Part shown: one piece after another, positions 1 to 64,000 of the stretch
Layout of the letters: each line of letters opens with the position of its first letter
How positions within the stretch are numbered: position 1 is the first letter of the stretch
Source of the DNA: Amphibalanus amphitrite
Lineage: Eukaryota > Arthropoda > Thecostraca > Balanomorpha > Balanidae
Direction of reading: 5' to 3'
Length of the DNA stretch: 64,000 nt
Assembly: GCF_019059575.1 (NCBI RefSeq)
Contig: NW_024883490.1
Location: 17,778-81,777, forward strand
Position numbers and translations under genes: made by a program
The notes under the pieces: generated by a model
What the model saw: the letters and a program-made list of their open reading frames with translations, nothing else
The model's database searches: none
Told to the model about the DNA's origin: nothing

Positions 1-1134
1 GAACTCCGAGCGGCCGGCTACTGGATTGTCGGCGGCCGTTCTGCTGTGAGCAGCCACATTCTGAGCTGCGTCACATGCAAGCGGCTACGAGGCAAGCCGC
101 AGGAGCAGAAGATGGCTGACCTGCCTCCAGAGCGTACCGAGCCTGCGGAGCCATTCACGCACTGTGCCGTGGACTGCTTCGGACCCTTCTATATCAAAGA
201 AAGAAGGAGCCAGGTCAAGCGGTGGGGTGTATTGTTTACATGCCTAGCGTCTCGTGCCATTCACTTGGAATCTGCAAACTCGATGTCAGCGGACTCATTC
301 TTGAACGCCTTCAAGCGCTTCACCAGCCGTAGAGGGTTAGTCAGGACATTGTTCTGTGATAACGGAACGAACTTCGTTGGCGGAAAGAACCTGTTGGAGG
401 AATCACTGAAGAAGGACGATCATACCTACATCAGAGGTGAACTGCTGAAATCGGAGTGCGACTGGTGCGAGTTTAACTTCAATCCGCCTCACGCCTCCTC
501 AATGGGCGGCGTTTGGGAGCGCATGATCCGCAGCGCGAGGACGGTTCTCACAGCTCTATTGACCACGCATGGCCACACGATGGACGACGAGCTGTTCCGG
601 ACGCTGCTCACCGAGGCCGAGGCAATCGTCAACAGCCGCCCACTAACATACGTGTCAAGCTCTCCAGACGAAACGCTTACGCCCCTCAGCCCCAATCAGT
701 TACTAACTCTCAAAGGTCGAGTAGCAACCCCCTATCCAGGGTCCTTCACCCCCGTAGACTTGTACGTCCGACAACGCTGGCGGCGGGTCCAGTTCCTGGC
801 GAACCAGTTCTGGACGAGGTGGAGGAGGGAGATCTTAACGACAGCGGCGATGCAAGAGCGCCAGAAATGGCAGCACCGGCGGCCTAACCTACGTCCGGGC
901 GACGTCGTCTCGGTGATGGACGACGCAGAGCCGCGGCCGCGCTGGCCGCTCGGTCGGGTTGTCAACGTGCACCCGGGCGCGGACGGCCTTGTCCGCAAGG
1001 TCTCGGTGCAGATCGGTGGAAGCTTGAAGATTCGGCCAGTGAGCCGGGTGATCCTCCTCATGCGGACTGATTCACAGCCAGAGCCCAGCTGTCTGCATAC
1101 CGAGAGTGATTCCCGGTCGAGGAGCCCTGAGTGA
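1..1134 (+). CDS. BEL/Pao retrotransposon integrase, C-terminal part of pol (enters from window edge)
   Basis: The frame is open from base 1 to the TGA at 1132-1134, about 377 codons, so the 5' part of the polyprotein lies outside the window. A C-x2-C pair (CVTC, residues 23-26) is the end of the integrase zinc-binding domain. The catalytic core follows with D58 (DCFGPF), D120 (DNGTNF) and E173 (GGVWERM), the D-D-E triad in BEL/Pao spacing. The C-terminal third (LRPGDVVSV and WPLGRVV, residues ~298-350) matches the domain that follows integrase in this family (DUF5641 type). No stop or frameshift is visible in this part, so the element may be young. It would insert retrotransposon cDNA into chromosomes. 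It is not part of the downstream host gene. Confidence 0.88.
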   Translation, partial: ELRAAGYWIVGGRSAVSSHILSCVTCKRLRGKPQEQKMADLPPERTEPAEPFTHCAVDCFGPFYIKERRSQVKRWGVLFTCLASRAIHLESANSMSADSFLNAFKRFTSRRGLVRTLFCDNGTNFVGGKNLLEESLKKDDHTYIRGELLKSECDWCEFNFNPPHASSMGGVWERMIRSARTVLTALLTTHGHTMDDELFRTLLTEAEAIVNSRPLTYVSSSPDETLTPLSPNQLLTLKGRVATPYPGSFTPVDLYVRQRWRRVQFLANQFWTRWRREILTTAAMQERQKWQHRRPNLRPGDVVSVMDDAEPRPRWPLGRVVNVHPGADGLVRKVSVQIGGSLKIRPVSRVILLMRTDSQPEPSCLHTESDSRSRSPE

Positions 1135-1240
1135 ATACTCGCGTGTGAGCGACGATAGCCGTCGTAGCAGAAGTGCCGTTTTTTGTTGTTGGATGTTCGT
1201 AGTGTGTTAAGGAATTTGCAACCTGCAAATTGGGGAGCCA

Positions 1241-1715
1241 TGTAGCGGCGCTGCTCCACCGCTGGTCAAGTGATATTTAGTGGTTGCGACTCACTGAAGT
1301 CGCGGCGTCAGCTGCGCGGCAGAGACGTATTTGCTTTTCACCGGCGGCGTGGTCGAGGACGCCATTTTCGCTTTGGCAGTCATCATGCCATGAACAGAGT
1401 TTGGCACCCGGCCAGATTCGGGACAGAGTATGTATGAATCAAAGAATATTGTCGTTTTGTTACCTATTTATCAGCTTATGTTGTTACCTATGGATACAAT
1501 CTGTGATATCGTTTCCATACATTGATTTCTCACGTTGATAACCGATTTACCTAATTTACCTATATTTCGGATGTTTTTCATGCTCATAAGTCACTTAGTG
1601 TTATGATTTATGTTCATATTTATGATGTGGGTTTCTTTCTGTGTGTTTCTCAGGTTTTCTACGTTACACCTCCGTTACACCTGTGTTACACCTCCGTTAC
1701 ACCTGTCACCTACGC
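1241..1715 (+). mobile_element. Putative 3' LTR of the BEL/Pao element (end uncertain)
   Basis: About 100 bp after the integrase stop a purine-rich tract (TGGGGAGCC, 1231-1239) is followed by TGTAGCGGCG at 1241, the layout of a polypurine tract and LTR start in BEL elements. The 3' boundary cannot be fixed because the 5' LTR is outside the window. A short tandem motif (TTACACCTCCG/TTACACCTGTG) lies at about 1662-1710. The start is better supported than the end. Confidence 0.4.
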
Positions 1716-2352
1716 AGTTACCTAATAGAATCTGAAAGCTAACAACCTGTTTACCTGCCAAAGCCGTATCAGGAATAGTCCAATACTTAGTAGAAGGAAT
1801 GAAGCTACCCTACAAAAATTACCGCATGTAAATCGGTAGAGCGTTCCCCGTCCTTTGACCTTGACCTTGACCTTGAAGGTCATGACCTAGTGACCTGGAA
1901 ATCGCCGTCAACCTGCAATAAAGAACGAGGAATCGAATGAGGGCCTTTTCATCAAAATCGGTTCACTGGTTCTTGAGTTATTGCGTTCGCCGTCCGAATA
2001 TCGAATTTTCAGTTTGATATTCGCGAATATCAATCTGCTGCTCAATTGATGGACGTTGATTTCGATGACCCTGAGCCTTGGATTTCGACATTTATGACGC
2101 AGTTTTGCTGCAGTACCACGTGAGAGCACGCGTCGTGTGTTGCTAGTGATGCGCACTTCAACTTTGACTTCAACTTATTCTCATCAAGGCCATCTATAGA
2201 ATTCTCATTCTGAGCGGACTCGCACAGAAAACGAGGGATCTTGATTTGGAGATTGAGATGGATCAGCATGGTAAGTTCGGTATAATAGCATCGACTCACT
2301 TTTCAAAAGTAAGTAGGTAGTACCTACTTACGTAATACGTATTCTTCCATTT
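1716..2352. other. Non-coding spacer with repeat fragments
   Basis: No gene seen. Bases 1770-1835 resemble 8865-8915 inside the intronic hAT (shared CTACCCTACAAAAATTACC), so both derive from one repeat. Bases 1840-1890 carry TTCCCCGTCCTTTGACC and further ACCTTGACCTTGA copies, the same motif as the large satellite at 35,878-48,546. The rest to 2352 is unique-looking AT-rich sequence. Confidence 0.5.
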
Positions 2353-2356
2353 TTAA

Positions 2357-2822
2357 AGTGACCATCCCACCTTAACATTAGTTTTGAGTTGAGATAGCCA
2401 AATTGGTGGCCATGGCCTTCAGTACCGGTTTGGGCACTCACAACAACATCGAAAAATGCTTTAATTTGGAGATATGGAATTTCAAACTTGCAGTTTTCGG
2501 ATTCTAAGGGGCGACTGCACCGGAATGCCCCCTTAGAATTTGTGATGTCAGCGGAGATCTAATGATTTTAAATGTTTAACTAAAACGTTTGGTAGCATGT
2601 TGTGGTATATGCTGTTTTAAGCGCAACAAGTGCCGCACTTTCAAATAGTCGCTAGGAACAGCAGAGATTCCAAAAAGTAAACAAAAGTAAAAGCCTAATA
2701 TCTTGAAATCCAGTGAATATTTTTCGGTGAAATTTGGTACATATTCATTTTTGATCTTTCCGAACCAAGGGACATCACTTCTATGCCAATTCATTGACTT
2801 TTTTGAAGGTGGGAGGGTTCCT
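2357..2822 (-). mobile_element. Short non-autonomous TTAA element (family M), copy 1
   Basis: It is flanked by TTAA at 2353-2356 and 2823-2826, with termini AGTGACCATCCCACCTT and AAGGTGGGAGGGTTCCT. It is 466 bp long and the reverse complement of the copies at 26580-27408, 33464-33934 and 61780-62245. TTAA targets and short inverted ends suggest mobilisation by a piggyBac-like transposase. No coding capacity. Confidence 0.85.
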
Positions 2823-2826
2823 TTAA

Positions 2827-3624
2827 TGCGCTAAATCCAGATATGATGATAAGGTAGGTGTCTCCAAAATATTAAAAAAGAAACATAACCAGACCTTACC
2901 TAACCTCAAAACTGACGCAATGATTTTGTCTAGGCATCCATGGGTAAGGAAGAAGCTTCAACAGTGGGAAATGGAAAGTACCATCATGTAGGTCGCCACG
3001 AGACAATTCTAATAGTATTTACCCAGTTTTAACCTTTGCCCCAGTGGGGGGGGGGGGGGGGCATTTGTTAGTTGTTACCACCCTGTCCAGTTTTTTGCGT
3101 GTGAATAAAAAACTGGTGCGAAGCGCCTCACTGCTTGGAGTAGCTTGTAGTTCATCATTTTTTGACAACATATGACATTTTTGACCCCAGGTTGAGGTCA
3201 TGTCTGCCTGCCAGGTCAGGAGGACCAATAAAAATATTTCAGAATCGCAATGATTTGGACTACTTGTGACAACAAAGGTGTCTTTGGCTGCTAGCCTGCC
3301 CTCTAGAAAGGTCATCAGAGATCATTTGAGGCTACAGTTTTTTCATATAAAGCTAGGATCTAAATGCTAGGTATAGGAGCACCTCCATTATTTTCCTGCT
3401 GCATTCTTGTTAGCAAACCATGTCATTGTCATTATTGAGAGATGTTTTATGGGTATTAATTCCATAAGGAATATTCAATTATTGGTGGTGATAACTCTGC
3501 AACTTTGTATTTTCTTGCTACATAACTTCTCCGTTTTGTGCTTTCATCTAGTCAACTCAATGTGAACTGACAAAGGACATTGGACCCTATTCCAGATCCA
3601 CCAGTGTCTGAACTACTGCCGCTC
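2827..3624. other. Non-coding sequence upstream of the PRDM9-like coding exons
   Basis: No protein exon recognised. A run of about 16 G lies at 3046-3061. A strong-looking splice acceptor (TTTGTGCTTTCATCTAG) ends at 3551, and every frame between it and 3570 carries a stop in the frame used downstream (TGA 3568-3570). This stretch may therefore be the 5' UTR part of the first coding exon, or a second acceptor may be used near 3575. No KRAB-like exon was found here. Confidence 0.45.
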
Positions 3625-3825
3625 ATGCGGGCTGCATCAATGTCACCAAAAGGACCAAAGTGGTCTCTGGAGGGCTCCGCTGACAGCGACGGGGAATGGG
3701 GTCCGTCACGGAGTGTGAGGAAGTCTCAGAGGCCGAGGAACTGCACTCCCATAGACAGTGGCTCTGAGAGCGACTTTCGGCCAGTTGTGAAAGAGGAGAT
3801 AAAGATTGAAGTCACTTCACCAAGG
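3625..3825 (+). CDS. PRDM9: PRDM9-like exon 1 (first recognised coding exon)
   Basis: ATG at 3625 is the first in-frame ATG after the in-frame TGA at 3568-3570, and the donor (AGG|GTACGT) ends the exon in phase 0 at 3825. The peptide starts MRAASMSPKGPKWS. It includes a serine/acidic stretch (GSADSDGEW), a basic patch (RKSQRPR) and a VKEEIKIEV tail that fits the SUMO acceptor pattern. The frame is open a further 54 bases upstream (from 3571), so a spliced upstream coding exon entering near 3576 is possible. I cannot decide between a true start and an internal exon. No domain is recognisable, which is usual for the segment between KRAB and SET. Confidence 0.6.
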
Positions 3826-6800
3826 GTACGTGTTCAAATACAAGGTGCTCACCTCTCATTGGTTTTTAGCTGCGAGGTTAATAAAAGGGAATGACAGCGC
3901 ATAATGTGTTCCAATTTGTATATCTGTGGAGGATAAACATCTTATGTTTCATTTAATATTGTTCGTCTGTTGATCCGGTCTAGGTTGAGCGGCCGTCGTC
4001 TCCCTCGGTGTCGGACGACGATCCTTTGTCGGACCACGCTCTGCATTCTTTAGTGAAGGAGGAAAAGTACCGACCTCGATCACCGTCACCGTCTGAGGAC
4101 TTCATCGGGTTTACTGAGGTGGACCGGGACAGGTTAGGGCATGATTCAGTGCTGTTGTTGAAATTTTAGTTGTTATTTGACATAGTAAACAATGACATAT
4201 TATCCTTGATGAATTCTAATAATATTTGCATTTGTCTGTTCTTTCAGTGCCTGTTTCATCTCCAATGCAAAAAGGAGTCTGTTACTTGGTTGTTCGTCTG
4301 CCATTCGAGACTCTACTGAAGGTAAGTTTATATATGTGAAGAGACTGTAAGCAATGGGTTTATCGTGATATCCTCGGTCTTACTTTTGTGCCCTTTTCAG
4401 AGAAAATGTAAGTTTTATTTTTATTTTTGGTTTCGTACTCTACAAAGTGATTGAATGGCATTATCGAACCATTCTTATGTTCAATTGCATGCACTCTATT
4501 GAACTGACGCGTTACCGAAATGCCACCGAATGATTTATTACCCTGTTGAATTTATTGCAGTTTTTGCTGAAGGAGTGTTCATCAAGAGTCAACGTCTCGT
4601 CATAAACTACCGAGATGTGGACGGTCTCGATGATAGTAACATATGTGAGTATTCTCTCGATTTTAGTCAGCTACCTTGTCCTCATCAACGGACGAATGTA
4701 CACGATAAGCACTCATATTGCAGACAAATTAAACCGAATACAGACGCATTGTTTCCGTCTAACGGAACCTTGAACGATTAAACCTTGGTCTGCTCTTCAT
4801 CAAATCGCTAATAATTTTTTCGCCCTTCTTTCTGACAGTTTGTGACGTGTGCTGCCGCGATTGGGACGGTGAATGTCCCGTCCATGGACCGCTCAAGATC
4901 ATACACGATACCAAGGTAAGACTGGTCCATACTGGTCTGATTCGTATTCTTTACACATGACTCCTCTCACATTTAGACATTAAATAATATGACCAATTGT
5001 GCCTGATGCCCTAGTGACGGAACGACATGAGCTTCATGTAAAAATGATCTATTTCTTTCACATTTACGTAATCCTCTTCCTCATAGCATGGATGAAGTAT
5101 TTACTCTAATCCATGCTCATAGTTATATTATTGCTTTGCTTCTGTCTTGTTAGCAGGTAATACTGTCATGGGTACGTGGTCAAGAACAGGTTCATGATCT
5201 ATATCCACAAAACATACGCGTCTGATTTACAAACAGGCTTAAGATAATCTCAATGCATTGATTGTATTGTCGACATTGCGCCCCACATGCGCTGAACATT
5301 CCAGGCACGACCCGGTATCGGAGATGTCGACAGGGACGTCAAGACTCTCCCGCCTTCTCTCAGCTCTGGTCCGTCGACAAATCCAGCGTCTGGCACCGGT
5401 AAGTTAATGAGGCAAGACAAATGGCGATACGTAACAACTGCTGCTGGACGTTTGATTTGATGCATCATTTGGTGATGGTTGCTTGTGTTGTATGATTTCA
5501 TGTCCCATGTATCAGTACATGTTGTGTCCATTTAGTTGAGGTGAAGGCTTGTATTTATTTGATTCCAGGAGTTTTGGCGGAGAAGGACATACCTGCGCGC
5601 CAAAGACTCGGTCCTTACGAGGGCACCTTGACCACCGAGCAGGGTCAGGCCCGAAGTCGAACAACCGGGTACAGATGGCAGGTCAGTTCAGTTGTTTTGT
5701 TTTGCAGGTAAAAAACGCATATTTTCACTTTAGACTTACTTCAACGATAAAAGCTATTAAAGGTAGATTATGACCTTTTCCCACTTTATTGGAGTTGGGA
5801 CCATTTTTTAGTAGAAGATGTATAGATATAATGAAAATTCATTGCATTTTGCCGAAAGCACAAAATTACCATGTTTTTTAAGTTGAAGTAGCTCAAGCGC
5901 TCCGCGCTTGGTAGTGATGGGTGAGCAAGTACTTGCAGGTTTAAGTAAAATCGGTGTGTAAAAATAAATCAATATTTGAAATTTTTAGTACCACTAAAAT
6001 TACTCAGTATGTCAAAAGATTCTTTTGATATATTGATGCAAATACATTACCTTTCTTAGAATACGAGTGGGTCGAAATACATGTGTACCGGATGACATAA
6101 ATTTCGTAGCTGCGTTCCATCTGATTTGAATGGCCACAATAACGCACGGCTATGGGAATAACGCGTCATTGTTTGAAACAAAAACGCCGCACACTGCGAC
6201 TTTTTGAAAGAGAAGGACACAGCATTTCAGTGGGTTTTGCAAGTACTGCAAATACTGCTTTTTTTGTAGAAATAAAAACAGCTTTCACATACGAAAATGT
6301 GCCAGAAATGTTTTTATCTTTTTAATAAACTGCGGTAAAAATAACATGAAGGTCGAATAATTTTTATTTAAGAAAAATGAAAGCTCATTATCTCCCTTTA
6401 GAAAACATCAGGGGCGCCGCCACGGATTTTTGACTGGGGGGGACGGACTGACCGACTGAAAACCCAAAAGTAGACATTCTTACCGTGGCTTTTTTCGGTC
6501 GGATGCATTCAACGTTTAAAGCAAATATGCCACTTTTAACATAGGGTTTTGAACTGAAGTAGCAGTTTTGTAGCTTGAGCTGAGACGAGAACAAATCAGG
6601 AGCTCTTATGACCCAACGATCGCCCTAGCCAAATATATCGGTATCGATTTTAGGTTTGAAGACTGACGTCATTCCCATAGATTACACTTTGTCATTCTCT
6701 TACCGAGGAATCCATTCCCTTACGGAAAAATGCTAGCCAATCAGCATTCAGCTGGTTTGAGTTACGTACTATGCTTGGTCAACGCGTGATCAGCTTCCGC

Positions 6801-9800
6801 TGCAATATAGGTAAGTAGCCTCTACGAAAGATGGAAAAGTGATGTAAAAATAAATATAAAATCCATTTGCAAATATTCATTATTGCCTGACCATTTTAAG
6901 TTTAAAAACTCATAAAACTGTGGCAAAACAACTGGTTTGAGGAAAGTAGTTTAGGTACATAGGTGTCGATTTCTACCGAGTTTGGGGTGCCCGGGCGCAG
7001 CAAATCCGCCGCCGCCCGAGCGGTGACCTTGACCCGCACGGTCTGTTGAGGCTCCAAAGCCAAGCCGGCCGAGCCGGCGGGGAATTTGGAGAGCTCGGGC
7101 ACCCCCGACTTGGCGGAAATGGACACCCATGTTTAGGTATTTCCTTAAAGTAATGGCTATAGACCGCATTCCCACCGAGTACCTACCTATACACATCTGA
7201 TGTCCGATTCAGTTTCACGGCAAAGCCTCGTGTTCTATCACGGTATAATTGCTGATGTATGCCACTAATATGATCGATAATGCATATTACATAGGTAATG
7301 CATATTGCATACCCGCGTGGGGGAGGGGGCGTTGTATAGTCACAAATATCTCTTTTTGGGTTGTGCACGAATCGGCGCGAAGCGCCGCGAAAATTGGCAA
7401 AAAAAAAACATTAGGCAAAACTGCTCCAAAATACGAATTTTGCAGCCCGTGTAACAAGCTTGATACCAGAAAACCTTAGGTCAGGAAAACCAAATCAAGT
7501 AGTCAAGTCGCCTCAAAGTTTTGTGGTCCTGTCAACCGTAGGTATAGCTTATTTCTTAGAAGCTGGAAATTTAGTGTAGCGTGACTGCAGAAGTGTGGGG
7601 TCGGAGCCGGAATCAGTCGGAGTTGACTGTTTTGACCAGTTTTGGCTAGAGTCGGAGTTGAAGTCTTCGAAAATGTTTGGATTTTGACTTCGAGGTCGGA
7701 ATGGATTGGTGTAAAGTCATGCTCTTGGCTAGTTAGACGAAATATATTAGGCCCGTGTTCGGCCAGTCGTGTTATACGACACACGTTGATCACGATATCA
7801 AAAATCGGCAGTTCCGCGATGACAGGTCGGAAAAGAGCTGGAGATTTTGTTGGCCGAGGTGGCAGGGGTCAGACCAATGCATCCAGCTTCCCTTTCTGCT
7901 CTACACAAGACGTGAATGAGTGAAAAGCCACGTTTATTGTGGACCTTATTTGAATACCTCTGAATCTGAATCTGAATCTGCATGTAGGCCCACACCCCAT
8001 ATACTGAGTACCTATCTAAACCTCCTGGACCCTCTCAGATTCGGCACCGGCCGTTCCATCTCTTCCATCCTCAGGACAGTCAAATCCTTCTCCTCCACGC
8101 CGCAACCCCTGCTCCAGGCTGGACGGACAACTCTATCCCATGCGGGAATGGCTCCACTGGAGCTATAGTCCTTTGCTGGGTGCAGTGAGTGCCAGTGGGC
8201 TGCAGGCTGCCTGTTCAATTGGTCGGGTTCATCCCAAGCGGCTCACTGGGGTGGCTGCCCCGACCAATGTCTCCCACTAATTCTTTCATACTTGCGGCTC
8301 TGAAATGGTCTCATTGGACCGAAGCGCCTAATCAAATTTCGAGTAGGATAACAACCAGTAAAACGCCTTTTGGGGCGACCAACGGAGCGAGCGAGAGGGT
8401 GGGGTGGGCCTTGCACGTGCGAAATTGCGAGGGGATACCTCCAACTAACTTGTGCACTGCACTCTGCTAACCGGTCCCTAACGATGTGCCAAATTTGAGC
8501 GCAATCGGCCCAGCCGTTCTCGAGATCTGGAAGCGGCACCCTGCACGTGCGCACGTGCAAAATGGGTCCCAACTGACTTTTGCACGGCACCCTACTAACC
8601 GGTCCCTAACCATGTATCAGATTTCAGTACAATCGGTTCAGCCGTTCTCGAGATCTGGAATCGACCCCTGCATGTGCGCACGTGCAGCAGCACCCCAACT
8701 GTGGCACATGGATATGCATTGCCTAGTGGGTATACCTACCTACATGCCAACTTTCAGCGCAATGGCGGCCCAGTAGTTGCCGAGATATTGAAATTGCTAC
8801 AACACTGACACCTCTTCGTTTTTCACGTGGCACGTGCATATGGGGTCACTCACATGCATCGGGAATAGTCCGATGCTCGTTAGCTACCCTACAAAAATTA
8901 CCGCATGTAAGTCGATCAAGTGGTTGCTGAGATATAAGCCTAGCAAAAGCGTGACCACGGCATACTCAGAAATTTCCGTTAACCTACGAACGACTATACG
9001 CTCGCTTCGCTCGCTCCGTAATGAGTTTGGGGGGGACGTCCCCCTTCCATTCTGTGAGTGGGGGGGACGCGTCCCCCCCGTCCCCCCCGGTGGCGGCGCC
9101 CATGGAAAACATGTTAGACCAATGTTAGCAACATGTAAATTTTATAATGTTTTCATTGCACATGCCATATTTTTACTTTGTTCTTTGATATGATGAACTA
9201 CGTTTTTGTTTGCTACCACAGATCAAGAAGGATAAGCGCGTGCATCACTCGGTGAATGCCGAAGACCCGAGCTGCAGCAACTGGCTCAGAAGGGTCAACT
9301 GTGCCCGCTCGGAGGAAGAACAAAACATAGTGGCCTTCCAGTACCGGGGCCAGGTATACTTCAGGTGCGTTGTTGTCTTGGAATCCACGGATCTATTCTT
9401 CCTAACTGCATTACGTATTTTATGCGCGGTTTGTCCTGTGGCCCCTATTTTTCTTTAATGGATTCGTCGAAGTTATTAATGACTGTGTAAGTGTTGTGAC
9501 TACACCAATCAAGCTTTCATCAATAATGCTATATTTATCTCCCTATGCAGGACGTCAAAGCCCGTTCCGCGGGGCTCTGAGCTGCTGGTGTACTACGCAG
9601 ACGACTCGGCCCGGGAACTGACCGTCCACTCGGAGACGTCTGAGAAGTCTGTGACTTCCTCTCCGGCCGGACCTTCATCTTCAGGTCAGTTCATCGTTTG
9701 CGGCTCCGAGAGCTATGGTGTCCATCGAAGTGACGCTGGTAATGCCATTTACCCTTCTGCCGACAGTAGACTGTTTTTTGCCCGGTTCGTTGAGAAGTTC

Positions 9801-12800
9801 TGCTACTTTGACGTATGCAGGCACGACGTTTATATGCCAACTTACATCGGCTCGGTTCGTAACTTGAACTGGCATTTCGGCTTGCGACCTAACCGGGTTA
9901 GGTCGTTCTATGCTAAAGCAGCTCGCATAATGCGACCTGCTTTGGCATGGAACGTTTTTTTAATGGCCTTTCTTCTTTCTGTGTATTCTTCAGGAATCAG
10001 TGGCTCGGTCCAATGTCCCCAATGCGGCTTCAGATGTTTGGGAAAACATTGTCTGGACGGACACGTGAAGAGAAGTCACGGTCATATGGGCAGGAACGGC
10101 AGCTTGAAGTGCGAGTGGTGTCAATACTCGACCGACAGGTCCGACTGTATGAAAAACCACCGCAGAACTCACACAGGGGAACGGCCATAGGCTGCTCCAT
10201 TTGCAAGGCACGGTTCTCTAGGCGGTCAGGTCTCACCGATCACATGCGGACCCACACTGGGGAGCGGCCATACGGCTGCTCTATCTGTACGGCCCGGTTC
10301 ACTGAACGGTCCACCCTCACCAGACACGTGCGAACCCACACTGGGGAGCGGCCATACGGCTGCTCTATCTGTACGGCACGGTACACCAAACCGTCCGCCC
10401 TCACTATACACATGCGGACTCACACTGGGGAGCGGCCGTATGGCTGCTCCATCTGCACTGCACGGTTCTCTGTTCGAGCAAGCCTAAACAACCACATGCG
10501 GATTCACACTAGGGAGCGGCCATACGGCTGCTCCATCTGCAAGGAACGGTTCACTGAACGGTCAAATCTCACCAGACACATGCGGACCCACACTGGGGAG
10601 CGGCCATACGGCTGCTCCATCTGCAAGGCACGATTTACTCTACGAGGAAGTCTCACCATGCACATTCGGACCCACACTGGGGAGCGGCCGCACGGGTGTT
10701 CACATTGCCAGGCTCGGTTCGCTAGGCGGGGAGATCTCAACAAACACATACGTACCCACACTGGGGAGCGGCCGTACGGCTGCTCCATCTGCAAGGCACG
10801 GTTCACTCGACGGTCACACCTCACCAGACACCTGCGAACCCACACTGGGGATCGGTCGTACGGGTGCTCCATCTGCCATGCACGGTTCACTCGACGGTCT
10901 TACCTCGATACGCACATGTTTTTCGATACGCACATGTGCAGCTGTTTTTTTTTTTCAAAGAACGCAATATGATTGGTGAACGCGTAATATCCTCCGCCAC
11001 CATCTTTAGTCCCAACGGAAGATACAATATAATTCTTCGTATACCTGTTATAAGTAAAAAATCATAAACATGTTTTTTAATCGGCATCATTTTTGTCATA
11101 AAATAATCATTAAACTGTAGCAAGAAAAAATATATATTTGGGAGTGGTATATATCCTTAAAGGACTGCTGAGGGGAACGATTTTACCTTTTAAAATGATT
11201 TTGAATAGTTGACGGCCGATGGGTAGGGAAGATTGGGGCAGATAGTGTCACGGGGCACATCCTGTCAGCAGGGTTTTCTCGAAAACTATCGAGCGCATTT
11301 ATGTTGTTGAAGTTAAAAGGTTTGTTTTTGCTTGACAAAGTCCGGTACTATCAATACAACAACGTGCCGGTGACCAGGCTGTAGTCACTGGCATACCTGT
11401 AACGTGTTCGTTTTTCGTGATGTCATCGTGTGAATTTGCCCTTTTTATGAGGTACCCAATCTCTTTAATTACTTAATTGTTTTGGGATATTGCGTAATAT
11501 TCAGGATCAGTCTAACGGAACAAGATTTCAATGTCTAAAACTATCAAATAGATGCAGTTTTTTTTTACTCCCGAAGAAGTTTACACCATGACGTCAGCAT
11601 TCTCTCGTAACGCCTCTTTACGTTTCGCAAAAGTCTCTTTGAAGTCTCGTGACGTCTCTTTACGTTTGCAACGGAAATCCAAACTTTTTGACAAGAACAA
11701 AACGCTAGTTCATGACTGTACAGGTAGCGCGATGGTGGCATTGAGTACCGTTTCGGGTAGTCTTGAATGTCAACATTTTTTTCTGAACATATTGTCCATA
11801 TTGTCGAAGTTTTCAATAAGAACCACAACATTTTTATTGACATCGAGTGGGGCACATCATGTTACTCAATCCGAAATCCAGCCCATCTGTTCAGCATTGT
11901 TGGAATTTATGCAAGCTGCTGCATTTTGAGGAGCTGCATCAAAAACCTGGGGGTGTTGAGCCATCCAGCATCCTTGCGTTTGGGGACATTACATTTCATA
12001 GGGTGTTGCGGCACCTATGCCTTTGTGGGCGTTCAATTTTCATCTGTGTCAGCCAACCGATCTTGTCCATTACGTGTTTATCGCCGTCGCAAGTTTATCG
12101 GCTGGTGACTGTTAATTCCACCACCGCTACTCGACGTCTCTTTACGTCGTGACCGCATGTCAGGCATCGGTCAGTACCTTCAGTGGCTCTCAAACTTCTT
12201 TGTCCAGATGCGGACGGCACAGCTGGCGCCCTAATCCTGCTTCACCGACAACTAACGCATCGCTACTATGGAAGCGATGCATGTCCTTCATTTTTTTTTT
12301 ATATTGAGTATCACACAGGATGAAATCATTTTTGCCTGATTTTTCATATTTGGCCAGGAACATTGTCGACATCGCTCTTCTCTCAATGTCTTTCACAGGT
12401 GTTGGTCGCACACTTCAGTGTCCCTACTGCGACGTCAGATGTCTGGGACAACAACATCTGGACGGACACGTGAAGATAAGACACGGTCACATCGGCAGGA
12501 ACGGGAGATTCAAGTGCGAGCGGTGTCAATACTCAACTGACAAGTCCGCCCGTATGAAACACCACCGCATGACTCACACGGGAGAGCGACCCCACTGCTG
12601 CTCTATCTGTACGGCACGGTTCGTTCAACGGGCACACCTAAACACACACATGCGGACCCACACGGGGGAGCGGCCGTTCGGCTGCTCCATTTGCCCGGCA
12701 CGGTTCGCTGACCTTTCATCGCGTATCGGACACATGCGTACCCACAGTGGGGAGAGGCCATACGGCTGCTCCATCTGCCCGGCACGGTTCACTGTTCGAT

Positions 12801-13234
12801 CAAGCCTCAACATACACATGCGGACCCACACTGGGGAGCGGCCGCACGGTTGCTCTATCTGCAAGGCACGGTTCTTTGAACGGTCACATCTTACTGCACA
12901 CATGCGGACCCACACTGGGGAGCGGCCGTTCGGCTGCTCCATCTGCACGGCACGGTTCACTGAACGGTCTACCCTAACAAAACACATGCGCACCCACACA
13001 GGGGAGCGGCCGTACGGCTGCTCCATCTGCCCGGCACGGTTCACTCAGCGGGTTAAGGCCACCGCACACTATCCATTCGGCCGGTTCATTCGGTCGTCAC
13101 AGCGGCGATTTTCTCGCGCAAGTGTCTATATCGGCCGAATGGCCGAATCGCTTAGAGCAGAAATATCGTCGTTGAAATATCGCCTAAACTGTTGTAACCG
13201 AATTCCAAGAGCGCAAGTAATGAATGTTTTATAA
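3625..13234 (+). CDS. PRDM9: PRDM9-like histone methyltransferase gene (N-terminal region, knuckle, PR/SET, C2H2 array), gene-level span
   Basis: Exons join in consistent phases: 3625-3825, 3984-4132, 4248-4321, 4561-4644, 4839-4915, 5305-5398, 5569-5681, 9222-9364, 9551-9684, then zinc-finger exon B from 12399. The product would be about 634 residues. It contains a C-x2-C/C-x2-H knuckle (C171, C174, C182, H185) and a SET domain (about 196-340) with LPPSL, GPYEG, NWLRRVNCAR, EEEQN, VAFQYRGQ and ELLVYY, then C2H2 fingers. This order and these motifs are specific to PRDM9/PRDM7. In vertebrates PRDM9 trimethylates H3K4 and H3K36 at sites chosen by its fingers and sets meiotic recombination hotspots; that role here is inference. 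Joining exon A instead meets a stop at 10188. No KRAB exon is visible, so the N-terminus may be incomplete. PRDM9 is the best call; another PRDM protein is unlikely because of the knuckle. Confidence 0.82.
3984..4132 (+). CDS. PRDM9: PRDM9-like exon 2
   Basis: Acceptor CCGGTCTAG ends at 3983 and the donor follows GACAG at 4132, leaving phase 2. It encodes a serine-rich acidic segment (PSSPSVSDDDPLSD) with a second VKEEKY motif that fits the SUMO pattern, then PRSPSPSEDF. Low complexity; supported mainly by clean splice sites and by the open frame linking exons 1 and 3. Confidence 0.7.
4248..4321 (+). CDS. PRDM9: PRDM9-like exon 3
   Basis: A strong acceptor (TGTCTGTTCTTTCAG) precedes 4248 and the donor GGTAAGT follows 4321. 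The peptide is about 25 residues (SACFISNAKRSLLLG, then a short tail) and carries no known motif. The frame is open and the phases (2 in, 1 out) match both neighbours. Confidence 0.7.
4561..4644 (+). CDS. PRDM9: PRDM9-like exon 4, segment just before the zinc knuckle
   Basis: Acceptor ATTTATTGCAG ends at 4560 and the donor ATAT|GTGAGT follows 4644 (phase 1 in, 1 out). It encodes VFAEGVFIKSQRLVI and then NYRDVDGLDDSNI. The second part aligns in position and character with the short stretch between the SSXRD motif and the knuckle of vertebrate PRDM9 (a Y-[KR]-[DE]-V core followed by an acidic run). Confidence 0.75.
4839..4915 (+). CDS. PRDM9: PRDM9-like exon 5, pre-SET zinc knuckle
   Basis: Acceptor TTTCTGACAG ends at 4838 and the donor CCAAG|GTAAGA follows 4915 (phase 0 out). 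It encodes FCDVCCRDWDGECPVHGP and then LKIIHDTK. The C-x2-C ... C-x2-H arrangement followed directly by GP is the zinc knuckle that precedes the SET domain in PRDM9 and PRDM7. It is the best single marker that this is PRDM9 and not another PRDM family member. Confidence 0.88.
5305..5398 (+). CDS. PRDM9: PRDM9-like exon 6, start of SET domain
   Basis: Acceptor GAACATTCCAG ends at 5304 and the donor ACCG|GTAAGT follows 5398 (phase 1). It encodes ARPGIGDVDRDVKTL and then PPSLSSGPS. The LPPSL..GPS motif corresponds to the LPPGL..GPS motif at the start of the PRDM9 SET domain. Confidence 0.85.
5569..5681 (+). CDS. PRDM9: PRDM9-like exon 7, SET domain (GPYEG)
   Basis: Acceptor TTTGATTCCAG ends at 5568 and the donor GGCAG|GTCAGT follows 5681 (phase 0). 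It encodes GVLAEKDIPARQRL, then GPYEGTLTTEQ and TTGYRWQ. GPYEG and the GY-x-W motif are conserved SET positions in PRDM9. The following intron is 3.5 kb, but only about 200 bp of it is not transposon. Confidence 0.88.
5761..6397 (+). mobile_element. TTAA element (family A), diverged copy 1, in the SET intron
   Basis: TTAA at 5757-5760 precedes AGGTAGATTATGACC; the right end CTCATTATCTCCCT stops at 6397 and is followed by TTAG, a mutated target copy. The ends match the full family copies at 28488-30498 and 50214-56391. It is 637 bp against about 1,015 bp for those copies (insertions removed), so it is internally deleted or an older subfamily. Confidence 0.75.
6409..9104. mobile_element. 2.7-kb hAT-type non-autonomous element in the SET intron
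   Basis: Termini CAGGGGCGCCGCCAC and GTGGCGGCGCCCATG are inverted repeats, flanked by an exact 8-bp duplication GAAAACAT (6401-6408 and 9105-9112), the hAT hallmark. No transposase is recognisable inside. Contents: a GC-rich near-palindromic segment at about 6990-7110, a (TCTGAA)n stretch near 7961-7980, the tandem repeat at 8436-8800, and G7/C7-rich terminal blocks at 9030-9090. Confidence 0.85.
8436..8800 (+). repeat. Tandem repeat, about 129-bp period, inside the intronic hAT
   Basis: Three imperfect units start near 8442, 8571 and 8697. Shared landmarks are AACTAACTTGTGCAC or AACTGACTTTTGCAC, CTAACCGGTCCCTAAC, CAGCCGTTCTCGAGATCTGG and GTGCGCACGTGCA. Units 1 and 2 are clearly alike; unit 3 is degenerate. 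Confidence 0.7.
9222..9364 (+). CDS. PRDM9: PRDM9-like exon 8, SET domain core
   Basis: Acceptor TTTGCTACCACAG ends at 9221 and the donor TTCAG|GTGCGT follows 9364 (phase 2). It encodes CSNWLRRVNCARSEEEQNIV and then AFQYRGQVYF. The NW-x-R-x-VNCAR-x2-EEQN block and the VAFQY block are the most diagnostic stretch of the PRDM9 SET domain, contributing to cofactor and substrate binding in the characterised vertebrate enzymes. No residue that would obviously abolish the fold is missing. Confidence 0.92.
9551..9684 (+). CDS. PRDM9: PRDM9-like exon 9, end of SET domain and linker
   Basis: Acceptor CTCCCTATGCAG ends at 9550 and the donor TCTTCAG|GTCAGT follows 9684 (phase 1). It encodes RTSKPVPRGSELLVYYADDS, then a serine/threonine-rich linker. 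ELLVYY holds the tyrosine pair (Y326-Y327) at the place of the catalytic tyrosine of the PRDM9 SET domain (LLVWY in mammals). The next 309 bp contain no stop in this frame and are a multiple of three, so retention of that intron would also be readable. Confidence 0.88.
9994..10972 (+). pseudogene. PRDM9: Zinc-finger terminal exon A (11 C2H2 fingers, frameshifted after finger 2, 3' end truncated)
   Basis: The acceptor (GTGTATTCTTCAG, phase 1) fits exon 9. Fingers 1 and 2 (QCPQC..., KCEWC...) differ from the rest and are conserved in all three copies. A single base is missing at about 10189 (CCATAGG for CCATACGG), which gives TAG at 10188-10190. The remaining nine fingers read on in another frame to the TGA at 10970-10972. 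Array fingers share the frame YGCSIC-x-ARF...[10 protein letters not shown]. Their contact residues (-1, 2, 3, 6) are RSGD, ESTR, KSAI, VASN, ESNR, LGSM, RGDK, RSHR and RSYT. Finger 11 is broken by a short direct duplication (CGATACGCACATG at 10908 and 10925), and the basic tail of copies B and C is missing. It is a decayed exon, or an intact one with an assembly error; I cannot tell which. Confidence 0.82.
10973..12398 (+). other. Spacer between zinc-finger exons A and B
   Basis: No gene seen. AT-rich, with a CTCTTTACGT motif repeated at about 11612-11660 and once near 12137. The last 80 bp hold the acceptor of exon B (TCTCAATGTCTTTCACAG). Unlike the sequences upstream of A and C, which are alike (TGGCATGGAACG, ATGGCCTTTCTTCTT, GTGTATTCTTCAGG), the sequence upstream of B is diverged. 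Confidence 0.5.
12399..13234 (+). CDS. PRDM9: Zinc-finger terminal exon B, 5' part: seven intact fingers, then read-through into a Harbinger element
   Basis: It begins after TTTCACAG in phase 1, so the SET exons can splice to it in frame. Fingers 1-2 are the conserved pair (LQCPYC..., FKCERC...). Fingers 3-7 have contact residues (-1, 2, 3, 6) QAHT, DSSG, VSSI, ESHA and ESTK. Finger 8 starts YGCSICPARFTQRV and is then cut by the element inserted at 13056. The frame runs on through element sequence for 59 codons to the TAA at 13232-13234. This is the only zinc-finger exon with no frameshift up to the insertion, so a SET-plus-seven-finger protein could be made from it. The inserted terminus would supply the C-terminus (HYPFGRFIRSSQRRFSRAS and onward), and a new polyadenylation site would be required. 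Confidence 0.8.
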
Positions 13235-13587
13235 TGAATATTGGAAAAGACCAAATATAATCCAGCTTCATATATTTAGTGCATCGTTCAAAAAAGAAAC
13301 AAAATTATAGGTTAATTGCAGTTTGAGTAGGTAGCTTGCTTGATAATGAAAACAAATTGGCTGTTAAAAACATTGAACAAAGTACACCGACTATTGAGGT
13401 CTAAATGGTCTGAGCATATCGCAAGCGATTAACCAAACTTAGCAACATTAATGTGCATTGTATTGATGCTCTGGGACCAAAAGATTTAGTTATCTGCATG
13501 CTGAGCCACCAAACAACCCGTACACACTTCAACTAGCCATCGCGATACTGTACTTCAAGCTGGCACTCCAGAGGGTGCAGGAGAGAC

Positions 13588-14103
13588 GCAGACCCTTGGT
13601 CCGGCGCATGGGGTCAGCGACGTGCTGCAGCGCCGAGACGAGCTGGGCGAGCACGCCAACCGAGAGCAGGAGCTTCGGCTCAACGACCCCCAGCGACACA
13701 GGTTCAGTATTTCCGACTGAGCTAGGGAGCCTTCAGCCTCCTGCTAGCACAGATCGAGGGCCAGATCGCCCGCTCGACCACCACCTTCCTCCAGCCGGTG
13801 AGCGCACCGTTGCGGCTGGCGATTACACCCCACTATCTGGCGTCGGGGGCTGAATTTTCCGCTCTGGCGCCGAGCTACCGGCTCGCGGAGTCGACCACGC
13901 GCGCGTTGGTGTACATCTGTTGCGCGATCGTGAACGTCTGCGGTGCAGTGTACCTGCCGGAGCCGACGGAGGAGACGTTGCGCGGCAGTGAGCGGAAGTT
14001 CCGGGAGCGATGGCTTTTTTCGAACCGCTTTTACACACTGACCGAAAGCCAGGTCGGCATCATTCAACGGTTTAGCCACCTGTTGTACACTTTGAACTTT
14101 TGA
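13588..14103 (+). pseudogene. HARBI1-like (PIF/Harbinger) transposase relic
   Basis: The + strand reads DVLQRRDELGEH...PQRHRFSIS, then after a stop QIEGQIARSTTTFLQP, RLAITPHYLASG, SYRLAESTTRALVY and SERKFRERW. RLAIT-x2-YLASG followed by a short helix-turn-helix-like segment and F-x-E-x-W is the conserved region just before the DDE core of HARBI1-type nucleases. In-frame stops are present at about 13720 and at 14101, and the DDE core itself is not seen, so it is dead. It agrees with the TTA target duplication of the element that carries it. The start is approximate. Confidence 0.7.
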
Positions 14104-15327
14104 AGTGCTGCGAGCGTTTCGACTGGGCACGGCTGCTCCTTGCGGACACTGGTGATGCCGGCACCGACCGCTCCAGAGACGGGGCTGGCCCGAGCGCCGG
14201 CCTTGGAGCTGGTGCTGCTTGCCGGGGCGCCGGCCCCGGGGACAGAGCTGGTGCGCCGGCCGTTTGCGGTTCAGCTGGTGCCTCATCGTCCAGGAAGACT
14301 CGTGTTTCATGAAACTGGCTTGTTGTGTACCGCTTGAATGAGATCCACTTCTCCGACCCAACTGAAAACATAGGGACTTTGTTAATTTTGAACGCCACCT
14401 GTTGTGCTGCTGGGCCCACGACCCGCGTCATCGTTTTAGCCCGAGTCATCCATCCTCTTGGGTCCAGCCCACCTCGAGTGAGGCCACTGCAATGGCGTGT
14501 TTATAGGTATATTGGTAATGACACTCGGTGCACCCTCCACACCAGCTGAGCCGACAGTAGATGTCGCCTCTGCTGCCTGCTGGGAGACGCGCGCGCCATC
14601 TAAAGGCGGGTTGGTGGAACAGCTATCAAAGGTCCGCTCATCACACTGAAATGTGTACAACTGTACACAAAGGTCGATCTGCACTGGTTGGAGTGGACAC
14701 ATCTACCTGGTTCATTGACCCGGCAGAGAAGAAAACTATCACTATTGTGAAAGATCTCTGGGGAATAAATGATACACAAAACAGTATTGAATGGTGAATA
14801 GCTACTACAGAAGGGACAGGTGGCTATTTTTATATTTGTTCAGTGCCATTACATTTTATTTAACATAAAATGAGCTCCTGTACAGAGCAGACAAAAACAC
14901 ACAAAAAAACACATTCAGCATGCTGATCTCACAACTCTTTCAATGCAAATATTGCATGCAAGTGTTTGTGTGCATCCCATAAAGCCTCCAGACTTTTCTT
15001 TCATGGCCCTACGTTTGACACATCCAACATCTTGATCTGGCAGAAACACAGAAAAAGGAAAAATACTCTGAAAAATGGAATTTCTATTATAGTTTGACAA
15101 CTCAGATTTTGAATTATGGCACTTCTTGTACCATAAGAAAGAGTTGTGCTCAACACTTTCACCAACCATGCAATAAAGTACCTACATATCTAATATCAGT
15201 TGGGCAAACTAGACCTTTGGAATCAAAATATGGAGGCATCAAAAGATTGATTCCTTTTGGGCATAAATGCAGACCATTTCTAACTTACCAATCACATAAA
15301 AATAAGAGAGTGTTTCAAAAAGGAGCA

Positions 15328-17158
15328 CAGTCGGGGAAACTGTGGTAAAATCTTGCCATTTTTAGCAGTCTGCTATTTTTAGCAGAAATCTGCTAAAAAT
15401 GGGTACGGACCTGCTAAAAATGGGTACGCACGTGACGTCATCGTACCCAAATATAGCAGATTTGGGTACGGACCCATACAAAAACAGATTTGCGCACTAC
15501 TTGAAGCAAATGCGCATCAAATGCCTGGCAGATTCATGATGAGAATAGTGCTGAGAGTGTCCTCTTCTATTTTCTTTCAGATCCGACTATTTTTTAATAA
15601 GATATTGCCATTGGAAGATGAATGCACTGAAATTTCCTAGAAATTGGTCATTGTTTTAGGTATTTTATGTTTCTTCTATTAAGAATAGACAGAAAATAAT
15701 GTTGAAAACAAAATCTAGCAAAAAAATACATAAGGTTGAGATTCATTACTAGAACAGGCCATCACTATAACAAACACAATTTGGCATGATTGGTTGACAC
15801 ACATGTTATCAAGGTCATACCATTGAAGGGGTAAATAGCTATGTAGGCATATTTTAATAGTTAATTTAGCCGTTTATGTGGTTTTTTAAGATGACCCTGG
15901 CCACAGTGTTTCTTATAATGGTAAATTTGGCACATAGCATTGCCTGGTTTTGTTCAAACAGCAGCTTATACCCTGCTGGATTTTGGCACGACTTTTCAAC
16001 CTTAATGGTTAGGATGTCATTTTAGTGGTTTAATAATCCATTTTGGTTAAAAATGTTACCTCCATCTTATTCTCCAGACTTTAAAGTGTATGTAATGACC
16101 AGCTATTTTGAGTGAAGACAATTCTTTTTTGGGAAATGAGTAGAAGTTTGGCACAGCCTAGCAGTCAAACACGTCAGGCTGCAGGCTGGTGGTCAATTAT
16201 TTACTATTTTTTTCACATGTTTTGTTCCTCAAGATGACTATTATTTTCAAAAATCAACATCAAATTGCCAAACCTTAAACATTGGTGTGGGTGTGTGTTT
16301 ATTTGTTGATCATTATCATTGCATACTGATTGCGTGACCAGATGAATATTGAATGTTGCATGGTGTGAGTCTACCACAGATCTTACGAGGGCCATATGGG
16401 TAATCGGGCTTCACGGTTTAAGAACCTGATGCTATTTCTGTATGTGTCTGCATGCTTTTGCCTGTTTGAAATGCATACTGTCTCAGTCTTGTCTGGACGT
16501 ACTAGGACTTAGTAAACTTTGGTATGTGAGGTTCATGATGACACGTATTGCAGTAATCAGACTGTTTTCAAGAAGCCTTCCACACTTTTGAATGCTGTAA
16601 AAAGCTCTCTCTCCCTCGCTCTCTCTCTCTCTCTGTCTCTGTCTCTGTCTGTCTCTGTCTCTGTTTCTGTTTCTGTCTCTGTCTCTGTTTCAGCCTGGTC
16701 AACTGTGCCATTGCCTTAAGATGGTGCTGCTAGGCAACAGTGTACTGCCTCCTCTGGTGGATGGAGTGGGCGTGGGGTGCCAAAGCTCAGTTATACATGT
16801 ACATTTCACCATTAATCAATAGATACATAGATATATCTTCTGCTATTTTTAGCAGATGCAGCTGCTAAAAATAGCAGTTCTAATAATATTTGGGGCTTCC
16901 TGAATCAGCAAGATTTACAGCATTGTTCCATAAAGTTTTTAGGCAAATGATAGGTTCATTTGAAAATGTGAGAATTGTAGTATAGAAATTGCATGCAAAA
17001 TAGTGTGTTTCTGAGTGAAAGATGAATGTTTGACCAGTTTTCAAACAGTACTTTTTACCGTACCCATTTTTAGCAGATTCGTACCCATTTTAAGCAGAAT
17101 TCTGCTAAAAATAGCAGACTGCTAAAAATGGCAGATTTTACCATAGTTTCCCCGACTG
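15328..17158. mobile_element. 1.8-kb DNA element with 4-bp duplication, nested innermost
   Basis: Termini CAGTCGGGGAAACT and AGTTTCCCCGACTG are exact inverted repeats, flanked by AGCA at 15324-15327 and 17159-17162. Inside each end are repeated TTTTTAGCAG/CTGCTAAAAA motifs (15358-15420 and 17065-17135), which also recur near 16842-16880. No transposase is recognised; superfamily unassigned. Confidence 0.8.
16604..16692 (+). repeat. CT/TCTG-rich microsatellite
   Basis: Pure CT dinucleotides from about 16604 pass into CTGTCT and TCTGTT hexamer-like repeats up to about 16692. Low-complexity tract within the innermost element. Confidence 0.9.
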
Positions 17159-18768
17159 AGCATGCCTGATCTTGAACAGAAATGCTCGAACTATCTCCTA
17201 AGCAAAATAATATTGCTCCTATCATAACAATTTGAATTATATAGGTAGTGAAAGGCAATCAAGGAATTGATTCACTTTAAACAGATAATCATAATATTGA
17301 TTCCTCATCAGCTGGCTAATCATTATTTTGATTCACAGGTAATGTTAACAGATAGGCAACAATGACTTGCAAGAATACAGCATTTATCTCGCTATTATTC
17401 TCATTTAGTGGTATCCTCAGCACCAGAACTGATACCTATAGCATTGTTGTACTTTACCTTCACTACATTTGATAACAATTCACAATTTTTAAATGTCAAG
17501 AATACAAAAACTGAAGCAACAGGTAAAAACCATATAAATAATATAAAAGCACTACAACAATGATAATTAGGGGTTTAAAAATTTCATTTTGCCATTTTAC
17601 ACAAATACTGATTGGTTAGTATGTGATTCATGATACCAAAATAACATACAGTGTGATTTCCTCAAAACAGCTTTTACCTGATGGACAGTGGCTCTGTCTT
17701 TTTCCCATTCACAAAGCCAAAGGGACAATTTCTCAGCTTTGAGGTAACACTTTTTGCAAGCCTACCACATTTTTCTACCTTTTAAAAGAAAAATCTCACC
17801 GTCATGGGCCTTTTTTCAACCGTAACGATTCATTTGAAGTCAAAAGTGTACCCAAATGAATCAAAAAATTGATTCCATGCCCATATTTGGTCATGGCTCC
17901 TCCCACCAGAATCAAATTATTGATGCCTCTATATTTTGATTCCAAAAGTCTAGTTTGCCCAACTGATATGTGACACATTAGTGCGACAGTAGCCTGTTGG
18001 AGGCAATGTGAATGAAATGATAAATGAAAACCCAGATTGCATGGTAAGAACATTATATAAGAACATTACAGGTACTTTCAATGACTTTGACTTGCAGGGT
18101 TTGAATTTTGATTAAATAATTTAAGAATAGCTCCTTGAAACCTAGAACAATTGTGTCCAGCATTTCAAGTTACTGGCAAAAGCAGAAAATATTTGCTTAT
18201 ATGGATAATAAATGGCCATTTTCCAAGAATACCTACTGTGGCATTGAGTAGTAGACAAATTTATGCCCACTGACTATGTATAATCATGGCAAATGGAGAA
18301 AATGGGGAAATGGAAATTGAAATTGAAATGAATAGTGGATCAGAGATGGTTGAAAGTTGAAACCAATATTTAAACAACATTTCAATCTGAATCACATATG
18401 CAATTGACAAAATACACAACACAGATATTCATTCGAATACTTACTTCATTTCCATCGCAAACAACTCCACACCACACGAGCCCCTCACATGATTGGAATG
18501 TAAACAACACTTGTCAAGGTTGTATGAAAACAATATGGCGGCTGTTGATTTTCGGCCGCTAAATGACTGCTTCGGCGAGAAAAGTTCAACCGGTCGAACT
18601 TTTTTTCGGTCGTCGCGTGAACATCGCTTGGGCCGAATGCCTGAATAATATGAGCCGAATGCACCGTCGTTGGTTCGTTGTTTCGGCCGATATAAAGACT
18701 CGCGCGAGAAAATCGCTGCTGTAACGGCCGAATGAACCGGCCGAATGGCTAGTGTGCGGTGGCCTTTA

Positions 18769-18950
18769 CTCTCACTCAACACATGCGGACCCACACGGGG
18801 GAGCGGCCGTACGGCTGCTCACACTGCCAGGCCCGGTTCACTCAACGGGCATATCTCTTCAGACACATGCGGACCCACGCGAAGAGCGGCCACACGGTTG
18901 CCTCTACATCAGCAACGGTTCGGCAGTTTGACACAAAAAATACGTTTTAA
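18769..18950 (+). pseudogene. PRDM9: Zinc-finger exon B, 3' part: rest of finger 8, finger 9 and C-terminal tail
   Basis: This continues exon B after the Harbinger element. It reads [13 protein letters not shown], then finger 9 ([10 protein letters not shown], contacts QAYR), then a basic tail ([17 protein letters not shown]) and TAA at 18948-18950. The CSHC last finger and the tail are shared with exon C (KTGRTAATTLTVR), so they are the ancestral C-terminus. It is disconnected from its promoter-side half by 5.7 kb. It could rejoin only if the element were excised or spliced out. Confidence 0.82.
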
Positions 18951-19809
18951 AGTGGTTGGTTCACTGGTGAGAATAACAAGCTGTGAGTGACCGAAGCGGT
19001 AAATCGTTTGAATGTCGAAACACAGTGCTGAGGCTTCACGACAAGTGCATGACCAGCCCCCGTTGTACGTTAGTTATTCGTGTTATAGCTCTGACTCTCG
19101 TTTGTGAGCTTCGTGGCTACCAGTGTCATATCTGGTTTGTTTGTACTTATCCGGTGTGATTCAGTGGTTCTGTATTTAATAAGCCGCCCTTACATAGGAG
19201 GAAAGGACTGTGGAACTGTCGTTATTTTAAGCGCCGTAGCGCCATTTTAACCCATTAATGCCGCTTGGGTCATGTATGACCCAAAAGCAAAATCTTAATG
19301 TTTCTTCTCAATGGAGGCAAGTGGCACTTTGATGAACTTGCGCGTGTGTTTTGTCGATTTTGTGGGTTTAGTGACGACAGTCGGAGCGGCATAAAACTGG
19401 TGTGAGCTCGTCCACTGAAGTTTCTGGAGCCAAAGACGACGGGACTGCACAGCCGCCGGTCACTGACAATGGCGCGCCGTCCCAAAAAGTAATGTTGTAT
19501 TATGTTTGCAATTTACTATCTGTTGAATGATCGTCTACCTATTTAAATTTGTCTGAAAAAGTATGACATGTATTTTTGCCCTTCTTCTCGTCACCGGATA
19601 ACTTTTGTTCCTCAATAAATATCCTTGGGTCATAAATGACCCAGCCGGCAATAGTGTTATCAATTTACTCAGTACCTATGTTAAATACAATGGAAGCAAC
19701 TGATGATTATACGATTATTTATTTCTGGGGGTTGTGATCAGATCACAGTGGCGGATCCGAAGGAGGGGATCCGCACATCACATGGGTCACTCATGACCCC
19801 CCCCTTGGG

Positions 19810-20435
19810 GCCCGGGGCACCACCGACCTATCAGTAGCACCACAGGCCTGACAGGGGCACCACAAGCCTAGCAAGGGCACCACGGGCCTGTCAGGGGTAC
19901 CACTGCACAGGCTTGTTAGGGGAACCACATGCCTGCAGGAGCACCATCGGCCTAGCAAGGACACCACAGACCTGCCCGAGGCACCAGATGCCTGCCAGGG
20001 GCACCATCGGCCTACCAGGGGCACCATCGGCCTCGCAGAGGCATCACCGGCCTCACAGGGGCACCACCAGCCTCGCAGGGACACCTTGGGCCTGTAAAGG
20101 GCTCCACGGGCCTGTTGGGAGCACTTCAGGCTTGTCAGGGGCACCACAGTCATGCCAGGACCGAGGGGCACCAGCGGCCTAGCAGGGGCACCACAGGCCC
20201 GCCAGGGGCACCACAGGCCTGCCAGGGGCATCACAGGCCTAGCAATGGCACCGCGGACCTGTCAGGGTCTCAAAAAGCCTGTCAGGGGCACCTCAGGCTT
20301 GTCAGGGCCCAGGGGCACCACAGTCCTTCCAGGGACACCATAGGCCTGTCTGGCCTATGGTGTCCCTGACAGTGTCAGGGGCACCAGAAGCCTAGCAGGG
20401 GCGCCACAGGCCTGCCAGCGGCACCACCAGCCTCG
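19810..20435 (+). repeat. 20-bp minisatellite, about 31 units
   Basis: Degenerate tandem units of the form GGGGCACCACAGGCCTGCCA. The same unit in opposite orientation forms the array at 32,075-32,960. The left edge here is preceded by GTGGCGGATCCGAAGG (19749), a hAT-type terminus also found at the edges of the other array, so a hAT-derived carrier is likely. Short open frames through it are by-products of a period that is not a multiple of three. Confidence 0.9.
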
Positions 20436-20477
20436 CCAATGAGACGTCGCAAAGCATTGCAATGCAGTGCGTCTTAA

Positions 20478-21369
20478 CCCTCGCCCATGTAGGGGGGGGG
20501 GGGTTGGTGCAACCCCCCCCCCCTGAGGTTTTTCTTAGCTACACGCCGAACCGTTTCAGATAGCATCCTTTGCGCGACTTTTGGTAAAAAAATTTTTTGT
20601 CAAGGTCATGTCAGGTCACGGAGTTATGACTTCATAAAGGGAACAACCTCCGGCCAGATTTACGCTAAATTGGAGATTGCTTCACAATGGTATAAATGCC
20701 GACTGACCTGATACACTGATGGATTGTTTTAGAATCATAACTGGCTGATTTGACATTGGCACAAAGTCCGTTGACCTTTTCAAGGTTACTAAAGGTCAAG
20801 GTCAGGTCAGTGGCCTCGGTTGACCTGTAATGACTTCTTGCACTTGTATGCCTTTTCGGGGTATTTTGATGCCCTGAATTCGAATTTGCTATCCATTTCA
20901 GGCATAGTCGGTTGTTTCTTGTAGTTCATTTTGGGTCAGGGTCAGGTCAGTGACGTCACACGCCTGACGTGACCCAATGCACAAATGACCTTGCAGACTT
21001 CCGATGCTCCCAACGCATAATTTTTAGAGTTATGACATCGAAATACACACCAAACGATAGAGAATTGATCAAGGATCACGATAGTGAAGGTTTCAAGTCG
21101 ATATCTCTTACCGTTTTGCCGCAATCGGCGCGAAAATCTGAAAAAGTTAGATTTTTCCGAAAATTTGACCTTTGACCGGTCATAAGTAGGTCAAATGTTG
21201 ACCTAGGACCAAAAAATATACCACCAATCGCGAGATCTCGTTGAGAGCAATCCGTTAGTCTTTTCCGCTAAGCTCTACGACGCTTCGTTTTCAAACGCCA
21301 GGGGGGGGGTCGCACCAACCCCCCCCCCTGCATGGGCGAAGGTGGCAAAACACCGTTTACGGGCGAGGG
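20478..21369. mobile_element. TTAA element with G-run/C-run terminal hairpins (family G), copy 1
   Basis: TTAA at 20474-20477 and 21370-21373; termini CCCTCGCCCATG and its inverse GGGCGAGGG. At the left a run of 12 G, the loop TTGGTGCAA and 11 C form a hairpin; at the right a similar G9/C9 pair sits next to TGCATGGGCG. CCCT after TTAA agrees with piggyBac ends. The interior is rich in AGGTCA/TGACCT. No coding. Confidence 0.8.
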
Positions 21370-22031
21370 TTAATATTGATTGGCTGAGACCGCCATACAG
21401 TAGGAATACACTTATTCAGTATACACAATAAGGTATCTAGATAAATCAGTTTTCGTGATAACTCCCATTTGTGACTATACTAATGCCGGTTGGGTCATTT
21501 ATGGCCCATGCCTATAACTTGAGAACCGATGGAACAGTTTTTTAAAGCTTTCACAGTTTTTTTTTACTGGGACCCATGTGGCAAACATTTGTTAAGGATA
21601 ACTTGAGAATCAAAAAATAAAAATTCCGGCATCAATGGGTTATATCGAAATAATGTTTCTCTGTACGGCTTTGGCTCCCTCCAGTATTTGCAGCATTCCG
21701 CATTATGTGCGCAGTCTTTGTCGACAGGGCGCCGGTCTAACGTAGGTTGGCATGTTGTGTAAATCTTTATACTCTGTTCATCCCGTGTACATAAAGGCGG
21801 CTACTGTTGCTATGTGCTGTCTGTACCTACAACTTTACAAGCTTGACGGGGTGTTTCTGTCGTGTCGCCCTCGGCAGATTATGTGACACCTAAGGCATTG
21901 TTTGCATTGCTCTATTGAAGAATGTACTGATACTTCCTAAGGACACTGGACACATGTCTACTAACCAATACCTACTAACTGTGTCTTAGTGTTATGGTGT
22001 TCATGTTGAAGCACATATATTGCCATGTTCG

Positions 22032-22037
22032 AATAAA
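22032..22037 (+). promoter_or_regulatory. Polyadenylation signal AATAAA, copy B
   Basis: AATAAA lies at the end of the conserved 3' flank (ATTGCCATG, then GAATAAACGC). The paralogous position in copy C (31221) keeps the same hexamer and context, which supports function. Confidence 0.65.
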
Positions 22038-22050
22038 CGCGTGTATAACA

Positions 22051-22641
22051 ATTTTCGGCTTTTTTAAGTTTTATTACTTGTTCAACGCGTGTTTTTCTCG
22101 CTATTTATTTGTATTGCTTTTGTATTAAAATGTAAAGAAAATATTTAATGCAACTTTGTGTATCATGTATATTTTATTTTGGTCGTGGTGTGGAATACGG
22201 GAGGCGTGCCTGCCACGGTGGAGTTTTCCCAAATAGAGACATTCCTTAGAGAGAAAAATTGATTGTGTTTTGTCCTCTCTTTATCTTTCAAATTTTTATT
22301 CCTTGGTGTTGTCAAATAGGCCCTTCACTTTATGGTTAAGTTGGGTCGGATTTCTGACCCTGTGATATAGTTAATAAAGGGCAAGTGAACTATTCTGTAC
22401 GAGCTCAGCGTTCCCTTTCTGATGGCTGTATTTCGAACGACAAACGGATCAACTCATGGAAAGCTGATGGCTTGTCGCGTCAACATTGCCGCTACCGTCC
22501 ACGGCGACCACCAAGGTGACCTGGAAACGCGACCACCAGCTGCTTGGGTCTTCTCTCGGCGTCGTGATTGTTCCAGTGTGTGTGCGACCTGTTGGCATGG
22601 AACGTTTTTAATGGCCTTTCTTCTTCTTGTGTATTCTTCAG
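22051..22641 (+). other. Spacer and intron end before zinc-finger exon C
   Basis: No gene seen. The last 55 bp (TGGCATGGAACG, ATGGCCTTTCTTCTT, GTGTATTCTTCAG) are almost identical to the intron end before exon A, so the duplicated unit included intronic sequence and its acceptor. The frame into exon C is open for about 73 codons upstream of the acceptor. Confidence 0.6.
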
Positions 22642-23451
22642 GCATCAGTGGCTCGGTCATATGTCCCCACTGCGACTTCCGATGTCTGGGACAACAACAT
22701 CTGGACGAACACGTGAAGAGATGTCACCGTGACATCGACAGGAACGGGAGGTTCAAGTGCGAGCGGTGTCGGTACTCGACCGACAGGTCCACATGCATAA
22801 AACGTCACCGCAAGACTCACTGGGGTGCGGTCGCACTGCTGCTTCATCTGTACGGCGCGGTTCACATGCCGGTCACACCTTACCAGACACATGCGTACCC
22901 ACACTGGTGAGCATCCGTACGGCTGCTTCATCTGCAAGGCACGGTTCACTCAGCGGTCCAACCTCAGCAGACACATGATGACTCACACTGGGGAGCGACC
23001 GTTCGGCTGCTCCATCTGCACGGTACGGTTCGCTGAACGGTCTACCCTAACAAAACACATGCGTACCCACACTGGGGAGCGACCGTTCGGCTGCTCCATC
23101 TGCACGGTACGGTTCGCTCAACAGTCACACCTTACCGAACACATGCGGACTCACACGGGGGAACGGCCGTACGGCTGCTCCATCTGTCAGGCGCGGTTTG
23201 CTCTACGGGGAAGTTTAATCAGGCACATGCGGACCCACACTGGGGAGAGGCCGTACGGCTGCTCCATCTGCAAGGCACGCTTCACTCAAGGGCCAAGTCT
23301 CACCTCACACATGCGTACCCACACGGGGAGCGGCCGTACGGCTGCTCACACTGCCAGGCTCGGTTCGCTCAACGAGCCAAAGCTTATCAGACACATGCGG
23401 ACCCACACGAAGACTGGCCGTACTGCTGCCACTACTCTAACGGTTCGGTAG
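22642..23451 (+). pseudogene. PRDM9: Zinc-finger terminal exon C (9 C2H2 fingers, frameshifted after finger 2)
   Basis: Acceptor GTGTATTCTTCAG is in phase 1 as in A and B. Fingers 1-2 (ICPHC..., FKCERC...) are the conserved pair. The linker after finger 2 reads ACTCACTGGGGTGCGG where two bases are missing, so fingers 3-9 continue in another frame. Contact residues (-1, 2, 3, 6) of fingers 3-8 are CSHR, QSNR, ESTK, QSHE, LGSR and QPSS. A 1-nt loss near 23323 (CACGGGGAGCGG) is compensated by an extra base near 23372, so only the stretch between is scrambled; finger 9 there would have contacts close to QAKR. Tail KTGRTAATTLTVR ends at TAG 23449-23451. It is probably a pseudo-exon, or useful only by a product that skips fingers 1-2. 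Confidence 0.82.
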
Positions 23452-23826
23452 TTTGACACAAAAAGTCGGTTGTAAATGGTACACAGTTTTGAGAATTACA
23501 CAGGTATGACCGATGCGGTAAATGGTTTGATTGGCGAAATGCAATGCTGAGATATGTCGACAAGTGCATGACCGGCCGCCGTTGTACGTTTGATATTAAT
23601 ACATACTTTACGGTGCGTTCACTGGAGATTAACCGTGCGTTAATTCGAAGGTAGCCGTGCACCAATTTAAATTGGTGCACGCGCGTGCAGTGATGACTTT
23701 CTCGACTGAAGTTTTTCGGAAGGGTCATTGACTTTATTTATTCTTAGAATTCCCATAAAAGGCCCTTTTAGTGGCATGGGCTAGGTTTAATTTTGATTTA
23801 AAAACGCACCGTTAAGCATGTATTAA

Positions 23827-25010
23827 TTAGTTTAACACATGGTTTCCGTGCATAAATGGTTTTAACGCACTCGTGGATGGAATGGAGCACTCGTGCGTTA
23901 ATGCACTCGTTTCACTCGTGCATTAACCCGCGCACCGACGGGGGTCTGCGCCAACTTCGCACCGACGGGGGGGGGGCGGATGACCGCCCCCCCCCCTGAG
24001 ATCTCGAGAACGAAGCAAGATAGCGACAAGCGGTAAACGGCATCGGATACGCACGGCCAAGATCTACAATTTTTACTAAGGTTATTTTCAGGTCAGGTCA
24101 AAGATGACGTCACAGGGGTCGAAAAAGTCAAAATGGCGGCGCTAGATATAAAGAGAGTTTTTCTCGAATAACTTTCGAATTATTCAAGATAAAAACAAAC
24201 TAAGGGCATCATCGTGATCCTCTCGTCAATCCGCATCGAATGATATATATGTTGACCTCGAAAGGTCAAGGTCAAAGGTTGACCTCAGGTCACGTGACCT
24301 CGAGGTCATCATGTATATCATTCGATGCGTCTTGACGAGCTAAACACAATGAGACCATCCACGCGTCTGTATCTTGTTCCTGTACGGAGTTATTGGCCAA
24401 AAACCTTTGGTGACCTTTGATGACGTCACATGACCTCACAGCTGCCCAACAGCAAAACAGACCTCAAGGTAGTGAAGGTTGATCGTATATGAAGTCATGT
24501 ATGGTATATGGGGCCATTCCGACCCGTTTTAGTGGTAAAAACAGGGAGTTGATTTTTCCCCCATTGACTTATAATGGGGAGGTCGCGAAATTGACCTGAC
24601 CTTAGGTCACCGATATCAAAATTCCGAGATATACAAATTGTAGCTACTAATGACCTAATAATATCCTGCGACTTTCAAAGGCCTCCGACATCTACTGTAG
24701 CTCTGGCACGGTGACAAAGTTGCAAAAAAGTGACTTGAGGTTGGGTCATTCAAAGTGACCTGGTGACCTGACCTTAATAGGTAGGAGGTTCAAACTTGCA
24801 CACCATGTGTAAAATTGATGAGGTTATAGTCATACCAAATTTCGCGGCGCTACGCGCCGCGGTTTTCCCGCTATTCGCGAAAAACATCAGGGGGGGCGGA
24901 TATCCGCCCCCCCCCGTCGGTGCGCGGGTTAACACACTCGTGCTCCAATCCATCCACGTCGTGCGTTAAAACCATTTACACACGGGAAACCATGTGTTAA
25001 TATATATTAG
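23827..25010. mobile_element. Palindromic-arm element interrupted by a family G element
   Basis: The left arm (23827-23922: AACACATGGTTTCCGTG, AAATGGTTTTAACGCAC) is the inverse of the right arm (24933-25010: GTGCGTTAAAACCATTT, GGGAAACCATGTGTTAA). The arms are about 85-95 bp with mismatches and would abut at the TTAA into which the family G element jumped. A fold-back MITE is likely. Confidence 0.65.
23927..24928. mobile_element. Family G TTAA element, copy 2
   Basis: TTAA at 23923-23926 and 24929-24932; termini CCCGCGCACCGACGG and its inverse CCGTCGGTGCGCGGG. G10 and C10 runs around CGGATGACCG form the left hairpin, and G7/C9 runs the right. The interior is the reverse complement of the copy at 28747-29737 for about 700 bp, with many AGGTCA and TGACCT half-sites. 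Confidence 0.85.
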
Positions 25011-25017
25011 TGTTATA

Positions 25018-25183
25018 CACCTTTTTACGCCCAATTTAGGGCGGCAGTGTGTACATTTCAGTAATAGTGCGGGCGATTCCGACAGTTTGCCATGGTCTGT
25101 CTATGGCGCTTGGCGATCTGTCGAAATCGGTTGCACTATTGCTGACTGCGTGCACTATGTCTATATTTGGCCGTAAAAAGGTG
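25018..25183. mobile_element. 166-bp TA-flanked fold-back MITE
   Basis: TA at 25016-25017 and 25184-25185; termini CACCTTTTTACG and CGTAAAAAGGTG. The two halves are inverse to each other for about 70 bp with moderate divergence (CAGTAATAGTGC against GCACTATTGCTG). Mariner-type target. Confidence 0.75.
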
Positions 25184-25264
25184 TAGCTGTGGTTCTCGTT
25201 TGTGAGCTTCGTGGCTACTCGTGTCACATATGGTTTCTTTATGTTAGCACACAATGATTCAGTA

Positions 25265-26160
25265 GGGGAGAGTGGGGCAAAGCGGCCACCCGGGGCAAAG
25301 CGGCCACCCATCGTTTTAGCCCTTCATAGCTGGCGTCAGTTCCAATTTATGGTTTCCAATTATACTTCTCTTCACGGTCGTTCGAATGAGCCAGACCGGG
25401 GTTTCAGGCCCATCACCATTGTTCTGTGAAACACGGAAAAGCATTTCTTGCCAGGTTACCTACTATGTTTACAATTTTTAAATGTTATGTTATTCCATAA
25501 CCGTTTGGTATTTTTATAAGCGTTCTTGTCCATGCATTGCATGGTTATCGTACATGTATTCTACCAATTTTAATGTTTTTTACCCCACTAATAGCTAAGC
25601 TGGAATATTTTTGTCTCGGACGGTATGCGCGGGGCAAAGTGGCCGGGGCAAAGTGGCCACCCCCCAATTGGCCATAAGCTGCTTCCATCTGGATAAAAAA
25701 CATTATTTATATTCATATGTGTCGTCATGCATTCATCTTGGCCACTTTCCAGTTGCATGAGTTACCAAATAATGCAATTAAATGTTTTTTTTCATGAAAA
25801 TCCTTTCTTTGTTTACCTACAGATGGAAGATGATAAAGTAAGCATCCATCCTCGCTTAACCTTGTCACCATCAAATACCCTAGTCGTACACGAGGCAACT
25901 ATTTTGTTTCTCATGTCGGGACTTGAGAAGACGCCGGTGGCCGCTTTGCCCCAGGGTATGGGGCAAAGTGGCCAATATGCATAGGTTTAAAGTTTTGTCA
26001 ATATCTTTCATATGTGAACGCCTTTGGAAATAAAACGCAGTTGAAATAAAAGGCAACTTAATAGGGATCACATTGGTATAGAAAGAATCTTTCCAAGTTT
26101 AAAAATCAAGCGTTGGCATCGTGAAAAGCGTTAGGGTGGCCGCTTTGCCCCACTCTCCCC
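25265..26160. mobile_element. 896-bp TA-flanked element in the 3' flank of copy C
   Basis: TA at 25263-25264 and 26161-26162; inverted termini GGGGAGAGTGGGGCAAAG with GCGGCCACC directly after. The motif GGGGCAAAGTGGCC recurs internally at 25632, 25646 and 25959. Copy B shows the empty site (ATTCAGTGGTTCTG at 19158). Mariner-like target; no transposase. Confidence 0.85.
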
Positions 26161-26579
26161 TAGTTGTGTTTTAAACGCCTCCATATAGGAGTTAAGGAGT
26201 GTCGCTGTTTGGTACAGCGTCGTAGCGCTGTAATTTGTGAAGAGTATCCGGCTACATTGAGTGACAATGCCTCTTCTTTTTTTTTGTTACGACTCACTCT
26301 CGCATTCGTGGCATTTCGTATGTTCTGCGCAGCCTTTGTCGACAAGGCGTAGGTTAAAAGTAGATCGGCGTGGCATGTAAATCTACAACTATCTACAGTG
26401 GCGGATCTACGTTGGGGCAAAATGGGCAATTGCCCCCCCTAAACGGAAAACCTCTGGGCAAACATATCTTTTTGCCCCCCCCCTAAAAAAACTACAACTT
26501 GAATACTAAAAATATGGTGTTTGAAAAGAAAATGTGAAATAAATGGAGGACTAGAAGGTTGTCATATTCGTGATATTAA

Positions 26580-27408
26580 AGGGACCCTCCCACCTTCAAA
26601 AAAGTTAATGAATTGGCATGAAAGTGATGTCCCTTGGTTCAGAAAGAGCGAAAACGAATATCTACCAAATTTCACCGGAAAATATTCACTGGTTTTCAAG
26701 ATATTAGGCTTTTACTTTTTCGTATATCGTTGAGAGCTGTTGCGAGGAGCATGATAAATGTTGGAAGTATCATTAGAATATATGACCTTCTCCTCGGAAA
26801 ATGACCAAATGGATGAAAATGATTATTTATTGATGAATTGATGATATTTCGGTCACAGACCTTCGTCTAAATCGAATTCGTGAAATCGTACAAGGCAAAA
26901 CTCGCTACTTTTGCCTTGTACGATTTCACGAATTCGATTTAGACGAAGGTCTGTGACCGAAATATCATCAATTCATCAATAAATAATCATTTTCATCCAT
27001 TTGGTCATTTTCCGAGGAGAAGGTCATATATTCTAATGATACTTCCGGCTTTTACTTTTGTTTACTTTTTGGGATCTCCCCTGTTACTAGCGACTTTATT
27101 TGGAAGCAATAATTTGGCAGCCTTAAAGTGCGGCAGACGTTGCGCGCAAAGCAGCGTATACCACCACGTGTTAACGATGGTTTTAGTCTAAGATTTAAAA
27201 ATCGTTAGATCTCCGCTGACATCACAAATTCTAAGGGGGCATTCCAATGCATTAGCCCCTTAGAATCCGAAAACTGCAAGTTTGAAATTCCATATCTTCG
27301 AATTAAAGCATTTTTCGATGTTGTGAGTGCCCAAACCGGTATTTGCAGGCCATGGCCACCAATTTGGCTATCTCAACTCAAAACTAATGTTAAGGTGGGA
27401 GTGTCCCT
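26580..27408 (+). mobile_element. Family M TTAA element, copy 2, with a hairpin insertion
   Basis: TTAA at 26576-26579 and 27409-27412, termini AGGGACCCTCCCACCTT and AAGGTGGGAGTGTCCCT. It is 829 bp against about 466-471 bp for the other copies. The extra length is the insertion at about 26725-27048, which holds the perfect palindrome. Confidence 0.88.
26763..27046. repeat. Perfect inverted repeat, 138-bp arms with 8-bp spacer
   Basis: Arms 26763-26900 and 26909-27046 are exact reverse complements by eye, separated by CTCGCTAC. The sequence GACGAAGGTCTGTGACCGAA with an AATAAATAATC tail resembles 3' regions of Penelope-like or similar retroelements. It could be a young fold-back insertion or a read/assembly fold-back. 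Confidence 0.9.
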
Positions 27409-27724
27409 TTAAGTTGTGAGCTGATAAAAAGTCCTCCGCCCCATGAATGTCATTCCATCATCCATCAGCAGTGCTACTACTGCTACTGCTACCAAAAAAA
27501 AAAAAAGATAACGCGATTTATTGAAACCTTGAAACAAGTAAACAAACCGTCAACAGCAGACCGCCAGACGCCAGTGGGGTGTGGGGTCAGGGGTCACCAC
27601 ACTGGTGAGCGGTTGGACAGTGGTGAGTTTGCATGGGTATATAAGAAGTGTTTGCATAATATTTTATTGCTAGATAGCATGGGCGTAGGAGCTGAAAAAT
27701 ATTGGTGGGTCTAAATATCCAATA

Positions 27725-27941
27725 GTACGGGGACCCGCAGTTGCTACTGTACACGAACCCTAACTCTAGCCGTCTGTCCTGTCCAGTAACGACCGATAAC
27801 ATTGATATCGACTGTCGGTCCGTGTACAAGAGCAGCTGAGGTTTTCTGTGCGTGCCCTCTGACAGCTTTTCGTTGTTCCCTGTGAGGGTGCTGGGACAAT
27901 TTACTCAGGGTCGCTGTACAGTAGCAACTGCGGGTCCCCGT
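27725..27941. mobile_element. 217-bp MITE with 28-bp inverted termini
   Basis: GTACGGGGACCCGCAGTTGC and eight further bases at 27725-27752 are exactly inverted at 27914-27941. The target duplication is not clear. No coding. Confidence 0.75.
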
Positions 27942-28487
27942 ACCTAGCATTTCCACTGTGGCTACATTAGTTATGTCCAGAGGCGGATACAGCCATTTCC
28001 AAAGGGGGTGCCAAAAGGGTGTCAAAGTCCGAGAGTCTCTACAAGAGCTGCATATGTGTATGCATGAAGTGCGAGATAGGTTTCTGAGAGGAATAACGTA
28101 AAGAAGATTACCAATCGCGGCTTTTTCATGAGCCATACCGTTATCTAACGGGGACAAACACAGAAAGGCTCAGTCAGAGCTTTTGGTTTGCGAGGTGTTG
28201 GAGAAGCTCAGTATGTTGTGGGAACTTAACGCTGTTCAGTGTGATTCCGTTGGCTGTTGCGCTGTGGTCCTATGTAGTCTGTAGAAGCATCGTTTATCTC
28301 CTCTCGAAAGTAACACTTATTGTATAATTTTGCTAGCTCGCGAAGTTTAGTCCCAAAGTTAAGGAATGTTCATTGTAATTGCATCAATAAATGCAGGACC
28401 GAAAACAAATGCGCTGTTCTTCGTCTATTTCTTGTTGGGATTCTTAATCGACTGATCTCATTTTCTATTACCGGAAACAACTGTTAA

Positions 28488-30498
28488 AGGGAGATAATGA
28501 CCTTTTTCCACAAAATCTGAGTTAGGACCATTTTCTGACAAAACACAACAAGTTATAATGTAAATTAAAACCATTTTGCTCAATTCGGTACCTTGCCGCA
28601 AATATCTCAACTTGAAGTCACGTTAGCGGGGAGCGCTGAAAATGACCGTTGAATAAGTACTTGACATCACTTTTTGGTACTTGCATGTAATTTTGTAAAA
28701 TGAGCGTATTCCTTACATTTGATCTTCATCACATCTAGTTAGTTAACCCTATTCCTGGCGGGGGGGGGGGGGCCTCAGGAGCCCCCCCTGAGGTTTTTTG
28801 GTTATTTCTCCCAAACGCGTTGAGCTAGGAAGCTCAAATTTTCTGACTTTTCCTAAAAGGCTTCTACGCAACATGTCTGAAAATTTTGAGTTGATCTGAC
28901 CTCAGGTCAGGTCACCAGAGGCGGTTTGGTGACCCTACCTCAGAAAAGTTTGCAATCACGCCAGAGCTAGAGTTTTTGACCGATCAATTTCTTCTCTTCA
29001 GGCTTTAGTTAGGGTACCAGTATGTGCAATTTGTATATCTCGGAATTTTGATATCGGTGACCTAAGGTCAGGTCAGTTTCGCGACCTCCCCATTATAAGT
29101 CAATGGGGGAAAAATCAACTCCCTGTTTTTACCACTAAAACGGGTCGGAATGGCCCCATATACCATACATGACTTCATATACGATCAACCTTCACTACCT
29201 TGAGGTCTGTTTTGCTGTTGGGCAGCTGTGAGGTCATGTGACGTCATCAAAGGTCACCAAAGGTTTTTGGCCAATAACTCCGTACAGGAACAAGATACAG
29301 ACGCGTGGATGGTCTCATTGTGTTCAGCTCGTCAAGACGCATCGAGTGATATACATGATGACCTCGAGGTCACGTGACCTGAGGTCAACCTTTGACCTTG
29401 ACCTTTCGAGGTCAACATATATATCATTCGATGCGGATTGACGAGAGGGTCACGATGATGCCCTTAGTTTGTTCCTATCTTGACTAATTCGAAAGTTATT
29501 CGAGAAAAACTCTCTCCATATCTAGCGCCGCCATTTTGACTTTTTCGACCCCTGTGACGTCATCTTTGACCTGACCTGAAAATGACCTTAGTAAAAATTG
29601 TAGACCTTGTCCATGCGTATCCGATGCCGTTTACCGCTTGTTGCTATCTTGCTTCGTTCTCGAGATCTCAGGGGGGGGCCGAATCGGCCCCCCCCCCCGC
29701 CAGTTTCTTGTCCCGGCGGAGCCCGCCAGGAATAGGGTTAATTAATGGTCGTCTATAGTGCCTTCAAAAGATATTCATGGTTTGGGGGTGGTTTATGTCT
29801 AAATTTACGCAACTATTTTTCCTGTTCATCATCTGACGCCATATGCTGCTATTTTAGTAGCAACGACTCAATTTTGAATCGGTCCCGCCGACTGCACAAT
29901 AAAAGAAGATAGATACAACACTTTTGCGGCATCACTGAAAAACTTATGCAGTACTGTTATCAAAATTCTCATAACACCGTTCGACAAACCTGAAGTCTTT
30001 TTGAAATAAATATGCTTGTATTTTTCGCTTCAGGCTCTGACGCCAAAATAATGAATTTCGTAGTCGCAATCGCAAGATTTGGCTGCGTTTCTGGCGCATG
30101 CCGTTCATTTGTGGCGCAAAATAATACTTAGAAACAAAGAAGAGTAGGCACTATGTACCCCCGAATTAGAATCTAATTAATTCTAAACCGAATTAACTCT
30201 AATTCAAATTAGAATCCTTACAGCCAAGCAACGACAAGGCGATAACATAAACAAAAACCCAAGCGTCGCTGTTTGAAACAAAAGCGCCATATACTGCGAC
30301 TTTTTTATAGAAAAGGACAACGCATTTCGGTGGGTGTTACAAGTACTGCAACTACTGCTTCTTTTTTGCAAAAATAAAAACCTTTTTCACATACGAAAAT
30401 GTGCTAGAAAATTTTCATATTTTATAGAAACTACAGTAGAAATAGTATAGATGTCGAGAAATTTTTATTTAAGAGAAAAGAAAGCTCATTATCTCCCT
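28488..30498 (+). mobile_element. Family A TTAA element, copy 2, carrying a family G element
   Basis: TTAA at 28484-28487 and 30499-30502; termini AGGGAGATAATGA and TCATTATCTCCCT. About 1,015 bp long once the insertion at 28747-29737 is removed, equal to the copy at 50214-56391 without its insertions. No intact reading frame seen. Confidence 0.87.
28747..29737. mobile_element. Family G TTAA element, copy 3, with intact empty site elsewhere
   Basis: Termini CCCTATTCCTGGCGGG and GCCAGGAATAGGG lie between TTAA at 28743-28746 and 29738-29741. The truncated family A copy at 49110-49125 shows the uninterrupted site (TAGTTAGTTAATGG). The ends carry G and C runs that pair as hairpins, and the interior is the inverse of copy 2. 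Confidence 0.88.
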
Positions 30499-30502
30499 TT
30501 AA

Positions 30503-30958
30503 TACGTTTAACTACGTGGCAACCCTGACTGCGTATAGTAGGTATCGCAGGTACGCTGATGTGGCCTTTGGTCGTGGGCATTTACACATGAACCTGCTGC
30601 TGCGACCCTTATCGGTCTCCGGATACAGAAGCCCTTGAGAACCGGCGCGGGCGGACCTTTCGGACGAGGTCTTGCCGAGGTGATGCGGGAGGTAGAGGAC
30701 GGACCGTCCATAGCGCCGGTGAGCTATTCTCTAACTATCTCCCGGAGTCAGGGTGGCTGCAATTTTTTTTGCGCTGCCCTGGCTTGGCCGGACTGACAAA
30801 AATGTAAAAAATCAAAAAAAAATTCCCGAAATCCGAGGAGAAAAATAGGGGTAGCTCGTTTTTTTTTTGTTCCTAAGACTGGACGTTTGAAATTATCGCC
30901 GACTTGCCTGGCGGCGCAATGTTTGCCCCCCCTAAACTCAAATCCTAGATCCGCCACT
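30503..30958. other. End of the hAT; no supported gene
   Basis: Bases 30556-30720 form a short open GC-rich stretch ending at a donor-like GCGCCG|GTGAGC, but no family is recognised. The remainder to 30959 is AT-rich with poly-T and poly-A tracts and the hAT right end. Confidence 0.35.
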
Positions 30959-31220
30959 GACTATCTATCCATCCTTTGTAAACGCGGCTACTGTTGCTAC
31001 GAATACGACGTACAAACTGTCTGGACCTACAAGCCTGACTGGGTGTTGTTGTCGGGTCGCTGTCGGCAGAGTATGTGCCGCCAAAAGCTGAAATAAAAGT
31101 AGCGTTGTTCTATAGGAGAATGTACTGACGTACCATCAGGACATATGTCTATTAACCGATATTCTACATGTTCCGTAGTGTGATGGTGTTCATGTGGAAG
31201 CACAAATATTGCCATTGCCC

Positions 31221-31226
31221 AATAAA
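31221..31226 (+). promoter_or_regulatory. Polyadenylation signal AATAAA, copy C
   Basis: AATAAA in the context TTGCCATTGCCC-AATAAACGC, paralogous to the signal at 22032 and preceded by the same conserved 3' flank. Confidence 0.65.
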
Positions 31227-31240
31227 CGCTGTTTATCAAT

Positions 31241-31741
31241 TTTCGTCTATTTTGAAGTTATTGTTAGGATGTGTTAGTGCACTGTGTGCCCGGTGCCACC
31301 TCTCGGCGCGCTGCTGGGCGCGCCACTGCGGACCGCCTCCCGCTGGGCGCGCCGCTGCCACCGGCGGCGCGGGGTCACGGCCGCAGCCGGGGCGGCGGTC
31401 ATTCTGGACCTGGGGCTCGCCACGCGTGCTGCTGCTGCTGCTGCCGTTGTGATACCCGACCTAATACATCACAAATGGAGACGCTGCCTTTGGACCTAAC
31501 ATTATTACCTGTTTCACACCTGTTGGGCTCTTATTAACCCGCGACTCGCTGAGGGTCTTTAATTTCTACGCCCTGCTGGGGAAGTGGGGTGTTTGAACAC
31601 CCCCCCCCCCTTCTAGCTCGATCCCTGGGCCACGTAGCGACACGGGGTAGACGGCATTCGAACGACGGCATTCGAAAGAACGTCGAAAACAAGAACGAAA
31701 AACAGTTTTGGTCAGTTTTTAAGTCAGGTCAAAGGTCACGT
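31241..31741. other. GC-rich block and half of a TTAACCC element
   Basis: 31275-31450 is strongly GC- and CpG-rich with GCTGCTGCTGCTG; short alanine/arginine-rich frames through it look like composition effects. TTAACCCGCGACTCG at 31536 followed by a G-run/C-run pair (GTGGGGTGTTTGAACACC, then ten C) resembles the left end of a family G element without a clear partner. Confidence 0.4.
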
Positions 31742-32074
31742 CACTGGCGGATCCAGGGGGGGGGGCCACGGGGGCCATGGCCCCCCCAAAGGCCTAAAGT
31801 GGCCTGTTTGGCCCCCCCCCAAAACGCCAGAAAAATTGCTAAGAAAATATACCTTGATGGAGGTTTTTAGCCACTTGGTGAAGTAAAGCTTTCCACAGCA
31901 TAATATGGAAGCAATATAGTAGCAGTGAGAGTCAGTCAAAAGTTGCGCGAGCGGAGTCGACCTTAAAAAAAAGACTGTTGTTGGCACGTGTTTATGGCGC
32001 GGCAGCTGGTAGTTGGCGGTGTTTCGCGTGGTGTGGCATCACTGGCGGATCTGGGGGGGGGGGGGGGGGGCACG

Positions 32075-32965
32075 GGAGCCTGAGGTGCCCCTGACAGGCC
32101 CGTGGTGCCCTTGCTAGGCCTGTGGTGCCCCTGGACCCTGGCAGGCCTGTGGTGCAGTTCACAGCAGAAGTAATGTGGGGTTTCAGTCATGGGTATGTTC
32201 TGCTTCTGAAGCTTAGGAACGATTAGCCAGACTACAATGAAACTTTGAATGTAGCTTATATGTATCGTCACCCCTGCAGCTGCAACTTTAGCTATTGACA
32301 TCTTCTTTTCAATCACTTCGCATTAAACAATCGCCAGTCAAAGCCAACCGTTGAGTTTGGTAAAACCCTACATTACTTTAGCGGTGGGCTGTACCTCTGG
32401 CGGGCCTAGGGTGCCCCTGCTAGGCTGCTGATTCCCCTGGGACCTGACAGGACTGTGGTGCCCCCAACAGGCCCGTGATGCCCCCGACAGGCCCAAGGTG
32501 CCCATGCGTGATGCCGTGATGCCTGCGAGGCCGTTGGTGTCCCCTGCGAGGCCGGTGGGGCCCCTGACAGGCCCATGGTGCCCCTGCTAGACCGGTGGTG
32601 CCCCTGGCAGGCCTGTGGTGCCCCTGCTAGGCCGCTGGTGCCCCTGGGCCCTGACAGGACTGTGGTGCCCCTGACAGGCCCAAGGTGCCCCTGCAAGGCC
32701 GGTGGTGCCCCTGTAAGGCCTGTGGTACCCCTGCTAGGCCTCTGGTGTCCCTGACAGGCCCATGGTGCCCCTGCGAGGCCGGCGGCGCCCCTGGCAGGTC
32801 TCTGGTGTCCCTGACAGACCTGGGGTGCCCCTGACAAGCCTGTGGGGCCCCTCACAGGCCCGTGGTGCCCTTGCTAGGCCTGTGGTGCCCCTGGCGGGCT
32901 GGTGGTGCCCCTACTAGGCCGGTGGTGCCCCTGACAGGCCTGTGGTGCCCCCGGGCACCAAGGGG
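32075..32965 (-). repeat. 20-bp minisatellite, second array
   Basis: Units of the form GGCCTGTGGTGCCCC plus five bases, the reverse complement of the array at 19810-20435. The array is broken at 32157-32400 by unrelated AT-rich sequence. The right edge reads GTCATGACCCATGTGG, and the inverse of it (CACATGGGTCACTCATGACC) lies at the left edge of the other array, so both descend from one founder element. Confidence 0.88.
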
Positions 32966-33463
32966 GTCATGACCCATGTGGCCCCCTTGGATCTGCCACT
33001 GATGCATAATATATTGATTTGTAAAGGCGTTATGGCTTATGCAATATGCAATTGCAGGCACTTGGTATCCCTCACTTATCCCTCATTGGGGCTCTGGCGG
33101 GCTCCTGAGGGCCCACGTCTATCTCCGGGAGCCCATATAGACAGGCTCCTTTGGGTCCTTTCAGTACACTATAGCATAAGAGGTCTCCATGCGAGTCCTA
33201 TACATACATCTGAGGGCGTACCCTGATGTCTGAGGTACCCAACTGCAGCTCCAATGGTCTCTTCTTACACTGGCGGATCCAGGGAGGGGGCATTTAGGGC
33301 CATGCCCCCTTCCCAGAGGCCTAAAGTGGCCCGTTTTCCCCTCCCCCAAACGATAATGAAACATAGTTCAATCAGGGCGTGGCCCAGGAGCCGAGTTAGA
33401 CAGGGCTGTTTTACCACCTCCTGGCCCGCAAAGGGACCCAAGCACTGACTCGAAGCGGGTTAA

Positions 33464-33934
33464 AGAGACCCTCCCACCTTCAAAAAAGTTAATGAATTGG
33501 CATGAAAGTGATGTCGCTAGGTTCAGAAAGGGCGAAAACGAATATCTACCAAATTTTATCAAAAATATTCACCGGTTTTCAAGAGATTAGACTTTTATTT
33601 TTGTTTACTTTTTGGGATATCCGCTGCTGTTCCTAGCGACTTTATTTGAAAGTGCGGCATTTGTTGCGCGCAAAGCAGCCTATACCACCGCATGCTACCA
33701 AACGTTTTAGTAAAATATTAAAAAATCATTAGATCTCCGCTGACGTCACACATTCAGAGGGGTATCCAAAAGCATTAGCCCCTCTGAATCAAAATGCTGC
33801 AATTTTGAAATTCAATATTTCCGATTTAAGGCATTTCTCGATGTTGTGAGTGCGTGCCGAAACCGGTAATTGTGAGCCAGGGACCCCATTTTGGCTATCT
33901 CAGCTCAAATCTAATGTTAAGGTGGGAGGGTCCC
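33464..33934 (+). mobile_element. Family M TTAA element, copy 3
   Basis: TTAA at 33460-33463 and 33935-33938; termini AGAGACCCTCCCACCTT and AAGGTGGGAGGGTCCCT. 471 bp, same orientation as copies at 26580 and 61780. Confidence 0.88.
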
Positions 33935-34183
33935 TTAAGTGGATCGATAAAAACAATGGCAAGTGTTTACAAAGTAATATAAAGGCATGGGTCGGGTGGG
34001 CTACCATTTATATATTTTTCTTTTTAGTTAAAAAAAATTCATAGTGTCAGGGCTGTGACGAAAAATAAGTGGCCTAAATCCGATGAGAAAACAGGATTTG
34101 GGGGTACCCTAGGTTTGGCTCCTGCATGAGTTGGCCCCCCCCCAAAACGCAAGCCTGGATCCGCCAGTGGGTCACGTCACCAG

Positions 34184-34240
34184 AGGTCTTTGTTGACATG
34201 GCGTAGGTCGAAAGTAGATCGGCATGGCATGCAAATCTTA
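34184..34240 (+). other. Fragment of the PRDM9-copy 3' flank
   Basis: CTTTGTTGACATGGCGTAGG and TCGGCATGGCATGCAAATCT match the copy C flank at 26331-26385 (CTTTGTCGACAAGGCGTAGG). It is either the remnant of a fourth zinc-finger block or a dispersed repeat that is also present in the flanks. Confidence 0.5.
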
Positions 34241-34329
34241 TATACAGGGAGTCCAGAAAAAACGGATACTATTATCTTCTGCTATAACTAGGAAAATAAA
34301 CACTGGACATTTAGAAATGACACATACTT

Positions 34330-34690
34330 GTACAGGGTGTCCCAAAATCAATGCCACACCTTTCCAGCGCCCATTGCATGAAAATAACAAACATGAGAGT
34401 TACGCAGTATTTACATATGTAAGTATCCCCACCTCTCCCTAATACAGGCAAGCATACGGTTCGGCATGTCAGACATCAAGTTGTCCAGATTTTGTGGACT
34501 GATCTTGGACCAGGCAGATCGGACGTTCCTGGGCAGTGTGCCTTCGGACATTCCTTGTGCCATTGTGTTCACCTTTTCCCGGAAGATCACCCACAGTTTG
34601 TCTATTGACGACAGGTCAGGGCTATTCTTCGGTCATTTGTCCTTCTCCTAGATTGCCGGGAAGTGCGATCGACAGGGGAGCATTCATTCT
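34330..34690 (-). pseudogene. Tc1-like transposase relic, C-terminal part
   Basis: On the minus strand it reads NSPDLSSIDKLW, then VIFREKV and, near the end, ARMLACIR-like sequence close to the usual MPRR-x-x-AV-I ending. This is the third catalytic region of Tc1-type transposases (usual form SPDLNPIENLW); two stops lie just upstream (TAG and TGA at about 34640-34655). ACAGGGTGTCCCAAAATC near 34334 is probably the element terminus. It is dead. Confidence 0.7.
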
Positions 34691-35664
34691 GGCCAGGGTT
34701 CATAATGTCCAGGGTACGTTATTCCCAGTGTCGAAATGGCCAGTGCCTTTAATGGGCCAGAGTTCATAATGTCCAGGGATTGCATGGTCCAAATGCGGCC
34801 AACTGGCTGCAGATAGGGTATATTCAAAGAGGCCAGGGTTCATAATGTCCAGGGCACGATGTGTCCAGTGTTCGAAATGGCCAGGGTTCATAATGTCCAG
34901 GCCACGATGTGTCCAGTGTTCAAAATGGCCAGAGTTCATAATGTCCAGGGCACGATGTGTCCAGTGTTCAAAATGGCCAGTGCCTTGAATGGGCCAGAGT
35001 TCATAGTGTTCAGGGACTACATAGTCACTGAAAGTGACGTCATTATGTAAAAAACACGGAACCAGCTCAATGCGAAGCAGTGCAGTGCCGAAGGCAATGC
35101 CTTAGGAGAGATTACAGGCAATAGTAAATCAAATATTTGATTTACTATTGCTTGCAATCTATTCATGCGAGAAATTATTTCCTTATCCCCGGTAGGCAAA
35201 CATCATTACCTTAGGTTAGGTTAGGTTAGGTTAGGTTAGGTTAGGTTAGGTTAGGTTAGGTTAGGTTAGGTTAGGTTATTTTAGGTTAGGTTAGGTTAGG
35301 ATAGGTTAGGTTTGGTTGGGTTGGGTGGACTATGTAATCCCTGGACACTATGAACTCTAGCCCATTCAAGGCACTGGCCATTTTGAACACTGGACATATC
35401 GTGCCCTGGACATTATGAACCCTGGCCATTTCGAACACTGGACACATCGTGCCCTGGACATTATGAACCCTGGCCATTTCGAGCACTGGACACATCGTGC
35501 CCTGGACATTATGAACCCTGGCCTCTTTGAATTTACCCTATCTGCAGCCAGTTGGCCACATTTGGACCATGTAATCCCTGGACAATATGAACACTGGCCA
35601 ATTCAAGGCACTGGCCATTTCGAGCACTGGACACATCATGCCCTGGACATTATGAACCCTGGCC
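34691..35664. repeat. Inverted minisatellite block inserted in the Tc1 relic
   Basis: It begins GGCCAGGGTTCATAATGTCC and ends with the inverse (GGACATTATGAACCCTGGCC). Units of about 40-47 bp built on this motif and on CACGATGTGTCCAGTG fill both arms: left 34691-35025, right 35330-35664 in opposite orientation. The centre holds a short palindrome (ATAGTAAATCAAATATTTG at 35121) and the TTAGG tract. Confidence 0.85.
35211..35325 (+). repeat. Interstitial (TTAGG)n telomere-type repeat
   Basis: About 20 nearly perfect TTAGG units, degrading at the 3' end (TTATTTTAGG, ATAGG, TTTGG, TTGGG). TTAGG is the canonical arthropod telomere unit. The location is internal, between the arms of the minisatellite block. 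Confidence 0.93.
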
Positions 35665-35877
35665 TAAATAATACGCACCCGATCGACACCACTCCTGCGT
35701 TATTCTAGCTCGATGGGCTTGGGTGCCGTCCTGTTGAAAGATAGCTCTAGACATGTTCAGCATAAGTTTTAGGCTGGAGACGTGGCTTGATGGCCTCCAG
35801 CTTTAGAAACATCCTCAGGTACCGATGGATTGTCGACTTGCGAGACTGGATTATCGCTGGCAGTCAGCCTCTTTGAT
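35665..35877 (-). pseudogene. Tc1-like transposase relic, middle part
   Basis: The minus strand reads SRKSTIHRYLRM and, shifted one frame, MSRAIFQQDGTQAHRARITQ. QQD-G-x-QAHRA is the second catalytic aspartate region of Tc1-type transposases (usual QQDNAPAHRA). Sequence between the helix-turn-helix part and this motif is partly deleted and there is a stop and a frameshift. Confidence 0.75.
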
Positions 35878-38800
35878 GTCCGTGAAGTTGGCGACGTCGC
35901 CAGCGACTTTTCCAGCGACGAGCACCGATTTTAGCCAAAATCTCGTCCAAGGTCAATTGGACCATGAGGATCACGAAAATCGAACCCATTCACCCCTAAA
36001 CCTTGACCTTCAAGGTCAAATTCAAGGTCAAAGGACGGGGAACTGAAAAAGTGCCACTAAATATTGTCCGATTTTCAAAATTTTGGCACCAAAATGTAGC
36101 GCGTGCAAAGTTCTAGCCGCACATCGAAAACCATTTTCATCAAGGTCAAACTTCAAGGTCAAATTCAAGGTCAAAGGACGGGGAACTGAAAAAGTGCCAC
36201 TAAATATTGTCCGATTTTCAAAATTTTGGCAACAAAATGTAGCACGTGCAAAGTTCTAGCCGCACATCGAAAACCATTTTCATCAAGGTCAAACTTCAAG
36301 GTCAAATTCAAGGTCAAAGGACGGGGAACTTAAAAAATGCCACTAGATATTGTCCGATCTTCAAAATTTTGGCACCAAAATGTAGCGCGTGCAAAGTTTT
36401 AGCCGCACATCGAAAACCATTTTCATCAAGGTCAAACTTCAAGGTCAAATTCAAGGTCAAAGGACGGGGAACTGAAAAAGTGCCACTAAATATTGTCCGA
36501 TTTTCAAAATTTTGGCACCAAAATGTAGCGCGTGCAAAGTTCTAGCCGCACATCGAAAACCATTTTCATCAAGGTCAAACTTCAAGGTCAAATTCAAGGT
36601 CAAAGAACGGGGAACTTTAAAAATGCTACGTCGCCAGCGACTTTTCCAGCGACGAGCACTGATTTTAGCCAAAACCTCGTTCAAGGTCAATTGGACCATG
36701 AGGATCACGAAAATCGAACCCATTCACCCCTAAACCTTGACCTTCAAGGTCAAATTCAAGGTCAAAGGACGGGGAACTGAAAAAGTGCCACTAAATATTG
36801 TCCGATTTTCAAAATTTTGGCACCAAAATGTAGCGCGTGCAAAGTTCTAGCCGCACATCGAAAACCATTTTCATCAAGGTCAAACTTCAAGGTCAAATTC
36901 AAGGTCAAAGGACGGGGAACTGAAAAAGTGCCACTAAATATTGTCCGATCTTCAAAATTTTGGCACCAAAATGTCGCGCGTGCAAAGTTCTAGCCGCAAA
37001 TCGAAAACCATTTTCATCAAGGTCAAACTTCAAGGTCAAATTCAAGGTCAAAGAACGGGGAACTTTAAAAATGCTACGTCACCAGCGACTTTTCCAGCGA
37101 CGAGCACCGATTTTAGCCAAAACCTCGTTCAAGGTCAATTGGACCATGAGGATCACGAAAATCGAACCCATTCACCCCTTAACCTTGACCTTCAAGGTCA
37201 AATTCAAGGTCAAAGGCCGGGGAACTGAAAAAGTGCCACTAAATATTGTCCGATTTTCAAAATTTTGGCACCAAAATGTAGCACGTGCAAAGTTCTAGCC
37301 GCACATCGAAAACCATTTTCATCAAGGTCAAACTTCAAGGTCAAATTCAAGGTCAAATGACGGGGAACTGAAAAAGTGCCACTAAATATTGTCCGATTTT
37401 CAAAATTTTGGCACCAAAATGTAGCACGTGCAAAGTTCTAGCCGCACATCGAAAACCATTTTCATCAAGGTCAAACTTCAAGGTCAAATTCAAGGTCAAA
37501 GGACGGGGAACTTAAAAAGTGCCACTAGATATTGTCCGATCTTCAAAATTTTGGCACCAAAATGTAGCGCGTGCAAAGTTCTAGCCGCATATCGAAAACC
37601 ATTTTCATCAAGGTCAAACTTCAAGGTCAAATTCAAGGTCAAAGGACGGGGAACTGAAAAAGTGCCACTAAATATTGTCCGATTTTCAAAATTTTGGCAC
37701 CAAAATGTAGCGCGTGCAAAGTTCTAGCCGCACATCGAAAACCATTTTCATCAAGGTCAAACTTCAAGGTCAAATTCAAGGTCAAAGAACGGGGAACTTT
37801 AAAAATGCTACGTCACCAGCGACTTTTCCAGCGACGAGCACCGATTTTAGACAAAACCTCGTCCAAGGTTAATTGGACCGTGAGGATCACGAAAATCGAA
37901 CCCATTCACCCCTAAACCTTGACCTTCAAGGTCAAATTCAAGGTCAAAGGACGGGGAACTGAAAAAGTGCCACTAAATATTGTCCGATATTAAAGATTTG
38001 GCACCAAAATGTAGCGCGTGCAAAGTTCTAGCCGCACATCGAAAACCATTTTCATCAAGGTCAAACTTCAAGGTCAAATTCAAGGTCAAAGGACGGGGAA
38101 CTGAAAAAGTGCCACTAAATATTGTCCGATTTTCAAAATTTTGGCACCAAAATGTAGCGCGTGCAAAGTTCTAGCCGCACATCGAAAACCATTTTCATCA
38201 AGGTCAAACTTCAAGGTCAAATTCAAGGTCAAAGAACGGGGAACTTTAAAAATGCTACGTCACCAGCGACTTTTCCAGCGACGAGCACCGATTTTAGCCA
38301 AAACCTCGTCCGAGGTTAATTGGACCGTGAGGATCACGAAAATCGAACCCATTCACCCCTAAACCTTGACCTTCAAGGTCAAATTCAAGGTCAAAGGACG
38401 GGGAACTGAAAAAGTGCCACTAAATATTGTCCGATCTTAAAAATTTTGGCACCAAAATGTAGCGCGTGCAAAGTTCTAGCCGCACATCGAAAACCATTTT
38501 CATCAAGGTCAAACTTCAAGGTCAAATTCAAGGTCAAAGGACGGGGAACTGAAAAAGTGCCACTAAATATTGTCCGATTTTCAAAATTTTGGCACCAAAA
38601 TGTAGCGCGTGCAAAGTTCTAGCCGCACATCGAAAACCATTTTCATCAAGGTCAAACTTCAAGGTCAAATTCAAGGTCAAAGGACGGGGAACTGAAAAAG
38701 TGCCACTAGATATTGTCCGATCTTCAAAATTTTGGCACCAAAATGTAGCGCGTGCAAAGTTCTAGCCGCACATCGAAAACCATTTTCATCAAGGTCAAAC

Positions 38801-41800
38801 TTCAAGGTCAAATTCAAGGTCAAAGGACGGGGAACTGAAAAAGTGCCACTAAATATTGTCCGATCTTCAAAATTTTGGCACCAAAATGTAGCGCGTGCAA
38901 AGTTCTAGCCGAACATCGAAAACCATTTTCATCAAGGTTAAACTCCAAGGTCAAATTCAAGGTCAAAGGACGGGGAACTGAAAAAGTGCCACTAAATATT
39001 GTCCGATTTTCAAATATTTGGCACAAAAATGTAGCGCGTGCAAAGTTCTAGCCGCACATCGAAAACCATTTTCTTCAAGGTCAAACTTCAAGGTCAAATT
39101 CAAGGTCAAAGGACGGGGAACTGAAAAAGTGCCACTAAATATTGTCCGATATTCAAAATTTTGGCACCATAATGTAGCGCGTGCAAAGTTCTAGCCGCAC
39201 ATCGAAAACCATTTTCATCAAGGTCAAACTTCAAGGTCAAATTCAAGTTCAAAGGACGGGGAACTGAAAAAGTGCCACTAAATATTGTCCGATCTTCAAA
39301 ATTTTGGCACCAAAATGTCGCGCGTGCAAAGTTCTAGCCGCACATCGAAAACCATTTTCATCAAGGTCAAACTTCAAGGTCAAATTCAAGGTCAAAGAAC
39401 GGGGAACTTTAAAAATGCTACGTCACCAGCGACTTTTCCAGCGACGAGCACCGATTTTAGCCAAAACCTCGTTCAAGGTCAATTGGACCATGAGGATCAC
39501 TAAAATCGAACCCATTCACCTCTAAACCTTGACCTTCAAGGTCAAATTCAAGGTCAAAGGACGGGGAACTGAAAAAGTGCCACTAAATATTGTCCGATTT
39601 TCAAAATTTTGGCACCAAAATGTAGCGCGTGCAAAGTTCTAGCCGCACATCGAAAACCATTTTCATCAAGATCAAACTTCAAGGTCAAATTCAAGGTCAA
39701 AGGACGGGGAACTGAAAAAGTGCCACTAGATATTGTCCGATCTTCAAAATTTTGGCACCAAAATGTAGCACGTGCAAAGTTCTAGCCGCACATCGAAAAC
39801 CATTTTCATCAAGGTCAAACTTCAAGGTCAAATTCAAGGTCAAACGACGGGGAACTGAAAAAGTTCCACTAGATATTGTCCGATCTTCAAAATTTTGGCA
39901 CCAAAATGTAGCGCGTGCAAAGTTCTAGCCGCACATCGAAAACCATTTTCATCAAGGTCAAACTTCAAGGTCAAATTCAAGGTCAAAGGACGGGGAACTG
40001 AAAAAGTGCCACTAAATATTGTCCGATCTTCAAAATTTTGGCACCAAAATGTAGCGCGTGCAAAGTTCTAGCCGAACATCGAAAACCATTTTCATCAAGG
40101 TTAAACTCCAAGGTCAAATTCAAGGTCAAAGGACGGGGAACTGAAAAAGTGCCACTAAATATTGTCCGATTTTCAAAATTTTGGCACCAAAATGTAGCGC
40201 GTGCAAAGTTCTAGCCGCACATCGAAAACCATTTTCTTCAAGGTCAAACTTCAAGGTCAAATTCAAGGTCAAAGGACGGGGAACTGAAAAAGTGCCACTA
40301 AATATTGTCCGATATTCAAAATTTTGGCACCATAATGTAGCGCGTGCAAAGTTCTAGCCGCACATCGAAAACCATTTTTATCAAGGTCAAACTTCAAGGT
40401 CAAATTCAAGTTCAAAGGACGGGGAACTGAAAAAGTGCCACTAAATATTGTCCGATCTTCAAAATTTTGGCACCAAAATGTCGCGCGTGCAAAGTTCTAG
40501 CCGCACATCGAAAACCATTTTCATCAAGGTCAAACTTCAAGGTCAAATTCAAGGTCAAAGAACGGGGAACTTTAAAAATGCTACGTCACCAGCGACTTTT
40601 CCAGCGACGAGCACCGATTTTAGCCAAAACCTCGTTCAAGGTCAATTGGACCATGAGGATCACTAAAATCGAACCCATTCACCTCTAAACCTTGACCTTC
40701 AAGGTCAAATTCAAGGTCAAAGGACGGGGAACTGAAAAAGTGCCACTAAATATTGTCCGATTTTCAAAATTTTGGCACCAAAATGTAGCGCGTGCAAAGT
40801 TCTAGCCGCACATCGAAAACCATTTTCATCAAGATCAAACTTCAAGGTCAAATTCAAGGTCAAAGGACGGGGAACTGAAAAAGTGCCACTAGATATTGTC
40901 CGATCTTCAAAATTTTGGCACCAAAATGTAGCGCGTGCAAAGTTCTAGCCGCACATCGAAAACCATTTTCATCAAGGTCAAACTTCAAGGTCAAATTCAA
41001 GGTCAAAGGACGGGGAACTGAAAAAGTGCCACTAAATATTGTCCGATCTTCAAAATTTTGGCACCAAAATGTCGCGCGTGCAAAGTTCTAGCCGCACATC
41101 GAAAACCATTTTCATCAAGGTCAAACTTCAAGGTCAAATTCAAGGTCAAAGAACGGGGAACTTTAAAAATGCTACGTCACCAGCGACTTTTCCAGCGACG
41201 AGCACCGATTTTAGCCAAAACCTCGTTCAAGGTCAATTGGACCATGAGGATCACGAAAATCGAACCCATTCACCCCTTAACCTTGACCTTCAAGGTCAAA
41301 TTCAAGGTCAAAGGCCGGGGAACTGAAAAAGTGCCACTAAATATTGTCCGATTTTCAAAATTTTGGCACCAAAATGTAGCGCGTGCAAAGTTCTAGCCGC
41401 ACATCGAAAACCATTTTCATCAAGGTCAAACTTCAAGGTCAAATTCAAGGTCAAAGATCGGGGAACTTTAAAAATGCTACGTCACCAGCGACTTTTCCAG
41501 CGACGAGCACCGATTTTAGCCAAAACCTCGTCCGAGGTCCATTGGACCATGAGGATCCCGAAAATCGAATCCATTCACCCCTAAACCTTGACCTTCAAGG
41601 TCAAATTCAAGGTCAAAGGACGGGGAACTGAAAAAGTGTCACTAAATATTGTCCGATTTTCAAAATTTTGGCACCAAAATGTAGCGCGTGCAAAGTTCTA
41701 GCCGCACATCGAAAACCATTTTCATCAAGTTCAAACTTCAAGGTCAAATTCAAGGTCAAAGGTCGGGGAACTGAAAAAGTGCCACTAAATATTGTCCGAT

Positions 41801-44800
41801 TTTCAAAATTTTGGCACCAAAATGTAGCGCGTGCAAAGTTCTAGCCGTACATCGAAATCCATTTTCATCAAGGTCAAACTTCAAGGTCAAATTCAAGGTC
41901 AAAGAACGGGGAACTTTAAAAATGCTAAGTCACCAGCGACTTTTCCAGCGACGAGCACCGATTTTAGCCAAAACCTCGTTCAAGGTCAATTGGACCATGA
42001 GGATCACTAAAATCGAACCCATTCACCCCTCAACCTTGACCTTCAAGGTCAAATTCAAGGTCAAAGGACGGGGAACTGAAAAAGTGCCACTAAATATTGT
42101 CCGATTTTCAAAATTTTGGCACCAAAATGTAGCGCGTGCAAAGTTCTAGCCGCACATCGAAAACCATTTTCATCAAGGTCAAACTTCAAGGTCAAATTCA
42201 AGGTCAAAGGACGGGGAACTGAAAAAGTGCCACTAGATATTGTCCGATCTTCAAAAATTTTGGCACCAAAATGTAGCACGTGCAAAGTTCTAGCCGCACA
42301 TCGAAAACCATTTTCATCAAGGTCAAACTTCAAGGTCAAATTCAAGGTCAAAGGACGGGGAACTGAAAAAGTGCCACTAGATATTGTCAGATCTTCAAAA
42401 TTTTGGCACCAAAATGTAGCGCGTGCAAAGTTCTAGCCGCACATCGAAAACCATTTTCATCAAGGTCAAACTTCAAGGTCAAATTCAAGGTCAAAGAACG
42501 GGGAACTTTAAAAATGCTACGTCACCAGCGACTTTTCCAGCGACGAGCACCGATTTTAGCCAAAATCTCGTCCGAGGTCCATTGGACCATGAGGATCCCG
42601 AAAATCGAACCCATTCACCCCTAAACCTTGACCTTCAAGGTCAAATTCAAGGTCAAAGGACGGGGAACTGAAAAAGTGCCACTAAATATTGTCCGATTTT
42701 CAAAATTTTGGCACCAAAATGTAGCGCGTGCAAAGTTCTAGCCGCACATAGAAAACCATTTTCATCAAGGTCAAACTTCAAGGTCAAATTCAAGGTCAAA
42801 GGACGGAGAACTGAAAAAGTGCCACTAAATATTGTCCGATTTTCAAAATTTTGCCACCAAAATGTAGCGCGTGCAAAGTTCTAGCCGCACATCGAAAACC
42901 ATTTTCATCAAGGTCAAACTTCAAGGTCAAATTCAAGGTCAAAGAACGGGGAACTTTAAAAATGCTAAGTCACCAGCGACTTTTCCAGCGACGAGCACCG
43001 ATTTTAGACAAAACCTCGTCCAAGGTCAATTGGACCATGAGGATCACGAAAATCGAACCCATTCACCCCTAAACCTTGACCTTCAAGGTCAAATTCAAGG
43101 TCAAAGGACGGGGAACTGAAAAAGTGCCAGTAAATATTGTCTGATCTTAAAAATTTTGGCACCAAAATGTAGCGCGTGCAAAGTTCTAGCCGCACATCGA
43201 AAACCATTTTCATCAAGGTCAAACTTCAAGGTCAAATTCAAGGTCAAAGGACGGGGAACTGAAAAAGTGCCACTAAATATTGTCCGATTTTCAAAATTGT
43301 GGCACCAAAATGTAGCGCGTGCAAAGTTCTAGCCGCACATCGAAAACCATTTTTATCAAGGTCAAACTTCAAGGTCAAATTCAAGGTCAAAGGACGGGGA
43401 ACTGAAAAAGTGCCACTATATATTGTCCGATTTTCAAAATTTTGGCACCAAAATGTAGCACGTGCAAAGTTCTAGCCGCACATCGAAAACCATTTTTATC
43501 AAGGTCAAACTTCAAGGTCAAATTCAAGGTCAAAGGACGGGGAACTGAAAAAGTGCCACTATATATTGTCCGATTTTCAAAATTTTGGCACCAAAATGTA
43601 GCACGTGCAAAGTTCTAGCCGCACATCGAAAACCATTTTCATCAAGGTCAAACTTCAAGGTCAAATTCAAGGTCAAAGAACGGGGAACTTTAAAAATGCT
43701 ACGTTTTTTCAGTTCCCCGTCCTTTGACCTTGAATTTGACCTTAAAGTTTGACCTTGATGAAAATGGTTTTCGATGTGCGGCTAGAACTTTGCACGCGCT
43801 ACATTTTGGTGCCAAAATTTTGAAAATCGGACAACATTTCGTGGCACTTTTTCAGTTCCCCGTCCTTTGACCTTGAATTTGACCTTGAAGGTCAAGGTTT
43901 AGGGGTGAATGGGTTCGATTTTCGTGATCCTCATGGTCCAATTGACCTTGGACGAGGTTTTGGCTAAAATCGGTGCTCGTCGCTGGAAAAGTCGCTGGTG
44001 ACGTAGCATTTTTAAAGTTCCCCGTTCTTTGACCTTGAATTTGACCTTGAAGTTTGACCTTGATGAAAATGGTTTTCGATGTGCGGCTAGAACTTTGCAC
44101 GCGCTACATTTTGGTGCCAAAATTTTGAAGATCGGACAATATCTAGTGGCACTTTTTCAGTTCCCCGTCCTTTGACCTTGAATTTGACCTTGAAGTTTGA
44201 TCTTGATGAAAATGGTTTTCGATGTGCGGCTAGAGCTTTGCACGCGCTACATTTTGGTGCCAATATTTTGAAAATCGGACAATATTTAGTGGCACTTTTT
44301 CAGTTCCCCGTCCTTTGACCTTGAATTTGACCTTGAATTTTGACGTTGATGAAAATTGTTTTCGATGTGCGGCTGGAACTTTGCACGCGCTACGTTTTGG
44401 TGCCAAAATTTTGAAAATCGGACAATATTTAGTGGCACTTTTTCAGTTCCCCGTCCTTTGACCTTGAATTTGACCTTGAAGGTCAAGGTTTAGGGGTGAA
44501 TGGGTTCGATTTTCGTGATTCTCATGGTCCAATTGACCTTGGACGAGGTTTTGGCTAAAATCGGTGCTCGTCGCTGGAAAAGTCGCTGGTGACGTAGCAT
44601 TTTTAAAGTTCCCCGTTCTTTGACCTTGAATTTGACCTTGAAGTTTGACCTTGATGAAAATGGTTTTCGATGTGCGGCTAGAACTTTGCACGCGCTACAT
44701 TTTGGTGCCAAAATTTTGAAGATCGGACAATATTTAGTGGCACTTTTTCAGTTCCCCGTCCTTTGACCTTGAATTTGACCTTGAAGTTTGACCTTGATGA

Positions 44801-47800
44801 AAATGGTTTTCGATGTGCGGCTAGAACTTTGCACGCGCTACATTTTGGTGCCAAAATTTTGAAGATCGGACAATATTTAGTGGCACTTTTTCAGTTCCCC
44901 GTCCTTTGACCTTGAATTTGACCTTGAAGTTTGACCTTGATGAAAATGGTTTTCGATTTGCGGCTAGAACTTTGCACGCGCTACATTTTGGTGCCAAAAT
45001 TTTGAAGATCGGACAATATCTAGTGGCACTTTTTCAGTTCCCCGTCCTTTGACCTTGAATTTGACCTTGAAGTTTGACCTTGATGAAAATGGTTTTCAAT
45101 GTGCGGCTAGAACTTTGCACTCGCTACATTTTGGTGCCAAAATTGTGAAAATCGGACAATATTTAGTGGCACTTTTTCAGTTCCCCGTCCTTTGACCTTG
45201 AATTTGACCTTGAAGGTCAAGGTTTAGGGGTGAATGGGTTCGATTTTCGTGATCCTCATGGTCCAATTGACCTTGGACGAGGTTTTGGCTAAAATCGGTG
45301 CTCGTCGCTGGAAAAGTCGCTGGTGACGTAGCATTTTTAAAGTTCCCCGTTCTTTGACCTTGAATTTGACCTTGAAGTTTGACCTTGATGAAAATGATTT
45401 TCGATGTGCGGCTAGAACTTTGCACGCGCTACATTTTGGTGCCAAAATTTTGAAGATCGGACAATATTTAGTGGCACTTTTTCAGTTCCCCGTCCTTTGA
45501 CCTTGAATTTGACCTTGAAGGTCAAGGTTTAGGGGTGAATGGGTTCGATTTTCGTGATCCTCATGGTCCAATTGACCTTGGACGAGGTTTTGGCTAAAAT
45601 CGGTGCTCGTCGCTGGAAAAGTCGCTGGTGACGTAGCATTTTTAAAGTTCCCCGTTCTTTGACCTTGAATTTGACCTTGAAGTTTGACCTTGATGAAAAT
45701 GGTTTTCGATGTGCGGCTAGAACTTTGCACGCGCTACATTTTGGTGCCAAAATTTTGAAGATCGGACAATATTTAGTGGCACTTTTTCAGTTCCCCGTCC
45801 TTTGACCTTGAATTTGACCTTGAAGTTTGACCTTGATGTAAATGGTTTTCGATGTGCGGCTAGAACTTTGCACGCGCTACATTTGGGGCCAAAATTTTGA
45901 AGATCGGACAATATTTAGTGGCACTTTTTCAGTTCCCCGTCCTTTGACCTTGAATTTGACCTTGAAGTTTGACCTTGATGAAAATGGTTTTCGATTTGCG
46001 GCTAGAACTTTGCACGCGCTACATTTTGGTGCCAAAATTTTGAAGATCGGACAATATCTAGTGGCACTTTTTCAGTTCCCCGTCCTTTGACCTTGAATTT
46101 GACCTTGAAGTTTGACCTTGATGAAAATGGTTTTCGATGTGCGGCTAGAACTTTGCACTCGCTACATTTTGGTGCCAAAATTTTGAAAATCGGACAATAT
46201 TTAGTTGCACTTTTTCAGTTCCCCGTCCTTTGACCTTGAATTTGACCTTGAAGTTTGACCTTGATGAAAATGGTTTTCGATGTGCGGCTAGAACTTTGCA
46301 CGTGCTACATTTTGGTGCCAAAATTTTGAAGATCGGACAATATTTAGTGGCACTTTTACAGTTCCCCGTCCTTTGACCTTGAATTTGACCTTGAAGTTTG
46401 ACCTTGATGAAAATGGTTTTCGATGTGCGGCTAGAACTTTGCACGCGCTACATTTTGGTGCCAAAATTTTGAAGATCGGACAATATCTAGTGGCACTTTT
46501 TCAGTTCCCCGTCCTTTGACCTTGAATTTGACCTTGAAGTTTGACCTTGATGAAAATGGTTTTCGATGTGCGGCTAGAACTTTGCACGCGCTACATTTTG
46601 GTGCCAAAATTTTGAAAATCGGACAATATTTAGTGGCACTTTTTCAGTTCCCCGTCCTTTGACCTTGAATTTGACCTTGAAGTTTGACCTTGATGAAAAT
46701 GGTTTTCGATGTGCGGCTAGAACTTTGCACGCGCTACATTTTGGTGCCAAAATTTTGAAGATCGGACAATATCTAGTGGCACTTTTTCAGTTCCCCGTCC
46801 TTTGACCTTGAATTTGACCTTGAAGTTTAACCTTGATAAAAATGGTTTTCGATGTGCGGCTAGAACTTTGCACGCGCTACATTTTGGTGCCAAAATTTTG
46901 AAGATCGGACAATATTTAGTGGCACTTTTTCAGTTCCCCGTCCTTTGACCTTGAATTTGACCTTGAAGTTTGACCTTGATGAAAATGGTTTTCGATGTGC
47001 GGCTAGAACTTTGCACGCGCTACATTTTGGTGCCCAAATTTTGAAAATCGGACAATATTTAGTGGCACTTTTTCAGTTCCCCGTCCTTTGACCTTGAATT
47101 TGACCTTGAAGTTTGACCTTGATGAAAATGGTTTTCGATGTGCGGCTAGAACTTTGCACGCGCTACATTTTGGTGCCAAAATTTTGAAGATCGGACAATA
47201 TCTAGTGGCACTTTTTCAGTTCCCCGTCCTTTGACCTTGAATTTGACCTTGAAGTTTGACCTTGATGAAAATGGTTTTCGATGTGCGGCTAGAACTTTGC
47301 ACTCGCTACATTTTGGTGCCAAAATTGTGAAAATCGGACAATATTTAGTGGCACTTTTTCAGTTCCCCGTCCTTTGACCTTGAATTTGACCTTGAAGGTC
47401 AAGGTTTAGGGATGAATGGGTTCGATTTTCGTGATCCTCATGGTCCAATTGACCTTGGACGAGGTTTTGGCTAAAATCGGTGCTCGTCGCTGGAAAAGTC
47501 GCTGGTGACGTAGCATTTTTAAAGTTCCCCGTTCTTTGACCTTGAATTTGACCTTGAAGTTTGACCTTGATGAAAATGGTTTTCGATGTGCGGCTAGAAC
47601 TTTGCACGCGCTACATTTTGGTGCCAAAATTTGAAGATCGGACAATATTTAGTGGCACTTTTTCAGTTCCCCGTCCTTTGACCTTGAATTTGACCTTGAA
47701 GTTTGACCTTGATGAAAATGGTTTTCGATGTGCGGCTAGAACTTTGCACGCGCTACATTTTGGTGCCAAAATTTTGAAGATCGGACAATATTTAGTGGCA

Positions 47801-48546
47801 CTTTTTCAGTTCCCCGTCCTTTGACCTTGAATTTGACCTTAAAGTTTGACCTTGATGAAAATGGTTTTCGATGTGCGGCTAGAACTTTGCACGCGCTACA
47901 TTTTGGTGCCAAAATTTTGAAGATCGGACAATATTTAGTTGCACTTTTTCAGTTCCCCGTCCTTTGACCTTGAATTTGACCTTGAAGTTTGACCTTGATG
48001 AAAATTGTTTTCGATGTGCGGCTAGAACTTTGCACGTGCTACATTTTGGTGCCAAAATTTTGAAGATCGGACAATATTTAGTGGCACTTTTTCAGTTCCC
48101 CGTCCTTTGACCTTGAATTTGACCTTGAAGTTTGACCTTGATGAAAATGGTTTTCGATGTGCGGCTAGAACTTTGCACGCGCTACATTTTGGTGCCAAAA
48201 TTTTGAAGATCAGACAATATCTAGTGGCACTTTTTCAGTTCCCCGTCCTTTGACCTTGAATTTGACCTTGAAGTTTGACCTTGATGAAAATGGTTTTCGA
48301 TGTGCGGCTAGAACTTTGCACGCGCTACATTTTGGTGCCAAAATTTTGAAAATCGGACAATATTTAGTGGCACTTTTTCAGTTCCCCGTCCTTTGACCTT
48401 GAATTTGACCTTGAAGGTCAAGGTTTAGGGGTGAATGGGTTCGATTTTCGTTATCCTCATGGTCCAATTGACCTAGGACGAGGTTTTGGCTAAAATCGGT
48501 GCTCGTCGCTGGAAAAGTCGCTGGCGACGTCGCCAACTTCACGGAC
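35878..48546. repeat. 12.67-kb satellite block, inverted arms, TCAAGGTCA-rich, bounded by inverted repeats
   Basis: Two unit types alternate irregularly: A, 143 bp (landmarks AACTGAAAAAGTGCCACTA, TTGGCACCAAAATGTAGC, CGCACATCGAAAACC), and B, 162 bp (AACTTTAAAAATGCTACG, CCAGCGACTTTTCCAGCG, CCATGAGGATCACG). Forward orientation runs 35878-43703 and reverse 43704-48546, roughly 85 units in all. Outer edges are GTCCGTGAAGTTGGCGACGT and its inverse, with AT on both sides. It splits a Tc1-like relic. Each A unit carries three direct TCAAGGTCA at 13- and 12-bp steps; B adds TGACCTTCAAGGTCA. The many short open frames of 64-112 codons inside, on both strands, are repeat by-products and not genes. The unit-to-unit identity is very high, which suggests recent amplification. 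Confidence 0.95.
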
Positions 48547-48810
48547 ATGCCTCTTGCCAGTTTCCTTGTGGATTCGCCTCTCTTTAGCACTGCGCTTCGC
48601 GATAACGATTTCCGCTACCCGGCTGACGGAACTCTTCCTACGGCGACCCGGCTTGTTCTCAAGCATCTGTCCGCCTCTGTTGCATGACAACTAGCGCCAA
48701 GTCGTGCGGCGACTCACGCCCAGTGCTTCGGCGACCTGGCTGTGGGTCATGCCGCCGGCAACACTGCCTACAGCTTCGCTGCGGGTCGATATGCTTTGCT
48801 GCTTTGCCAT
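48547..48810 (-). pseudogene. Tc1-like transposase relic, N-terminal helix-turn-helix
   Basis: It starts MAKQQSISTRSEA, continues THSQVAEALGVSRRT (first helix-turn-helix) and NKPGRRRKSSV (the GRPR-like basic linker), then IAKRSAKERRIHKETGKR up to the satellite edge. Frame changes occur. Removing the satellite joins it to the middle part at 35877, so the three fragments are one transposase on the minus strand. Confidence 0.75.
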
Positions 48811-48913
48811 CCTGGACACCTGGTATGCGCGTGTCGGGTACTTCCCCGGAAATGACCTCTGTTCACCTCCTGACCGGCCAGGGTCACAAAAGTTTAATTT
48901 TAATTTTTTTAAA
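48811..48913. other. Remaining Tc1-side sequence at the junction
   Basis: CCAGGGTCACAAAAG near 48880 may be the degraded right terminus of the Tc1 element. It abuts a family A element lacking its first 50 bp or so. Confidence 0.4.
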
Positions 48914-49878
48914 GACAAAACACAACAAGTTATAATGTAAATTAAAACCATTTTGCTCAATGCGGTACCTTGCCGCAAATATCTCAACTTGAAGTCACGT
49001 TAGCGGGGAGCGCTGAAAATGACCGTTGAATAAGTACTTACATCACTTTTTGGTACTTGCATGTAATTTTGTAAAATGAGCGTATTCCTTACATTTGATC
49101 TTCATCACATCTAGTTAGTTAATGGTCGTCTATAGTGCCTTCAAAAGATATTCATGGTTTGGGGGTGGTTTATGTCTAAATTTACGCAACTATTTTTCCT
49201 GTTCATCATCTGAGGCCATATGCTGCTATTTTAGTAGCAACGACTCAATTTTGAATCGGTCCCGCCGACTGCACAATAAAAGAAGATAGATACAACACTT
49301 TTGCGGCATCACTGAAAAACTTATGCAGTACCTACTGTTATCAAAATTCTCATAACACCGTTCGACAAACCTGAAGTCTTTTTGAAATAAATATGCTTGT
49401 ATTTTTCGCTTCAGGCTCTGAGGCCAAAATAATGAATTTCGTAGTCGCAATCGCAAGATTTGGCTGCGTTTCTGGCGCATGCCGTTCATTTGTGGCGCAA
49501 AATAATACTTGGAAACAAAGAAGAGTAGGCACTATGTACGAATCTAATTAATTCTAAACCGAATTAACTCTAATTCAAATTAGAATCCTTACAACCAAGC
49601 AACGACAAGGCGATAACATAAACAAAAACCCAAGCGTCGCTGTTTGAAACAAAAGCGCCATATACAGCGACTTTTTTATAGAGAAGGACAAGAAGGACAA
49701 CGCATTTCGGTGGGTGTTACAAGTACTGCAAGTACTGCTTCTTTTTTGCAAAAATAAAAACCTTTTTCACATACGAAAATGTGCTAGGAAATTTTCATAT
49801 TTTATAGAAACTACAGTAGAAATAGTATAGATGTCGAGTAATTTTTATTAAAGAAAAAAGAAAGCTCATTATCTCCCT
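48914..49878 (+). mobile_element. Family A TTAA element, copy 3, left end truncated
   Basis: From GACAAAACACAACAAG it follows the copy at 28488-30498 (without its insertion) to TCATTATCTCCCT, then TTAA at 49879-49882. The missing left end coincides with the Tc1 boundary, so the Tc1 element or a deletion removed it. Its right TTAA is a site in the family C host element described next. Confidence 0.87.
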
Positions 49879-49882
49879 TTAA

Positions 49883-50209
49883 GATATGGATGTTTTCACA
49901 ATGAACATAGCAGTAAATCAACACCCTTGTTTTTACTATTTTTGTGTTTGCCCTCGTGACCTCGTGACCTCAGGTCACGTCACGTGACCTTTATTCGAGG
50001 GAAGCATTTTTTCTGCTTTTTTCTCTTGAAAAAGTAACTTTTATATGTCTGCTTTACATGGTAAAGTTTTGGGAGATAGGTTATTTTTATAAATATTTTA
50101 GTTTAATTTTTTAGTTGAAGGCTTTATTGGAATTTTCCGCCCGGGCGAACAACTTGGCCTTGGTGATTGCCCCTAGTTGAGGTAGTGCCACGAAACTGAA
50201 AGAAGCGTA
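49883..50209 (-). mobile_element. Family C element, host copy, left piece
   Basis: Reverse complement of about 60225-60550: shared CTCAACTAGGGGCAATCACC, GGTCACGTCACGTGACC and AACAAGGGTGTTGATTTAC. The host copy resumes at 56396 after the family A insertion. Confidence 0.8.
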
Positions 50210-50499
50210 TTAAAGGGAGATAATGAGCTTTCTTTTTTCTTAAATAAAAATTACTCGACATCTATACTATTTCTACTGTAGTTTCTATAAAATATGAAAA
50301 TTTCCTAGCACATTTTCGTATGTGAAAAAGGTTTTTATTTTTGCAAAAAAAGAAGCAGTACTTGCAGTACTTGTAACACCCACCGAAATGCGTTGTCCTT
50401 CTCTATAAAAAAGTCGCAGTATATGGCGCTTTTGTTTCAAACAGCGACGCTTGGGTTTTTGTTTATGTTATCGCCTTGTCGTTGCTTGGTTGTAAGGAT

Positions 50500-53400
50500 G
50501 CATATTTACGTCTGGACAACGAGTTGCGTTGGAGAGGCCGGAAATAGTGGCGATTTCAGGACCGCAAGAATGGACCGTCATTGGAATGATTCTTTTTTAA
50601 ACCGTGCGCTTTTTTTCGACCGGAATTTAATAGTTACTACAAAATATTTTTTAATTACGTTTCCACCAAGAATGAATGCCATCAGGGCTAAATTTTTACT
50701 ACTTTTGCATTTTGTCAAGAAGCATATAGTGCTGTTATATTGCAGTTCTAGCGCATTTGTTACAAAATATGAAGCGAATAAGCGTCAGTGTAATTTGAGT
50801 GTTTTTCATCAGTTCCACTTCCACTAAGTTAACTTGTGGGGAAGCTAATAGCTATGCTAATTGCTCTTGTCCATCCACTAGAAGTTATTAAATATTTTGC
50901 TTTGTGTATTCCAAAAGGAGAGGGAACTATTTTATTTGTGCCTTCATGTCAGAATTGAAGATGGATCATTAAATTTTCAAGGCAGTTTACAAACAAGCAT
51001 TTGGTCTTTCTCGTTATGAGCAGTGGCTAAGAAGAAAAGGTTGATCAATCCTGAAGTTCAGTCATCATACCTCAACTTGGCAGCAAGATCTCCAAGGACA
51101 GAGGATATATTGTATACCTATCCTGTAAATCAAAGCATTTTTGTGCCTGCAAAGGCTTAAGTTCTTTGTGGTGTGTTCGGAGTGAGGCCGTTTTTGCTGT
51201 ATGTTTATGTGGAGATTGAATATAACTGTGACCCTGTGGCTGTTTTTATACTTTCTATGGTCAAACAGGGAACAGCACATTCACATAACATACTCACCTA
51301 GCACCTAGGTGAGTAGCACCTAGGTCGGGTCGGCGCTCCCCTCGCCCGGGCGGTGGTTAGGGGGCACCCCCGGGAAAGATGATTTTCCGGGGGTGCGGGC
51401 GGGGGCTCGCGGCCCGTCTGGCCGTCAAACATTAAAACTACGTTTATTGTAGGGTAGTAGTTCTCTTGCCCGTCTTTCCTTCCCAACTGTATTCCTTCTC
51501 CGTTTTTTTTTTCTCTCGTTGATGTTACCTCTCATTTTCGTTATATTGCTTAAATTGCATTAATTTTCTACTCCAACCACCTCGGAACTGGCCTCTGTGG
51601 GCTGTCTGACAACAAGCTCTGCTTAGTTGGACAGCTTTACAGAGGCTCAGTGAATGACCTTGCTTGAATTTGACCAGAAATGACCATCTACGACCATCTT
51701 CCATGTATGTATGACTGCTCCCCCTCTAATCCCTTCCTCCCACTAACAATACCCTGTGTAAGTGTGCATCAGTGGGCGTTTCAGGCGTAGAAGGGCAGTC
51801 ACCAACTGTTTTCAGTTGTGACTACTTTGCTTCTCTTAAGCTACTATATTAACAGCATGCATACTCCACTGATATTTCTCTCGTTTTTTGCATTTTTTGT
51901 TTTTTTCCTTACTCTTAGCTGGGAGTGCCGCGACTTTTCATTTTAAGTTCACTGGTCTTAACGTAAGGTTCTGTGTGTCGCTGGGATAGAGGGAGGGGGC
52001 ACTCCTGGTCACCTGTTCATGGGTGGCGGTGTAGAAAAAAAAACCTAACTCATAGCTGTACCCTGCAGGATCTGTACTTGTTCATGTCTTGAGCATTAAC
52101 AAAACACTTAAGCAGCTTAGTAATCATTTCCCACATTTTCTGAGCATCTAACATGACATACAGCAGTGCAGAGCAGCTTCAGAGAAGAAACACCTTAAAT
52201 GCACAGACTCGCACCAGCCACCCAATGAGCCAGTTCCTCAGTTGACTGTTTCCCTGGATGCAGCTTGGCAAGGTGAGCAAACTATTGGCAAGTGGAAGGT
52301 TAGCAGGTAGATTGAGTTAGGGTGAGTACCTACCTATAACTGGGTGCTAAGCTGCTATGCAGGTCTTGGGTAGGCTGCAAATATGTGTGATGATTGAGGT
52401 TAGGTCAGCTGTCAGGTTATTCAGGTATGCTCATTGCTCAGGTCACATTTTTATGGACACTTGGCAAATTAAAAAACTAACATGACCTAATCCAAGCAAA
52501 CCCGACTAAACCTACACAACTGCTGACTATAGGAACTGAGCACCTACCTACTTGTGCCTACATCTCATACCATGTCAAAGTAGAGTTCCTTGGTGAAAGA
52601 TTACCCTCAGTTCTTTTATCCCAGCCCTGTGAAGAAAACTAATACTTCTAAGCTCTGAGTCACTGCTGGCCATCCACAGGAAGAAACGCTGAGACTGAGA
52701 GCTTTGTCATTGTATATTGGACCAACAATCACCATCACGAATGACTATAAACAGTACACATTATATGATCACATCGTTGCATGGATTGTCACATTGACAA
52801 TTTTATAACAATCCTTTTTTCAAGAAATACAGTAATGATTAACATCAAAATCAACATAAAGTGGATTTAGTGATCCAAGCTTTCTCCTCCAGTAGCAATG
52901 GAATGATCGCATGTGTCATTTGCCAGACACTGAGTACCTGATGCACATTACAATCTGCATAGCATCTAAGCATAGTAAAGCTGCCAAAGACCATTCATTC
53001 TAGATTTTTAACTTTATAGTTAGCACTAATTTATCTTGCTGTTGTAAGCTATCATTCAATATTCATACCAATACATCAATATGCGCTCATCAGTCAACAT
53101 TTTCTGGCATGATCCGGCTCAGCGCGCTCTTCAGTATTGCTCCCAGATCTGCAATATCATAGCTTGTTCTCAGCCAATTAAGCTCTTTTAATTTTACTTT
53201 TTGTTGCTGATATATGAGCCCGATCAACTTGCGTTTATCAACCAAAATTTCATAACTTCAAAGTTCAAGTGAACTTGATATTGATATTGCTCAGGAGTCA
53301 GCAGGACCTCTGTCAGCCTCCTGGATACTTCGGATTGTTTTCAGTCACATGCTTCTAAAATATGATATAAGTCAATCTTAAGGGATTCAAAACATCCAAC

Positions 53401-53746
53401 AAAACGACGTACAAGAGCACGGAAACCACCAGATAAACTTAAAAAGCGCCTTGGAACAGAGCCAAGTGGTGTGCTGAGTGCTCCATTTGTTTGTTTACAA
53501 TGATTGTAGTGTTGATGTATTTTTAGGACTCTGAAGGTCGACTTATAAAAAATGAAACGTTTTTATAAAAGTTGTAAGGCAAGTAATATTTATCTGAAAG
53601 AACTAAAATATTCAAAAGCCAAACACTATGATATACATGAATCGGAACGAAAAAGTAACCCCAAAATCCAGCCTAATCACCGGCTCCTAAAACTGCAACA
53701 AAATCAGCACTTTTCCCCGCAACTCGTTGTCCAGACGTAAATATGC
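50500..53746. mobile_element. 3.25-kb element with 29-bp termini and 9-bp target duplication (Mutator-like)
   Basis: GCATATTTACGTCTGGACAA plus nine further bases are exactly inverted at the two ends; TGTAAGGAT stands at 50491-50499 and 53747-53755. Empty sites exist in copies 2 and 3 of family A (TTCTAATTT joined to AAGGATTC in reverse). Nine-base duplication suggests Mutator-like. The interior holds no recognised transposase; it has a GC-rich segment at 51300-51420 (CCCCGGGAAAGATG, TTTTCCGGGGG, a hairpin) and otherwise unique-looking AT-rich sequence. Confidence 0.88.
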
Positions 53747-54014
53747 TGTAAGGATTCTAATTTGAATTAGAGTTAATTCGGTTTAGAATTAATTAGATTC
53801 TAATTCGGGGGTACATAGTGCCTACTCTTCTTTGTTTCCAAGTATTATTTTGCGCCACAAATGAACGGCATGCGCCAGAAACGCAGCCAAGTCTTGCGAT
53901 TGCGACTACGAAATTCATTATTTTGGCGTCAGAGCCTGAAGCGAAAAATACAAGCATATTTATTTCAAAAAGACTTCAGGTTTGTCGAACGGTGTTATGA
54001 GAATTTTGATAACA

Positions 54015-55920
54015 GGGGCATTCCACGATAGATCGTACCAGGCCCGTCACCCTCATCTCTCAGATTTTAATGAAAATCGGTCCTAGGGGTAATCATAGGC
54101 CCCAAAGACGCCTGGCAAAATATCAGACTTCTCAGATCAAAACTTTTTGAGTTATATTGCATTACATTTTTTTTAACTTCGGTATGTAACGGTGAGTTTG
54201 ATGGCCTATAACTCAAGAACGGGTTAAGCAACCAACAAAAAGTAAACAACACTAAGTTTGCGATGAATCAAAAATTATTTTACTATTTAAAAATTCCAAA
54301 GAAAAAATTTCATTATTGAACAAAAACCATAATATTTTTTCATTTGCCTCTAATGACTTTTGGGACCAAAATTTTTCATATTTTTATTTTTTCAAAATAA
54401 ACTTCATGTCATTGCAAATCGACATGCAAAAAAATTAGAAAGGTGTTCTTTCTATAAGTTCCTCATTTTCCCGCAAACAAAATGGGTTTCGGAGGGGTTG
54501 ATACGACCCCAGCACGCCGTTTCGCTTCTAATAGAGCTAGAGCCTCGCGGAAAAAAACATGCGTGTGTGCCGTTACAAGTCGCAGCGATTGGTACCCGAT
54601 TTTAAGGTCTCAGGTTAACCGGTAGCGTCTGAGGTCAGGTCACGTGACTGAAGTTACGGGTTCGGTTTTTAGTAAATAACTTCGCAAAAAATGGTCGCAG
54701 AGCCGCGATTTTGGCAGCATTGTGTTCGCCTAGCTCAGGTGCATCGAATGGTATACTTTTTGCTAGGGTGAGGTCAACTTAAGTAGTTGACCTCGGGTCA
54801 AGGTCAGGTCAGAGCCCCTCAGGTCACGAAGCTGGGCAAAGGGTATCATATGGCATATCATTCGATTCGGAAGGTCTTCCCGAGTCCATTGGTGGCTTTC
54901 CCGACCCTCTTGCTCCATTTGATCGGGAGTTATTGACGAAAAACTCGTACGACCCTAGTGACGTCATAAATGACGTCACGCAAGGTTAACAATGCAAAAG
55001 TAAAGCATTGAACTTTGCAAGGAGTGCATGAAATCACGATACCATGTACGTGGGATAGTTTTAGATCATTCTCGGCACCAAAATAACAGTTTTTTATATT
55101 TCCCCATTGATTTACAACAGTGATGTCACGTGACCGACCTGACCTCATGTAACCTTGAAAAAATTCCCAGATATACAAGTTGTGAGACCTCTGGAGGACA
55201 CCATGTATGCGTCCTGTAACTTTCACTCGGACAGCTATGGTCATTGGCGTCCAAAACAATGTCAGAACCAAACAGCCTTTTTCACCCTCGCGCTTATAGG
55301 AAAGAGGGTTGGATGAACCCTCTTTTCACTTTTTTTCAGATGACTCAGACGTAAATTGAAATTTCAGTAACCAGTGATGTCACTATAGGCAGCTTTACCA
55401 CGCCATTTGTAAGCTCCCTCCCGAAATCACTATTCGAAACCGTTATCGTGACGTAAAATAAATACATTTATAGAAAGAACACCTTCCTAATTTTTTGCAT
55501 ACTTCTTAAAAATGAGCCAAATTTTTTTTTAAAGAAATAAAAATTCCAAAAAAAATTGGTCCCAAAGTCCAAAAAATACAAATGAAAGAAAACTCGATAT
55601 GTCATATATCAAAAATAGCGTATTTTTCGAAATTTCAAAAATACATATTAATCTCTGTTTCATTGCATGTTCAATGTTATATAACATTTGGCATTTGAAT
55701 AATCCGTCTTAGAGTTACAGCCCGCCAAACTTAGCGCTGCAAAGCAAGATCGAAAAAATGTTATACACCATAACTCAAAAAAATACTTATCTGATAAGCC
55801 TGAAATTGTTACAGGTGGATTCAGAGCCCCTGATTACCCCTGAGACCAATTCTCGTCAAATTCCGAGAGATGAAGGTGTCAAATTGGAAAAAAGTGGTAC
55901 GATCTATCGTGGAATGCCCC
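54015..55920 (+). mobile_element. Family C element, 1.9 kb, 4-bp duplication
   Basis: Termini GGGGCATTCCACGATAGATC plus six more bases are exactly inverted; AACA stands at 54011-54014 and 55921-55924. The empty site (GATAACAGTACTG) is visible in reverse in family A copy 2 (29952). The interior (54530-55250) is rich in AGGTCA/TGACCT and shares long stretches with 59618-60791. No transposase seen. Confidence 0.88.
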
Positions 55921-56395
55921 AACAGTACTGCATAAGTTTTTCAGTGATGCGGCAAAAGTGTTGTATCTATCTTCTTTTATTGTGCAGTCGGCGGGACCGA
56001 TTAAAAATTGAGTCGTTGCTACTTAAATAGCAGCATATGGCGTCAGATGATGAACAGGAAAAATAGTTGCGTAAATTTAGACATAAACCACCCCCAAACC
56101 ATGAATATCTTTTGAAGGCACTATAGACGACTATTAACTAACTAGATGTGATGAAGATCAAATGTAAGGAATACGCTCATTTTACAAAATTACATGCAAG
56201 TACCAAAAAGTGATGTAAGTACTTATTCAACGGTCATTTTCAGCGCTCCCCGCTAAGGTGACTTCAAGTTGAGATATTTGCGGCAAGGTACCGAATTGAG
56301 CAAAATGGTTTTAATTTACATTATAACTTGTTGTGTTTTGTCAGAAAATGGTCCTAACTCAGATTTTGTGGAAAAAGGTCATTATCTCCCTTTAA

Positions 56396-56585
56396 GCATC
56401 ATGAGAGGAGGTCAACTACAGCCGGTCTACTACAACTACAACCGCCGTCACCTTCCGTGACGTCATTTATGACGTCAAAAGAGTAACGAGTTTTTCGTCA
56501 ATAACTTCCGATCAAATTGAGCTACCGAGTCGGGAAAGCCACCAATGGACTCAGGGAGACCTGCTGAATCGGATGATATGCAATA
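56396..56585 (-). mobile_element. Family C element, host copy, right piece
   Basis: Reverse complement of 60020-60212: shared CATCATGAGAGGAGGTCAAC (inverse at 60201), AAAGCCACCAATGGACTC and TCGGATGATATGCAAT. With 49883-50209 it is the older element into which both family A copies 3 and 4 jumped. Confidence 0.8.
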
Positions 56586-59500
56586 GAGTGTATCGATAAC
56601 CGAGATTTGCAAGGAAACTGGCATATGTTTTGGCGCAAGGACATGAAAATAATATCTAGGCGCAACATTTTCCTCAAAACTCAAAATTAACTGACCCGGA
56701 ACGGTTTTTGTAAACCCCTTTCCAACCGCTGCGGTCGTAGGATGAAGCTTTAGTTCACCCTTTTGACGCTAGATGGCAGTGATTCAAGACTGTCTCTAAC
56801 TTAATTTTAGACACTTGTAAGCGTAAAAAAGCAATTGAGACTAAATTATGCACATTTTCTTACACCACTGGGTTTGATATATTGCTGTTTTTTCCATTGC
56901 AAGTGTTTTTAAACGCATAGCTTTCCACACATAAACACACATTACACAAAATACATTACATGCATAGCGCCCTGAGCCCTGAAACAGGAACAAATGAGTA
57001 GTAGATTAGGCAACTATTTGCAACTGGGCTCTTAACGCCTCGTACTTTTATGACTACATATAACCGGTATTATTGTGTTACCAGCGACCAACTGTCACAG
57101 TAGACACTGGTCAGGTGGTCAGTAACTGGTAACCGGTCAGCCACTTTGCCATCCGTCCTCTTTATTCTCACGACTAACTCATTATCATCCTTGCTTGCAC
57201 TTCTCCGTGTTCCGGACTAACGGTAAGGGTCCGCCTAGCAGACAACCGGTGGAAGTCAGCTTCGGAGTGACCATTTCAACGAATGTGTGCTCTGTCCCGT
57301 TGCGACTTGCCATCAAAACAATATGTCCCGGCGCTGATATGCCGTCCCAGCGCTATAGCGCACTAGTCGTAAGTGGTTGACTGAACTTTACATTGCCCCT
57401 TTCATACATTGTCCCCCTTTCGTGTTTTATCATCCCAGCATAGCATGACTCTCGGAGCATTGCAGCCATTATGGTGTCTTTTGACTGAGACGCTGCGGCA
57501 CACAGCCGGTGCCCGATGGTCGACTTATTCTGATATTGCTCTCTCCCCTCTTATTCATTCATTCATCATACAACGGCCCTAAAATGCTCTCGAATAGACT
57601 GAGTGGCTCTAACCAAGCATAACAAAACAAACCCACTTAGCAGTCTCCGAATGTCTGCTGTTAAAGTTAGTAGGTGCGTAGGTGCAACCCAAACCGACGA
57701 GTGGCCGCGTCAAGCGGTCCCTCAGTGCCCCAAAGGTGGTCACTGTCGGGGACTAGGGGTAGAAGTTATCACAACTCAGCATATCCTACCGGGCTGCCGT
57801 GAGCTCCTCTCTTGCCGCACGGCGAAGTGACGGTGAAAATCGTGCTCTGGTAGTATTACATATATAGCTCGCGTCCCAAACAAACAGTTACTGCCGGCGA
57901 AGGCCCCAACCATTCACCGCACTATGGTGCAGGTCCCGTGACTTTCCCGCCACCCGTGTCGCCGCGACCAACGGCGGCGACAGTGCCGTCACCGTCCCCT
58001 CGAGACCCGGCGCGCGGCCAGCGAGTGATGCCCTGCGCTGCGGATGTCCCCACTGATCATCTTCATACCAATCCTCATCCGCATACGCCCATACCCTCAA
58101 TGCCAATCGAGTTTTCACGTCAGCCACTAGGAAGGAAGATAAAAAAACGAAGAGTGACTCTCCCCCCCCCCCCCCACATGCTGATGCTTCGGTCATATCG
58201 TGCTCTAGCTGAGTCCGCACAATACATTGACAACGGCACCAGAAGTAACCGGGCCTGCCAACGACAGGTACCATGCACGTGAGGCCTCAGATGCATGGCG
58301 TCTCTCGCGAGTGAGACTTACCGGACCAGCCAGGCACCGATATGAGACGTGCTCTTTCAGAATCTCTGTGCATCGGCTTATCATCCCAGTCCGCAATACC
58401 TACTCCTCCCCGCACATATTTGTACCCGAACAGGCGCGTCTATGTGGAATAGGCACACTACGAAACTGAACTGCCGCATGCGACAGACGGCTACAGTCAG
58501 CCAGGACTCGTGAGTCTGCGGTATGTTTTAACACAGGAGCACATGCAAGAGCCCGGTCGCCGGCACATATTGCCTTGTCAACTATTCTGTTATATGACCC
58601 CTGCTGTAGCTAGCTCTCGTTCGGGCCCTAGTCGGCGCACTTGCCGATGAGACCAATGACGAGACCGACTTTTATGACGGTCCGTCTCCGCCGCGCCAAC
58701 TGAGCTAATAAAATACCTTTCACTATTGTTTTCATACATAATCATATTTTTTACTCATGTGCTGCACACGCTTCGCGTCTGTTGCTGCTCAGCTGTTTCA
58801 AACGTCACAGGCTCTAAATGAAGAGCTCTTGGCTAAATGACGGTGAACTGGACTGGTGCGCGATAGGCACTGGTGTACGCAATGCACTTAAGGTTTTAGG
58901 GTATTTCTATTACTTTGCTCAAATTCAATGGCCATTTGTGACTCAGACAAACATACAGTGATTGTAGAACAGGAGACATGACAACAGCACGAAAACATAG
59001 CCTAGGGAATAAGTGCAGGGATGCGGTTTGATACTGCTAATGATAATGGTGCAGATATGGGTGTTGAAAGTCCATTCAAGCCTTCCAACGCATGTAACGC
59101 GCTCCTATACACTCCTAGGTATAATTTAGGCTTCGTTCGGCCCCAGACAGAACAGGGCCTGGGCCGAGAGCCAAGAGTAAAACTAGGGCAAAATAGGTTC
59201 ATGTGTAGCTAAGGTCCACACTCCTTGCATGTTTTGTTATTTTTTACTATGAAGTATGCCAAAGGAACCTCTAGCTGTCATTTAAAATTGTAAAACTGGA
59301 CGTCTGAAACACATTATTATGGGAAATAAAGAAAAACAAACGGTATTGACTGAATAAAATCAGCATCAGGCACCACAAATTGTGTTTAAACACCGTGCCG
59401 ACGCTAGCACCATCTACAATTCTAGATGGCGCTAGTAGGTTTTCCCATAGGAGCCCGTGTTACGGCGAGATGGTCTCAAAGAAGTGGGCGCGGACCAGAC

Positions 59501-59617
59501 AAAATTGACTGCAGGACACTGATTTTGTGTTTTTCTTACTCACAAATATATAGCGCCACTTTATCCGACAGTTTCCTCTCAATCTGGAATAAAAACCCTC
59601 AAATCGATACACTCTAA
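56586..59617. other. Unassigned non-coding stretch
   Basis: I see no gene, transposase or RNA gene. It has mixed composition with a somewhat higher GC share at 57,880-58,680, a run of C at 58,160-58,173, and a hairpin with about 14-bp arms at 59405-59440 (CTAGCACCATCTA and TAGATGGCGCTAG). The longest open frames (about 60-128 codons) show no known motif and no coding bias I can judge. Confidence 0.5.
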
Positions 59618-60791
59618 TATGCAATATGACCTCCTTCGACCAACTTCATGACCTGGGGGCTCTGACCTGACCTTGACCCGAGGTCAACACCTTAAGTTGA
59701 CCTCTGCCAAACAAAAAATATACCATTCGGCGCACCTGAGCGAGGCGAACACGATGATGCCAAAATCGAGGCCCTGCGGCATTTTTTCGCGAAGTGATTA
59801 ATAAAGATAAACGAGTCCGTGCCTTGGGCCACTTGAGGTAGTCTCAGAGGTCACAGGTTGACCTGAGACCTTAAAATCGGATAACAGTCGCTGCGTTTTG
59901 TAACGGCACACATGCTCGTTTTTTTTCTGCGAGGCTCTAGCTTCATCAGCTGCGAAACAGCGGTGTTGACCTCGGGTCAAGGTCAGGTCAGGGCCCTCAG
60001 GTCGCGAAATTGGTCAAAGGAGGTCATATTGCATATCATCCGATTCGGCAGGTCTTCTTGAGTCCATTGGTGGCTTTCCCGACTCGGTAGCTCAATTTGA
60101 TCGGGAGTTATTGACGAAAAACTCTTACTACCCTTTTGACGTCATAAATGAGGTCACGGAAGGTGACGGTGGTTGTATTTGTAGTTGACCGGTTGTAGTT
60201 GACCTCCTCTCATGATGCCCATACGCTTCTTTCAGTTTCGTGGCCACAACCTCAACTAGGGGCAATCACCAAGGTCAAGTTGTTCGGTCGGGCGGAAAAT
60301 TCGTATAAAGCCTTCAACTAGAAAATTAAAATAAAATATTTATAAAAATAACCTATCTCCCAAAATTTTACCATGCAAAGGAGACATGTAAAGGTTACTT
60401 TTTCAAAAGAAAAAAGCAGGAAAAAGTACTTACCTCGAATAGAGGTCACGTCACGTGACCTGAGGTCACGAGGTCACGAGGTCAAACCGAAAAAAATGTA
60501 AAAACAAGGGTGTTGATTTACTGCTATGTTCATTGTGAACACATCTATATGTTAATGTTTTGCATTTTCGTTTTATTTCACTTAGATATAAGCCATCAAA
60601 TATAGTCATGTTTCGTGACCTGTGAAAAATGCCGGAGGCTATAACTCCGTATGCTTGCTCCAATCGAGCTGAAACTTAATGCAGAGCTGAAATCAGCGCA
60701 TCAGATAACCCTATGAACGTATTTTGAACAAAATCTGAGATGTACCGTGTTAATTTTCACTTTTGCTTGTCGATCTATCATGGAATGCCCC
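59618..60791 (+). mobile_element. Family C element, partial copy
   Basis: The right end GATCTATCATGGAATGCCCC at 60791 matches the terminus of the copy at 54015-55920 with one change. The left end is not found, so it is 5' truncated or recombined. It contains TGACCTCGGGTCAAGGTCAG and GAGGTCACGTCACGTGACC. Confidence 0.7.
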
Positions 60792-61011
60792 AGATGACTG
60801 ATGGTTGTCGACCATCTCAGAAGGCAGAAGGTCGGCTTGGAGGGGTCGGCAAATGGTGGGGCATGCCCTCTTTGGGGGTAATGAGGCCTTCCGGTGGGGG
60901 GTAATGGGGGCCTCTGAGAAAGCCTTATCTTAGAATGAATGGCTCCCTTGATGGGACAGACATTGTGACTGTTTCGCCTCAAGGTGACAGATTTCAGACA
61001 GTGCTTCATGC
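60792..61011. other. Spacer before the SINE
   Basis: G-rich segment (GGTGGGGGGTAATGGGGGCC near 60893). ATTTCAGACAGTGCTTC at 60991-61007 is exactly inverted at 61382-61398, on the other side of the SINE, within the Penelope-like reverse transcriptase. Confidence 0.5.
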
Positions 61012-61373
61012 CCCGTCCCGTAGCTCAGTTGGTAGAGCGTTGGACTCCGCGTGGTGAGAGCACGCGTTCCCGGTTATAACAGTCCGGGTTCGAAGCGCGA
61101 CGGGCGCTTGACATTTATGGGCCTCCTGACAGGTATGGTTGCGGTTGGTGGCAGGCCGTAGCCAGGCGAAGTCAGTGAGGGGACCGGCCGTGCGCGGCTA
61201 TGTGCGCACGTTAAACTTTGGACTCTAAATTCTGCCATAGAACTGGAATTGCGCGATCGGAGGGTAGAGGGCAGGGTCATCGCAACAAGCTTCGCTTAGC
61301 GGTGGCTCTGTCCTTGTGAATCCTTCCCATCAAAAGGTTCGGACTAAATTTATAAAAAAAAAAAAAAAAAAAA
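61012..61373 (+). mobile_element. tRNA-derived SINE with A and B boxes and a poly(A) tail
   Basis: TAGCTCAGTTGGTAGAGCG (61021-61039) is an RNA polymerase III A box and GGGTTCGAAGC (61086-61096) a B box. A tRNA-unrelated body of about 250 bp follows, then about 22 A at 61351-61373. The anticodon region is enlarged and the T stem does not pair, so it is not a working tRNA gene. Confidence 0.8.
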
Positions 61374-61597
61374 ATGCCCGCGAAGCACTGTCTGAAATCG
61401 AGCGAAGAACTGGTCGATCTCCTTCGTGAGAAACAAGTCGATGGTGTTCCCGCATCGCTGGATGTAGAGAGCCTTTTCACGAACGTGCCAGTGGAACCAA
61501 CGATAGACATCATTCTTGATAATGTGTACAGTGGTGATATTCTTCCACCTCTCCGCCTCCCTAGGAAGATACTTCAACAGCTGCTCATGATCTGCAC
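61374..61597 (+). pseudogene. Penelope-like element reverse transcriptase, 5' piece
   Basis: It reads KHCLKSSEELVDLLREKQVD, then SLDVESLFTNVPVEPTIDII and ILQQLLMICT. F/L-DV-x2-LFTNVP is motif A of Penelope-like reverse transcriptases, with its catalytic aspartate. A start is not evident because the poly(A) of the SINE abuts it directly. It is continued at 63845 after removal of the hAT. Confidence 0.82.
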
Positions 61598-63836
61598 TAG
61601 AGATGCCACTTTTAAACCCGCGAACCCGCTTTCTGCGGGTTTTCAAAACCCGCAGGGTTTTTGGCGGGTTCGAGAAGCAAAACTTGTCGTGTGGCGGGTA
61701 TTTGGCGGTCAGACTTAAGAACCTATAAATTTATTTTTTAGATGCAAAACACAATGTCAAGTGCATTTGCTCAGGTTAAAGGGACCCTCCCACCTTCAAA
61801 AAAGTTAATGAATTGGCACGAAAGTGATGTCGCTCGGTTCAGAAAGAGCGAAAACGAATATCTATCAAATTTCATCGAAAAATATTCACCGGTTTTAAAG
61901 ATATTAGACTTTTACTTTTGTTTACTTTTTGGGATCTCCGCTGTTCCTAGCGACTTTTTTGAAAGTGCGGCATTTGTTGCGCGCAAAGCAGCATATACCA
62001 CCGCGTGCTACCAAACGTTTTAGTAAAAGATTTAAAAATCGTTAGATCTCCGCTGACGTCACAAATTCTAAGGGGGCATACCAATGCACTAGCCCCTTAG
62101 AATCCGAAAACTGCAAGTTTGAAATTCCATATCTCCGAATTAAAGCATTTGTCGATGTTGTGAGTGCCCAAACCGGTATTTGCAGGCCATGGCCACCAAT
62201 TTGGCTATCTCAACTCAAAACTAATGTTAAGGTGGGAGTGTCCCTTTAACAATACAATATTCATCAAAACAACTTTTAAAACAGAACCAAATATAAAAAT
62301 ATATCAAGGTAGCACATTTCAAATGCAAAACTGAAAACCCAGCAATAGCATCCACAGTCTAGCAATGACCAAACCAGGGTACAAGCAACAAACTACAAAG
62401 CGTAAGTAAATGCTGATGAAAGCATTCCATAAAACATAAATGAACCCGAAAGCAACTTATAGGAAGCTGAACTGAAGTCTATGTGCAGTGTGCACTAGAT
62501 ATACATTATGGAAGAACCCAGACTTAAATGAGATGTTGAAAATCAGAGCAAATGCCACATGTTACTTTATTTGCGTCTGGTCGGCATAAAAAAGAGCTAT
62601 CAGCTAAACAAAATTTGATGCAATGCAAATTCATTAATTGCCTATCCTACTCTATGTTCTGTCCCACCCTATACTACGAAAATAACACCAATTACCCTTA
62701 CAAAAAATCAAAATATTGACTGGCATGCGGCCCAAACATAACGCAATACAAAACAGGCGCACTTCCGACATTCTGACAAGGATTGGCATTTGACTGCGTC
62801 AATTTTGATCTCTGAGGCGAAGGAAAGCTGACATTGATGACGCAATAATAATTTTACAATCAATTTTTTTCTGTTTTGGTTTTTGAATACCTCAAAATAG
62901 CAGTTATACATGTTACAAAACCACGTAGCTGGTCGCATTTATTTCTTTTGTCTTTTTACTTGTCATTTGTATGCCGAGAGATGACCAGCCGGAGAGCATT
63001 ACCAAGACCATCTTTAAAATTATTACATTTTATTTAGTATTTACTGTCTCTTTATTTTTAACAGGTGATTAACTCTGAATTGTAAAACTTTAGCTGTTGT
63101 GTAAAATAACTTTATCAGAATGGCACATGAATATGTATTATGCAACGGTGTTTTCGCAACAACTTCGCACTAACTACGGCTGCAATAATTTAGTCGCTGT
63201 AACATTCCTTGCAATCAGCTGTTGGTGACGCTTCTGACGCATGTTTCAAGAAACGCGTGGTTCATTGGTGGTTAGTTGGTTTTTGCTGGGATTTTGCATG
63301 ATTTGTTTTATGTGTAGATCGACTGGATACTCATTATTCAACGTGTCACTATTTACTTTTTAACTGGAAATCGCATATCTTCTTATATCAACATTCATTT
63401 TGATAACAATATCATTCTAGAAGCCTAATATTGAGAGGGAGCTAGAGTGAAATTTTGATCCTCAGCCAATGCTGAAGGGTAAGGTGAGAGAAAGATTTTA
63501 CTGAACTCTTTTCAGAAAGGAATTTCAAATGTATTGATGCATTATTCATTTTCCACTATCCAGTGTGCACTTCCTGAGGACTTAGCATAGAAATTTCAAG
63601 TCCTTACTATTTGTTTGGCTGCCTTTTCTGCACAGCAATGAAGCAAGTAAGGTTTATTTAGCTCTAGCATTGACCCAGCTGTATTTTTTTTTTCTTGCAA
63701 AAGCAGGTTTTTAAAATTGCGGTTTTTTTTTTGCGGGTTCGGCTCAGCCAAAATCAGCTTGCGGGTAGTTGTGGTTGGGCAAGGGGTAGCTGCGGGGCGG
63801 GGCGGGTAATGAAATTGCAAATTTGTGGCATCTCTA
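61598..63836. mobile_element. 2.2-kb hAT-type element splitting the reverse transcriptase
   Basis: Termini TAGAGATGCCAC and GTGGCATCTCTA with an exact 8-bp duplication ATCTGCAC (61590-61597 and 63837-63844). The subterminal parts are rich in GCGGGTT/AACCCGC motifs (61615-61680 and 63730-63810). The interior holds a family M element and about 1.5 kb of AT-rich sequence (62,250-63,720) with no recognised gene. Confidence 0.9.
61780..62245 (+). mobile_element. Family M TTAA element, copy 4, nested in the hAT
   Basis: TTAA at 61776-61779 and 62246-62249; termini AGGGACCCTCCCACCTT and AAGGTGGGAGTGTCCCT. 466 bp and the cleanest representative of the family in this window. Confidence 0.9.
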
Positions 63837-63844
63837 ATCTGCAC

Positions 63845-63984
63845 CACAGAATCGCCCTTCAGAGGACCCGACGGCACCATCTACAGACAGAAGGATGGCG
63901 TCGCGATGGGCTCACCCCTAGGTCCCCTCTTCGCGAGCTTCTATATGTGCTCTGTTGAAAACCGTATCCTGGAAACCCACTGAT
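63845..63984 (+). pseudogene. Penelope-like element reverse transcriptase, 3' piece (continues past window)
   Basis: It reads FRGPDGTIYRQKDGVAMGSP, then LGPLFASFYM. AMGSPLGP is motif B of Penelope-like reverse transcriptases. A TGA at 63981-63983 interrupts the frame just before the YVDD region expected beyond the window edge. With the hAT and one ATCTGCAC removed it joins the 5' piece in frame. Confidence 0.82.
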
Positions 63985-64000
63985 TAGCCAAGCATTACGC

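Follow-up and report, generated by a model that had tools for sequence, protein, structure and literature searches.

A damaged unit of a barnacle family of PRDM9-type SET genes with probable alternative zinc-finger endings

The 64,000-nucleotide stretch of Amphibalanus amphitrite DNA analysed here (the window) contains a gene in which a PRDM9-type SET module is followed by three terminal zinc-finger exons, and this layout is no local oddity, being repeated dozens of times in the genome. We propose, with a probability of roughly 70%, that these are PRDM9-type SET genes with alternative zinc-finger endings of the kind known from mod(mdg4) and lola, and that the window holds a damaged unit of the family. 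A unit consists of a single SET module, which closes with a phase-1 donor, and of several self-contained terminal exons behind it; each of these has an acceptor and a finger array of its own and opens with the same two special fingers. The shared donor would most likely be cis-spliced to one terminal exon per transcript, which would yield several DNA specificities for one methylase module, and both units and arrays turn over fast through duplication, exchange and point change at DNA-contact codons.

The gene lies on the + strand of the window, and its coding exons have good splice sites up to 9684. The features of the SET module are as follows.

3569..3825 (start approximate, donor 3826), + strand: e2, putative upstream coding exon, from an open frame and a donor, with a weak C276 homologue (E 0.009)
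3984..4132, + strand: e3, putative coding exon, from acceptor and donor and a C276 homologue
4248..4321, + strand: e4, putative coding exon, from acceptor and donor read in the sequence
4561..4644, + strand: e5, coding exon, from splice sites and a C276 homologue
4839..4915, + strand: e6, coding exon, zinc-knuckle region upstream of the SET domain, from splice sites and alignment with human PRDM9 chains
5305..5398, + strand: e7, coding exon, start of the PR/SET domain, from splice sites, the PRDM9 alignment and genome relatives
5569..5681, + strand: e8, SET exon with GPYEG, human Y276 position kept, from splice sites, the PRDM9 alignment and genome relatives
5762..9105, no strand: insertion of about 3.3 kb in the e8-e9 intron, missing from the other haplotype (on C2160, window 5761 and 9106 correspond to 22119/22123, almost side by side)
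9222..9364, + strand: e9, SET exon with F at the human Y341 position, from splice sites, the PRDM9 alignment and genome relatives
9551..9684, + strand: e10, SET exon, human Y357 position kept, shared phase-1 donor at 9685, from splice sites, the PRDM9 alignment and genome relatives

Among PDB chains the SET region is closest to PRDM9 (1.2e-38), with PRDM11 next (5.6e-23), and the gene matches the Pfam PR domain (PRDM2_PR) at 7.9e-37. In the alignment with human PRDM9, where we take the human residue numbers Y276, Y341 and Y357 to apply to the PDB chain, Y276 and Y357 are kept and Y341 is replaced by F, so that the gene has two tyrosines of the full triad. The same F is present in the SET module on C276. 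These three residues are the catalytic tyrosines of PRDM9 (PMC5519329). KRAB and SSXRD gave no Pfam match in the upstream exons of the window gene, the first of which is uncertain. SSXRD matched nowhere in the genome either, but its positive control likewise matched nowhere; for zf-CW, as in ZCWPW1, two genome loci exceeded the cut-off and the control matched nowhere.

Downstream of the shared donor lie the terminal exons, here called A, B and C.

9994..10918, + strand: terminal exon A, two special fingers and a TAG at 10188-10190, from frames and alignments with relatives
12399..13052, + strand: 5' portion of terminal exon B, with two special fingers and then five complete array fingers, all in frame, from frames and repeats
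13053..18766, no strand: TIR transposon of 5.7 kb inside the sixth array finger of B, from its inverted ends, missing from C2160
18767..19109, + strand: 3' portion of terminal exon B (a further finger and the tail) with its 3' flank, continuous with B on C2160 26916-27250
22642..23451, + strand: terminal exon C, two special fingers, a 2-bp deletion at about 22818 and an array in another frame, from frames and alignment with relatives

The first-pass annotation of this DNA had described three terminal zinc-finger exons with acceptors of their own and of one phase, each opening with the same two special fingers, and all of this stands. The acceptors end at 9993, 12398 and 22641, all three are in phase 1 with the donor GT directly after 9684, the AG lies exactly 20 nt upstream of the first Cys codon in A, B and C, and the same two special fingers begin each exon. 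Its report of near-identical intron ends before A and C is borne out as well, since the similarity begins about 60 bp upstream of the acceptor (9931/22583) and continues onward. What does not hold is that an array follows in each exon: as assembled, none of A, B and C encodes a whole array. In A, a 1-bp deletion brings the TAG directly after the special fingers and leaves eight array fingers in another frame, and the likeness to intact relatives ends near 10918, which marks a truncated 3' end. The open frame of B continues into the insertion as far as 13234, and its array resumes at 18767, beyond the transposon. The TIR ends match in inverted orientation over 88 bp at 91% (13052-13139/18769-18682); by eye, the flanks suggest a 3-bp TTA duplication, and other inverted repeats are nested inside. 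We take the element to be PIF/Harbinger-like; translating the insert at 13140-18700 in a single frame, stops written as X, yielded no Pfam match. The window thus holds a damaged unit of its family, with A and C frameshifted and B cut by a transposon, and the earlier observation survives for the exons and acceptors but not for the idea that each exon now encodes an array. A common 3' flank of B and C reaching to an AATAAA had also been reported. About 300 bp are indeed shared (18770-19078/23298-23597, 80%), B's part sitting beyond the insertion, but the AATAAA at 19614 falls outside the shared stretch, and there is none behind C between 23451 and 24500. We therefore reject the notion that B and C end in one shared poly-A signal, as no such signal was found.

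A second haplotype of the locus is present on C2160, which is colinear with window 3866-25265, some stretches being found on one side only. Identity is 92.6-99.5% in the blocks that lie outside the finger exons, and the order is SET-A-B-C, as in the window. Both A and B are intact and open there, with 10 and 9 fingers respectively in a pattern count that includes the special fingers, and C2160 has neither the insertion in B nor that in the e8-e9 intron. Between the haplotypes the A exons are 90.2% and the B exons 88.4% identical, that is, more divergent than the flanks; for the special fingers alone, the figures are 98.3% for A and 93.1% for B. As a test of allelism, window 26000-28500 was used as a query and matched repeats only. 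The second haplotype bears on the suggestion that the copies or their frameshifts are assembly or consensus errors, which we regard as scarcely credible. It could draw on the short contig (81,777 bp) and on the deletions, each of 1-2 bp, that set A and C apart from close relatives and that could in themselves be base errors. However, copies occur on many contigs as well as on the colinear haplotype, C on C2160 carries another disrupting lesion, together with one 1-bp deletion that it shares with the window, and neither the transposon in B nor the truncated 3' end of A is a base-call error. Duplication during assembly as the source of the three copies is ruled out by the same order on the second haplotype and in other units.

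That the layout did not arise by chance is indicated by its recurrence across the genome. The window's own assembly (807.6 Mb) was searched, and haplotigs are included in all family counts, which are therefore inflated. A hand count over 150 of 176 candidates gave at least 35 e9 loci like that of the window and at least 20 of a more distant, dispersed kind, and 29 of those 35 SET modules have at least two same-strand terminal exons behind them. For 143 of the 150 special-finger exons scored out of 493 candidates, the contig carries an upstream SET module, and for the other seven it carries none. Of the 143, 134 are on the strand of that SET module, and these form 42 units of 1 to 12 exons, 33 of which contain at least two exons (one of the 33, on C171, is doubtful, with a separate SET exon there). 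The single terminal finger exon of PRDM9 is thus not the rule here: the window unit has three, and 33 of 42 units have two or more. A DNA search with the B-type exon found 11 other matches, 86-89% identical over 706-711 of 711 bases. These matches fall in 10 other units (C352, C1144, C998, C2160), in which the order SET-A-B recurs; other exons lie between A and B in the unit at C352:229k, and relatives of the C type are also spread across many units. The nearest SET module is on the opposite strand for nine of the 150 exons scored out of 493 candidates, on C192 and C276, and 8 of 12 assigned exons on C276 are at least 176 kb from theirs. Terminal-exon clusters whose SET module is on the opposite strand or more than 170 kb away are seen at C192:396918-493289, C276:295637-325527 and C276:458701-466834. 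The distant kind makes up a second, dispersed family of about 20 related SET modules on C171, C428, C152, C379, C1313 and C2492; those of its loci that could be paired by eye among the matches listed have a zinc-finger exon 0.9-3.9 kb downstream.

The state of the downstream exons is what we consider most closely, as the chief alternative is that only the first, A-type, exon is spliced and that the downstream ones are silent finger-donor cassettes for gene conversion or SET-less remnants of tandem duplication. We judge this unlikely. All 19 copies compared (16 from C276, three from the window) have the acceptor at one fixed position and in one phase, and it is found at the same place and in the same phase in 27 of 27 fetched loci (L029-L055), a figure that combines several comparisons, one of which alone gives 25 of 26 recognisable and the others the remaining two loci. 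From that acceptor, the frame stays open through five or more fingers, counting the special ones, in 25 of the 27 fetched loci (the exceptions are L040 and L049); it reaches the end of the array in 20 of the 27 and falls short in seven. Downstream exons are less often damaged, which runs against silent cassettes: 13 of 15 fetched reach the array end (L046 and L049 are damaged), compared with 7 of 12 other A-type exons, of which four end within the array (L033-L036) and one is truncated (L040). Frames of at least 180 aa are likewise more frequent among non-first than first exons (90/92 vs 34/42), by a crude measure that even the broken A of the window passes. On C276, all 16 exons have at least five fingers in an open frame, and at least three of the 16 (301082, 304255 and 499878) have extra fingers past the end of the frame. 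Such open frames are not trivial, as indels are common nearby: the intron before A has eight distinct lengths in 13 units, and in 7 of the 13 the length is not a multiple of three.

Selection on the special fingers points the same way. Their pooled dN/dS is 0.54 for A-type exons (12 sequences), 0.53 for B-type exons (six) and 0.39 for other downstream exons (nine), and the median over the exons of C276 and the window is 0.41 (168 of 171 pairs usable). Fixed acceptors together with values of 0.39-0.53 downstream are not what silent cassettes would lead one to expect. Most downstream exons have therefore kept open arrays, acceptors and purifying selection, and they are preserved no worse than first ones. 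Furthermore, the remnant of a SET module that tandem duplication might have left between A, B and C is absent from C1993 among the matches listed. Exon pairs on C276 share an acceptor-anchored match in 22 of 120 cases, spanning 27-55 bp in 15 of the 22 and 99-859 bp in the other seven; mostly short shared stretches at the acceptor are the pattern expected for terminal exons rather than for separate genes. An AATAAA occurs within 1.5 kb behind 10 of the 16 C276 exons, as a raw count set against no chance level.

In favour of silent cassettes, exchange between units does happen. The window's A exon matches the A exon of the unit at C352:157773, which is open with 12 fingers, at 98.8% identity (924 bp, one gap), and the B exons of these two units are only 89% identical. 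As the window's A is nearer to the A of another unit than to its own allele, arrays move between units. The A-type special fingers are homogeneous across units, and all three exons of the window are damaged, both of which would also suit donors that are never spliced.

An intronless copy at C150:599.6-600.7 kb (C150:598000-602500, local 1566-2660) argues further that a B-like exon has been spliced. It carries part of e8, then e9, e10 and a zinc-finger exon, with lesions, and the junction of e10 to the zinc-finger exon falls exactly at the splice sites. Compared with 44 exons, its zinc-finger exon is nearest to five B-types (76.5-78.9% over 166 bp); it is 74% identical to the window's B and 71-73% to A-types. 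Its best full-length relative in the genome is C192:590043, the second exon of its unit, and matches covering most of the exon are all at or below 74% genome-wide. There is no poly-A tail in the C150 stretch searched, and further intronless copies were not recognised with a SET-B junction peptide among 150 of 688 candidates listed. We read C150 as a decayed germ-line fossil, which shows that a SET module was once spliced to a B-like terminal exon, although the source unit may lack an A; a joining of SET to a B-like exon counts against splicing of first exons only.

The earlier suggestion that one SET module could be spliced to alternative arrays consequently fares well for the gene family, through the units, the acceptors, the open and constrained exons and C150, and less well for the window's haplotype. 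A choice among terminal exons would be made within one living locus. The opposite-strand and distant exons on C276 and C192 are poorly explained by plain cis-splicing, and trans-splicing would fit them. One may go further and suppose that every terminal exon has its own promoter and is trans-spliced to SET transcripts as at mod(mdg4). Such exons do exist, those on C276 keep their acceptors and frames of at least five fingers, and all mRNAs of Drosophila mod(mdg4) arise by trans-splicing (PMC12692577). As a general account we nonetheless find this improbable, given that co-orientation with the upstream SET, seen in 134 of the 143 exons with one (150 of 493 candidates scored), is needless for trans-splicing and that the 55 bp or less shared before the exon in 15 of 22 C276 pairs leave no common promoter close by. 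A broader version of our preferred reading, that of alternative endings chosen mainly in cis, is that loci choose among several terminal arrays and the genome among well over 100, the distant and opposite-strand ones being reached by long-range or trans-splicing. We put this forward tentatively, with the odds somewhat against it. If true, each locus would have many DNA specificities, possibly differing from cell to cell, and the targeting of hotspots or repeats could be retuned while the old specificity stays.

The arrays themselves evolve in the manner of PRDM9. Among the 19 fingers of the window, the contact codons -1, 2, 3 and 6 are the most diverse of 20475 four-codon sets, and among the 78 fingers of C276 they rank 12; the barnacle arrays thus show the rapid evolution and diverse DNA-contact positions characteristic of PRDM9. 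The likeness extends to a SET domain closest to that of PRDM9 and to an array encoded in a terminal exon. Barnacle units differ in having several terminal zinc-finger exons per SET module, with two special fingers before each array, in the replacement of Y341 by F and the lack of a detected KRAB or SSXRD in the window gene, and in their number, which runs to dozens. PRDM9 paralogues are known: a salmonid genome contains 6-14 of them, and a single exon encodes the array (PMC11703093). Rapid evolution of PRDM9 in invertebrates is also known (PMC2779102), and expression of a shrimp gene annotated as PRDM9 was seen in ovary but neither in eyestalk nor in hepatopancreas (PMC11048709). Among the open-access PMC papers listed, we found no description of several terminal finger exons behind one PRDM9-type SET.

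In lola, a common module is combined with many alternative 3' exons; the common module of both mod(mdg4) and lola is BTB, and their 3' exons carry zinc fingers. At the level of sequence, the barnacle units likewise place several alternative 3' exons, all in one phase, behind a single module, and the joining of module to 3' exon is represented by one fossil junction, that of C150 to a B-like exon. In contrast, the module here is a PRDM9-type methylase rather than BTB, most exons share the strand of their SET, and the entire unit recurs in the genome. Vertebrate KRAB zinc-finger families form large clusters in which fast-evolving C2H2 arrays are attached to a chromatin-acting module, and they differ in that the barnacle effector is a PR/SET domain common to several arrays. 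The barnacle family may be an invertebrate counterpart to these large vertebrate families of zinc-finger repressors. In Drosophila mod(mdg4), one common module is joined to many alternative 3' exons by trans-splicing (PMC12692577).

The proteins would methylate histones at sites read by the array, either in the choice of meiotic hotspots or in a chromatin marking that targets repeats, and the size of the family makes us lean slightly towards repeats. PRDM9 has mostly been studied as one gene with one array and one set of hotspots per allele. One enzyme module placed before several arrays would uncouple specificity from the enzyme and alter the arms race that is expected, and in the barnacle family one could ask whether such arrays direct recombination or mark repeats.

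Elsewhere in the window, the sequence at 1-1130 looks to the eye like the 3' end of an integrase from a BEL/Pao-type retroelement. There are 23 copies of the arthropod telomere unit TTAGG at 35211-35326, inside the contig, and the tandem repeats flanking this array (34823-34980 and 35374-35523) resemble mirror images of a single 48-bp unit. Two arrays of a 143-bp repeat with TTTGACCTTGAAG motifs lie on opposite strands at 36008-43689 and 44016-48416, over about 8 and about 4 kb.
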